This document shows positions 1 through 64,000 of a DNA stretch of 64,000 nt, in pieces. Within the stretch, counting starts at the first letter, position 1, and each line of letters begins with the position of its first letter. The stretch is from contig PUQB01000224.1 of NCBI GenBank assembly GCA_003024785.1, forward strand, positions 236,061 through 300,060, in the 5' to 3' direction. The DNA is from Selaginella tamariscina. Its lineage: Eukaryota > Streptophyta > Lycopodiopsida > Selaginellales > Selaginellaceae. The position numbers and the translations under genes were made by a program. The notes beneath the pieces were generated by a model. The model saw only the letters and a program-made list of their open reading frames with translations, ran no database searches and was not told the origin of the DNA.

Positions 1-199
1 ATGTGTTACATACACACACACTGAGTACATATAGATCATACATGCGTTGAACATGATGTTTTTAATAAAGAAGCAACATATAATTTCTCAAGTTTGGTTT
101 AGGGCAATGTGCATGTGTGTGCATATGTGTCTCTGTAAGTGCTTCTAATGCGTGTGCACATGTATATATAAATTTATGATTGTGTTTATATATAATATG

Positions 200-720
200 T
201 GCAAAACAAACATCGAATAATTAAGAAAATAATATTAATATACACACTATGAACATATTTTAAATTATACATAATAATATAGATTTTATAATATATAGCC
301 ATATATAGTTTTAATAATATATATTAATTTAAATTGATAATAAGTTTAACACTAGAATATTCTTGAAATAATAACAAATTAATTGAGAAAATCCCATTAA
401 TATATACAAATGTAGAATAATTACTGAGATAATTAAGAATAAGACTAATTTATTATGATAATCATGTTTAATACTGGAATATTCTTTGAATATTAAGAAA
501 ATAACAAAGAATATCCCATTAATAGTAGGAAATGTAAATTAATTACTCGAGTAATTAAGAAAATAATAATAATAAACAGACTATGAATATATTTTAAATG
601 ATACATAATAATATATCAATTTATTTATTGTATTAGTGTATATATATATATAATATAAACTTAATAATATATACTTGAATATTAAGAATGTAGAATAATT
701 ACAAAATTTCGTAATATTAA
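200..720. repeat. AT-rich degenerate tandem repeat field with GAATATTC blocks
   Basis: Imperfect direct repeats are visible. A block beginning near 352 recurs near 474 (offset about 122), and the stretch 220-275 recurs at 552-610. The repeated blocks carry GAATATTC at 355-362 and about 477-484. The first reads GAATATTCTTGAA, three alternating GAA/TTC units. A similar GAATATTC cluster lies at 5,536-5,605, so these blocks may mark the sides of one mobile element, but I cannot define exact ends or a target duplication here. No gene is visible in 1-900. Confidence 0.5.
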
Positions 721-989
721 ACAGCTTGAAGCACTTGAATGACATTAAATGCAATTTTAAAACACTCATTGAATTGGAGAGTATATATGTCAGACTGTCG
801 GTTATTTGTTTCAACTCATTTTAAATTTTCTTTTCTGTTATTTCAAAAATTTTGAATTTTGACATAAGTATTATCAGTCTGACATGTAAATTTGAAAAAT
901 ACATTTAATTTCCCACTCAAATTCAGATCTGGTTCTTTCTCCGGCAAGGGTTTCTTCATTTTCTCTTCAGATTTTCTTTTTTCTTCTTA

Positions 990-1068
990 GTGATCAGCTC
1001 AGGAGCGACATTAAATTGGGTGCGCTATTGTTTATAGGAAAGCACGGCGCCTTCAGTGCTGTTTACAA
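990..1068 (+). other. Possible 5' untranslated exon of the 2.2-4.8 kb gene
   Basis: A segment bounded by a pyrimidine-rich acceptor (TTCTTCTTAG near 990) and a strong GTAAGTAT donor near 1,069 lies upstream of the palindrome array. It has no convincing coding content. Its position, in front of the array and of the DUF7869-like gene, suggests a leader exon, as in the element at 46.8-54.6 kb. This is inference from splice-like signals only. Confidence 0.25.
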
Positions 1069-1236
1069 GTAAGTATTATAAACAAATTTAGATATATTTA
1101 TAAAGATTCACTCTCTTACATTCTCTCTTAAATTTTAGAATTTAGGGATTTAGGAATGCATTAGGATTACAATATATTGTTAGGGATTTATCCCGTTTAA
1201 ATATACTTTTAACTTAATATTCTCGGTTAGCCGGGC

Positions 1237-2027
1237 GGCGGATTAATCCGGCCATTTTTTTTTGCCTCTTTGAAGAGGTGGCGGGATTAATCCCGCCACC
1301 ATCTCTTTCATAGCTATGGCAGAATTAGTTCGGGCAATGCTTCTCCGCCTCTTAAAAAGAGCAGCGAGATTAATCCCGCCGATAACTCTCTCAACTGATA
1401 ATGATTTACTTGAATTTATTAGAAAGAGTTGTCGGCGGGATTAATCTCGCCAACCATTTTAGGAGGCAGAGAAGGGGTGGCGGGATTAATCTCGCCACTA
1501 CTTCCCTGTTTTAAATATTTGTGGGCAGAATTCATCCCGAATCTCTTTGAAATCATAATTTCGGAGAGAGTTGTGGGCGGGATTAATCCCGCCGCTTATT
1601 CCCATCGTCAGAGTTGTGGGCGGGATTAATCTCCGCCCTATTCTCCGTCGTCAGTGTTGTGGCGGGATTAATCCCGCCCCTCTTCCTCGTCGGAGGAATT
1701 TGCGACGGGATTAATCCCGCCGACTCTCACAGACGAGAAGATCCGGCGGCAGGATTAATCTCGCCGGTACTTCCTAGTCGGAGGGAGCCCGCGGCGGGAT
1801 TAATCCCGCCGCTACTTCCTCGTCGGAGGGAGCCCGCGGCGGGATTAATCCCACCGCTACTTCCTCGTCGAAGGGAGTCTGCGGCGGATTAATCCCGCCG
1901 GTACTTCCTCGTCTGAGGGAGCCGCGGGATTAATCCCGCCGCTCTCTCCGATGGGGTAGAGTCGGCGCGGGATTAATCCCGCCGACTCACTCTGAAGGGT
2001 AGAGTCTGCGGCGGGATTAATCCCGCC
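1237..2027. repeat. Array of about 18 palindromes, core GGCGGGATTAATCCCGCC
   Basis: The 18-bp self-complementary core GGCGGGATTAATCCCGCC recurs about 18 times, perfectly or with one to three mismatches, at roughly 40-60 bp spacing. Examples start near 1,280, 1,434, 1,479, 1,576, 1,661, 1,793, 1,838, 1,922 and 2,010. From about 1,740 the linkers are also similar to each other (CTACTTCCTCGTCGGAGGGA), so that part grew by unit duplication. The array is far more GC-rich than its surroundings. It lies directly upstream of the DUF7869-like gene and is the counterpart of the arrays in the two later elements. Confidence 0.9.
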
Positions 2028-2179
2028 CATTGTTATATTAATAAAGCATGAGATATTATTTTTATATATATTATGTATTATTGCACATGCATATTATTAA
2101 GCAACTGCAGTTATGATTTCTTACAAATATTGCATAAACAGATATCATAAATAACACAATTATTTATGTGTAGGACAAT

Positions 2180-4818
2180 ATGTATAATACTGGAGATAAA
2201 GTATGTCTTCTTCGGAACAACGAGATAGTTGGCACTGGAACTGTGGAAGTTCGAATGAAATGCATCATGTCACAATATTGCCCAAGGATCTTGTGTGTAC
2301 GTATGGGTGAACACCATTTTCAAGCATGTTGAGGTTCCTGGAATGGAATTTGAGGAGGGTTCTCCTGTATTGTGGAATTTGGATGAAGTCAAGGCTGACA
2401 CAGAATATACAGAGTCACAAACAAACAGTAGCACGAGTTTTCCAGATGATGGCTTGCCTGCTGTGATGGATGAGGTGATTCTCTTTCTTCATGAGATTGA
2501 GGTTGGGAGAGGCATCATCACAGCTATAAATCCAATGGAAGCAGTGTCAGAAGAGAAATAGGGTCCACTTCGTGGGTGTAGTTGTGACAGAGGTTTCACC
2601 TAATGGCACTTGCATCCTGATCCCTCGTGAGGTGGCGAACATCTGAATTAAGACGGCAAGATGGTTCAACATATTCTGGGTTGGATATCAATAATAACAA
2701 CCCGGAAGAACAACCCATATTTGAAGAGGTTCCTTGCATTGGTCCTATTAAGAAAAAGGCGATTCATGGGTTGCAGATCTTCCCCTACATGTTTCAGCAA
2801 GAGGATGAAGATGGATCCTACATCTTCCGAAAGTGTTACGAGCATTTCCACGATTGACTGCTGCAAGAAGAAGTGTTATCAGATGGCAGACCGGAATGAA
2901 ATTACCCAATGTAGACATGTCTTTCGTACGCTCACCCAAAAGCAAAGGCATGAGTTTGTATATGTTGCACTAACTGGGTGTATTGATGGAATGGCTTCGG
3001 ACACAGGTTATCAAGTACATCCATGGTATTTAATAAGGTGGCCATCTGCTTCAAAGCTTGGTACAGTATATATGGGATCCAAAGACCATTCTACGTCGGA
3101 GGGATGAGTGGTTAGATGGAGCGCGAACCTCAGTACATGGGAACACTGGCTTGGTCAAAACCCGCTCTCACATTATGGCAGCCATAGAGATACTCAAGGC
3201 TTTTGTGGAAGCAAATGCAGACAGGATGCCTCACAAATGCCGAACCACAAATGCAGGGGTCAGGGAAAATCTCAAGGTTTTGCCTTCGATCTACACTCAA
3301 TTGAAGCTGTGTGAACATGTGAACAAGTGCCTCAGCTTGATGGGGCTGCAAGCAATCTGCACTGGTACCTTCAACAACATATGGAATACTCATTTTAAGG
3401 ATGTGGAGATTGCAAAACACTCTAGCTTTTCCAAGTGTGACACTTGTACATCATTGAAGGCTGCAGAGGCTTGTGCAAAAACCTTGGTGGAGATCACTGC
3501 CATTCAAAAGAAGATGGAGGCCCACATGATTGCGCAACAAACTTGCCGGTCTCAGTACTATGCACACCGCATGCTTTCTGTGTCACACCCATCAGAGTAC
3601 CTGTGCTTGATCCATGACAAGATGGATCATTCAAAGACCAGCATTCCAAAGCTCATTGCAACACCAAAGTGCCTTGGAAATGTCATGAAACTTCGATTTC
3701 ATTGACAGGTGTGCTAACACATGGACACGGTTGTGAATCATATGGACATTTTCACTTCCACATTGGTCTAGCGACTCCAATTTCACTATTGGGTCGTTGG
3801 CCATGTGTTTCAGAAACTTGAAGCCCACTCACAGACAAGTCCTATCGGTGATCTCAAAGTGAAGAAACAACACCTTCAACCTTTACATAATGCTCTCATG
3901 AACACGTCTGCACTTGAGGCTACTTGGGAATATGAGAGGCATTGTCAGCAACCTGCACAAAAAACAATGGCCCTGTTGAGAGTTCAGGTTCAGTGGAGGG
4001 ATCTAGCTCAAATAGTGTACATGTGTCCTCAACATCAAATAAGCTTCCTCGTCATTTGCTTTTACAGATGGATAATTGTGCAGGCGAGAACAAAAATAGG
4101 TAAATCATTTTACTTAAGGGTTTCTCAAGCTCATACTTACTTTTATTTTCTAGATATGTGCTAGCATACTTGTCAATGCTTGTTGCCAAAGGTGTGTTTG
4201 AAACAATCAGCTCAGTTTTCTTATGGTTGGTCACACTCATGAAGATATTGATGCGTTCTTCAGCAAGGTCTCCAACTCTACAAAAAGGACAAGTGCACTT
4301 ACCTTACCGCATATGATGAATCTTTTTGAAAATTGCATCTCCAAAAAAAGTTGTGCTTTGCTTGTGACTGAGGTGCCAGACTTCAAAAAATTTCTCAAGG
4401 AGTATATAAAAGAGGGGAGTGATTCTTTAGTTGGTCACCTTGTGCCGCTACAATTCTTTTTCTCCATACGAGATGGTATACCTATTATGCAGTACAAGTT
4501 ACGGCCATCAGAGCAGGAGTGGTTACCGAAAGAGGGTTAATGCTCTTCAAAAGTGGAGAGAATGGAAAGCCACTTCTCCCAGAAGGACAACCAGACCCTA
4601 TTCCATTGAGTGCCCAGCTCAAGGAACAAGAGGTTATTATTGATGGCATCAAAAAATATGTGGCATGGGTTCAAAAATCGATGCCAAAGAATTCTGATAA
4701 GGCAACTGGTTACTCAGAACTATATAAGCATGTGGTTGACTATTGGGAGACTGTTGTTCGAGAGTTGAAGGGCCTACTGTCACAAGTATACAGAATTGCA
4801 ACACCCTTTTTGGCCTAA
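2180..4818 (+). pseudogene. DUF7869-type RNase H-like transposon-associated protein, frames broken
   Basis: Consecutive plus-strand segments in changing frames read as one protein. The N-terminal part (2,180-2,561; GDKVCLLRNNEIVGTGTVE) resembles only loosely the small plant transposon-protein domain DUF8039, and that match is tentative. The middle has a Cys-rich part with CDTCTSLK (about 3,437-3,460) and an HGN motif near 3,136. The C-terminal core reads QMDNCAGENKN (4,068-4,099), then an intron with a GTAAAT donor and CTAG acceptor (about 4,099-4,154), then VGHTHEDIDAFF (4,226-4,261). The DN...EN and GHTHED motifs are the hallmark of DUF7869 proteins, which have an RNase H-like fold and occur in large numbers in early-diverging plants. 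At least three frame changes and in-frame stops (for example after 3,705) make this copy a probable pseudogene. The start chosen follows a splice-acceptor-like GTGTAG. Confidence 0.7.
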
Positions 4819-6090
4819 ATCAAGGTGAATGACATCACTAAGACACAGATGACATAGAAGCCAGTAGTGATGTGGAAGTGCAAACCCCACACTTTGTTGG
4901 ACAAAGGAACCAAAAACCTAAAGCATACTTTGATTGCTGCCAGGATCTTCAAAAACTAATGATGGTTCTCATTACTCCAGATGCGTCATATAATCAGCCT
5001 ATTTGGATGGGTCAAATTATCGACACACTGAAGTAATCACAAAAAATAGTATTGTTAAGGTTGCATGGTTCAAACCACAAAAAAGGCGACACGAAAGGAG
5101 AGCGAAAGATATAATGGATGCCTAGAGAAACATGGTCTTCCAATCAAAAAGACCCAGCATGTTTTATAAATGTTAAATCCATTCGATATGGGGTGGATGT
5201 TAAGAAGATAAAATATCATATATTTAATATTTATAATTATTATAAACTCTTTAATAATAGTACCAATTGTTTACTTAACTATATAATTTAAAAAATGATA
5301 TGGAAGATTGACTATATTATTATAGGATTTTATATATATATTATTACTACTACAAATTTTAATTAATAATGTATATTAAATATTAATATTTTAATAACAA
5401 CATCAATATTTATATAATGTACCTCTTATGCCTTCCTATTGTTATATTTAGGCAATATATTATATAATTTAATACCTTCTACTTTTATAATGTTCATTAA
5501 TTTTTTGTTCAAATGAATGCATAATTTATAAAGGGTAGAATACAAAATAGAATATTTAAAGAATATTCTATTTTCAAACATATATTCTAAAGAATATTCC
5601 TTTAATATTAGAAAATGCTAATTAAATAGCTAAAATTGCTAATTAAGGAAATGGGACTACAGCCATGCCCATTTTAGTTACAACTTGCATTTACTGAAAG
5701 GCACAATCCTGCACAATAACCTTGGTTTCAAGTTGTTAGAAAATATGGTTAGGTCGAAGGATCTGGATTAGGCGTACATTCCAAGGAAGACTCGATCCAA
5801 TGCAACCGCATTATAAGTTCGATAAGAATGGACTGAGATTGAGCTGGTGGAAGTCTATGATATGAAAAACTATCCCAAGAGGTTGATGTAGTAACCCATC
5901 ATCAGGTTAAAAAGATCAAGAAGAGCCATCATTAAGTAAATAAGTAGTGAACTCACAACCTAACTATGTATCAACAAGTTGTATTAGCAGGATTAGCCAA
6001 GAAGGAAATTTGAAGAAAATTTTAGACAATTCTACAGATCATCAATTGTTGAAGATAGCCCACACCATGTGACCCTCGACTACCAACGAG
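4819..6090. other. Non-coding stretch with GAATATTC cluster
   Basis: No supportable gene is seen. The 4,820-5,200 part still looks like decayed coding sequence. 5,210-5,530 is AT-rich. 5,536-5,605 holds three GAATATTC-type motifs. Its reverse complement (GGAATATTCTTTAGAAT) matches the left block at about 476-490 (GGAATATTCTTTGAAT), so it may be the right-hand subterminal region of a first mobile element. 5,640-6,090 shows nothing I recognise. Confidence 0.4.
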
Positions 6091-6117
6091 GATTAGCAAA
6101 AACCGGGCTTTGTACAA

Positions 6118-6264
6118 CGGGCTTTTCGCATATTCCCGAATATTCCAGGAATATTCTGTCAAATAAATGGGAATATTCTAGAAATTCTGCCAAGTAGATT
6201 ATCTTTAACTTTCAATATAAATGCGACCAACAATTGAAAAACGTTAATTATTTGCCGACTAGAC
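6118..6264. repeat. Left terminal/subterminal region of transposon copy 1
   Basis: GGGCTT at the outside is followed by GAATATTCC (6,138), GGAATATTC (6,149) and GAATATTCTAGAA (6,171-6,183), then TTGCCGACTAGAC at 6,252-6,264, just beyond the transposase stop codon. The right end repeats this order in inverted orientation. GAATATTCTAGAA is also a perfect three-unit heat-shock element (alternating nGAAn pentamers). Confidence 0.6.
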
Positions 6265-6268
6265 TTTA

Positions 6269-9200
6269 CTATACGACTGGACTTAAAAGGTTGCAGGTTC
6301 GATTTGCGCTTGCAATCAACCAATAACCGATGCACTTCTGCTGGAGTAAGGGTCCGCTCTGTAAGAAGTAAGTAATCGTTGGGTCCAATCCAAGAACATG
6401 AGTGTACACAAAATACATGTGTTGGCAGGGACTCCGTTCTTGGCTTTCTGAAAGTTGCACAAGTGCATGACGGAACAATAGAAATTGTTATCTTAGCAGA
6501 TGCATGCCTGCAGAGACAATGAAGGCCTCAGTCTTCCTCTTGAACCACCTCCACATTGTTGATCCGACCTTGAAGAATCTTTGCCTGGTTGTAATGTTTC
6601 TTTCATGTTCTTGGACATTCTTGTTGTGTTCGCACACTCCGTCCATGGTATGTTGGTACCTATGTGCTCCCTCTCCTCTTGGTGGTGATGGTGTTCGATC
6701 CATTCGGCTACTACTGTCATCTACCATTTCTTCAAATCCCTCCAACTTGAATCCTGCTTTCAGAAGAGCTTCAACCTCATTTGCATTCAAGTTTTGTTCC
6801 TTTTTGAACTGGCCAAACCTCTGGAACTTCTGGAATACTCTCAGGAGGAATCCCTGCATATGGTCGTCTGAAGCAACAAGAATCGCGTGGGCAGAACCAT
6901 AGCATCTGATGAGTGAACTCAATGTTCCCAAATGCATTTGTATATTGCCGTCTACCGTGAAATCCTGGTGCCGGTACACGATGTGGATATCCTATGGGTC
7001 TGCCACACTTGCTGTTACCGTCCTGAGTGAGACCTAGACATTTCACCTGACTTGCCTCCCCAATGCGTCTGATGGCCCACTGAGTCATCAACGTCTCTCT
7101 TTCAGTGACATTGACATCTTGAAACTTGAGTTTTTTCCTGCGTGCATTTGGGATGACTTGTTCTGCATATTGTGTGTCATGTCTATGTGTACGAAGTGCA
7201 TCAATCCCATGGTCCCCAGTTGACGGTTGACGAACGGTTCGAACACGAACATTTGTTGTAGAGGCAAACTCTGGACTTGCAAGATGCTCTTCATCACTAA
7301 CAAGATTTGCAAAAGTTGTTGGAGACACTGATTTTCCCGCTGAAAGTTTCTGCTGTGCACGTTTCAGAAGAGTTTCCATGGAAGGACCTGTGCCTGAATA
7401 TCTCCCTTCAAATGATGCCTTGACCTTTGCACTTTGGAAAACAGCATCTGTTAAATCTAACATTGTTGCCTCCAACAAAGGAACACGCTTCGTCAGCCTT
7501 GCTCTTCGTGCTCTTGCATGAACAACTTCGGAGTTGTTAGTGGTAGGCACATTCGCAACACCATCTTCTGTCAAGTCAATTATCTCTGTCATGGAAATAT
7601 GATCTTCATGTCTTGCCCACCATGACAGCCATGTTTGCAAAGCGCTAACGTTACTGGACCTGCCTTCCCAAAATGACTCCAACATTACTCGTCGTTCCAA
7701 CTTATCTTGGTTGGTTAGTGCTGCAGGCCATGAGCGTGCAAGGTTCATGTGCTCCTCCCTGTGTTCCTCAAGTATCCACTTCTTTGTAACTTGACGCACT
7801 GACTGCATGTAATGGAACAAACAACTCCTTTCTCTTCCTCTCATCTTTGACCCATTGTTGAAAACTTGACGCAATGCTAACCAAATTGCACCTGACTCAT
7901 CTGACATGAACCCCGCAAAGTTCACATTATGAAGTCCTTGCTTGCTGCACACTTGAAGCATAGTGTTCAAAAATTTGATCACCGCCACACTATCCTCCCT
8001 GATCATGTCACCATAAGCAAGTGTCACCATCGACCTTAAACTACACAAACATAAGTGCATTATATTAGTAAGTATTTTAAAACATAGATATGTTAATACT
8101 TACAATGGATCATAGAGATGTATTCCCAGTGTACACCAATCATCAATACGATATGTGTGGTCTAGCACCACCCACTGCTGTTCGAGATCACCTCCAGATT
8201 GACACCTTCTAATGTAGTCTATTCCGGATCCTGGGCCGGCAACGTCATTTTGAAGATTAAAGGCTGCTCTTCAGCTCCGTTGAGGTCCATTCCGGGTATG
8301 TGGATAACATGTATGAATGGGATTGATAGCTTCTTCTTTAACTGCAGAAGTCCTTCGTAACCTTCTTTGAAACGAGTGTCTCTTGTTCTAGCCTGAGATA
8401 TCCATTCTCTTGTTCTACATTGGAAAGGTTAAGCATCTCCAAAAGGAAATAATAATTTTTTTGCTTACCGGCGGTGATTTGTGAGTGGTAGTAGATCTGA
8501 CAGAACCTTGTCGTATGATACATCTCCAGAATCTGTTACCAGTTTTTCCAAAATTATATTGCGTGCTGCTTGAAACTCTATGACACGTTGATTAGTTCTT
8601 GGGGTTGCAGCGACTGCTTTGTTGATTGTCTCCTTAGCTCTGTCTTTAGAGACCATGGATTCGGGTGGTCTACGTGGGTGTTGATGTTCTCCAAGATGGA
8701 TGAAAAGCCTCGTGCATGTGATATCATCTGGAATTATGTAATATGCAACAACGGAGCATGTCTGCACTAGAAGGGGCTCATTGTTGCAATGCACACACTT
8801 CATTCCAAGCACTCTACCATCTGAAGATAACTGGACTTTATCAATGGTGCCCTTAAATTGGCAGTCATTTGCTTTCTTACTGAAGCTGATGAACGGACAT
8901 GTTTCCTTTACGCATTTCATGTGGCCAATACATGAACTGCGACTAACACGAGCTGGAACATTCCAATGTGTTGTGCAGCGTTGAGTCCAGTAATCACACC
9001 CATCCTTCCTATTCATCCCTTTGTACTTGTCCTTCATTGTTTCGTGTGCTGGCAACTCGTAAATCACATTTCCGTTGCAATCTTCTGGGACCTCAGCAAC
9101 TTGCTGAATCGATGACGAGACCACCAGTTGCTTCCCAATCCTACATCTCTGACTATTGCGAAGTATTGTTACCATAGAATTGTCCCGATCTGTTGTCTCC

Positions 9201-9448
9201 AACCGGAATAGCGGTCCTTTGGAAGGAAGAAGTGTGTAATACACAAAACTGCTAGCTCTTGCCCCTTCTGGTTCTACCTCAACATTCGCAGCATCTCCAC
9301 CAACAACAGACATCAAATGCAGCACTTTAAAAGATTGCCAAGGTGGAATGTCAAATGCAGACCTGAGATCTGTTTCAAAGACAAATGCAATACCATCTTC
9401 ATCTGCAGGGAAGTCCTTGTCAACACCATTGTAGCTGATTCTTGCCAT
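6269..9448 (-). CDS. MULE-like transposase with Cys-rich zinc domain and SWIM finger (frame breaks)
   Basis: The start is set at MARISY because the second copy begins MARVTY at the equivalent place. Order of parts: an N-terminal region of unknown fold; a Cys-rich block (CIGHMKCVKETC, about 8,890-8,945) that resembles the WRKY/GCM1-type zinc domains seen in MULE transposases; and the transposase core with VVLDHTYR (about 8,150-8,173, first Asp), GFMSDESGAIW (about 7,885-7,915, second Asp) and CLFHYMQS (about 7,803-7,826, the CxxH signature). A C-terminal SWIM finger (PSCTCATF, then CQHMYF near 6,410) follows. Introns follow NHRR (about 8,469) and YDP (about 8,100), at the same places as in copy 2. 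Single-base shifts near 8,250 and within 6,420-6,480 break the frame, so this copy is either defective or carries sequence errors. By family, the product would cut and join the element's inverted ends. Confidence 0.75.
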
Positions 9449-9540
9449 GTAGCAAAAATGGAACAAACAAAAGTTAAAATTCAAAGACAATGAACATATT
9501 ACACACGATGTAAGTCGTGAGGCAATCATTTCATTGACAA

Positions 9541-9928
9541 ATATTAAAAATAATATTAATTGCGTGCGTCTGGGTAGAAGAGTGAAATTAATTTACTGCG
9601 TCTGGGTAGGTTTTTTGTAAATTAAAAAGTTTTACTATGTACAAGTGGCGATCATGCATGCAATATGTTTACAGAAATTAGGTTGGTTTTTAATTGATTT
9701 AGGGCGGCTAGGGTTTTGCAATTAGGGCGGCTAGGGCAGCTAGGGCGGCTAGGTTTTCGTGGAGCAGGGGCGCATTTGGGGGCATAGCGTGGAGCAAGTG
9801 TGGCTCCAGGGATTAATCACAATAGGCTTCCATTGAGGGGGTGAGTATTTTCTGATTTCTTCATGATCTGCTCATGATCTTTTCATGATCTGTTCATCTT
9901 TTTACATCTCTTCACAGTTGCAAGAAAT
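9541..9928. promoter_or_regulatory. Divergent promoter side of transposon copy 1
   Basis: This gene-free stretch lies between the transposase start and the palindrome array. It holds short tandem TTAGGGCGGCTAGGG units (9,697-9,760) and repeated TCATGATCTGTTCATG-like words (9,855-9,895). Both genes of the element must be driven from 9,450-10,490, so regulatory sites are expected here. No TATA box is certain. Confidence 0.4.
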
Positions 9929-10410
9929 CCGAGTCGGCCTGCCGACTCGGACTGACTTCGTTGTCCGTCCCAGTCGGCAGGCCGACTGGGGTGGACTGTT
10001 CCAGATCCAGTCAACATTTTGACCGGGGTTGACTGTTCCAGCCCCAGTCAGCATTTTGACTAGGGTTGACTGTTCTAGTCCCACCTAGCATTTTGACTGG
10101 GCCTTGCTTCGTTCCCAGTCCCAGACTGGGCCTCCCTTTGTTGCCAGCCCAGTCGGCATGCCGACTGGGACTCCCTTTGTTGCCAGTCCCAGTCGGCATG
10201 CCGACTGGGACTCCCTTTGATGCCAGCCCAGTCGGCATGCCGACTGGGCCTCCCTTTGTTGCCAGTCCCAGTCGGCATGCCGACTGGGACTCCCTTTGAT
10301 GCCAGCCCAGTCGGCATGCCGACTGGGACTCCCTTTGATGCCAGTCCCAGTCGGCATGCCGACTGGGACTTACAGCAACTGCTCTCTCAGTCGGCACGCC
10401 GACTGTGAGG
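9929..10410. repeat. Array of about 12 palindromes, core CAGTCGGCATGCCGACTG
   Basis: Long self-complementary units recur at about 40-bp spacing. The outermost read GAGTCGGCCTGCCGACTC (9,931-9,948) and CAGTCGGCAGGCCGACTG (9,971-9,988). Three degenerate units with an ATTTT centre occupy 10,005-10,105, and near-identical units with the GGCATGCC centre fill 10,148-10,370, separated by the constant linker GGGACTCCCTTTGATGCCAG. The last unit is at 10,386-10,410. The array lies between two divergent genes. Reading frames through it encode only repeat peptides and are not genes. Confidence 0.9.
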
Positions 10411-10490
10411 GCTAGTATGTTTTTTTAATTTTTATTAAACATCTTTGAACATTTATTACAGTTTTTTGTTAAACCTTATTGCTTTTGTAG

Positions 10491-13400
10491 ATGCGCTCTT
10501 CACAACGTTTACAAGAAAAGAAGATGAAGGAGCCTACTGAGAGAGAAGCAGAAGCTAGAGCTGCAATTCAGAGAGGGCGTCGGGGTCGTGGGAGAGGAAG
10601 TAGGAAGCTGGCTGTGGTTCAGGAACAAGGACCTTCAAGTGATGCTCCAGTTGAACAGGCAAGCCAGCAGGACTGGTCAGGAGAGCAAGAGGATGTAGTT
10701 CAACCCCAACAAGAACAATCAGACTTTGTTGAAGAAGTTGAGGATGATGTCTTACCACAGGAGACACAGGAGCAGACAGAAGGCACACAAGCCTCATGCG
10801 CAGTGACTTTGTCGAGTGACGAAGAGGATGAACCCAAGAGCAAGAAGAGACGACGCAAAGCTGCTGGAGATTCAGAGGCTGCTAAGAAGAAGAAGAAGGG
10901 AAAGCAGAAGTGCCAGATAATGAGGAAGTTTACAACATTGCAGCCAGCATGCATTCGGAGAGTGCAGTGCGTCTTCTCGCGAAGATCACAATCCGAGAAT
11001 ATGGAGAGGCACCGGATGTCCCTATTTGCCGAATTCTGGGAAATGAGCAGGTGCGGAGAGTCAATCCAGCGGATCTGGAATCTTTGACTAGGAGTTTCAA
11101 GAAGGCAGTTGGTTATTTGCGCAACACCACTCAGTTCATCCTTCAAGTTGGGGACCCCATGACAGATGCAGATCTGGCAGCATTGAGAAGCGATGAAGCG
11201 ATGTATGCTCAGCATTTGGCTTTTGAGGAGGAGCTTCAGTCCGACATGTTCCGGCAATGGGCACCAATGCTTTCGATGAAGAAGTTCATCTGTTGGGATG
11301 GTAATCACAGGCTAAAGGTGCTTCAGAAGCTGTACACAGAAGACACGGAAGATAAGAATTCAGTGGGCAGTGAGAGTGCGTTCAGGCTTCATCCGTGCTG
11401 GGGTCATGGATAATCTTCAGCTTGTGACAATGTTTCAGCAAATTAATAGGTAAACATAGTGACCTCTAGATCATAGGATTAACTAACTTCGAGTTTTCAA
11501 ATATGCAGTTCCTCCGCAACGGCAGTGCACACCACATCTTCTGCTATCTGTGAAGACATGTTGCACCAGTGAGGAGGGCACAGCGAAGATCTTGGCCAGG
11601 CTCAGTGACAAGGAACGAGATGACATAAGAAAGTGGAAGGAAAGCGACTGGACAACAAGCTTGGCATCCACTTCCGAATTTGATCTGTGCAAAGATTTTT
11701 TTGAGGTACCACGTCTCACACTTATATACTTAGTTGATTACGTCTGTGAATTACAGAGTGAGATTGAGGATGATCTTGAGAAGGCTGCAAGGGCATCCAA
11801 AGGCAACAAATACCAGGAGCAACAACAGGTCTACATTAAGCATGACAAGCGCATGATGAAGATCTTAGCCATCATCGATCCTGCATTGGGTGAAGAGTGG
11901 TTCGACAAGGTGACCCAAATCACATGGAAACAATGCAGATGGATGGGGTTGGAAAAGCTGTACGCGCTTTCAAGGGCGAGAATTCCAAACGAGACGAGAA
12001 TCATGTACTTCAATAAACTGGTACGTCTCGATCTGAAGAGAGAGCAAGAGACACTTGGATTGCCGGGTGTTCAGGATAAGGAGTGGATAAGGTGGTTTAC
12101 TATCGATTTGTATTGGCGGGCAATCAGAGAGGAGGCAGTACAGATTCTCACGGGACTCATCGAGGATGGCGAGTGGAGCAGGCCGGTTACAGATTTCACG
12201 ACTTGGTACGATGAAGTGCGGGTAAAATGCAAGAACGTGATGTTCCAGCCATTCCATGAGTGTGTGAAGTTCACTTACTCCATAGAGCCGAAAGAGTTCC
12301 TCGAACACGAAGAGACAGCAAGAAGGATGATTTGGAGGTAAGGATGATCTTCTTGACATTGTTACATTCTGACACTACTATATGTTCATTACAGGTATGT
12401 CGCAGCGAGAAAGGTGCCTCACACACAGACTATGGTATTCTGGTCAGATTACATGGAAGCACCACACATGTGGTCGAAGACAAGATCTGGCCTGACAGAG
12501 TTCGAGCGTGTACACGTACCGTTCTGGCTTGATTATCCACCTGGGCAACCACCAACATGGGAGAAGGATCTCTACAATGAACACTCAAAAGATCTCCCAT
12601 GCATCTCATGGGATCCGGCAGAGGTCGACTTCATTAAGAAGACAAAGGCCAAGGCAAAGCGGCGTCAGCCTGTGCAGCAGTCAAAGAAGACCTCAGATAC
12701 AGTAGCTGGCACCTCCACTACTCGCGATCCAGCTGCCTTCTTCAATTTATCTGAAGTGCTACCATCGCAGGGAACCATGGACATCAAGGATGACTTGGTC
12801 ACATTCGTCCCTTCACTTGCTACAACTCGAGGTGATAATTTCTTGGCGATTGATGACATCGAGGAGATGCAACAGGCCGTGCTCACGGATGAGAAGGAAG
12901 AGGAGGTTCCTGACGCTAGACTGGTTCCTTATAGAAAAGTTCAGACACAGGTGGCCAGGTACCATACAGCTGACAGCCAGACTCGCTACCAGCATATTGC
13001 GGGAGAATATGGTTTCAACTTGGTGATCTTCGACCTTCCAAATGGGACCTTGCCAGGAAATACAACGAGTGATACGCCATACCTCTACCTTGATCCAGTG
13101 AAGTTCGATGAAGCACTCCAGTTTGCAGGTATGCATATGGCTGCAAATGGTTGGTTGGTTGTGTTTGCTGCAGCAAACACCTGGGATCAAGTTGTCCGAG
13201 CTGCAAGTGTGGTGGACCTTCAACTTGCTGCAACGTACTACATCTACAGAGGGCGTGGTTGGGGCTACCGCAACAAGATGAAGGTACTTTTTTCTTTATT
13301 CATGAAGTTCATTAATGATTTTGATGTTTTAACAGGAGAGCATCCTGCTCCTTCTTGTCTTCCAAGATGCATCTAGAGGATTGCGCGATAATCCACTGCG

Positions 13401-13798
13401 TTTGTCATCAACAATTCTTGTTGATAATCCTGAGCGGTTCCAAGAACCATGGTAGGCATTTCATTTCAACAATTTAAGTATTTACCATTATCTTCACATG
13501 CAGGATGGACTACCAACCGAAGAGCACTCGATTGATGCAGCTCGTGATAGAACGACTCACCCGGCCAGGTGATCTTATCTGGGATATAGGCAGTGGTACG
13601 GGGTCCTCAATGCTTGCAGCTATCGAGCTGGGGAGAAACATTGTTGGGACTGAGAAGAACCCTGAGCTCGGGAGAATTGCTATGAACAGGATTAAAGAGA
13701 ACATCCAGCCAGAGGAAATCCCAACCCAACCAATAGCGACGTCAAGTAGGACTGGTGGTTCACGAATTGCAGCATTGCTCAATCGTAAGAAGAAGTGA
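10491..13798 (+). CDS. ParB-like domain fused to DNA N4/N6-methyltransferase-like domain
   Basis: The start ATG follows a CTTTTGTAG acceptor after the array. The first ~135 residues are charged and low-complexity, with a Lys-rich run that could localise the protein to the nucleus. A ParB/sulfiredoxin-like domain follows (10,910-11,350): VRRVNPADLESLTRSFKKA and WDGNHRLKVLQKLY match the partner-protein pattern with its GxHR-like signature. A middle helical region (11,550-12,340) has no family I recognise. The C-terminal part is a beta-class DNA methyltransferase fold: NLVIFDLPNG at motif IV (DLPN, 13,032-13,043, where DPPY is expected), ANGWLVVF at motif V, and WDIGSGTGSS (about 13,580-13,610) as the AdoMet-binding motif I, followed by GRNIVGTEK. 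Introns lie at about 11,451-11,507, 11,707-11,756, 12,339-12,393, 13,284-13,335 and 13,453-13,503. Frame changes near 10,905, 11,380 and 11,550 are unexplained. Confidence 0.7.
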
Positions 13799-13887
13799 CA
13801 AGTGTTGAATTGTACTCTTTGGTGTTGAAATAAAACTTTAATAATACAGTATAAACATGGCTATGATTAAATATTTTTTGTTGTTAA

Positions 13888-13996
13888 TTGCCGACTGAGC
13901 CAAAATCCTAAATTCTAAGAATATTTAGGAATATTCTAAGAATATTCTGGTAGATTCTTTAGAATATTCCGGGTCCAAGCCCGGAAGCCCGGAAGC
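13888..13996. repeat. Right terminal/subterminal region of transposon copy 1
   Basis: TTGCCGACTGAGCC at 13,888-13,901 lies just after the methyltransferase-like gene. It is followed by GGAATATTCTAAGAATATTC (about 13,928-13,947) and TTTAGAATATTCC (13,958-13,970), then GC-rich GGGTCCAAGCCCGGAAGCCC. Read in reverse complement, it matches the plan of the left end. Confidence 0.6.
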
Positions 13997-14194
13997 CCTC
14001 TTTTGTCGGGACTCGACTTCCTTGTATCAATATCTCATGCCCAGTCTACATTCAAATAACCATGGAGCTATGGAGCCTTGGAGCTGCCCGTGTACACCAA
14101 GACATGCTCCCTCATCCCTTGTAGGTAGAATAGGATGCGCTTCACCACTTCCCAGTGACCACTCCCAAGGTTGGCCATATACTGCACAACCTGG

Positions 14195-14575
14195 TTAAAT
14201 ACTTTCCAAGAAGATGGTTAAGCTTTATAAATTCTCCAGTAGCAGCTAAGTCAACAGGACCGTATGATTTTGGAAAGCGAACTGTTAAGGTACGTACGTG
14301 TGTGTGTCACACGCATGTGGACATGCACAAGTACAGTCACACACCTCCTTTTAAACTGTGAAAACACACACGTATGTAAACAAGGGTCGATATCTATCTA
14401 GACATATAAATGTAAACTGCACAAAATAAAACATTAACATAATAATAATAATATGTTATGCTTTGTTCCTAATCCAATTATATATGTTTATTAAGGAATA
14501 TATGCGTGTAATGTATTTAAAAATACAGACACACGTATATTTAATAATTATATGTTTATTAAGGCCAAGTCCGGC
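14195..14575 (+). other. Unrelated segment interrupting the copia RT/RNase H region
   Basis: Copia sequence is recognisable on both sides (14,040-14,190 and 14,580 upward) but not here. The segment contains a plus-strand exon-like stretch (FPRRWLSFINSPVA, then YDFGKRTVK, 14,195-14,290) ending at a strong GTACGT donor-like site, then AT-rich DNA with GTGTGT runs. I do not recognise the peptide. It may be a captured gene fragment or filler DNA. Confidence 0.35.
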
Positions 14576-17500
14576 CTCGTGCAGACGACCAAGTCCTATT
14601 TATAAGACATTGCATCCATGTGCCTTGCTACATCGTTGCACTACTGTCCCATCTCATGTGTCAACCTCACTGAGGGGTCCGTTAGTGTTGGGAGCTACCT
14701 TGCAGCCTGCCATATTGTACCAATGTAGGATATCTACTATGTACCTCAGCTGTCCCAAAGTTAGGATCTGTCTCCCCTGTTCACTGGACTTGAATCCCCA
14801 TAAAGCTTGAGATAGGACCCAAGTCCTTCATCTCAAACTTGACAGAGAGTTGCTACTTCAGCTATTGAAGGAGCACGATGCTATTGGAGAAGATGAGGTA
14901 GTCATCCACAGACAAGGCCAAGATGATTATGAACTCCCCAGCACCTAGATGTTTTGTCCAGCCTCATTCTTTTGGAAAGCTAGTAAGACAAGAAATTTGT
15001 CAATGCGGCAATACCAAGCTCTAGGGGATCGCTTCAACCCGTACAAAGTCTTCTCCAGCTTGTAGACCAAGTGTTCCTCCCCTAGTTGCCCATATCCCTC
15101 AGGTCGGGTGACGTAGACATGCTCCTCAAGCCCACCATGGAGAAAAGCAGTACACACGTCCATCTAGTCATTCTCTGTAGTGAGAGCCAGGAGAATCCGC
15201 ATCAAGGGCAACTTGAGCACTAGTGCATAAGTGTTGGTGAAGTCCAAACCTGTGATCTAGCTGAACCTGCAAGCAATGAACCAAGCTTTAAACTTGATGC
15301 CGCCATTGGTAATAATTTGATGGTGAAGATCCATTTCATAGTAACGACATTCCGTCCCTCATGGTAGGGCACCATCGTCCAGGTCATGTTCTTGAGCAGC
15401 GATAGGAATTTTGCATCCATCGCTGCTCGCCACTATTCAACGTTTGGTTTGCTGAGTGCCTCAGTAATCGTCAAGGGATTGGGGCCAAACTAGCACGCTC
15501 ATCGACCTTTGAGGCGAGGTAGAAGTGGGCCTTTTCAAGCCTATACTGAGCCAATCTAGCTATTGCTTAGACTCCTCCAATTCCAATTGTTTTCTACTAG
15601 GTTGCACGACCCAACCCAATCTCATTGTTCATGCACCGACATGGGAGTAGCTCCACCGATCTTCTTGCCACATTCAACTGCAGGAGCTAAGGCTAGAATG
15701 ACGCCCTCGAGAGTGGCCTTAGTTGCTATTAAAACTACCCTTGCACCGAAAACTATGACAGAGATGACAAACTCTAGACACCACAGCTTGCAGAAAAGAT
15801 AGAACCAGCTGGGAACCAGATGCCTAGCTCAAGTTGCCATCCACCATTGCTACCACGTCCTTAGAACTGTCCTCGCACCAATTGTTCACCAATTCAAAGT
15901 CGATAACACGCTTGGCTACAAGTGCCGGCGGCAACCCCCATAAACTTCAACCTCGTTGAACACCATGTCCCTATTCATGATGGCTTGCATGTGTGTCCAG
16001 ACGAGTAGCTTGTACACCTTGGATGTCATTGCATGCTAGAAGCACGCACTTGGTGGCACGCACATCTAGCTTCCTGTAGAGCTACTCATGGATGTGAGAG
16101 AATGCCACACACCTAAAAGTCATGATGTGTGCCACGTTCGAATAGTGCCATGTCCAGCTTCATAGGGCGTCATGCCATCCATAGTGCTAGTAGGGGGCCG
16201 GTTCCTGAGGGAGGCTGCCATCATCACTGCCTTGCCCTAGTACATCTTACATAGAAGAGCATACTACGAAATGCCTCTTCCAACATCTTGTTTATGCTCT
16301 GCCACCCCATTCTAAGAAGGGAAGTAGGGGGAAGAGTATTTGTGCACAATCCTTGTGTGCTACAAATAGTCAACAAAAACACCACTTACGTACTTGCCAC
16401 CATTGTTAGTGCGGATGCAGCAAAGTCTGCATCCTGTCTGCAGCTTTGCCTACTACTTGAATGCTAGAAAGTGGTCAAAGACCTCTGCTTCACTGCCATC
16501 AACACCACTGTGACGAAGTGTGAGTAGTCATCCATAAAGGTGATGAAGTATTGCCTTTTCCCTAGTGTAAGTGTGTCTAACGGGCCACATACATCCGAGT
16601 GCACCAGCTTCAATGGTGCCATTGTTGGATCACTCATAGCCTTAACAAGGTAGGACTCTTTATTGACTTGGCTAGGATACAAGGTTCGGAAAACTCCAAT
16701 TTCTAGTGAGATGGGATGGCAATCTCGTTAGCAAGTTGAGGGAGCAATCAAAGCACCTAGGCATGAGCATGCCCCAGGTGGTTGTGCCACAATTGCAGGC
16801 CTATGGGGTGAGCGTCGAATCATAGCCACCATGGTCGTGTGCACCCCAAAGTAGGTAGAATGCTGCTTCTAGCTTTATAGAGGCCTCCATAGCAAGTGTT
16901 GCGTGCTACAACTTGACTAGAGAAGTTGAGAACCTCACACTCATGCTCATCAAAACAGAGATGGAAACTTGCATCACAAATGCGTCCACTAAGAGGAGCA
17001 TCTCCTGGAGGCCTGGCACGTGGTAGATGTTCTCAATCTCTTGAGGGAACCTAGAAGTTGCACACAGATGTTGTCAATGCCCACAAGCTTATGAGTGGAG
17101 CCCTCCACTGAGTTCACCACATCCATCGAGGAGAGAAAGCGATAGGTCACAAATACCTCACGCAAGGGTGTGGCATGGAGATTGGCCCTAGAGTCTAGCA
17201 AAGCACTTCACCAGCATTGGGATATGTTGGTAACTTCTGCAAAGACTACAGCCTGCTCACATGAGGAGTCGCCCGATTGCTTCCTTAAGCTCATCCTAAT
17301 GAGCTAAGAACCATAGGCGTCCCTCATCCTCACATACCCCTAGCATGGTGTATGTTGCTCCTATTGACCTCAACCTTGTCATCGGCTATCTTGTTGCGAC
17401 TATTGTTGCTGCCCAATACGCCTTAAGTAGTCATGAGCAAGGTGCCCCATTTGGTCACACTCATAACAGGTCTAATCTCCTAATCTTGGCCTTGACCCTG

Positions 17501-18320
17501 TTGGTGCCATCTTTGCAATTGTTGTTGCCACGCCACTTGTTTTCGTCGGCCTCATGGCATTGTTGTTGTTGTTGTTGTTGCTACTATGTTGCTACTGTTG
17601 TTGTTGCCCTCCCTCACGTCTGGCAAAGGGAGCAGTGGTGCCATGGCCAACAGCAATCTGGAGGCCGCTCACCTCCTCTGTGATTGCAACGACCATCTCT
17701 TCAAAACTCTATTTGGTTAGGTTAAGGAGAGTCATGTTGCACACCTTTGTATGCCTCCAAAAGGTCATTCAAAAAGACTACTTTCTGGTCACCATTTGCC
17801 TTCACTTGGACAAGTTGCAGCACCAAACCCTTGAGGCAACTCACAAACTCAAGAACAAACTTGTTCACTACCATTTTGAGTCCAGAGAATTGCTACTTCA
17901 GGCTCAGTTCACTGGCAGTGTTGGATTCGCCAAAGGACTTCACAAGGCCATCCCAATTCTCTTTGGCAGGCTTGCCCAATGCAATCAAGTCCACGAACTC
18001 TTGGCTCAGTGCAAACCAATCGTGGTCAACTTCCTTCCTGTTCTTCGTATCCCACATGGCTTAGAGGACAAGGTCGGTGGCGGCGTGTCTCCGTACCCTC
18101 CACGACATCCTAGTTCCCCTTGCGCATGAGGACTAGCTGCACCTTCACACTCCATTTGTGAAAATTTTCCCTAGTGAAATGTTCTAAGAATTTGTCAAGG
18201 AATTTGTCCATGGAAATAGGGAAGATGCCATTAGTGCTTGATCAAGAGGTGATTGAAAATACTAACCTTCTAGCAATAGTTCATCTTGGCACACTTGGGA
18301 CACGCCATTCATCACCTCAC

Positions 18321-18330
18321 TTTGATACCA
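18321..18330 (-). other. Copia primer binding site (TGGTATCAAA)
   Basis: The minus strand reads TGGTATCAAAG directly after the presumed LTR end. It is close to TGGTATCAGAG, the initiator-tRNA-Met complement used by most plant copia elements. It fixes the orientation of the copia remnant and the inner edge of its 5' LTR. Confidence 0.65.
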
Positions 18331-19110
18331 TGTTAGAAATGTGCTCTTTGTCATTGCATTACATCATATTCAATACATAACCAAAACACCTAAGGGGCAA
18401 CTATTGAAGAGACACGATCCTTTACGACTAAGATTGCTAGCATGTCACTCTACATGTCATTTGTGGCAAACTCTCAACACTAGCCTCTATATGGAATGCA
18501 ATGTCCTTGGCATTGTTGATGAAGTATTCTGTGTGCAATGCCTCAGAACTCACGGACCTTGAACATGGCATCCCGAGTTTGATCCTTGTTGAGGCCTTGG
18601 AGGGATACTTCATCCTTGACGCTGAGGATGTTGCATTCCCATCTGACACTCCTAACAAAGATTGATTTCAGGATGTCTCGGTCAAGTCACGAGTCTTATT
18701 CTCGTTGGGGGGCCTTGGACACGGGGATGCTCATTTTCACTGTACAGTATGAGGCCCATAGCAACGATCAAAATTGCAACCTCAAACATGGACGCTCGTT
18801 CTCAGCATTAAGACCAAGGATGGTGTATTCCCATTTGAGACCCATAGCGCCTTGGACATGGATGTTCATCCTTGGCTAAAGAACAATGCATCCCTTCAAA
18901 AGGCTCAGCAGGATTTTGAACTCACATCCTGAACTATGCACAATGTTTGAACTCACAACCTTGGACAATGCACAAGGTTTGAACTCACAGCCTCGCACAA
19001 TGCACAATGCACTCACTAGGCCTCGGACAAGTGATGTAGAGAATAAGAAATCAATCTTATAAAGTCTAAAATTGACATAAACAAAATATATTTCCATGCT
19101 GGATGCCAAG
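18331..19110 (-). repeat. Presumed copia 5' LTR and short tandem repeats
   Basis: The copia LTR should begin at about 18,331 and extend to higher coordinates. With no second LTR its outer end cannot be fixed. At about 18,905-19,015 a unit of about 35 bp containing TTGAACTCACA and GGACAATGCACAA occurs three times. No gene is seen. 19,110-19,690 is AT-rich with nothing recognisable. Confidence 0.4.
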
Positions 19111-19698
19111 GATGGGCATGCACTTACTTTCTAGAACTTTCATATCTGTTTTTAAACACCAACGTGAAATAGCAATAACATGAAATCCATAATTGACTAA
19201 GTGCATGTCCCATCTTTCATTTCGAAGGAGATAGTAAAGGATAATATGTCCTTATAAAAGTTTTAAGGGCATTTTTAAACTCCAACTTTTATTTATATAC
19301 ACACACTATTGTATGAAGGCCGTCAATTAATGCCATGATATAAACGCTTTCACACACACACATATAAACACACTTATTTAATGTATGTCATCTTCGCCCA
19401 AAGTCTTAAATCTAACATTTAAATATCCCACCTTAACATAAAAAAAATCACCTGAAGTGTAAAATGTAGTACCTCTCGAAGTAACATTAGCTTTTGTAAA
19501 TTTTACCTAGCATACTTAAATATTTTTTAAGGGTATATGTGAAAATAACATATTATTTAACTCCTCACTTAACCTAAACACTTAAATACTTAATTAAGGG
19601 CTAAGTGAACGAAAATGTATATATATTTATTGTTTTTTTATTAAACTGTGTAACTTCATATTATGTTACATACAAGTAGCTTAATATTGATAAATATT

Positions 19699-21076
19699 TT
19701 AAAATTTGGCCTCCTCGCTCTTCTTCACATCCAAAGTCCAGTGTTGGAAAGAGCCATCCACAAAACTATAGTGACCTCCATGAAGAGCCAGTTTACCACT
19801 TAACACCGCATTTTTAATCCACGGGAAAGTAATGAGATTTGACAAAGCAACATTCACCGATTCCTGTTTTAAAATATTATTTAATATTTAAAACCTTTAT
19901 AGATTTTCTTTAAGTATATTAATTAATTAACAATATACCTTTTCACAATGTGCACACTTAGTGTCCACGTCGTCATGTCCCGCACTCTCTATCTGTGTAC
20001 GAGCTGGCTGAGAGATCTTTATCCAGTCCTGTATGTAGTCACTGCCAAGACAATGAACATTCTCCTTAAAATATCAATTACGTTTATTATTAAACTATAA
20101 TTAGTTAAATCGGTTTAAAGCAATCTTGTATATGTATATTATTAATAGAAAAGTTTTTAATATTTTAAATAAAATTTTAATATTTACCTCCATCTCTTCT
20201 CGTGGTCTAGGGTCATCAGTGCTTTAATTCCTCCACAGCGACTGTGACCAATCACCAGAATATTTTCCACCTTTCATTTATAATATATACATTTAAAACA
20301 TATCCAGTAAAAATATATATATAAATTAATATTAGTAAAAACTTTACCTTGAGATGTAAGACCGCATACTCAAGAGCAGCACTTGTTCCAGGAAAACCAG
20401 TCTGTAGTAAAACAAATAAATTTAATATGTATGTATAAATGTGCATGCATACACACATATATAGTGAGAGAGAGAGATCTCAGATTAATTAATTACCTCT
20501 CCCGAGGCAGGAACCATGCTTGCAATATTACGGACAACAAAGGCTTCTCCAGGTTGAAGTCCTAAGATTGTCGTTGGACACACTCTGGAGTCCGAACAAG
20601 CAATTATCATAAACTGCAGAAATAATGTAAACAACAATGTCATCAGTATTATGAATGCATATATATCATTTCCACATTTATGTATAATTAGTTACTTTGG
20701 GGGATTGACCAGCAGACAACTTCTTGTATAACTCCGGTTTCTTCCTGAACAGAAAGTTTGACTTTGAATGATGTAAATGAAGGTAAATAAACACTTACAG
20801 GTAGAATTCATTCTTGAACTTGAGGAACCCCTGCTTGATCCTCTCCGCTGGCGGAAGCTCATCGACGGCCTCGGATTTCTCACCGATTTCCAGCTCCTTC
20901 ACCAGCTCCAGTAGTTTCTTAGTTGCAACTGGTTTCAAATTGGAGTCTCCCTGTTAACATAAACTCATGAAAACTGAGGAATTAGTGCAGTCAATTACTC
21001 ACTTAATCTTCTTAAGGAGTAATTCTTGTGCCTCCTCGAATGAATCGAATGAATCCGTCTGAGCTGTAGGTGCCAT
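19699..21076 (-). CDS. Beta-type carbonic anhydrase
   Basis: The enzyme interconverts CO2 and bicarbonate. Eight exons join on the minus strand. The zinc-site motifs ACSDSRV (about 20,590, Cys and Asp-Arg dyad) and GHSRCGG (about 20,235, His and Cys ligands) are intact. The plant-type ending after [13 protein letters not shown] reaches a TAA at 19,699-19,701. Splice sites are GT-AG throughout and introns are about 60-150 bp. No transit peptide is visible before the SDSNLKP-like region, so a cytosolic form is likely. The join between the short first exon (ATG at 21,076, [10 protein letters not shown]) and exon 2 is one base out of frame as I read it. That could be a sequence error, a missed upstream exon or a real lesion. 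All later exons are clean. A GTAAGT donor at about 21,172 suggests a 5' UTR intron. Confidence 0.9.
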
Positions 21077-21219
21077 CTTAGATCCAAAGCAAGAACATGA
21101 GAAACAGGAAACAACCATGAATGGTGTTTTTTAAGGTCAGGATTAAGTAAGAAAACACTTTATATACTTACCACAAAGCAAGACAAAGCAGCTGTGAGCC
21201 TCAAGCAAGAGATGGAGTG

Positions 21220-21229
21220 TTTATATAAA
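21220..21229 (-). promoter_or_regulatory. TATA box of the carbonic anhydrase gene
   Basis: The minus strand reads TTTATATAAAC about 145 bp upstream of the presumed start codon and about 45 bp upstream of a splice-donor-like GTAAGT (21,172). This fits a core promoter followed by a short untranslated first exon. Confidence 0.5.
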
Positions 21230-21389
21230 CTGAAATGCCCCCTTTGTAGAGTTTGTTTACACTGGATTTTTTACCGTTTTGTTACATTTACCCATCTACC
21301 GCGAAGCCTACGTGGAACGTGCTTATTGGTCTTTCGGGGTTTAGCACTATTTGGAATATGCCTTGCTAACGTTGAAAGATTAAGTTGAA

Positions 21390-23750
21390 TGTTTCAAAGC
21401 ATCTCCAGCGGTGGTAATTAAACATGTGAATAAATTTATTTTACTCTTAAAAATAATCGTTTTTTTCTTATTTACCGGTGTAAGTATATCTGAAATTAAA
21501 ATTTAATTTACTGCATCATCACATTTACTCAACATAAGACTTATTATTAAATCATTTGATTTCACATTTATGTCACATCCCAGTTGTTTAATCTGATGGT
21601 CCAAATTAATTTTATATAATTTACAGACATTACATGTGAAACAATCGAAATAAATAGATAATTAATTTAATTTTTTATACAGATATCTGCATTACATTTA
21701 ATTTAATATATTACCCACGGGTGGAGATGCTGCTGGCCACATGGGGATACGATGTGTCTTTTGTGGCCGATACAATGAACAAGGAGCCGGGCCTCATACT
21801 AGAAAATCTATTTATCTGTTTGTATATATTTTGCTTTATCTTCTTCGGTTTCTTTCTTGCCATACAACATAAGGATATGGTTGCATGCGTGCGTGCGTGC
21901 GTGCGTGTTGTATTGAGCACTTAACATAAGTGTTTTAAGGGTGAGTTCATACACACACACCAGAATACGTTACAGGTGTTATGTTACAAAAAGTAAATGG
22001 AATCTTAACCTAAACCAAGAAAGAGAAGTAAAATGTTTCTGTCAGTCTTAATCAACGTGGTCGTGACGCTGAAAGATTGACTATCTTCTAAAATGCCTAT
22101 ATAGAAGTTTTACCGTACGTGTCTATATTTCAGTGGTGAATTCGTACTATTGAGTGTTCAACATGAATGTACGAGGTAAAATGCAACTTCACCATCTAAA
22201 TATTAAATGCAAGTTAGATTGTTAACAAAAAAGGAGAGATATCTACGATGCTTCTATTTCGTAGCTTTCGAATGATATTTAAGATAATAAATCGCCTTAT
22301 TATTAAAATAAATCGTGTATTAACATGGTATATGTGGGAGCTAGAAAATCATTAGATTCACACACACACACGTGTGTGGTGTGTGTGTGTATGTGCAGCT
22401 TTGTCTGTGTTAGCATATCAAACAGAACTTATAAAAAGATATCAGATGCTAGCTTTTACTTTATATATAGTATATGCATATATATGTGTGTGTCGTTTTA
22501 GGCAGCATTAGAATAACAAATTTTACTAATGTTCTATATATTTGCAGAACGTTATACATCGATTAGATAACAATCTTTATTTATAGACCACTGGAATTTG
22601 TCTTTTTCTTCTTGTCTATGTTTGAACCTGCACAACCATCTAGACATGTTGTAAGTACATAACTTTCTAACTTAACAAAATTTTAATAACTTGTATTGAA
22701 AGTGCGGCATTTCTCACCTTTTCTCGTATGATTTAGTTTGATTCCTATTATATATTATGTCTTGTTATAGGGCATACTTTGTCGCTGTTCATAAAAAGCA
22801 AAAGTTACATTTTGATATATATCTATTTTGACACAATTGTAAGTGTCCAAACACGAACTTAATCAACAACAATACATAAACAATGTACCAGATTTTACTG
22901 TAGATTTGTACTTGGTCTGGTACACGTCTGTAGTTTGTAGTACTTCAGTGTTTGGTTTTGCCAGGTATGATATCGCATATATATCTTTTCTAAGTTATGT
23001 CACCATCTTGTTTAGTGGTCACACACACATACAGAGGTGCTACATAGTCTGTTGCATCCATCACCAAAAACAGTCACATATCAGACATACACACACGAGC
23101 ACGTACACATTGGCAAGACGTTACATATATGTGTGTGTGTATGTGTATTAGCAATATTTACATATGGAAACATACTGTTCAGTGATTCAACTGGATATAT
23201 TAATTTCATACAGATATCAATACATCATGTACACATACCTTGGGTAGAGACGTCCATACACAAACATAGACATACATACATACACAAGGAAGTTAATTTC
23301 ATAAACCATAAGTAGCATAGAAACTATTATAAAGCCTCCTCTCTGTGTTGCTGCTTTGCATTCATAGGGGAGACTCATGTACAAGAGTCAGTTTCCAAGG
23401 CAAAAACCTGTCATATAATTAAAACGGTATATTATATAGTAATTAATTAATAAATAAATTTCAAGCCTTTGCTAAGTGTATGCATGTTAATTGCCTAAAG
23501 TTTTTAATTTATTTTATCCAAGGTTTCGTACTCGTATAAAGATTTCATTTTAGGTACGATAAACGAAGGTTTCTATATTTCTATACGCATTGGAAATTCA
23601 GATATGTTAAACATTGTTTAACATTATATGTTAAACCACGTACTTCACTTACTATGGTACGATATATTTACATTAAACTTTAAACCCTAAACCCTACATC
23701 TCTATACAATCCCACATGAATATATGATACATCATTGTACTCGCAAGGCC
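21390..23750. other. AT-rich intergenic DNA with microsatellites
   Basis: No gene is supported. (GT)n/(AC)n runs occur at about 21,885-21,907 (GCGT type), 22,360-22,395 and 23,070-23,145. Two copies of the plant telomere-type unit (TAAACCCTAAACCCTA) lie near 23,682-23,697, too few to call an interstitial telomere. Confidence 0.6.
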
Positions 23751-23754
23751 ATAA

Positions 23755-26700
23755 TAGAGGCAGGGCGTGATCGCATTAGTAATCTTTCATGAGAGACAGG
23801 CAAGCTCAAGCACACACAAACACATTCACGATATCGAGTTCTCCATTGTCAGGCGCTTTGCAACGGAGTCGGAGTTACAGTCAAATCAAAACTTTTATTA
23901 TAAACATTATTATTTCAGACAGAACATGTTCACGCTTTTGTACCTGAAAAGATTTCTCACTAAGTTACATGAATTACAAATAGAACAATACACTTACAAT
24001 CGTCTGCCACCCATCCAATTCGAAGGTTTTCAAGGTCATTATTATTTGTTTATTTTGAAGAACAATATCTGCATTGAGAACATTTTAAGGAAAAGATTTA
24101 GAAAATTGAAGTTATCCTTTACCTCCAAATAATGTAATTGTTCCATCTTGCCTGAAGGAAGCCAACCTATGCATTGAACAGTTGTACCATTTAACTACAA
24201 AGAAGACATATAAAACCAGATAAAGCCTCTTTTTTCAAGTTAATTATTTCTCATTAATTACCTCCACTGGAAGAATATAGTTTTCGGGTCCCAACTCCAT
24301 GGTCACCCCTCCACCGAATGTAAGTGTTACATCAGGAAAACTTGTTGCATTACTTCTGATTAAATTTGACAATCATATTTTAATAATGGCCAATATTAAA
24401 CGATTACCTGTCTTGAAGCAGTCGTTTCTATCTAAGGATGCAGTGCTTGACTTTGCTATCTGCATAAAAATGTAAAGCCTTCTCTCTCTCTCCATATGTA
24501 TGTGTGTGTGTGTGGAGAACTAATGCATATAAAGTGACTAACAGCTTGTGCAAAGAGGCCATAGACTTTGCTCGGCAACAGCGCAAGAGTAGTTCCACTG
24601 TCAAAAATTGTCCCACTGTTCCTGTTGAGCCTGTTAAACTCAAACTCCTTTTCACTAACAGGTAACACATTTGACCCCACCCTGATACTGATTAATTTTA
24701 CATTGTAAAGTGTCCTGCAATTAATTAACAGTTGAAACTAAAACTACATTACAAAAATAATATTGTCAGTATATTATAATTTAGTAATATGTAATATGTA
24801 GCTTACGAGCCTGTAACCAGCAGTGGTGTATAAACTGTACCAGCAATCTCATCAGATTCACCAATTATTAGTACACCACCACCTTGTTTTTCTCCACTTA
24901 AACAGTGAGAAAATATTCTTTTAGTATGTTTATGCTTGAAATCTGGTTGGGGACTGATACATCAAGTTGTCCAAATCCCATAATCCCATCCACGGGCCAA
25001 AGTCCAGCAGTGGTCCTTGCACAACTATTTAAGAATTTAGTTATGTTTAAATGTTTTAATCATTTTTTAATTACCCAAAGAACATAGAGGCCGTAGTTTG
25101 AGTTCCATTTAAAAGAGAATATGTCATGGTATCAGTAACAAAATAACCAGTTGACGCACTCTTGTCCCCGTACACATCTGTGTACACGCAAGTGTCGAAG
25201 GCACAGGATTGTTGTTCACATAATGGATGTTGACATGAAGCGTTGATTACTGTTGATGATGCACTTGGATCGTAAAGAGTGAGGGGAGCCTGAGGAAAAA
25301 ACATCATTATTTATGCATTTTATATATATTTTATACATATTGTGCACCATACGATTAAGTTTGTCTTGTTGAGGCAGGTGCTACAAGCTTTGCTTTTCAC
25401 CCAGAAATCGTAGCTCCCAGTATCAATTATAACATTCAAAATTGTGGTGGATTCCCAAGTCCCACTTTAGTGTAGTACGTCCTGTACATATGCGATAATG
25501 GCTACACGCACGCACGCACGCACACGAAAATACCCTGCACTAGTAACATCGCCACTTAAATTAAATTTGGCATCTTCTCTAAGAACACGCCTTACTCTTT
25601 CACCAGTTTGTTCAAGAAGCATACGGGCATGTTCTGAACTTACACCACGTTCTCCGGTGTACTTCCTTGAGCTTCTCAGTTCAGAGAAACGGTGTGATAA
25701 ATGCAAGACACCGAGTGCAGAACTTCATGAATAAATAAGTAGAAGATTAAAACACAAAACAAGAAGCCTTTCATTGCTATAGTAGAGAAACTATGAAAGA
25801 CTTTGTAATATATATCTGTTCAATTTGTTAATCGCCATTTCTTATAGTAGGTTTTTTTGTTGAAACTTTCTTTGCGGACGCAATGCGTACGATTCATATG
25901 CATTTATGCAAGTAATCGCCTAAGACACTTACGCGTTTCATGTTCGTGTCGTGTATGTGCGTGCGTGCGCTTGCATCACTCTAAGTTTGTGGCAAATGTC
26001 CTCAAACACGTCCTCAGAAGAGGCAAATCCATCACTTTCAAAGCGGGTTTTGTGCATTGACGACAACCTAATGACATGGATCTGCATAGGTAGAGTTCAT
26101 ATTTTTAATCAATGAACGTAAGGCGCACGCACGCACACTATATATAATAGTGAATCTGATCTAGTGGAAATGCAAGCTTATTGTCAAATTCAGACGATCC
26201 ACTACCATCTGCACCTTTGGGTTCATTATATGGTGCATGGTAACCCATACAATATCGAGCAACTAGCGAAACTAGCTAGTTCATTAGTTAGCAACATACT
26301 ACAATTATACATAATCATATCGACCTGTCTTAATATATATCAATTGAGACTATAAGCTTTCCACAAGAAATGGGACTTCAAGAAGATCATATTTGATTTT
26401 AATGACTTGGAGGGTGTTTGGACGTGGATCACTTTCCTTGGTTTCAGGGCAACTCTCAGTTCAACGTTAAGTTCCGTCTCAAGTCCCAAACCCCTAAATG
26501 GTTACGCGGGATATCTCCAGATTTGAATGGGTTTATTATGGATAACGCTATGAACGATTCAAGGAATGTAAGTAAAACTACCAATTTTATGTATGAAATC
26601 GCAAATTTTAAAAAGAATGTATCTTTTTATTTTTAAATTATATATTATATGATTTAATTTAAATAACTATATTAAATTACTATATTTTATATATTACATT

Positions 26701-27410
26701 TTATTAAATCACATTTTTAATAATTTTAATTTAAATTTATAAATTATAAATTTTAATATTTTTAATTTAATTTTAAAATTAATAATGAGATTTCCTATAA
26801 ATCCTTATGTTAATTTAAATATTAAAATTAAAAATTGTAAACTTACATTACGACGAAACTTATGCTGCTAAATTCAATTGTAATTTAATTTTGATATTAT
26901 ATTTTATTTATAAACTATCAAAACATATTTAAACTGTAAAATATATAGATTCTTAAAAATATTAAATATTTATTTTAAAAACCACGTAAAGCTTTATAGG
27001 GTAGTCGCATTATTACAAATTTTAAAATAATGTTTAACATATCTGAGATGAAATTTCCAATGTGTATAGAAATATAAAATCTTCTGTATGGAACAATTTA
27101 TCACACCTAAAATGAAATCTTAATACGAATAGAAAACCTTGGAGGCAATTAATTTAATTAAATAGTCAATGACATGCACTTACACTTAACATTTGGAATA
27201 AGCTCTTGCAAAGGCTTGTATGGGGTAGAAATTTATTTATTAATTACTAAATAATATACAGTTTTAATTATATGAACAGGTTTATGCCTTGGAAACTGAC
27301 TCTTGTACCATTTCCACTTTGAATGTCTATGAATGCAAAGCAATAACACAAAGAGGACACAGTTTCTATGCTCCATGAAATAGAGATACACCCAATAGAC
27401 TAGGCTATAT
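23755..27410. repeat. Segmental direct duplication, copy A
   Basis: Sequence from the GAGAGACAGGCAAGC stretch at about 23,790 through the aspartic protease gene and its upstream flank to about 27,400 is matched in the same orientation by 29,210-31,680. Anchors include 24,541-24,680 with 29,950-30,090, 26,010-26,110 with 31,090-31,210, and 27,255-27,400 with 31,560-31,680. Copy B lacks about 25,000-25,770 and much of 26,500-27,250. Divergence is moderate, so the event is not recent. Confidence 0.8.
23930..25725 (-). pseudogene. A1 (pepsin-like) aspartic protease, plant type, copy A, with frameshifts
   Basis: Exons on the minus strand give a plant pepsin-like protease. They include an N-terminal segment (LHLSHRFSELRSS, about 25,690), the first catalytic site VIIDTGSYDFW (about 25,430-25,400), GIMGFGQLDVSVPNQ (about 24,980), FSHCLSGEKQGGG, the second catalytic site DSGTTLALLPSKVYG (about 24,600-24,560), and a C-terminus IGWVADDC followed after an intron by TKA and a stop (23,930-23,932). 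Both catalytic Asp residues are present. One-base shifts occur just before DTGS (about 25,440), between SVPNQ and FSHC (about 24,920) and near 24,140. The second shift is shared with copy B. Signal peptide and first exon are not identified and probably lie above 25,740. Either a pseudogene or a gene obscured by sequence errors. Confidence 0.75.
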
Positions 27411-27419
27411 GGAGAATCA

Positions 27420-29200
27420 AAAAGTTGAGCCAAGTGAAGTGTTTGGGCAATATAAAAGAGGAAAGGCTTCTAGATTCAATTAAGGAAGATGCTAAAGTAC
27501 AATATAATGAAATCTGTTTATAATAGAGGGAGAAAGATTATGTAAATACTATGAATTTACCACAATTGGAGTGCTGAGTAGGATGTTAGTACGTTACAAT
27601 TCACCAATGGGGGATATTTCACATATCAGTATTTTTATCACTAGGGTTCGTTAGTGAACCCTAACCGAAAAAAAAAAAAAGAAAAAACTAATCTTTTTTT
27701 TTGTATTAGCACATAATCCTACTCTTTGAGATGTCACTTATGCACCAACAACTAACCTTTCGAAAAATAAACATTAAAATGATTGGCTTTGAAGATTGGT
27801 TGTGGGCCACTTAAATTATATGATACTTGTATTATTGATATGTTACATGTTTTAGAACAATCCACAAAAGATGATTGCATTTCAAGAAAGGAAGTACATT
27901 GGATGGGGCGACCATTGAACAATTGAGAGAGAGGATGTCCAAAAGGGTTTCACCAAGTTTGGGAGCGAAAGCTGCGGGTGTGTGGGAGGCTGTTGTGGGC
28001 ACATCAATGGAGTATCACAATGGAGGAGCCTGTTTGATGATATAATGATATGTTTTAAAAGATGCTATGAGTTTGATGTAGTGGCAGTTGAGAATAGTGT
28101 TTAGAGACTAAAGTTTAATATCTGAACAGCACCAAGACATAAACAATCCTTTACAAAAACAACCGACTTAACTTTACATCTATAACCTACATCTTTACCA
28201 ACACATCTAGGACTAGGTCTCTGGATAACCCATTGGTTTGTTGCACTTTCTACTCCTTAACTAAGGTGGGTGGCTTTGTTGGTAGAACATACTCATTATC
28301 TCCTCTTGGTTTTATTGGTGGATCACCTATATCTTCTTGGTGGATTACTTCTATGGTTTAGATGTTGGACATGCTTATAGAGTTGTTAATACTATTGTGA
28401 CAAAGTCGACAAACTTTCTAGCTATGTGACTTGTGAGTAGTTTTATAGGGGAGGAGTTAATAAGAGTACTCAAAGTGGGTTTTCACATGGGTGTTGAAGA
28501 CGTTTCATAACCTCATATAACTTGAACACACATCCACAACGCAATGTTAAGCAAGTGCCTTATAGTCTAATGTCTCTAAAACAACTAAACAACAAATTAT
28601 AGAAGCAAAAAAAATAGTGATAAATGTTGAAATACAATAAAAGGTAAGACGTATATCTCGAACTTACAAGGTGTAGTTTACCATTATTAATGGTTGTTTT
28701 TACAATGTCAATATTGAATAAATATCAAAGTGCAACTCCAAAGATTTCATGAAAGAGTAAGTGTTATATGGCATACAGTCATTTTTATTTTGTATAATGA
28801 TAAATTTGTTATAATATGAAGACAAGGAGACACACATTCATCAAACAAGTTTGACACGTGCTAAGGTTGTAAAGATGCTTAAAGATTAATTTATAAAGCT
28901 TTCATGTTTATTAATGCAAGTCATAAAAATTTATAATATATAGTGTTATTTTAACATTTTACTCACTTGTATTAATTCTTTATAATCGTCAAACCTTCTT
29001 TACATATTACCAAATACAAGAATACTATGTTCATCACATATGCCAATTATTTAAATTCACTAATGGACTTATGTAAACAGTGAGTCCACAAGTTTGATTT
29101 GTAAACACAAATTGATAATATGAACAAAAAAAACGCCCAGCTCCATTACAACCTACACGCATTGATATTAAATAATATGCATACACTTCCTCATTGTGTA
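27420..29200. other. AT-rich spacer between the two protease segments
   Basis: Nothing is recognisable as a gene. A less AT-rich stretch at about 27,890-28,080 has stops in all frames I read. The rest is low-complexity AT-rich DNA. Confidence 0.5.
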
Positions 29201-29349
29201 TGTATATCTCACATTAATAATCTTTTCATGAGAGGCAGGCGAGCGCCAGCGCACACACAAACACATTCACGATCGAGTTCTTCATTGTCAGCCGCTTAGT
29301 GTAAATCAAAACTTTTATTATAAACATTATTATTTCAGACAGAACACGT

Positions 29350-30620
29350 TCACGCTTTTGTACCTGAAAAGATTTCTCACTAAGTCACATGAATTACAAA
29401 TAGAACAATATACTTACAATCGTCTGCCACCCATCCAATTCGAAGGTTTTCAAGGTCATATATTATTTGTTTTTTTGAAGAACAATATCTGCATTGAGAA
29501 CACTTTAAGGGGAAAATTTAGAAAATGTTATACCTCCAAACAATGTAATTGCGCTATCTTCGTCTGAAGGACTCCAAGCTATGCATTGAACAGTTGTACC
29601 ATTTGACTATAAAGAAGACAAGATAAAACTTTTTTCAAGTTAATTAATTCTTATTAAATTACCTCCACTAGATAGACATAGTTGTCAGGGCCCAACTCCA
29701 TGGTCCCCTCCACCGAATGTAAGTGTTACATTTGGAAAACTTGCAGGGAGGTTTGCATTACTTCTGATTAAATTTGACAATCATATTGTAATAATGGCCA
29801 ATAATAAACACTTACCTGTCCTTTAAGATGAAGCAGTCGGTTTCAACTAGGCTGCAGTGCTTGAATTTGCTATCTGCATAAAACTGTAAAGCTCTCTCTC
29901 TCCACATGTGTGTGTGTGTGTGTAGAAATAATGCATATAAAAGTGACTAACAGCTTGTGCAAAGAGGCCATAGACTTTGCTCGGCAACAATGCAAGAGTA
30001 GTTCCACTGTCAAAAATTGCGCCACTGTTGTTGTTGAGCTTGTTCAATTCAAACTCCTTTTCACTAACAGGTAACACTTTGACCCCACCTTGTACTGATT
30101 AATTTTACATTGTAAAGTGTCCTGCAGTTGAAATATTGCCCATATTAGTAGTATTAATTATTACTTATTAATAATGTAATATGTAGCTTACGATTCTGTA
30201 ACCAGTGGTGTATAAACTGTACCAGCAATCTCATCAGATTCACCAATTATTAGTACCCACCACCTTGATAGTGAACGTTGCCACCTGTGTGGAGAGGTGG
30301 ACACTGGAAGGCCAATTGTCCCAGGAGGAACAAGCCCAAGGGCAATTTTACATTGTAAAGTGTCCTGCAGTTGAAATATTGCCCATATTAGTAGTATTAA
30401 TTATTACTTATTAATAATGTAATATGTAGCTTACGATTCTGTAACCAGTGGTGTATAAACTGTACCAGCAATCTCATCAGATTCACCAATTATTAGTACA
30501 CACCACCTTGTTTTTCTCCACTTAAACAGTGAGAAAATATTCTTTTAGTATGTTACTGCTTGAAATCTGGTTCGGGACTGATACATCAAGTTGTCCAAAT
30601 CCCATAATCCCATTCCTATA
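29350..30620 (-). pseudogene. Truncated aspartic protease, copy B
   Basis: Only the C-terminal half remains: SVPNQISSSN (about 30,580), the IIGESDEIAGTVYTPL region (present twice because of a local duplication), the second catalytic site DSGTTLALLPSKVYG (about 30,010-29,965), a SPSDEDSAITLFGG exon, and the C-terminus ending at 29,350-29,352. The DTGS site and everything upstream are deleted, so it cannot make an active pepsin-like enzyme. It shares the frameshift after SVPNQ with copy A. The NGTTVQC exon is in frame here but shifted in copy A. Confidence 0.8.
30101..30503. repeat. 160-bp direct duplication inside protease copy B
   Basis: 30,101-30,260 and 30,344-30,503 are nearly identical (offset 243 bp). 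They are separated by about 83 bp that partly reads, on the minus strand, like the GFG...SV region of the same gene family. The arrangement duplicates an intron and the start of an exon, and further inactivates this copy. Confidence 0.85.
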
Positions 30621-31851
30621 GTAGAGAACCTATGAAAGATGTAGTAATAATTAATTAAAATTTGATTAATTAGCAAAAACTGAAAACCAGGAAAATTTAT
30701 GTAATTATATATATCAATCATATATATATAGAGAGAGATATGAAATGCATTAACTTTAAAGATCTTTTTAATTTATATCCTCTAAATGCATATAAAATCA
30801 TTAAAATAATTAACTTCATTAGGAGGAGGCTGGATCGTGAAAACTAGCCTGAAAGACTTTGTAATATATATCTTTTTTAAATTGTTAATCACCATTTTTT
30901 AAGTATGTTCTTTGGTGAAACTTTTCTATCGGACGCAATGCATACGATATTCCTGGGCCGACATGCCTTTATGAAAGTAATTGCTAAGATAATCCCTCGT
31001 TTTAAGTTAATATTAATGTATTTTGCAAGCGTTGAATATGTATGTACTCTGTGTGTGTATGTCGCGTGTATCACACTAAGTTTGTAACAAATGTCCTCAA
31101 ACACGTCCTGATATATATAGAAGAGGCAAATCCATCACTTTCAAGCGGGTTATTTTGAGTGACGACAACCTAATGACTGCATAGGTAGAGTTCATATTTT
31201 AATCAATGAACGTCGATGATTTAAGGCGCACGCACGCGCGCGCACACACACTATATATATAACGAAAATGTGTAGTGAAGCTGATCAGTGCAAAATACAA
31301 GTTTATTGTCAAGGTCAGACGATCCACTACAACCTGCACCTTTGGGTTCATTATATCGTGCATGAGCAACTAGCTAAACTATAACAGTTAGTACAATAAA
31401 ATATATTCTTAATTATACATACTGAGACTATAAGCGTTTGACAAGCAATGTTTGAAAGAATCATATTTGACTGCAGTTAGTTTAGTATTGATTTTAATCC
31501 GGTTTGGACGCGGATCACTCTCCTTGGTTTCATAGCTAATAGAAAGTTATTTACTAATACAGTTTTAATTATAATGATTCTGTAGTTTGTCCATGTAGTT
31601 AGATGAACAGGTTTATTTATACCTTGTAAACCCATTTTCCACTTTGAATGCCCATGAAAGCAAAGCAACACAGAGGAGGCTTTATAATACTTGCTAGGCT
31701 AGTTGTCTTGTGTGTCCCACAGTATTACCATGTATGTATGCATGTATACACACATAACATATATACATAATCAGTACATTGTCCATATACATATTTATAT
31801 TGTACTTTGTGCTATTTTTTATGTTCTGTAATGCTTGTTCTGTGTGCCCCA

Positions 31852-32738
31852 TCAGAGTTTTGAGTTGACTCTTGCAAGACCTTGTTGAACTACTGTGACA
31901 ACCAGCTGAAGAACATCTTGATTAATAATCTTAAATTAATTGTGATGTGTTACCTCGCCACTTCGGTTAAACATGTGACCAATTATAAGACCTTCGTGAA
32001 CCACTTGCTCTTGGGCTAGTGATCTATATAGCAAACTCTTATAACAAGCACATCTCTTTGTAGAGAATTATATTATCACACACACACACACACGAATAAT
32101 AATAACCTTGAAAAGAAGCCATTCATCTGCCTTAATGCTTTATGAAACCACACCCTGCAGTAATACATTAATCAAAGTAAACAGTGAGAAAACATATACT
32201 TACGAATGGTCGAGACTGAGCAGCCTATAGTCTTCTTTCCGGAGCTTCGCCTGATAAGGGCGTAATATGGTCGGAACGATCATCCAGTCAGAAGCATATG
32301 CTGCAACACACCTACACATTGGATGTTATGAAATGCACCAAATTGATGAGTTTCTTACCTATGCAATGCTTGACCCTCAGATAACATTTGTTTAGATTTC
32401 AGCCACATTGTTTGCCTGTATTAACATGCATGAACACATGCACCCACACACACATAATATGTACCTTGGCTCCAGGTTTTGAGGATTGACTTCATTATTT
32501 GGATCACACGGTCGAACATCCAGAGGATGAATTTTCACAGGATATTTAGTTAAGCCTTCTCTGAAGTGCCTGTATATGAACACAATAAGAATGTCACTAA
32601 ATTATAATATGGAATACTTACGTGGAAGCCGAGGGTCACCGATCTGGGACATAATAAGTTGCTCTTCTGATTTTAGCTGACACAATATCCGCATTAAGCT
32701 TGCATTGATGTTTGCATAATACACATATACTCTGCGTG

Positions 32739-32782
<44 letters not shown>

Positions 32783-34251
32783 GACCAACCTGGTTTGGAT
32801 TAGGAGCTTCAGGCATAGACTCCTCTTGATATTGAACAATGTTTTCCTCTTGTCTACATGATAAAAACAATAGATAATAACTAATATTAGAACTTATTAT
32901 TATGAATGATAAACTACCTGGAAAGATGCAACAAGTATGAAAACGCTACGGCCCCTTTGAATAGCAGTAACATTCCTAGTCGCAAAAGTTTCCCATCTCG
33001 TATCCTATCGACTTGGTATACAATTGGTACTACAGTAGACACACATGTTCGCTACATAGATGATGTGTTATGGTGTGTATATTTTATATACATTTGTGTC
33101 TATATATTGACGTACAGATGTCATCCCAAAGAAAAGAAAATACGAATGTAGACTGTGTACTAGAAGAGAAGCATCCAGTTTTAATTGCTGCCGCCAAAGC
33201 TGTTATACATACACCGAGATGTATACAGATTTGTGTATTTATGAACGTTCTATATATTCATTTACCGTGCGTGAGTGCGTGCGTGTAATCTTTCTTACCT
33301 GACTAACAAATTGGCCACCGAAGACAAATCCACGCTCACCCGCTGGTCTAAGACGTCCACCATCCAAAGCGGGGGTATGAGCTCGCCAATATCATCCTGA
33401 TGAACGTTTATTCATTAACAACTAAATAAACTAAAATAACTACCTCAATCTTCTCAAGTTCCAAAGCAGTTCTCGACAACTGCTGTTTGGTCTCTGTACA
33501 TAACTTGGAAATAGAAGAAATGTTTTCATGCTGGAGAATCAAGCAGGTCACCTACAGTTCCAGTTTAAAAGATTTATATGTGTGTACATATGTACGTGAT
33601 GTATATGTATATATGTAAACATACCTCTCTATGTATGTATGTGTGTACAGAAGGAGACTTCCTCGCTGCGAGCAATTAACAGTAGTTGGCATAACATGTT
33701 GCTTGTCAAAACGAACTGCGCCAGAAATCAAATTAATAACAAGATAATAGTTGTAATAAAAGACTACCAGTTCCAAAGAAGTTTCCAGGTTCTAAGATGT
33801 TCTGAGTTTGGAGAGACAACAACCTGAAACGAACATGTATATTGATGTGTTTACACACACACACACACGCAAGGCACATTGCACTTACTTGTCCTTCCCA
33901 AATGAAATAAAAACCAGCACCTTCTTCTCCTTCTTGGACTATGACGTTCCCAGCACCTACATGCGTGGAGGATGAATTCTGGCCACACACACACAACAAC
34001 ACACAATTTCTTAATGGATAAACACTCACCAACCTCTTAAGAACAAGGGCGTGAGCAATTTCCAACAATTTATTCAGGAGCTGAAGGCAGTAGATTTTGA
34101 AGTGCAGGGATTGATGCAAGGAACTCCTTTACTGAGCAATTATAAGTGCTTAAGTTTTTTATTGAAATGTTTGATACAAATGTATATATGTGTAAATCAT
34201 TTCTACATAAATGCATAATTACAACCTTCTTGGAGCTGCTCTTTCTTCCAT
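31852..34251 (-). pseudogene. Peroxisomal acyl-CoA thioesterase with cNMP-binding-like domain, copy 1 (keeps SKL)
   Basis: About fifteen small minus-strand exons encode an N-terminal cyclic-nucleotide-binding-like domain (VIVQEGEEGAGFYFIWEGQ, about 33,955-33,900) and tandem hot-dog thioesterase parts (GFVFGGQFVSQ near 33,310; ASDWMFLQTILRP; SPKASGSRG). This is the plant peroxisomal acyl-CoA hydrolase family, which hydrolyses fatty acyl-CoAs. The C-terminus reads RVNSKL and then TGA at 31,852-31,854, a canonical PTS1 peroxisome signal. Relative to copy 2 it has single-base differences near 34,080, 33,695, 33,375 and 32,995. It has also lost the T of one GT donor (about 33,675), so no intact frame remains. 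Copy 2 lies at 57.0-59.5 kb in opposite orientation. Confidence 0.8.
32740..32785. repeat. (TG)n(AG)n microsatellite inside a thioesterase intron
   Basis: TGTGTG then GAGAGA runs occupy the intron between the two thioesterase exons encoding PDPNQ and the following part. The corresponding intron of copy 2 (58,608-58,645) holds a CT/CA run at the same place. Confidence 0.8.
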
Positions 34252-35569
34252 GCCATTGTTACAGCAGCTCCAGCTATGTGTTGTTACTACAAATCTTGCT
34301 TGCCACTCACTAGTTAGGTTACGGTGGTTGGGGCTCTGGTTTGTGCGGCCTGCTTGATCCCGTTTTGTATTATGGTAACAAGCATGAGCAGTGCCATGGA
34401 AGGCAAGCCGTCTATTCAGGAGTGTGATAGGAAGGTTTTTGAAGGATTCAAGATGCATCTTGAACGCTACCTACCTCCTGTTCCTAATCGCAAAGCTACT
34501 ACCTCCTCTGACTGCTAGTGTTGCTGAAGTTCGTGATTGGAACTTCAGAAATTCCAAGGCAAGGGAGAGATTGCTGTGTGCTGGTCCTATAATGTCTTAT
34601 TTGCTGCCCTGTCCATTCTTTTAAGTCTAGTTGCAACACTGTATGGTGCTTTCAACATCCATTCCCAGATGGACTTTTCTATGTAATTTAAATTTTAATT
34701 TAGTCTTTATTAATTAACATATATCAGCTTTTACATAATTATAAAGTTGTAAGGTAAGAAATATAAGTTTTATATTTAAGACAAGCTAAATTAAAATTTA
34801 TTTGTCTTTATTAATTAACATAAAATATTTGATGAAGGGATATTCAGCTTTTACATAATTATAAAGTGAGAAATATAAGTTTTATATTTAAAATTATTTA
34901 AGACAAGCTACCATATTTTAAGTTTTGTTGTTAATTAACTATTTAATATATCTTTTTGAAGTTGGAGAAAAATGGTAGCATCCAGACCCCTCCAGGGCTT
35001 CTTCACCCAACTTGCGACTGTTGGAGCTATGCATGCCCTCACTGATGAGCAACAAAGGCTGCGGCTCTACAGATCCTTGTTAGGTAGTTGGAAGAATGTA
35101 GTTGAGAGTCTGTTCCTCCAGCCAGGGATGTCTGGGCAGATGCTGCAAGGAGTCTTTGCAACATTGAAGCTATGCGAAACTAGTGAGTGGAAATGCCATA
35201 GGCAATGTATGCCTTGAAGGCTACTAGTGATGCCAACTGCATGCAGCAGCAAATGCCTAGAAAGGACAAGGCTCTGGGCATATGGATGTACCAAGCTCGC
35301 ACTTGCCAAGAATCAATGTGCTTGTTGCATGGAGATGGGACACTGGGCTTGAGATTGCAAGCCCATTAAGCACCCAGCCACTATTGCAAAAGCCAACTTG
35401 CTCGAGAGCAACGGAGTTGGCTTGGCAAATGGCACTGATGAGGAGCTCTATAAAGGCAATTGTGGCACTGAGTAGGTGGCTTCTAAATTCTAGTTGTACT
35501 AATCTTATGGGCAATAAGAAGAATCACTTTGAGTGTTACCAACTGAACAATAGTAAACATGGTGTCCAT

Positions 35570-36077
35570 TGTCACGACCCGATACATGATACATAATTCA
35601 GGATACGGAGAGACAGGATATAGGATATAGGATATAGGATACGGAATATGCCTATAGGATATGCCCACAGGATATGCCTACAGGATATGCCTACAGGATA
35701 TACCTACACAATATGCCTACGGGATATGCTTATAGGATATACCTACAAGATAAGGGTCACCATTTTTAGTTCATAACTAGATTAAGTCATGCAGATTAGC
35801 TCATGACCAGATTAGCTCTTGGAGTTGTGAACATAAAAGCTCCGACCTAATTGTTGTACAATCAGTTACTATCAACACCAGTCTTTCTACGATCATTTTG
35901 TCTTGTTCTTGTCTTGCTTCTTGTTCTCGTCTTGTTCCTAATTCCTATCCTGCTCTTGTCTTGTTTCTAGTCCTTATCTTGCTCCTAATTCTTAGTTTTT
36001 ATCTTGCTCTTATCTTGTTCCTAGTCCTTATCCTGCTCCTGAGTCAAGTCTCCTTGCTCTTGGATCGTGGTTTGACA
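35570..36077 (+). repeat. Chromovirus 5' LTR
   Basis: Starts TGTCACGACC and ends TTGACA. It contains tandem GGATATGCCTACA-type units (35,600-35,740) and C/T-rich CTTGTTCCTAGTCCT-like repeats (35,895-36,050). The same features are in the 3' LTR, with many differences and a length difference of about 50 bp, so the insertion is old. Confidence 0.9.
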
Positions 36078-36175
36078 GTTTGATAGTAACTGATTTCATA
36101 GCTCCTCGATTTTTAGTTACTTTTTTCCTCCTTAGCTTTTCCCCCTTGTTTTCCTCCTTCTTTCTTTCACGGACC

Positions 36176-39100
36176 ATGACAGATTTTGAGCAATTTCAAC
36201 GCGAGCACCAAATGTTGCTTCATGAGCTGGCCACTTTGTGCCAAGTGGTCACAGATCTGCAAGGTTCCACCAACGTGGAGCATGCAGCTGCTGATGCATC
36301 CTCCAAGGCTGCAACGCATGCTCTCTCTCAAGCATCCGTGGTTTCTCTCCATTGAATTCTTCTTTAGAACCAAATATCAGCATGCCAGAGGAGTTCAGTG
36401 GTAATCGTGCCGATTTTCAAGGTTTCCTAAATCAAATCAGGCTTTTGATCGCATGTAACCACGCCGTTACTCGACTGATGTACAAAGGTTGGCCTTTTGG
36501 CATCCTTACTAGCTAGATCTCCACGGTCTTGGGTTGCCCCTTTGCTGGAGCGTGACGACCCATTGATAAAAGACTTTGAAGGATTCGTGGCTGCCTTTGA
36601 AGCCTGCTTTGGAGATCCCGACAAGTACCGTTCTGCATGCATGAAGTTACGAAAGCTCACACAAGGGTCCCGACAATTTCCGTCTATGCATCCAAATTTC
36701 AGCAACTTTGCACGAACATTCCATGGGAACGAGACTGCATTGATCGAACATTTCCATTTTGGGTTGAGGCTTCTCCTTACATTACTGGATGCCCAAACAT
36801 TAGCGGAGATCATGCAACATGCCGTTTGTTGCGACAATCGTTTGTTCGAGCGTTGTCAGGAAAGATCCCGTTAACAGTTCCTGTAAGCCAATTCTATAGC
36901 TGTAGCACATGTTCCTACGACACCTTTAGGAGTGGTTCCTATGGAGGTTGAAAAATACAAGTGTGGCCCACTTTCAGATACTGAGAAGCAACATCGTCGC
37001 GGTGAGAACTTATGCTTATTGTGGTGAAGCAGGACACAAGGTGACAGAATGTTCTATTAAAGCTAAGAAGTTCAAGACGTGTGAAGTTGAAGCTGAAGTT
37101 CAATCAAAAACTTCAATGTCCACTTTGTCTAGGAGCCGCAAAGTTGGACGTAGGTGCAGGCTCCATTGGTGCTGCTCACACTATTTTGTCGCTCAAGTTT
37201 CCTGTACACATTCACCTCAATAATTGAGAGCTCAAGAAGTTTGCCCTGTTAGACACTGAGGCAAACGCATGCTTCATGGATGACACTTTTGCAACTCAAC
37301 ATGGCATTCCGGTGGTGAAGTTGAAGTGTGCAGTTTCTGTAGAGTGGTAAATGGCCATCTGATTGCTTATGGTGTAGTTACCCATGCTACCACACCTCTC
37401 TTTTGCATTCATGGTGCATTCAACTGTTCAATTTTCTTCAACTTGATCAAGACTCGGATGACTCCCATTGTTTTGGGCATGCCATGGTTCATGGTTGCAA
37501 ATCCTTAAATCGACTGGAGATCTAGGACGCTGAAGTTTTTCTCTCTGGCAACCAGTACCTTCCTGTGTACAAGATATGACCTTAGTGTTTGAGACAGTAC
37601 AAGCTACAGGATTGATTGTGCTTATTCCTGTACCAATGTTGAAGATTCCTCCTCGACGAGATTCACCTCATGTCAGTTCATCAACACATCCGCAGGCTCT
37701 CTCCATTCCTTTAAGTTCACTGATTCCTGTACATGGTTCTTCCAATCCTATACTAGTGTCGAAAGTTCCTCCTTAATAGGATCCACCTCCTATCAGTCCG
37801 TCAGCATATTCGTATGCTCTCTTCACTCCTGTGCATTCACAGACTTCTGTACAGGATTCTTCCAATTTGCACACTCGTCAACATTTGCACAGGTTTTTTC
37901 CAATCCTGCCTCTTTTTGTTACTTTGCTTCTGTTCCATCCCCAAGATCCTTCCTTTTTTTCATTACAACTTCCTCCTTCTCCTCTCCGAGTTCTTACCAC
38001 TACTATGCATGAACTTGCCACTGATTGTGCTCCTTTCCATCTTTTTGCTTTTCAAATAACTCCTACATCCTCTTCTATCTTTCATGTATCTGACTCTCCT
38101 GTTTTTTAATTTCCTTTTCCTTCTCCTACTTCTTCCCTGTCATCCAAGTATCACTCATTTCATAATGTTTTTGATAAGTACAAGGCTGTAATTCTTCCTA
38201 TTCACATGTCCTACAACTGTCCTATCGATCTTGCAGAAGAAAAGACTCCACCATTTGGACCGATTTATGCACTATCACTTACAAAATTGGAGGTTTTTTG
38301 CCAGTACATTGAGGACAACTTGGCATTTAGTTTCATTTGTCACTTAAAGTTCCTTACAGGAGCACCTATCTTCTTTGTCAAGAAGAAAGATGGGAGTTTG
38401 CGTTTGGTTGTGGACTACAGGGGTTTGAATCGGAACCGGTATCCGTTGCCATTGATCCCGAAACTTCTCAATTGACTTTAAGGAGTGAAGGTGTTCACGA
38501 AGATTGACTTACGAGGGGCCTACAACCTTGTACGAATTCGTCTAAGCGATGAGTGAAAGACTGCTTTCATACAAGGTATGGACATCGAGTACACGGTGAT
38601 GCCTTTCGGACGTACAAATGCCCCAGCCATGTTCCAACACATGTTGAACGACATCTTTCGCGACTTCTTGGATTAATTTGTGGTGATCTACCTCGATGAT
38701 ATCCTGATTTTCTTCAAGGACCAGGCGGCACATGACAAGCATGTACGACTAGTTCTACAGAAGCTTCGCAACCATGGCCTGTATGCAAAGTTGGAGAAGT
38801 GTTTTTTTGATAGGGATATTGTGGAGTTCTTGGGCTATATCGTCTCTCCTACTAGCATTTCTATGGACATGCATAAGGTGAAGACTATCGTGGAGTGGGA
38901 AAGGCCCAAGTTTGTACAAGACGTACAATGTTTCCTTGGCTTTACAAACTTCTACATGCGATTCATACATGACTTCTCCAAGCGTGTACTTCCACTCACG
39001 GAACTCACCAAGCACAGGGTTTTCTCTTGGTGATAAGGCGGAATATGCATTTACACACTCAAGGACACCTTCATGACAACTCCAATTTTAGCACATCCTG

Positions 39101-41033
39101 ATCCTTCTTATCCTTTCTTCGTTGAAGCAGATTTTGCAGTAGGTTCTATCTATCACAAGTTGGAGAGGACAAGTTATTCCATCCTGTAACCTTTTACTCT
39201 CGTAAGTTCCTTTCACGGAGATCAATTACGAGATTCATGACAAGGAACTCAAGGCCATTGTGGATTCGTTTGAGGAGTGGCGGCATTTCCTAAAGGTGTT
39301 GTGCATCCTGTACAAGTTCTTACGGATCACAAGAACCTAAGTTTTTTCAAACGGCTCGAGTTCTCAATCGGTGACAGGCTAGGTGGGCAAAATTCCTATC
39401 ATGTTTTGATTTTGTCATCGTCTACATGCCTGGTTTTCTGAATGGCAAACGGATGCATTGTCTAGGCTCTCTTACCTTGCACCGACCCTGGGCGATCCTG
39501 CATATGACTATTAAAAGCAAGTGTTGTTGGGTCCTGATCGATTTCATCTTGCAGCACTACAGGTTCATCAGGCTTTAGCAAATTCAACACTTCTACAGGA
39601 CATTTGTTTGTACTTGGCTATAGACGACTTGGCAAATAATGTGTTCTCACACATTAGTCTTGACATCGCAAGTTCCTCTTCTTCTAGTTCCCGTACAGAC
39701 TTACAATTGTTTGCCATACAGGAGGGACTCCTGTACCGGGAAGGTCTCCTATACATTCATGTTGGTGTTTATAGGACTTGTGTGGTATAGGATTATCATG
39801 ATACTTCGGCTACATGACAATTTGGTGTGGCTAAGACAGTTGAGTTGGTGACTTGCAACTAGTGGCCTGGGTTACAAGGTTTTGTGGAAAAGTTTGTACA
39901 GAGTTGTGACACCTGCAACAGGTCGAAGATGCCTCATCACGTGCCTTTGGTCTTCTTTGTCCTCTTTCTGTTCCCTCTGCTCCTTGGAGATTCATTTATA
40001 TGGATTTCCTCACAAATCTTCCTCCTCGTGGATTTGATGCAGTTCTTGTGATGGTTGATCGTTTCACCAAACATGCTCATTTCCTACCATGTAACAAGAC
40101 GGCTACATGTCAGACAACTGCTGAGTTAATGATCTATAAAGTGTTTCGACATCATGGTCTTCCTGAAAGCATTGTTTCTGATCGAGGCCCACAGTTCATA
40201 TCCAGATTTTGGCAAGAGCTTCTCCGAAGTCTACAAGTTAAAGAGGATCTTTCTTTAGGATATCATCCGCAAACTGATGGGCAGTCAAAACGCATGATTC
40301 AGACCCTGGAGCAGTATCTTCGCTGCTTCATCAATTACCAACATGACCTTCTTCCTTTGCGGAGTTTGCATACAACAACTCTGTTCACACATCTACATGC
40401 CAGACACCTTCTTCGCTCTTATAGGCTACCATCCACATTTTGATTTTGCTTCTCTGCTTCTCCTTCTTCCGCTCCTGCAGTACAGGATTGTCTCCAGCAT
40501 CTTCATCAAGTACAGAATGATCTCCGAGTTCATCTTTAGCAAGCACAGGAACGGTACAAGTGTCATGATGTGCATATAAAATTGGTGATCTTGTGTGGCT
40601 TCTTTGTCGACATATTCGCACCAACAGGCCTTCTTCTAAGCTGGATTTTTCATGATTGGGCCCTTATAGGATTGCAGCTGAGGTAATCATGTAGCTTTTC
40701 GACTAGAGCTACCATCAACTGTGAAGCTTCATCATGTGTTTCACAACCTCTTTGTTGGAACCATATCATCCTTCTTCTCTTCCTGGTCGTGCTTCTTTTC
40801 CTCCTCCTCCTGTGGTCATTGATGATGAACAGAGTACGAAGTTGCAGCCATCCTTGATTCTCATCTTCATCGTTGCCAACTTCAATACTTGGTGAATTGA
40901 AAAGGTTATTTGCCTACCATCGATCACTTGGGAACCTGCATCCAATTTACTCCATGCTTCTTCCAAAGTTGTTGCCTTCCATTGGCGTTATCCTGCTAAA
41001 CTAGGTCCCAAGACTCGTGGAACTCATCTTTAG
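36176..41033 (+). pseudogene. Chromovirus gag-pol remnant
   Basis: Gag begins at 36,176 and ends with an incomplete zinc knuckle (YCGEAGHKVTEC, first Cys replaced). The protease-like stretch reads DTEA rather than the active DTGA (about 37,255). Reverse transcriptase shows VFTKIDLRGAYN (38,490-38,525) and the YLDDIL active-site block (38,687-38,704). Integrase shows DFLTNLPP, SDRGPQF and HPQTDGQ (40,002-40,285). A chromodomain-like end has ITWEPASNLL (about 40,924-40,953). Several stops and frameshifts break it, so it is not autonomous. Confidence 0.85.
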
Positions 41034-41043
41034 GGAGGAGTGT

Positions 41044-41498
41044 TGTCACGACTCGATACAGGATACAGATTCAAGATACGGAGACATGATACAGGATACA
41101 GGATATGAGATATAGAATATGCCTACAGGATATGCCTATAGGATATACCTATAGGATATACTTACAGGATATGCCTACAGGATATGCCTACAGGATATAC
41201 CTATAGGATAAGGGTCACCATTTTTAGCTCATGACTAGATTAGGCTCATGACAGATTAGCTCTTGGAGTTGTGAGCATAAAAGTTCCGACCTAATTGTTG
41301 TACAATCAGTTACTATCAACACTAGTCTTCTACGATTATTCTTGTCTTGTCTTGTTTTGCTCCTTGCTTCCTGTTCTCGTCTTACTCCTTGTTTTCTGTT
41401 CTCGTCTTGTTCCTAGTTCCTATCCTACTCTTGTCTTATTCCTAGTCTTTATCCTACTCCTGAGTCAAGCCTCCTTGCTTTTGGATCGTGGCTTGACA
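41044..41498 (+). repeat. Chromovirus 3' LTR
   Basis: Starts TGTCACGACT and ends TTGACA, followed by the TCCAT target duplicate. It matches the 5' LTR along its length, including the CAATCAGTTACTATCAACAC stretch (41,304-41,323). Confidence 0.9.
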
Positions 41499-42099
41499 TC
41501 CATCTTGGATGACACCACATATACTTGTGGAAAGTGTTGGTCAATTTTGACTCTCACTTGATCATGGGAGGACGATGGCATTGATGGTGCCATGCATGCG
41601 ATGGAACTTAATGTCTGTCATCAAGATATGTGATCAAAGTGTAGTGGTCATCTTTGATGCAAAGGGAGTCTCCTTAATTGACTCTAGTGATTTTTCTATC
41701 TGTAGTACATAGTTGCCTCGTGGGCAACACATAGGGGACTTGTATGAGATTACTACTGCCGATCCAGTTCATGCCTTCAAACTACTTAGGCTGATAATCG
41801 TGCCAAGCTATGGCACAAAAGGCTTTGTCACGTGAGTTATCAATATGAAATCTCACAACATTGTGATTGGGTTGAATTTGGACACGTTCCATTCATATTT
41901 TATGAAGTTTGTGTTTTAGGCAAGCATCACCACATGAATTTCTTTCATGCGAGCATTGAGCGAGCGACCTCTTGGACTTATTCTATTTGGATCGTGTGGC
42001 CCCATGGACATGCCCAGCCATGATGGTGCAAAGTATTTCATCATTGATGATTATAGTCGTCAAGCATGTTACAAAGAGTTGAGCAGGTGGCTTTTCCTG

Positions 42100-42900
42100 A
42101 TCCAACAGTTTTTAAATGAAGACATACATTAAATTGCTTACCTTTGTGGCTTTAAGGGTGTTTTAAAAAAAAAAAAAAAAAGTGGAATCAAAGATGGCTT
42201 TTTAGTTTGTTAAGTGGCTTATAAAAATCATAATTTATTTTGTAGTAGGCTAATAATGGTTTTTTTTAAATGAACAATGTGTTTAAAATGGCTTTGTTAA
42301 TGTTGTTTTATCACATTTATTATATGATTTGATACAAGTTTGTAATATGATGTTTTTAATGACTTATGATATAGTCAAGTTTATATTTCTTTGATTAGTA
42401 CTTTTAGTAAAAAGAATGAGACAGTGAAGATTTATGACATCAAATCTCTTTAGATTTTAAAAGAATTTGCTTAGTGCGGAATGTGTTTATTATGAAATGG
42501 AATTAAAGATCACCAAATGAACATGTGCACATTATATGTATGTATGTAGGTGCATGATATGTATGTACATACACATGTATGAGTCTTTCTATTAAATCTA
42601 ACATTTATATAACTCAACAAAGATACACACCAATATACAAACACTAAAAAACCAATAAACGTTTATAGAGGGATTTTATGTAAGTAAATACTAGATTTGA
42701 TATGATTATACACTTGTATGGATCTTTATATATTTCAAGTGTAAATCCTACACATGTACTTATGATACATTCAAAAAAGGCATTTTTGGTGATGTTCAAT
42801 GAGAATACAGTTACCAATTTAGTGGAAAAATTATAAATACAATATCTATACTATACTTTAGGACATTGACTATAGTCTATATTGAAGTCGAAAATTTTGT
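42100..42900. other. AT-rich spacer
   Basis: No gene is seen. There is a poly-A run at about 42,166-42,181 and AT-rich sequence with ATGTATGTA repeats near 42,535. Confidence 0.6.
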
Positions 42901-42919
42901 AAGGGCTATTTTGTGTGCA

Positions 42920-45900
42920 TCCTAGCTTAGTAAAGAGTCCCTAAGCCCATACCACTTCTTTGTTGTCATTAGTGAATGTGATGTACTCAGCTTCATTGCT
43001 AGAGAGTGCCACCACAATTTGTCGCTTGAGGCCCACACAATGACTCCCCACGAGAGGCAAAGACAGATACCAAAAGTGGATAAATGGTTATTATTGTTGG
43101 CCAAGCTAGCATGTCATAGTTTTTACTATAATATTTACTTTTAATTTGGTGATTGTTGTTACCTACTGAATTATGTGGCAAACCATATATAGTAAGAAAT
43201 AGCTTGCTTAGTGCACTTAGGTGTTTAGGGATATTTAGTTGGTTGTCACTAAATACCTTGAGAAACCTTAGGCAAAGGTAGCACTTACCTTTTAAAAAAC
43301 TCTTCCTTTGGTTTGTATGTCTCAATTAGGTCCCTGTAACTTTTCTAATTGACTTTGGCAAGTTTGACATGTTAATATGGTTAAGAACACCCCTAGGGTT
43401 GACTTAACCCTAACCCCTCTGGGTTAGGATATAGAATTAGGTCCCATTGTTTAAGTATAAACATTAAGGGCCGGCATTCTATGCCAGCCCATTTACTCAA
43501 ACAGGAAAACATGGGAGAGGAGGCTTCGTCACATAAATAAGGTAGAGTATATGTAGTAAGAGTTCCTATGTTCAAAAAAGAGCTCACTATTCTCCTATCG
43601 GTGCAAGCTAAGCTTGTGTCGTCAAGGCATAACCCTCTTTTGTACTGCCACAACTTCCAAACGATAGGGTATGTCCCACCTTCGGTTTAGCCTATCCTTA
43701 ATGTTGACAAGATTATGACCTTGTGACCGGGTACATCACATCCAAAGAGTTAGTCAATTCCTTTGGTTTGTTAACCCACTCGTAAGCATAAAAAGGATTG
43801 CCCGAGTTCATATTCTGTAAGATTAGTGGTTGAGGCCTTCTTCTGATTGCCTCATCCAAGGCAAGCTAAGAACAATACTTGTAACTTGGCTAGCCCAGGC
43901 ATCTTGACTCACGAGGTGAGCATTGTTTGTGGCCTTGGCCAATTGGGTGTGTGAGTTCCTAAGAGACGAGTTACTAACATGGGTTACTTTACTAGATTTC
44001 ATAGGGTTTCTAAAGAGGGTTTCCAGGGTTAACATTTGGCAAGTTGCATTTGTGGCACCAAGTAAAAACTCTGACATAGCATTTGTATAGCACATCAATG
44101 ATGTATACTTGAATAGCAAATGCCATAATCCATGGTGCCCCGGAGGTATCTCACTATGCATTTGGTAACTTGCCAATGTGTAGTGGTTGGCAATGTGTTG
44201 AATTGACTCAAGGCAATAGTTAGATATGCATTTGGCAACTTGCCAATGTGTAGTGGTTGGCGATGTGTTAAACTGACTCAAGGCAATAGTTGCATATGCA
44301 ATGTTGGGGCGAGTCAAGAGATCCAAATATATGAGGCAAACAATGAGAATGTGATAGGGAGTCCCTGATGGTAAGGGAGTGCCTAACTGATTAGTCATGA
44401 GATTGATGGCATCAACAACCATCATGGTCTTGATGGGGTGGCAATCTTGCATGCCAAACCGGTCAAGCAAGACTTCTACCTTTTGTCACTGACTGAGTAT
44501 GAAGCTATCGGACTCAGGATCTTGTCTAACCTTGACGCCAAGAAAATAAAATACTTAGCCAGGTTTTTCATTTGGCCAGGAGCAGTTTTTAGAGCTACAA
44601 TGATTTGATGTAGACATTGTGATTTGCTTGGAATTGACGAAAATCTTAAGCATGTAAGGTAGCATCAAATGTCTAATATCAGATGCAGGAACTTTGTTTC
44701 AAGCCATACAAAGCTTTATGTAGTTGCCATATAGCTCCACTAGAGGCAAGATCATCCTCAAACCCAGGGGTATATGCATGTAGATATCCTCCTGTAAGTC
44801 TCCATTCAGAAATGCAATCTTGACATCCATATGATGGACTTGCCATTTGTGAGCAGCCGCAAGAGCAAAGAGGGTATAGAGGCTAGCCATTTTGACAACA
44901 TGGGAGATAGCCGAGGCCATGGACTTGACAAAAGCCATGAACAACTAGCCATGCTTGTAGTGTATCACATGGCCATTATTGCCATACTTTTTGGAAAAGA
45001 TTCATTTGGGATCCAATATGTGACTTCCCTTCAGTGTAAAATCCACTTGTGCATAAGTGCCATTAACCCAAATGGAAGCACCTTCTTTTGCAATGGCTTC
45101 CATCCAAATTGAGCTTAAAGCCAAGAGACTACCTTGTTGTAAGTCAAGAATTGACAAGCTCACAAAGTCATTAAGCTCCACAACATTTGTTTTTGCATTT
45201 TCCCAAACTTTTAGTGAGGGTCGACACTCTCAAGATGATCAAGAATAGGCATGGAATCATGCATGCCATGGCATTGATGAGGTGGTGGAAGTGTTTGAGG
45301 TCAAGCATCAACTTAAGGGGCATCTTGATCAGGTAGGTTCGGAGATTCTCTAGAAGGGGTTCTTTGAATGGGATCTAGTGGTGGAGGCAAGGCAGATTGC
45401 ATCCCATCAGTGGTACCAAGGGAACAAGACGAGCCTTATTGATGAAAGAGAGGTCTTCATGAGCGGCTAAGTGCATGGGAAAGTCATCCTCATTGAACAC
45501 TACATCAGTGCTTACGAGTGCCCTTGCAAGATGTAGAATCCCATAATTTGTAAGCTTCTCTCCCAGTAGCATCATCTTGTGCATATCCTACAAAAAGAAA
45601 ATTTCTTACTTTTATTTCCAATGTTGATCAGGGGTATGTGCATATGAACATAGCCATACTCAAAGTGAGACACATCGAGAGGAGAGCCAATCCAAAACTC
45701 CTTCGAGGGTTACCATCCAAGGCAGCTGTGGTTTGAACATGCATCACTGGTGCCATGGCCTCTTTCCAAAAGGAAAGGTCTTGTAAAAATGTGCATCGGC
45801 TAATAAAGTATAAGCAAAATTGACAAGAGTGCATTTTTACTTCTCTACAACACCATTTTGCTATGGAGTGTATCGAGTCGTAAACTCAAAGCATTATGTT

Positions 45901-46090
45901 TACATCACGACAAATGCCTCAAAACTCATTGTTGAAGTATTCACCACCTTCGTCAACCCGAAGGGCTTTGATTTTGCATCCTAAAAGATTTTCAACAAAA
46001 GCTTTGTACGTTTGAAAAGTAACAACTACATCGCTCTTGCGTAACAAAAATGGACACATACAAGGGGCTTTGGCATATGGATTTTTCAAA
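42920..46090 (-). mobile_element. Decayed copia remnant, integrase to RNase H
   Basis: On the minus strand: integrase C-terminal part (FWKEAM, about 45,750), the integrase-RT linker (STDVVFNEDDFP, about 45,500), reverse transcriptase (HHMDVKIAFLNGDLQEDIYM, about 44,845-44,785), the later RT part (about 44,470-44,150) and RNase H (VALSSNEAEYITF, about 43,005-42,970). A non-copia stretch at about 43,105-43,820 interrupts it. No LTRs or integrase N-terminus are found. All frames are broken. Confidence 0.75.
44154..44302. repeat. 77-bp tandem duplication within copia remnant
   Basis: 44,154-44,229 and 44,231-44,302 are near-identical direct copies (CCAATGTGTAGTGGTTGGC in each), making the local RT reading repetitive. 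Confidence 0.85.
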
Positions 46091-46109
46091 ATGCCACTAA
46101 AACGAAGGG

Positions 46110-46775
46110 TGGTTGTGAATGGTAAAAATCACTTTGAAAAGCCATTAATGACATGTGGTTGAAATACAATATGTTTCTAGTATACATTTTGTATAGCTTA
46201 AATATATATCATGTGTGTGTGTGTTGAATTTATGTGTATTATAAATATAAATGCCTATACAAATATATAACATCTATGCTATATATATGTATATGACAAC
46301 AAAGATATATTTTAAATTTTTTTATTTATAATATGAACATCTACAATTATGTAGATTACTTGCCCCAAAATTAGCCCAAGTGTCTACATAATTAATGATT
46401 AATACAAATACAGTTATTGTAATGACATAAATTATACATCATGAACTTATGTTTTATTTTATTATTATTAATTAATTCCTAAACAATTTATCTTTATAAT
46501 ATTACTTTTTCTTTATATTATAAATTTTGGCAAGTGTGGATCTGTCTCAACTCTTGTGAACGAGCATTGGATTTTAAAATGTCATTTGAATCAATTAGCA
46601 AAGTTCATATATATATTGACAAGCATTGGCAGAAATGAAGCACAAAAGTCATTCTATAAATAACGTGTTTGTGCGTTTGCGTGTGTGTGTGCGTGTGTGT
46701 GTGAGAGGGGGAGAGAGAGAGATCTGAACATGTTCCACAACAAGATTGGGATTGATAGTGACATTAAGCTTATCT
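46110..46775. other. AT-rich spacer with GT microsatellite
   Basis: No gene is seen. A (GT)n(GA)n run lies at about 46,670-46,722. Confidence 0.6.
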
Positions 46776-46783
46776 ATACAACG

Positions 46784-46925
46784 GGTCTCGGCGAAAAGGA
46801 GGCTCCAGCTCAGGAGGCTTCTTATTATTCTAGTATATTCGCGGATATTCCAGGTATATTCTAGCATATTCTAGAATATTCTCAAGAATATTCTAGAATA
46901 TATAAGTTTTTTAATATGCCGACTG
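46784..46925. repeat. Left terminal/subterminal region of transposon copy 2
   Basis: GC-rich outer part, then TTCTAGAATATTC (about 46,869-46,881), GAATATTCTAGAA (46,886-46,898) and TGCCGACTG (46,917-46,925). The GAATATTC units are in phase with TTCTAGAA, giving runs of alternating GAA and TTC with two-base gaps. Confidence 0.65.
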
Positions 46926-46958
46926 CTTAATAAAGCATTATCCTAAACCCTAAACCAT

Positions 46959-49900
46959 TTATCCTTGTAGCACCGGTGGGTCATGAACTCTGCTGCAATT
47001 CACCAGCAAACGGTGGACCTCCATCTCACTGAGCGATCGCCTTTGTAGAAAATATGTGACGTCCGGGTTCAAGCCAAGCACACGGCTGTAGACGAAGTAC
47101 ATGTGTACACATGGGCTCCAACTTTTGCTCTTCTGAAAGGTAGAACAACTGCATGTAGGATAAGTACTAATAGTCACCTTTGCAGAGTCATTTCCTGCCG
47201 ACACAACGAAAGCCTCCTTCCGTCCTCTAACTGTCACTTCAACATTTCTCACACGACCTAAAAACGTCTTGGCCTTGTGGAAATTCTTCTCTTGTTCCTT
47301 AGACATTTTTGTTGGAGTCCGGACCATACGTCCTTCGAAAGGTGGAATTGTTGTAGATCCAGCTCCACGTGGTGGCGATGGTGTTTTGTCCTTCTGACCC
47401 TCATCTACTCTTCCTGCCGTCCCCTGTAAACCTTCCAGAACAAAGCCTGCATCCTGTAGTTCTCTGACCTCCTCACTTGTCAGCTTCGTTTCCTTGAGCA
47501 CAGGCCAAACCGTTGGTGGTGTTGGAATTCGTGACTGAAGAATTTTGCCGTTTGGCCGCGTGAAACACCCTGAATCTTTTGGGCAGAACCACATCATCTG
47601 TTGTACATACTCCTCATTCCCCAAGGCATCAATGTACATTCGTTTTCCATAGAATCCTGGTGCTGGCACTCTGCTTGGATAACCGATTGGTTTTCCACAC
47701 AGAGCAGTTCCTTCCTGATTCATCCCCAAACACTTAACCTTACTGATGCTCCGATTCGTCTGATGGCCCACTCTGTTTGAGCAATCTCTCTCTCCAAAAC
47801 CTCTTCGAACCTTAACCTCTTTCTCCTGTTGTTTTGGACCACCCGCTCTGTGTACTCTACATCATGTCTGTGTGAACGTCGAGCATCAGACTGTTTGTTC
47901 CTGTGACTGTTCTCCTAACAGTTTGCACTCGAACGTTAGTGGTACTCGTGAACTCCGGGCTGGTCAAGTGTTCCTCGCCTTCCACCAGATTGATAATTGT
48001 TGATGGAGATACACTTTTCCCCTCAGAGAGTTTGCGTTGCACTCGTTTCAACAGAGTTTCCTTCGAAGGCCCTGACCCTGTATACCTCCCTTCTATTGCC
48101 GCTTTCACCTTCGCACTCTGCATAACTGCATCGGTGAGGTCTAACATTGTCGCCTCCAGCAGTGGTACTCTTTTGGCCAATCTTGCTCTTCTTGCTCTCG
48201 CATGAATCACTTCAGCATTGTTTGTAGTTGGAACGCTCGCGAGTCCTTCTTCTGTCATGTCTCCCAGTTCCGCCATGAGATGTGGTCCTCATGCCTGATC
48301 CACCAAGACAGCCATGTCTTCAAAGCTCGAATGTTTGACGCTCGTCCTTCCCAAAAAGACTCGAGAATTGCTAGTTGTTCTTTCTTAGATTGTTCATTCA
48401 GTGCTGCAGGCCAGGCACGAGCAAGCTTCATGTGTTCTTCGCGATGTTCTTCTGCGATCCATTTCTTTGTCACCTGACGCACGGATTGCATAAAGTGAAA
48501 CAGACAGCTTCTTTCCCTCCCTTTCATCTTTGCTCCGTTGTTGAATACTTGGCGCAAGGCTATCCATATCGCTCCAGCCTCATCCGACATGAAACCAGCA
48601 AAGTTGACATTCTCCAAACCCTGTTTCTTACAAACCTCTAGCATTGTGTTCAAGAACTTCAGCACTGCAACATTATCTTCGCGGCACATATCTGCGTAAG
48701 CTATAGTCACCATGGATCTGACACTGTAAGAGAGCATTAGATAACAAGATTAGAAAGTGTTATGAAGAGTTTTACAACTTACAATGGGTCATAAAGGTGT
48801 ATTCCAATTGTCGCCCAGTCTGGTATGCGGTGCGTGTGGTCCAGAACAACCCATTGATCATGAAGGTCTCCTCCACTTTGACACCTTCTGATGTAGTCAA
48901 CTCCTGAACCCGGTCCCTCAACTGTCATTTTGAAGATCAGAGGCTGCTCCTCAGCACCATGCAGTTCCATCCCTGGAACATGTATGACGTGAATGAAAGG
49001 TATTGGCAACTTTGTCTTCAGCTCCAGAAGACCCTCGTAACCCTCTCTAAAGTGTGTCTCCTTCTGTCTTGATTGTGTAATCCAGTCCCGAGTCCTAAAG
49101 GAAAGGTCACGTCAGTGTGTAGAGATCTAAAGAAAAATACCTTCGATGGTTTGTAAGAGGTTCAAGTTTTGAGAGTAAACCAGTGTACGAGACTTCTCCT
49201 TCTTCCTTGAAAAGTTCTTCAAAGATGAGCTCACCGCAGCTTGAAACTCAATCACTCGTTGATTGGTTCGCGACTGCTCTTTACCACGTTGCTGACACTA
49301 GATCTGGCACGCTGAACGTTTGAAGCTGACACTGAGGGGCTGACTGGATGCTGATGAACACCTCTGTGAATGAACAACCTTGTAAATGTCGTCTGGCAGA
49401 ATGTAGTACACATAAGCCGGACAAGTGTGCACTAGCAATGGCTCCTCTCCACAATGCTTACATTTCATGCCTATTACTTTGCCTGTCTCAGTTGTCTTTG
49501 CCTTCTCCACAGCACCCTTGAAGTGACATTCATTTGCTTTCTTCTCAAAAGCCAAGTAGGGGCAGGTAGGATTGATGCATTTGAGATGTCCGACACATGA
49601 ACTTCGACTGACTCGCGCCGGAACATGCCAGTGTGTTGTGCTCGGGTGTGTCCAATGGTAGCAGCCATCCTTGCGATTCATCCCCAAGTACTTCTCTGTG
49701 CTTTCTTTCTTTGGGGAAGTTCGTAAATGACATTTCCATTGTATATCTCGGTAGTTCAGAGACTCGTTTAACTTCAGACGAACCAATGAGATCCTTCCCT
49801 ATCCTACATTTGTCTGCTCTTAGAAGACACACCAGCATGGATTCCTCACGCTCCTTTGTCCGCAACCTGAACAACGGGCCCTTTGCCGGGCACAATGTGT

Positions 49901-50111
49901 AAAAGACAAACTGGTTTGATGCATTGCCTTCTGGTAACAACTCCACATCTTCTCCAGAACTCGCAGAAACTGACATCAATTGAACCACATGTATACTGAA
50001 CCAACAAGGAATGTTGAAAGCAAAGTGAAGATCATGTTCAAACACAAAAGCATTTCCATCTTCATCGACTGGGAAATCTTTGTCAATGCCTTCATAGGTA
50101 ACTCTGGCCAT
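46959..50111 (-). CDS. MULE-like transposase with SWIM finger, copy 2 (frame breaks)
   Basis: Starts MARVTYEGIDKDF at 50,111. A Cys/His-rich block (CVGHLKCINPTC, about 49,605-49,570) is followed by the MULE core: VVLDHTHRIPDW (about 48,850-48,815), GFMSDEAGAIW (about 48,600-48,568) and CLFHFMQS (about 48,510-48,487). A canonical SWIM finger follows, CSCSTF (about 47,154-47,137) with CVHMYF (about 47,111-47,094), i.e. CxC then CxH. The protein ends at 46,959. Introns after NHR (about 49,097-49,141) and YDPL (about 48,725-48,781) match copy 1. Frame changes occur near 49,700, 49,300, 48,270 and 47,770-47,860. By family, it would bind and cut the element ends. A current ability to do so is doubtful if these breaks are real. 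Confidence 0.78.
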
Positions 50112-50229
50112 GACAACGCAAGGAGAAAGCTCGGTGGTTTAGGAAAGCAAAGCAAAAGATTAAACACACTCTCGTTCGCCAAAAAAAATTATAATCGTTG
50201 ATAATAAACGTGAATACACTTTGTATATA

Positions 50230-50580
50230 ATTAATTCTACTGCCCAGCTCACAGTGTTCTTAATGCTGTCCTCTCTAGTATCACCGATTTAATTTAATTA
50301 CTACCTTTTATGATTTGAAATATCTTCACCTTTACCAATTATTCACATATTTTAAAATAAACCCTAAATATTAATGTCACATTTATTCCAGGGTTCACTG
50401 TTTTCATTGCGGCTAGGGTTTTTTGGTAGATAGGGTTTACTGTTTCCACTGCGGCTAGGGTTTTTTCAATCTCAGATCTGAGTTTCTGAAATCTCCTCCA
50501 AGGGGCTTGAGAGGAGCGGCCCATCCATTTCGAGTCGATTCGTGCAGCCCCAAGTAAATCAATCGAGATTTCTGTGCCGA
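50230..50580. promoter_or_regulatory. Divergent promoter side of transposon copy 2
   Basis: This is a gene-free stretch between the transposase start and the inverted-repeat array. It contains a near-duplicate pair of GGTTTACTGTTTCCACTGCG-like sequences (50,392-50,462), and TGCGGCTAGGGTTTTTT occurs twice. It must contain start signals for the two divergent genes, though I cannot assign a TATA box. Confidence 0.4.
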
Positions 50581-50581
50581 T

Positions 50582-51118
50582 TTAGATTGTCGGCACCATC
50601 CTGCTCAGTCGGCGGCCACAAGGTATGTGCAATTTCTGTATTTTGATTTGCGGCTCAAATAATTTATTTTTCAGAGATAAAGGGTCTTCCCATTTGTGCC
50701 GACTGAGAGCGGCGCACCATCCTGGTTCAGTCGGCAGCCACAAGGTATTTTCGATTTGTTTATTTTTTCTTTGCGGCTCAAGTATCCGTATCACAATGTT
50801 TTTTTTTTCAGAGTTAATGTGTCTTCCCATTTGTGCCGACTGAGATGACACCATCCTGGTTCAGTCGGCAACCACAAGGTATTTTGAATTTGTTTATTTT
50901 TTGCTTTGCGGCTCAAGTATTTCTTTTTTCAGAGTTAATGGGTCTTCCCATTTGTGCCGTCTGAGAGGGACGGCACCATCCTAGCTCAGTCGGCACCATT
51001 ATCTCTTCAGTGCCGTCTGAGAGGGTCGGCACCAACCTGTCTCGGCAGGATATGCTTTTCTACATCTCTGTGCCGACTGAGAGGGTCGGCACCACTAGCT
51101 TGAGTCGGCAGCCACAAG
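50582..51118 (+). repeat. Inverted-repeat array amplified as leader exon/intron units
   Basis: GTGCCGACTGAG ... CTCAGTCGGCA hairpin pairs recur across the region. Several are embedded in repeated units of 121-137 bp that look like small exons (50,675-50,744; 50,812-50,878; 50,933-51,118). Each exon begins after a TTTTTCAG acceptor with AG(A/T)TAA, ends in CCACAAG, and is followed by a GTA donor. The last exon splices to 51,185, ten bases before the start codon. The region is thus both a palindrome array like that of copy 1 and a tandemly amplified 5' untranslated exon. Confidence 0.8.
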
Positions 51119-51194
51119 GTTAGTCATCTTTGTTTTTTTTTTATTTTGTCTCCTAATCAATTGACTTGTGTGTTTGCTTTCCAGAGTTTACAAA

Positions 51195-54100
51195 ATGGTG
51201 AGAGCTTCAAAACGTCTACTAGAGACTGCGCCTGATGAAGAGCCACGGGAAGAGAAGAGGATATCGAAGCAGAAGCGAGGCAAGAGAGGAGAACCATCTA
51301 ATGTAGCAAAGGATCCTCCAGTGACTCAGTCTGGAGTAGTACCAATTGAGCAGGAGCAGCCTCCATCAACCATCACAGATTTCCCGGAGAGCTCGTCGCA
51401 GTTGCCTCCTTCATCCGCTGAGGTTGCAGTCCTGAACGAGCAAGTGCAGATGACAGAGGCAGTTGAAGCTAGCAGGACGACTTGGAGGAGGCAGTCAGCA
51501 AAAAGAGAGGCGCGGGAAAGCTGATCCAAAAGGCAAGAAGGCGAAGAGCGATAAGGAGCCGAAGGAGTTATACAGCATACCGGCTAGCCTGCATTTGGAG
51601 AGCTCAGCGAACCTGCTCGACAAAATTACTGTCAAGGGACTTGGTGATCCTCCTGATGTGCCCATCTGTAGAATGCATTCGAACGAGGTGGTTCGACGAG
51701 TGAACCCAGGGGACTTGGACAGGCTGGTGTCATCGTTGAAGAAGGCTGGTTATCTACGCAACACGGCCTTGTTCATTCTGTCCATCGGAGATCGACTCAC
51801 TGCTGAGGAGCTATCGGAGCTGTCGAAGGACACGGTTCAGTACGAGCAGCACCGGTCTTTCGAGCAAGCTCTTACTCAGCCGGAGTACAAACAGTGGGCT
51901 TCAAGGCTCTCAAACCGAAGTTCAGCTGCTGGGACGGGAACCATAGGCTACAGGCTTTGCAGAAGCTGTACCGGGAGGATGCAGAGGACAACCAGCGATG
52001 GGCTATTCGTTCGATCGAGTTTCATCTCCACGGAGAACCTCGACAATCTTCAACTGGTTTCGATGTTCCAATCGATTAACATGTGAGTATTTTCTTTTCT
52101 TTTTGTTAAGAGTCTAGACTTATAGTTTTATTGAACAGATCTTCAGCAACATCTGTGAAACAACGCTACCAACATATTCTCCTCGCTGTAAAGGCGGTCT
52201 GCACTAGTACCGAAGGAACTCAGAAAATCCTCGAGTCACTCACGGAGGTTGATCGTCTTGAGGTGCGGAAGTGGAAGGAGAGTTCAACAGGAAAGACGGC
52301 TTGGCATCCTCTTCCGAACCTGATCTGCGCAAAGATCCTTTTCAAGGTAACCTCCGATTTGATTGATAGGAAAGAAGTTTTTAACTTATTCTATGTGCAG
52401 AACGAGATCGGATGATCTCGACAGAGCAGTCACCAGTGCTAAGGGCAATCCACAGTTGAGCTGAACCTGAAGCAGCTAGTGTACAAGAAGCATGACAAGC
52501 GTATGCACAAGTTCCTCTCCATCATAGACCCAGACTTGGGGGAGGAGTGGTTCCAGAAGGTGACGAACATCTCTCATAAGCAGTGTCGCTGGATGGGCAT
52601 TGAGAAGCTGTACGCGATGTCAAAGGCGAAGATTCAAACATGCTGCGACTCCGATACTTGAACAAGCTCACCGTCTCGAATCCAAGGCAGAACAACAGAC
52701 ACTTGGGCTACCAGGCATGCAGGACAAAGAGTGGATCAAGTGGTTCACCTTGGACTTATATTGGAAGGCTGTGCGCGAGGAAGCCATTCAGATCCTTAAG
52801 GGGTTGCGAGAGGATGGTGAAGAAGTTGGAACGGATGTCGACTTCATGAGCTGGTTTGACGAGATGCGAACTCGGAGCAAGTGCCTGGTCTTTCATGCCA
52901 TACTTCACTTATTCGATGGAGCCGAATGAGTTTCTGGAGCGTGAGGAGTCTGCACGTCGGATGATATGGAGGTAAGCTTTCATTCCAGATTGCTACTGTC
53001 TGACTTTGTGTTACAGGTTCATACTGGCGAAGAAAATGGCACCGTCTCAGACGATGAAGCTGTGGACAGATCATACAAGCGAGCCTCACATGTGGTCGAA
53101 GAGCAGAGGAGCTCTAACACCGTTCGAACGGGAGCATGTTCCATTCTGGCTCGACTGTCCGTCGCAACAGCCACCAGCTTGGGAGAGCTCACTATTCGAC
53201 GTGCACGGCAATGATCTACCAGCGATTGTTTGGGAGCCGGACGAAGTAGAGGCTATCAAGAAGAGCAAGATGAAGAAGACGGTGCGGAAGACAACTACAC
53301 CTGCAAAGGGATCGGGAGCGGGACCAAGCTCTTCTACAGCACCTCCGCGGCAATCGACTTTACAATCAATGAGGTGCAGCCACTTGTAGCTAGTTTGGAC
53401 ATCAAGGACTGATGACCTTCATCCCGACCCTGGCTGCATCCCGTGGATCCTACGACCTGGCTGTGTGCGATATGGAGGAGATGAGCAGGTCTTTCTTCGA
53501 GCCGGGTGCTTCCCAGACAGAGGTGTACACCAAGCTCCGACAACAGGTTGACAGACTACATACGGTGAGTCACAAACGGTGTTCCAGGAAGTGGTAGGTG
53601 AATACGGCTTCAACCTCATCATCCTCGACTTGCCCAATGAGCTTGTATATGGAGGTGCTAGCATCAACAAGGACATTGTGCAGCTAGATCCGGTGAAGTT
53701 TGAGGAGGCCTTGCAGTTCAGTGGAATGCACTTGGCAGCGAGTGGTTTCATGGTCGTCTTCGCGAGTTCTCCTTCTGTTTCGGCGGTGATTCAGGCGGCT
53801 GCGGTAATCAACTTGGAGGTTGCAGGGACTTACAGCGTCTACCGTGCACGAGGCTGGGGATACCGTGACAAAATTAAGGTAAGCTAGCTATTCAAGTTCA
53901 AGTTTAACTTGGTCTATGTGGCAGGATAACTTGTTAGTTCTCTTGGTGCTGCAAAGCTCTGAGAAGAAGTCGAAGAGGCCAAACCCTCTGGCGTTGACGA
54001 ACACGATCCTCGTCGACACACCGACCGTTTTCAGGAGGCTTGGTAAGGAAGTACTTTGCTTTGTTTATCCTAATGGAAGTTTGTGCAGGATGATGATTCA

Positions 54101-54386
54101 ACCGAAGAGTGTTCGACTCATGCAGCTTTTGATCGAGCGTCTCAGTAGACCTGGCGACCTAGTCTGGGATATTGGTTCCGGAACCGGATCATCGTTGTTA
54201 GCTGCCGTCGAGCTCGGAAGGAATATTATAGGAACCGAGAAGAGTTTCGAACTCTCTAGGTTGGCAACAAACAAGCTCGCAGAGAACATTAGACCAGAGG
54301 AATTACCTACTCAAACACCTCCACGTCCAAGCCTAGCTGGTGGTTCGAGAACTGCAGCTTTACTTAAGATGAAGAAGAAACTTTAG
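51195..54386 (+). CDS. ParB-like domain fused to methyltransferase-like domain, copy 2 (frame breaks)
   Basis: Starts MVRASKRLLETAPDEE with a charged, Lys-rich N-terminal tail. The ParB-like domain reads VVRRVNPGDLDRLVSSLKKA (about 51,690-51,750) and CWDGNHRLQALQKLY (about 51,927-51,971). The middle region shares HDKRMHKFLSIIDPDLGEEW and CRWMGIEKLYA with copy 1. The methyltransferase-like end has NLIILDLPNE (DLPN at 53,627-53,638, in place of DPPY), ASGFMVVF, and WDIGSGTGSS (about 54,165-54,194) followed by GRNIIGTEK. The stop is at 54,384-54,386. Introns correspond to those of copy 1 (for example about 52,082-52,138 and 52,347-52,401). About six one-base frame changes (near 51,500, 51,895, 52,000, 52,455, 52,640 and 53,400) interrupt it. 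No homologous cellular plant gene is known to me with this domain pairing. Confidence 0.7.
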
Positions 54387-54463
54387 CTAATGTATATTGA
54401 GTAATAAATTAAGCTAATATAAAAAAGAATAAGATAAATACAACAGTTTTACTAGAATTTTTT

Positions 54464-54594
54464 TGCCGACTGAGGCCAATACTGCCGACCAGAAAGAATA
54501 TTCAAAATATTCTAGAATATTCTAGAATAAATATTCTAGAATATTCTAGAATATTCGAGCCCAGGCCTCCTGGGCCCCAAAATGGCGGCACTCC
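54464..54594. repeat. Right terminal/subterminal region of transposon copy 2
   Basis: TGCCGACTGAG (54,464-54,474) and TGCCGACCAG lie inside. Next come two blocks of phased GAATATTCTAGAATATTC (54,507-54,528 and 54,531-54,556) and a GC-rich hairpin GCCCAGGCCTCCTGGGC (54,559-54,575) near the outer end. Confidence 0.7.
54531..54556. promoter_or_regulatory. Heat-shock-element-like block (six alternating GAA/TTC units)
   Basis: TTC-TA-GAA-TA-TTC-TA-GAA-TA-TTC runs without a break in two-base phase, which is the consensus for heat-shock factor binding (alternating nGAAn pentamers). Five or six contiguous units is more than most functional plant elements have. It could equally be only a transposase-binding palindrome array. 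The sequence cannot tell these apart. Confidence 0.5.
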
Positions 54595-54599
54595 TGTAC

Positions 54600-57000
54600 A
54601 ACGTCAAAACCAAACTGAGCTATGATAAGATATATGTACACTGTATCATGGCGACATAACACCATGAAGATTGGTGACGGAGATGAGCATCAGAACCGGA
54701 GGCGGAGGCGGTAGCGGAGGCAAAATCACGGGAAGCACCAAAATCATTACTACAGCCACAATCAAAGCAGCTTGCTATAGTCAAGATAGTTTACTACCAG
54801 CAGTTCTTCAGTTTTACTCTTGCTATAGTGGTTGCCTTGTTCATTCTGTAGACGATGATAATGTTCTTGGTGTGTAGAATCCCGCGGTTGCTGATATCTA
54901 GATCTTTTGTGTAAAACTGTACTTGAACTCATGCTGCATACTCTACAAATAAGGTATTTCTGTGTAAACAAGTTAGCGTATTTGAGTCAGTATATTTTTA
55001 TCTATTAAACACGAGGATAGAAACTCATTTCACACATGACTCTTAAATTGTTTACTTAAATTGTTTAAAATAATTAAAGTTAAAATAAAAACTTCTAGTT
55101 AAATTATTTAAAATATATATTACCTCCACAGATTCAGTATTAATATTCTACTTCATTTTTAATAAGCTAGATATAATGTATATATTTATTATTATATATC
55201 ATTTTCAAATAATAAATGTCATATGATTAGCTTCTTGATAAAATTAATGCACATATAGTATATTTAAAACACCATATATCGCATATATGTATTCATATTA
55301 AAATTTCAAATGATTGAACGTAATTTAATTCTATTTTAACACACGAATATACTTTTAAAACATTATGCACATTATAAGTTTTAACTAAGGTAATTTGGAG
55401 TGGTATTAAACAATTTAACACATTATTTTAACAGTAAACACATAAATAGTAATGTAAGCTCTGCTCTTTCAGTATGTATAATACATACAATAAGAAGTGC
55501 ATTCATATATATAAAGTAATTCAACATCTATCTAAGTATATAAGAAACTTTTACTTTTTAATATTATATTTTATATCTAATAAGTATATATTGTTATTAA
55601 AAATTTAAATAGTCAAGAAATTTAGGCAATATTAACATATAATTTAAATAAACACATGCCTATGTTTAAGACAAAAACTTAATTTCTTTTTTAAATTTCC
55701 CATTTCTTAAACTAAGACTAAAATTGAAATACAATCTAAGCCAATTAACCAAAGTGTATCTTTAATATATATTGCATCATCATTATATAAGAATATTTTA
55801 GATTTTTTAAGATTACTATTATTATAAATTAAAATTTAAACTATCTAATTAAGACATCATCGGGTTAATCATTATTAAATTATTGCTTAAATAAAGTAAT
55901 TACTTATTTTTTAATTAATTAATAAAATTGAGAGAGAAATTCAATGTGCTGTCTTGAATTTGAGTTTTTTTTTTTTTTTTTTGAGATTAAAAACATGAAA
56001 ATATAATTTTTCTTAAGCACGAAGCTAAAATAAAATGAATATGTACTCCCTTTCAATTGGGTGTGAAACAATAAATTATATATTAAATTATACAAAGAAT
56101 GCAATTTTAGATAAAAGAGTTTAGAAGAAAATTTAAGTATAAGTTAATTTAAATTCTTATATAAATATATAAATTATACAAATTTAATATAATAATTTTT
56201 AGGGTGGTAAATTCAAATAATCTCATTAAAAGTTGCATGTTCACAGGGACGCTTTCACACTTTTTATTAGTAATAATTAATTAAAACTTAATTATTTAAG
56301 AAATATTAAAACCAAGAACAAATAATTATTTAAAGAAAACTTATATATACCAAATCATATATAGATGGACATGAAGGTCTTTTTAACTTATATCATTTAA
56401 AAACATAAAATCACTAAAAATATTAACTTAATTAATTAATTACAGAATAAAGGTCTTTTAATTTATATCATTTAAAAACATATAAAATCATTAAAATAAA
56501 TAACTTAATTAACTGTAATTACAGAAAGGGGCTGGATTGTGAAAACTAGGCAGTTTCACACCAACTTTGACATTAAATTATTATTAATATAATGTAATTT
56601 TATATAATTATTATTTTTAGATAAAATATATAAACAATGGTGGAGCATAACCTAGTTTCATTTTCATACTCATGATATAATAAAGTATACATTTTTAACA
56701 TATAATTTAAATAAACACATATATTGTCAAAGTAAATCTTAGGTGATCAAATTAAGGCATGTTTTAAAGTATATACACTCAGTGTTCAAATTATTAAAAA
56801 AAATAAAATTTAAATATAAGATATATTCAACAAATAGATTAATGTTAATCTTGATTACTTCTTTATATTAAATCTGATAAACATACACATATGTCTCACC
56901 TGCTATCATATATGTCTCGTCGTGAAACTTGCTTTTGCCCTGTTTTTTGCATGCTCCCTAAACCACTAGCTTAGATATAATTAAACAAGCTAGGGCCCTA
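54600..57000. other. AT-rich intergenic DNA
   Basis: No gene is supported. There is a poly-T run at 55,966-55,982. A stretch near 56,450-56,560 resembles 30,740-30,850 (GGCTGGAT(T/C)GTGAAAACTAG), showing that duplicated flanks extend beyond the genes. Confidence 0.55.
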
Positions 57001-57018
57001 AAAACAGGAGAGAATGAA

Positions 57019-58610
57019 ATGGAAGGAAGAGCAGCTCCAAGAAGTATTTATGTAACAATGATTTACATTTAACAAATTATTTGTATCAAACATTTCAATA
57101 CCATTTCAAATCAATTATTTGTATAAAACATTATAATTGCTCAGTAAAGGAGTTCCTTACATCAATCCCTGCACTTCAAAATCTACTGCCTTCAGCTCCC
57201 CATAAATTGCTGGAAATTGCTCACGCTCTTGTTGTTAAGAGGTTTGGTGAGTGTTTACCAATTAAGAAATTGTGTGTGTGTGTGTGTGGCCAGATTCATC
57301 CTCCACGCATGTAGGTGCTGGTGACGTCATAGTCCAAGAAGGAGAAGAAGGTGCTGGTTTTTATTTCATTTGGGAAGGACAAGTAAGTGCAACGTGCCTG
57401 TGCGCGCGTGTGTGTAAAACATCAATATACATGTTCGTTCAGGTTGTTGTCTCTCCAACTCAGAACATCTTAGAACCTGGAAACTTCTTTTGGAACTGGT
57501 ACTACTGTTATTCTTCATGTTGTTTATCTGTTTATTATTTCTGGCGCAGTTCGTTTTGACAAACAACAACTTATGCCAACTACTGTTATTGCTCGCAGCG
57601 AGGTAAGTCTCCTTCTGTACACACACATACACACACAGTAGAGAGGTATGTTTACATATATACATATCATCATCACTTACATATGTATACACATATAAAT
57701 TCATATACAATCTTTTTAACTGGAACTGTAGGTGACCTGCTTGATTCTCCAGCATGAAAACGTTTATCTTCTATTTCCAAGTTATGTACAGAGACCAAAA
57801 CAGGCACTTGTTGAGACTGTTTTGCAACTTGAGAAGATTGAGGTCGTTATTTTAGTTTATGATCAAAACATTTCTTTTTATTCTAGTTTTTACTGAATAA
57901 ACTATTCTTTAAGTCGATCAGGATGATATTTTTCGCGCTCATACCCCCACAGACGTGCGAGCTTTTGCCTATGGTGGAGGTCTTAAACCAGCAGGTCGGC
58001 GTGGATTTGTCTTCGGTGGCCAATTTGTTAGTCAGGTAAGAAAGATTACACACGCACACACGCACGCACGGTCGCCTGTAGGTAAAATGATATATAGATA
58101 CGTTCATAGTGTATGGGTGTGTTTACACACACACACTCACACACATGTAGTGTTATATAAGCTTATACAGGCTTTGGCGGCAGCAATCAAAACTGTGAAT
58201 GCTTCTCTTCTAGTACACAGTCTACATTCGTATTTTCTTTCCGTTGGGGATGAAATCTGTACGTCCAACACAAATATGTATATAATACACACACACATCA
58301 TCTATGTAGCGAACATGTGTGTGTGTGTGTAACAACTAAATAGTCTACTGTAGTACCAATTGTATACCAAGTCGATAGGATACGAGATGGGAAAACTTTT
58401 GCGACTAGGAATGTTACTGCTATTCAAAGGGGCCGTAGCGTTTTCATACTTGTTGCATCTTTCCAGGTATTTTATCATTCATAATAATTAGTTCTATATT
58501 AGTTATTATTTATTGTTCTTATCAATGTAGAAGCAAGAGGAAAACATTGTTCAATATCAAGAGGAGCCTATGCCTGAAGCTCCCGATCCAAACCAGGTTG
58601 GTCATCCTCC

Positions 58611-58645
<35 letters not shown>

Positions 58646-59529
58646 GCAAGTATCAAACATCAATGCAAGCTTAATGCGGATATTGTGTCAGCTTAAATCA
58701 CAAGAGCAACTTATTATGTCTGGGCTTGGTGACCCTCGGCTTCCACTGTAAGTATTCCATATAATAATTTAGTGACATTCTTGTTGTGTTTTCAAATACA
58801 GGCACTTCAGAGAAGGCTTAACTAAATTTCCTATGAAAACCCATCCTCTGGATATTCGACTGTGTGATCCAAATAATGAAGTCAATCCTGAAAACCTGGA
58901 ACCGAGGTAATATTATGTGTGCGTGCGTGTGCGTGTGCGTGTTCATGCATGTTAATACAGACAAAGAGTGTGGCTGAGATCTAAGCAAAAGTTATCTGAG
59001 GACCAAGCATTGCATAGGTAAGAAACTCATCAAGTTGTTATATGTATTAACATCCAATGTATAGGTGCGTTGCAGCATATGCTTCCGACTGGATGTTCCT
59101 TCAGACCATATTACGCCCTTATCAGGCGAAGCTCCGGAAAGGAGACTATAGGCTGCTAAGTCTCGACCATTCGTAAGTATATCTTTTCTGTTTACTTTGG
59201 CTAATGTATTACTGCAGGATGTGGTTTCATAAAGACATTAAGGGCAGACGAATGGCTTCTTTTCAAGGTTATTGTGTGTGCGTGTGTGTGGGTGATTATA
59301 TAATTCTCTACAAAAGATTTTAAGAGTTTGCTATATAGATCACTAGCCCAAAAGCAAGTGGTTCACGAGGTCTTGTAATTGGTCACATGTTTAACCAAAG
59401 TGGCGAGGTAACACACATACACGCACAATTAATTTAAGATTATTAATCAAGATGTTCTGTATACAGCTGGTTGTCACAGTAGTTCAACAAGGTCTTGCAA
59501 GAGTCAACTCAAACTCTGATGGCTCATGA
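57019..59529 (+). CDS. Peroxisomal-type acyl-CoA thioesterase with cNMP-binding-like domain, copy 2 (lacks SKL)
   Basis: Exon 1 (57,019-57,043) starts MEGRAAPR, and exon 2 gives IKEFLTSIPALQNLLPSAP. A cyclic-nucleotide-binding-like domain follows (VIVQEGEEGAGFYFIWEGQ, about 57,322-57,380). Two hot-dog thioesterase halves come next: GFVFGGQFVSQ (about 58,003-58,035), VHSLHSYFL, YQVDRIRDGKTFATR (about 58,360-58,410), then YASDWMFLQTILRP (about 59,078-59,125), MWFHKDIKGRRMASFQ and SPKASGSRGLVIGHMFNQ. The family hydrolyses fatty acyl-CoA in peroxisomes. Nearly all exons join in frame with GT-AG introns of 50-110 bp. One extra T near 57,488 breaks the frame after PGNFF. One missing A near 59,512 turns the SKL-stop ending of copy 1 into RVNSNSDGS. 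Either the gene lost peroxisomal targeting, or these are single-base sequence errors in an intact gene. Confidence 0.85.
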
Positions 59530-59599
59530 AGAATGCACACAGAACATAAAAAATAGCGCACAGTACAATATAATTTACTGTTGAATAATACTGGTTATG

Positions 59600-59935
59600 T
59601 ATATATGTCATGTGTGTATACCAAATGATCAGAGTTTATCTTGTAAACTTGCTTAGGAGGATTAAGTCGAATCATCTCTTCTTGTAGTGCATTAGATGAA
59701 ACGACGAGTCCGACAGAGGCACCGGCTTCAACAATGTTTTTGCAAGCTCCACAACCTGTACTGCGTGTGTGTGTGTGTGTGTGTGCATATTTATTATACA
59801 TACCTCTAGTGGTGATTTGTTGTACAACAGATGTTGAACTTTCTCAAGCTTAATTAAAGGTAGCTGCATATGGTGTGGCTGAACCATTTGCAGGAGGTCC
59901 AAAAGGTCTATTCACTTGCATTGTAAGTTGGGGCC
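59600..59935 (-). pseudogene. Unrecognised two-exon fragment
   Basis: Minus-strand stretches LIKLEKVQHLLYNKSPLE (about 59,860-59,810, followed by a GTATGT donor) and GASVGLVVSSNALQEEMIRL (about 59,730-59,670) look coding and are separated by a (GT)n-bearing 60-bp intron like those in the neighbouring thioesterase. I do not recognise the family. It may be the end of a gene lost to rearrangement. Confidence 0.3.
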
Positions 59936-59989
59936 CGAGCTAGTGCCGTTCTTGATTCGGATGGCGGTAGCTCCACATGGGATTCTGTG

Positions 59990-60260
59990 AGGGATATTTG
60001 ACTTTTCAAGTGAATATTGTGGTAATGGATACAAGATGTTATTAGGGAAACCGTGGTTGAGAGGAGCTAAGATACAACATGACTGGGAGTGCCAAGTGCT
60101 GCAGTTCCTTACGGATGATGGGGATATATCATCGTGCCTTCAGAGTGAGTCCGGGCACCCCACTAGCTATCCATCAATCTTCTCAACTGGGAGGCTGGAC
60201 TTGACCTACTGCCTTACTGTCGCCTTGCGTTTTGGAGTTGCTTGTGGTTGGGGAAGTTGA
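59990..60260 (+). pseudogene. Gypsy-type protease region fragment
   Basis: MLLGKPWLRGAKIQHDWEC (from 60,036) matches the LLGRPWL...DW motif after the protease active site in plant gypsy polyproteins. No RT or LTR is nearby, so it is an orphan fragment. Confidence 0.45.
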
Positions 60261-60679
60261 TTTTTGTGAGGAGACCATTATCTCTCTGTACAAACACTAT
60301 GTAGAATCCCTACCGAGCAAATGTTTGATGGGAAAAGATGCAGTAATTAAGGAGATTAATGTCTATGGTTATAATTAGCATGCAAGGTGGTCAACGGCTG
60401 ATAAGAAACAACGTTATTCGGTGTAAAGATGTGTTTACAGGTCCGTTACCTTTAGTTATACCGATTCATTTGTAGATGCGTTATAGCCGGAGATATTATT
60501 GAACCAACACACTTCTTACATTTGCTTCCACATGTACTTTGATTGCTCCTTTTAAGAGGAAATCTATTGTCCTCGGTACTTAGGATCCTCCAAAGAGCCA
60601 AAGATAAGAGAGATTTCTTTACACACGATTCTAATTTTTTCCCCAATGGTATGCGACCCATTACTTGCACACCAAGTTG

Positions 60680-61674
60680 AATGGGTTAGTTTTTAAAAAT
60701 TAATATGGTTTTTATTCTATGCATATAATTTTATATAGTTTTTTACATGGTGCATAACTCTCATATGGTAAAGATAGCTACGTGTGTAATTTTGTACGTA
60801 GATATGGTTAAAATTATAGTTTTATCTTCAAAATATAATTTTTAACAATAAATTATGTCCTTAAAACAATTATTAAAATACAAAAATTGACTTTGTATGA
60901 GGTTTTTAATTAAATTGAGTTTTATATTTATAGTTAATTATAAGGCTCACAATTGATTTGAGGTATTAATATACCCATACACACAATTGTATGTGTATGT
61001 AGATGCATATGCATACAACTGAGGTACTATATTATATTTATAATATGCACTAAATTTACTCTTATGATATGTATGTCAAGTGTAGGCATGTCAAAATACA
61101 TGAGTGTTTGAAAATATGCCTCTCCAAAATGTGGTTTATTGGACTGCACTTCTAATGGATAAGTGTTGAATAGGGAGAGTGAGTTATATATATATGGGGG
61201 TAACATATTATATATATAATTGCATTAGTATATATAATAATTTATTATGAGTATTTATATATCTTTAATGAAGTATATAGAATGTAATCCCATACATAAC
61301 AACAAATATGTGTGTGTGTGAACATTATAAAATTTGTTTAATTAATAATTAGTTAATCTACACCGTTCAATTTAAGATATGATTTTTAATCTTTACTGTT
61401 AATTAAAGGTTTAAGGTTTTAGTTGCCTACAACTATAGAGAAACAAAGAAGCATGAAAGTTGCGAAATTGTCATTGTGTGCTAACATGGAGTTCCACTTT
61501 AACTCTAGGTGTTTGTCCCTCTTCTTATTTTTTTTTTATTTTTCTATTTAAATTTTAAGGAGAAAGGGCCAAAAGAAATAAATAAAGGTAAGACCAACAT
61601 TTCTTTGTAGAAATTTTATTTCTAAATATGTTTATATAATATATAATTTATTAATATGTATACATAGCTCTCTT

Positions 61675-61714
<40 letters not shown>

Positions 61715-62960
61715 TAAAATGTATATCATTTTAATATCAAAATGATATGCATTTAATATATATATTATATGATACAATCGTATGCTATATATATGCATAT
61801 TAATTAACATTTTGATCATTTACAAGTAGTCTATAAACACAATGTTGATGCATCTTGAAGATAAAAATAATGTTTATATGTGTGTGTTCATATTCATGTA
61901 TATAAAATGTTATATATATATATAATATAGTGTATATGTTGCACATGTGAATGTATATATGTACATTGGCATATATATTTTATGATATGATAATATATAC
62001 ATGAAAGAGAAAAAAAAAGTGTATTCATTATTCATTTTAATGAATATTATTGCTAAGTGTTTTTGTTTTTATTAATGGACAAGTTAAAGAGTTTTGTGTA
62101 AAAATTAAAATTATAGACTTATTTTATATTTTATATTGACTTTCAAGCTTCAATGCTAGATCGAAGAGCTTAAAAAACTCTTAGACACCTTTATGTTTTC
62201 TCTCTCTAATGTATATATAATTTATATATACACACATAAGGAAAGTGTATATATAATTAAGAATGTATATTTTGACTATACATGTACATACACACACATA
62301 TAATACATATAGCTTAACTATCTTATTTATATGTATGTTTGCTTATTTGCACAAGGTTTTGAAATCAGAAGTAGGACATAAAGACATTATAACAAGTAAC
62401 ATATTGCTGAATGCACACATGAATGCAAGATTTTAAATTTATATTTTGGCCTAAACTCATAATCATATAAAAAACCATGTAGAAAACCAAGTGGTTGAAC
62501 TTTGGATTAATCATAGTAAGTAGCTAAATCATATAAAAAATCAGCTATAATAAACCACATTATAACCACTTAATAAACTATTATTTCGAACATAATGAAT
62601 AACCACATCACCTTCACATGGTTTGAAAAACCATGTCATCTTTATATTTTAACAAAAACTAACATGGTTTTTTCATGTAGTTAGTTCGAAGTTTAATCAC
62701 TAGTTTTTTATATGATCTTTTCATTTAAAAAGCACATTGTTGTTTTGCTGAATGAACATTTGCGATCTCCAGCTCTACAAGTGTCGCTCCCAACACCTTG
62801 CTGATGAACTTCTTGTATGCATTAGCAAGAATCTCATTTCTTTTCTTTATTTGGTACTCCATGTTTTTGTTACAACCAAGAAATATGGATCAATATATGT
62901 GTCGCTTAAACATAGTTATAAATGATATGTCTATGAGAACTTTGAGCAAGAAGCACCCAG
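60680..62960. other. AT-rich intergenic DNA with microsatellites
   Basis: No gene is supported. There is an (AC)n run at about 61,676-61,704 flanked by (TA)n, a (TA)n stretch at 61,905-61,930, and many GTATATAT words. Confidence 0.6.
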
Positions 62961-62985
62961 TTACACCAAAAAATATACTTTCAAC

Positions 62986-63582
62986 AGACTCACAATTTCT
63001 TGCAATTCTGTATGTTGCAAGCCATTTGCTCACCGAAGAACTACAAGCCTTCTAGTCCTAGTTCCTAGTATGGATAAAACTGGAGGAACTACAAACCATC
63101 TACTCACAATTCCTATTAATGTGAACTACGAGCAAACCAACCGTAATTCTCTATAGTCTTTTACCACAAGAATTGCGAGTGGACAATGCTAGTTCTTTGA
63201 AGAAGAACTTGGGGATAGAATTGAAGGAATTGCGAGCCATCAGCTCGTAGTTCCTATTAGTGTGAATTGCGAGTTGGTTGCTCGCAATCCTTTAAAGCCT
63301 TAAGAAGCAAATACTATGTATAAGAGTATGGCTCATAGTTTCTAGCACAAAGGAATTGCAACCAATCAGTTCATAGTTCCATGAGGAAGAACTCTGAGTG
63401 CACCACTCACAGTTTTCTTGAAATGGAACATCAATGCTTTCAACTCGCAGTTCTCTACAAACAAAATTGTTAATCCCATTTCTTATAGTAAATTAAAAGA
63501 AAGAACTGTGAGTAGACATTCCACAATTTCTGAAGAAAAAAAAAAAAAAAAAAAAAACCTGTGAGTGGACAACTTGTAGTTT
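62986..63582. repeat. Array of about 11 imperfect inverted repeats, arms GGAAYTRCGAG / CTCGYAGTTCC
   Basis: Units of about 28 bp each form a hairpin with arms like GGAATTGCGAG and CTCGTAGTTCC around a 5-9 base loop. Clear units are at 63,084-63,112, 63,123-63,151, 63,227-63,255, 63,263-63,289, 63,352-63,380, 63,389-63,416, 63,502-63,530 and 63,557-63,582. Spacing is 40-70 bp and linkers are AT-rich and dissimilar. It has the same plan as the three palindrome arrays upstream, with a different arm sequence. A 20-base poly-A run (about 63,536-63,557) interrupts it. No gene is recognisable after it before the window ends. Confidence 0.75.
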
Positions 63583-64000
63583 CACAATAATGAACTTCAA
63601 ACAAGAAGGACAAAATGCGACTTATGAGCTAATTGTATGCTTTCATATGACTGGTCATTGGGACTCCACAGGCCAGATGTAGGGCAACTTACAAAGCCTT
63701 GGTGATCACCATGACATTGTTACTAGTGTCCAGTCCTGGGGGTTTGCACCAGTGAGTCGGCCTTTACCTCGAGAGCACTGAAAAGTGTTGTGATGTCCTC
63801 TACCTAGACGCCACAAGGGCCCATGTACATGTGGGTAGGAGTTCCACTATGCACAATGTTGTTGCCCCCTTGTTGGTATCACATTGGACTAGGACCAAAG
63901 CAAGAGGAGAGTAATTGGGAGAGATGGGGGACATAAGGAATCTATATATATATATATATATTGCCTGTCCGATACAATGTGGCCCCAAAGAAGGTGAAGC
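63583..64000. other. Unassigned end of window
   Basis: No reading frame is convincing here. 63,940-63,960 is a (TA)n run. If the fourth array belongs to a mobile element, its gene could begin here or beyond the window. Confidence 0.4.

Follow-up and report, generated by a model that had tools for sequence, protein, structure and literature searches.

The 64,000-nucleotide window of Selaginella tamariscina contig PUQB01000224.1 contains two subfamilies of one DNA transposon of about 7.9 kb (6088-14014 and 46783-54593), in which a transposase gene and a divergent ParB-like/methyltransferase-like gene have moved together and have both been under selection in the past. The reading favoured here, to which about an even chance is given, is that of a MULE-like two-gene transposon whose second gene would encode a regulator binding the element's own palindromes, as an analogue of VANC anti-silencing. 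The features of the two copies, in window positions, are as follows.

6088..14014, no strand: element copy 1 (subfamily 1), about 7.93 kb, ends taken from other genomic copies
6088..6108: left terminal sequence of copy 1, GAGGATTAGCAAAAACCGGGC
6253..6260, + strand: left subterminal TGCCGACT of copy 1, 165 bp from the end
6297..9448, - strand: transposase gene of copy 1, three exons (9448-8468, 8413-8103, 8036-6297)
9940..10396: intergenic array of TGCCGACT / AGTCGGCA in copy 1, 15 half-sites, mostly as the palindrome CAGTCGGCATGCCGACTG, with 6 exact palindromes
10491..13798, + strand: ParB-like/methyltransferase-like gene of copy 1, six exons (10491-11450, 11510-11705, 11757-12338, 12396-13283, 13336-13452, 13505-13798), boundaries to within a few bases
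10910..11450, + strand: putative ParB-like region of copy 1 (VRRVNP..L..S.KKA..GYLRN ... CWDGNHRL box), placed by motif and weak profile scores
13017..13046, + strand: place of methyltransferase motif IV, NLVIFDLPNG, from alignment with seven phage methylases
13505..13798, + strand: methyltransferase motifs X and I (WDIGSGTGSS) of copy 1, Pfam PF01555 (N6_N4_Mtase), E 6.2e-10
13889..13896, + strand: right subterminal TGCCGACT of copy 1, 118 bp from the end
46783..54593, no strand: element copy 2 (subfamily 2), about 7.81 kb, both ends possibly one base further on
46917..46924, + strand: TGCCGACT near the left end of copy 2, at a distance of 134 bp
46962..50111, - strand: transposase gene of copy 2, three exons (50111-49140, 49093-48782, 48722-46962)
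50697..51110: intergenic TGCCGACT array of copy 2, 7 spaced half-sites
51195..54386, + strand: ParB-like/methyltransferase-like gene of copy 2, six exons
54464..54471, + strand: TGCCGACT near the right end of copy 2, at a distance of about 122 bp

The preliminary description had placed the first element at 6097-14009, and comparison with other genomic copies moves these ends to the positions given above. Its limits for the second element, 46784-54594, and those listed here are equally possible, as either choice gives an 8/9 match between the flanks CTATACAAC and CTGTACAAC; copy 2 is further identified by having its genes in the order of copy 1, with the same introns and the same kind of ends. 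The right end of copy 1, read inward, starts with GAG like the left, giving imperfect inverted ends. Copy 1 exhibits 97.6-99.1% identity with eight further genomic copies, whose alignments start at 6086-6088 in five cases, at 6112 in L063, 6170 in L068 and 6127 in L062, and end at 13990-14017. The start in L062 lies at a contig end. Target duplications of 9 bp were scored by eye in ten copies and were perfect in three, matched at 8/9 positions in two and shifted by 3 nt in one; three copies had none and one was not assessable. Both subfamilies are multi-copy in the genome, with at least 52 scored candidates each, and the pair recurs far beyond chance. The family is young, multi-copy in one genome and recently multiplied, with deep divergence between its two subfamilies. 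Neither window copy is intact; besides the introns, about 3 breaks in the methylase-like gene and 5 in the transposase gene of copy 1 were joined, against about 13 and 8, respectively, for copy 2.

The second gene is predicted to encode a protein of about 1000 amino acids with a permuted, prokaryote-type beta-class amino-methyltransferase domain. This part of the preliminary description was borne out by the significant N6_N4_Mtase match and by hhalign, which aligned the region with seven phage methylases at 98.3% probability; motif I is present, as is the beta-class order with motif IV before X and I. The catalytic motif IV of the beta class has the form (D/S/N)PP(Y/F/W). In its place DLPN is encoded by all 30 element copies read, namely the two in the window and fetched sets of 8 and 20, whereas 8/8 readable phage relatives have an aromatic fourth residue. 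Of nine phage loci fetched, seven were used in the alignment; left out were L001, which reads DPAY and is counted among the eight, and L005, a fragment lacking motif IV. Because of DLPN an active modification enzyme is doubtful; of the earlier proposal of a modification protein the methyltransferase domain is upheld, and real methylation by the element protein is uncertain.

This residue change weighs on the alternative that the second gene encodes a working N4-cytosine or N6-adenine methyltransferase, in which case the bacterial-type mark, rather than binding as such, would protect or silence the element. The significant Pfam match, the intact motif I and the retention of the domain across saturated synonymous divergence all speak for such an enzyme, as does the suggestion, in the available text of PMC12477816, that proteins of this kind bind and modify their own transposon. 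Set against the uniform DLPN, this alternative is considered possible though unlikely.

The ParB-like part of the same protein is putative, placed by a DGNHR box at motif level and by weak scores. Pfam ParB gave no match in the protein of either window copy. In hhalign the region was the best of nine for ParB, at a probability of 2.0% and P 0.024, and equally high scores were reached by 4/1500 and 2/1500 shuffles. A tblastn search of the region against phages returned a single match at E 3. Scans of viral and GTDB contigs found no relative, and in the protein database nothing was found with the ParB-methylase profile among the best 7997 candidates by common words, or with the methyltransferase-region profile among 1776 candidates.

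Members of the MULE superfamily produce target duplications of about 9 bp and have a DDE core composed of D, D and CxxH; a SWIM zinc finger is common among them, although not universal. The element has duplications of this length, and its transposase in copy 1 exhibits a putative D..D..CxxH core and a C-terminal SWIM-like finger. The PF10551 MULEs of the same genome can be aligned in register with LDHTYR, SDESGAIWLALRQVF and CLFHYMQS. The transposase profile found one protein among 7995 database candidates, P0001 of the fern Adiantum nelumboides. Pfam MULE (PF10551) had no match in P0001 or in either window copy, and SWIM (PF04434) was found in 2/2 copies at E 0.015-0.02, below the Pfam cut-off. 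Comparison of the transposase with the genome's own MULEs by hhalign gave a probability of 0.2%, which is not significant and did not exceed the controls. Shuffle counts for the MULE HMM were 5/1500 and 0/1500 for the window copies, 392/1500 for the Adiantum relative and 31/500, 368/500 and 328/500 for controls. A second MULE profile used 12 of 17 sequences, with one misframed and four partial or frame-broken sequences left out and two partial ones kept. The MULE assignment made in the preliminary description is tentative and rests on the target duplication and the motifs. The AlphaFold models of P0001 (pLDDT 41.7) and of the ParB-like exon (pLDDT 38.7) are poor, and neither gave a PDB fold match at E <= 0.001; owing to the quality of the models these fold searches are not counted as evidence. 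RNase H-like folds appeared for the transposase model among the best 50 matches listed and were not significant.

The candidate binding site of the element is TGCCGACT, which occurs 26 times in the window compared with 0.78 expected, with all 26 occurrences in the elements' non-coding DNA. It is the sole 8-mer common to all six non-coding segments, an outcome seen in 0/1000 simulations, and it has been retained although most of the remaining non-coding sequence can no longer be aligned. An inverted partner lies within 40 nt of 21/26 sites; the exact 18-bp palindrome is absent from the copy 2 array. No TGCCGACT was found in ordinary MULE loci and fragments totalling 35,364 bases, or in 14,029 bases flanking the eight genomic copies. 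Within the sequence examined, the array is restricted to the element.

The transposase, in place of the ParB-like protein, might be the binder of TGCCGACT, with the second protein having another task such as repair, target choice or re-insertion immunity. Each end of both window copies has one site at a distance of 118-165 bp, as is expected of transposase sites. The 15 and 7 sites between the genes and the inverted partners of 21/26 sites argue against this, and a regulator of both genes is therefore the better fit; binding by the transposase is rated improbable.

In the favoured reading of an element-encoded regulator, the transposase would move the element and so produce the observed 9-bp target duplications, and the second gene would supply a DNA-binding regulator of the element's own. 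Its ParB-like part may recognise the TGCCGACT sites, both those in the common promoter region and those close to the two ends. The SAM-binding methyltransferase-like part may either mark these sites or serve as a non-catalytic partner domain. By occupying the promoter array the regulator would maintain expression of the two divergent genes despite host silencing, as VANC does for VANDAL, and by occupying the end sites it might help or restrain transposition. The points against this reading are the weak ParB support, DLPN, the possible binding of the sites by the transposase, the 1/16 unpaired loci described below, the 3/10 copies without a duplication and the absence of the exact 18-bp palindrome from copy 2. 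If it is true, plants would have another anti-silencing system, derived independently of VANC. A more specific version, which is doubtful, is a self-contained ParB/parS-like system of prokaryotic descent, in which a ParB-type protein would load at the palindromic array and spread over promoters and ends, and the DLPN-type methyltransferase domain, perhaps through changed chemistry or SAM sensing alone, would contribute to freedom from host silencing; the plant anti-silencing system would then itself be of prokaryotic descent. Since the family is young and multi-copy, its subfamilies are deeply diverged and the candidate binding site is kept, the question of binding, modification and silencing is directly testable.

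The two genes are divergent in both window copies and share order, orientation and intron positions, as the preliminary description had reported. Five introns in the methylase-like gene and two in the transposase gene lie at matching positions, and GT-AG borders are readable in 14/14. A listed transposase partner accompanies at least 21/52 methylase-gene matches, among the matches listed, with one match chosen per copy. This count is a lower bound because scoring covered the best 52 of 3174 and the best 82 of 2615 first-look candidates. From the 61 transposase loci without a listed partner, 16 were checked, and 15 contain methylase-gene DNA at the expected distance; it was not found at the expected place in the remaining one. 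Between the window copies pS is 0.84 and 0.81, which is saturated, and pN is 0.31 for the ParB-methylase gene and 0.24 for the transposase gene. With synonymous sites saturated and the proteins kept, both genes were once under selection, and the earlier claim of an inherited pairing is upheld.

Passive gene capture, by which the second gene would be a passenger without a role as in Pack-MULEs, could account for its broken state in both window copies; it is judged very unlikely given a pN far under saturated pS, the five introns kept and the retention of the gene in both of the multi-copy subfamilies. That two separate elements lie together by chance, the refutation which the preliminary description had named and to which the 21/52 and the single unpaired locus would lend some colour, is rejected as next to impossible, since both genes lie between the same ends in 8/8 genomic copies, several with flanking duplications, and 15/16 checked loci are paired.

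The preliminary description knew of no named element family with this content; the class is already known. According to the available text of PMC12477816, the 21.5 kb Sola1-1_Ec32 element (Sola1 family) of the brown alga Ectocarpus encodes a 1104-aa protein with ParB-like and N4C/N6A methyltransferase parts, on the opposite strand to its transposase, and green and red algal transposons with such genes are cited there (Iyer 2011, Petroll 2025); binding and modification of the own transposon is the role suggested, untested, for these proteins. Compared by description, the Selaginella element resembles it in layout, with a methyltransferase-like domain and a putative ParB part, placed at motif level, in one protein whose gene is divergent from the transposase within one DNA transposon. 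It differs in its DDE/CxxH/SWIM-like transposase, 9-bp duplications, 7.9 kb length, land-plant-like host and TGCCGACT array. New here are the MULE-like transposase, the land-plant-like host, DLPN and the site array.

VANC of the Arabidopsis VANDAL element is located at non-coding regions of its own element and targets tandem repeats, as described in the part of PMC5735166 available. The two systems share, by description, an element-encoded accessory protein and repeated target-like sites in non-coding DNA, whereas the Selaginella protein includes a methyltransferase-like and a ParB-like part. In phages, ParB-CTPase/N6_N4 methyltransferase fusions (PMC12704722, available part) combine the same domain pair in one protein, with ParB at motif level in Selaginella; the Selaginella gene differs in being eukaryotic, intron-bearing and transposon-borne, with a large extra middle region and DLPN as motif IV. 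Bacterial-type 4mC methyltransferases in eukaryotes include the bdelloid N4CMT and, as cited in the available text of PMC8885841, one of Marchantia; by description these likewise have a permuted N6_N4_Mtase domain and lie in eukaryotic genomes, but are host genes there and a transposon gene in Selaginella. DNMT genes occur in retrotransposons of dinoflagellates and charophytes (PMC5890265, available part), which are likewise mobile elements with a DNA methyltransferase, although these are retrotransposons and the enzymes are C5-cytosine methyltransferases.

The window contains the same type of DNA transposon twice, at positions 6088–14014 (copy 1, subfamily 1) and 46783–54593 (copy 2, subfamily 2, with boundaries possibly one base later). 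Each contains a transposase gene and a second gene, encoding a ParB-like and methyltransferase-like protein, which start back to back:

within 6088–14014 and 46783–54593, minus strand: transposase gene, 3 exons, in each copy
within 6088–14014 and 46783–54593, plus strand: second gene, 6 exons, product of approximately 1000 residues, in each copy
6130–6200 and 13915–13970: subterminal AATATTC arrays at both ends of copy 1
46830–46900 and 54495–54560: subterminal AATATTC arrays at both ends of copy 2

Intron positions match between the copies (five in the second gene and two in the transposase gene) and 14 of 14 introns are readable as GT-AG, bearing out the divergent pair with the same order and intron positions in copy 2 that the preliminary description had proposed. 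Both copies are disrupted by frame breaks. An open frame on the minus strand adjoining copy 1 (14945–15163) is, by eye, a putative piece of a Copia-type reverse transcriptase.

The genome of S. tamariscina (300.7 Mb, 1391 contigs) was searched with the element proteins, and the counts for both proteins are lower bounds. The second protein of copy 1 gave at least 146 exon matches (best 52 of 3174 candidates scored), the large majority of those listed being 90–100% identical to copy 1 and a minority 61–89%. The copy 2 protein gave at least 141 (best 52 of 3163), with many of those listed approximately 95% identical to copy 2 and others down to 53%; the transposase gave at least 164 (best 82 of 2615). 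Eight whole copies fetched from the genome (L061–L068) are 97.6–99.1% identical to copy 1 across nearly all of 6088–13998, and therefore all eight contain both genes, so that the expected copies with the pair between the same ends were found. Among the matches listed, at least 21 of 52 methylase matches have a transposase match within 9 kb, divergently oriented in 21 of 21 cases, and 61 of 82 transposase matches have no listed methylase partner. At 16 inspected loci of these 61, methylase-gene DNA was at the expected place in 15 and absent from it in one.

The left end of the copies is GAGGATTAGCAAAAACC or close to it and the right end is mostly TTTTTGTCGGGACTC or close to it (CCCGACTC in L061), so both imperfect inverted ends read GAG inward. 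Perfect 9-bp target duplications flank L061 (ATTAAAACC), L064 (ATATTGCAC) and L066 (TAACAAATG). Window copy 2 matches at eight of nine bases, as does L068, whose match lies in low-complexity sequence, giving duplications of at least 8/9 in five of ten copies. L065 has a 9-mer offset by 3 nt on one side, no duplication was found in the inspected flanks of L063, L067 and window copy 1, and L062 ends at a contig edge, which precludes comparison of both flanks.

Among the best 7995 database candidates scored, the only relative found for the transposase is a protein of the fern Adiantum nelumboides (P0001, E-value 9e-59). As to the proposed MULE/SWIM identity, the D, D and CxxH motifs align in register with those of MULE transposases from the same genome; SWIM matches only below threshold, Pfam MULE gave no match, and hhalign against MULE was no better than controls. 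In MULE profile scoring, 5/1500 and 0/1500 shuffles equalled the window transposases, and the Adiantum protein was not distinct (392/1500 shuffles as high). With the 9-bp duplication taken into account, the element is best described as MULE-like, though this is not proven. The genome also has another, ordinary MULE family (e.g. L023–L030), whose 16 equal-scoring PF10551 matches lie in long open frames.

The methyltransferase part of the second protein was confirmed as beta-class-like by a PF01555 (N6_N4_Mtase) match on the last exon (6.2e-10), found in both read-through proteins, and by the permuted motif order, with IV first and X and I last. PHROG methyltransferase families also match, and hhalign against seven phage methylases gave 98.3% across motifs X and I. 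Motif IV is NLVIFDLPNG or NLIILDLPNE in the element proteins, DPPY, DPPF, SPPY or DIPY in the seven aligned phage proteins, and DPAY in an eighth (phage locus L001). DLPN is present in both window copies, in all eight copies of subfamily 1 fetched from the genome and in each of the 20 stretches retrieved with the copy 2 protein. Across the copies read, DLPN is fixed in both deeply separated subfamilies and is not a product of decay. As the aromatic residue that ordinary N4/N6 methylases carry is missing from it, methylase activity cannot be assumed.

The ParB half of the proposed fusion stood at motif level, as a stretch (VRRVNP.DL..L..S.KKA GYLRNT..FIL..GD ... CWDGNHRL..LQKLY) resembling a ParB domain with an insertion; it has no Pfam match. 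Scored with a ParB profile built from 12 E. coli and phage members, this region was the best of nine, at a probability of only 2.0% and with an alignment covering only the DGNHR stretch. Equally high scores were reached by 4/1500 and 2/1500 shuffled versions; of three control regions, one had 135/500 and two received no score whatever. The structure model was poor and gave no usable fold. The region looks weakly like a ParB domain, a reading made more likely by the same domain pair, compared by description only, in a reported Ectocarpus protein (PMC12477816). According to that paper, the Ectocarpus protein has 1104 residues and is encoded opposite the transposase of a Sola1 transposon, and comparable genes in green and red algal transposons are cited. 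In phages, ParB-CTPase domains are described as often fused to methyltransferases (PMC12704722).

Comparison of one window copy with the other shows saturation at synonymous sites (pS 0.84 and 0.81), so pN and pS are given separately without a ratio. pN is 0.31 for the second gene and 0.24 for the transposase. Within the second gene, constraint is similar in the methyltransferase (0.30), ParB-like (0.26) and middle (0.28) parts and far lower in the N-terminal tail (0.50). That pN lies far below saturated pS indicates that the second gene has long been maintained as a protein, in agreement with the proposed inheritance of the pairing.

AATATTC is among the commonest words shared by the non-coding DNA of both window copies, and AGTCGGCA/TGCCGACT is the sole 8-mer common to all six of their non-coding segments; 0/1000 first-order simulations produced any. 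All 26 sites in the window lie inside these segments (dinucleotide shuffles: mean 0.78, maximum 3), with 26 in 2,937 non-coding bases against 0 in 12,802 gene bases, and 21 are paired with an inverted site no more than 40 nt away. In both copies, a single site is placed near each end, at a distance of 118–165 bp, and the remainder form an array between the divergent genes. This array is largely the palindrome CAGTCGGCATGCCGACTG in copy 1 and consists of spaced half-sites without an exact 18-bp palindrome in copy 2; apart from this motif, intergenic DNA of one subfamily matches that of the other just in short or weak stretches. Numbers vary among the eight fetched copies (11–25 half-sites, 3–10 exact palindromes), indicating that the array expands and contracts. 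The site was not found in ordinary MULE loci (26,304 bases), in MULE fragments (9,060 bases) or in the flanks of the fetched copies (14,029 bases), and TGCCGACT is absent from the eight loci L023–L030.

A DNA-binding regulator encoded by the element itself would need a conserved, array-forming, largely palindromic motif at the shared promoter and close to both ends. The ParB-like protein would be a natural candidate to bind it, because parS, the site that ParB binds in bacteria, is a palindrome. In Arabidopsis, the VANC protein of VANDAL elements is described as located on the elements' non-coding regions, with targets that form tandem repeats, and as causing loss of DNA methylation (PMC5735166). 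The Selaginella element may carry a VANC-analogous system with a prokaryote-derived protein, for which we infer the binding, the partner and the outcome; as VANC targets form tandem repeats, so the motif here forms arrays in non-coding DNA. In the literature, surveyed mostly by title and abstract, no such element was found that has a MULE-like transposase or comes from a land plant.

Other repeats in the window include long inverted repeats (32187–34145 and 57131–59189; 84–99% complementary, approximately 23–26 kb apart) and direct repeats resembling the two ends of a retrotransposon (23883–26239 and 29303–31364; 83–97% alike, spacing approximately 5.1–5.6 kb). Further direct repeats at 35627–36045 and 41098–41466 (spacing approximately 5.4 kb) have simple repeats inside, and repeats with GGGATTAATCCC palindromes at 1238–2027 adjoin an inverted repeat (1317–1497).
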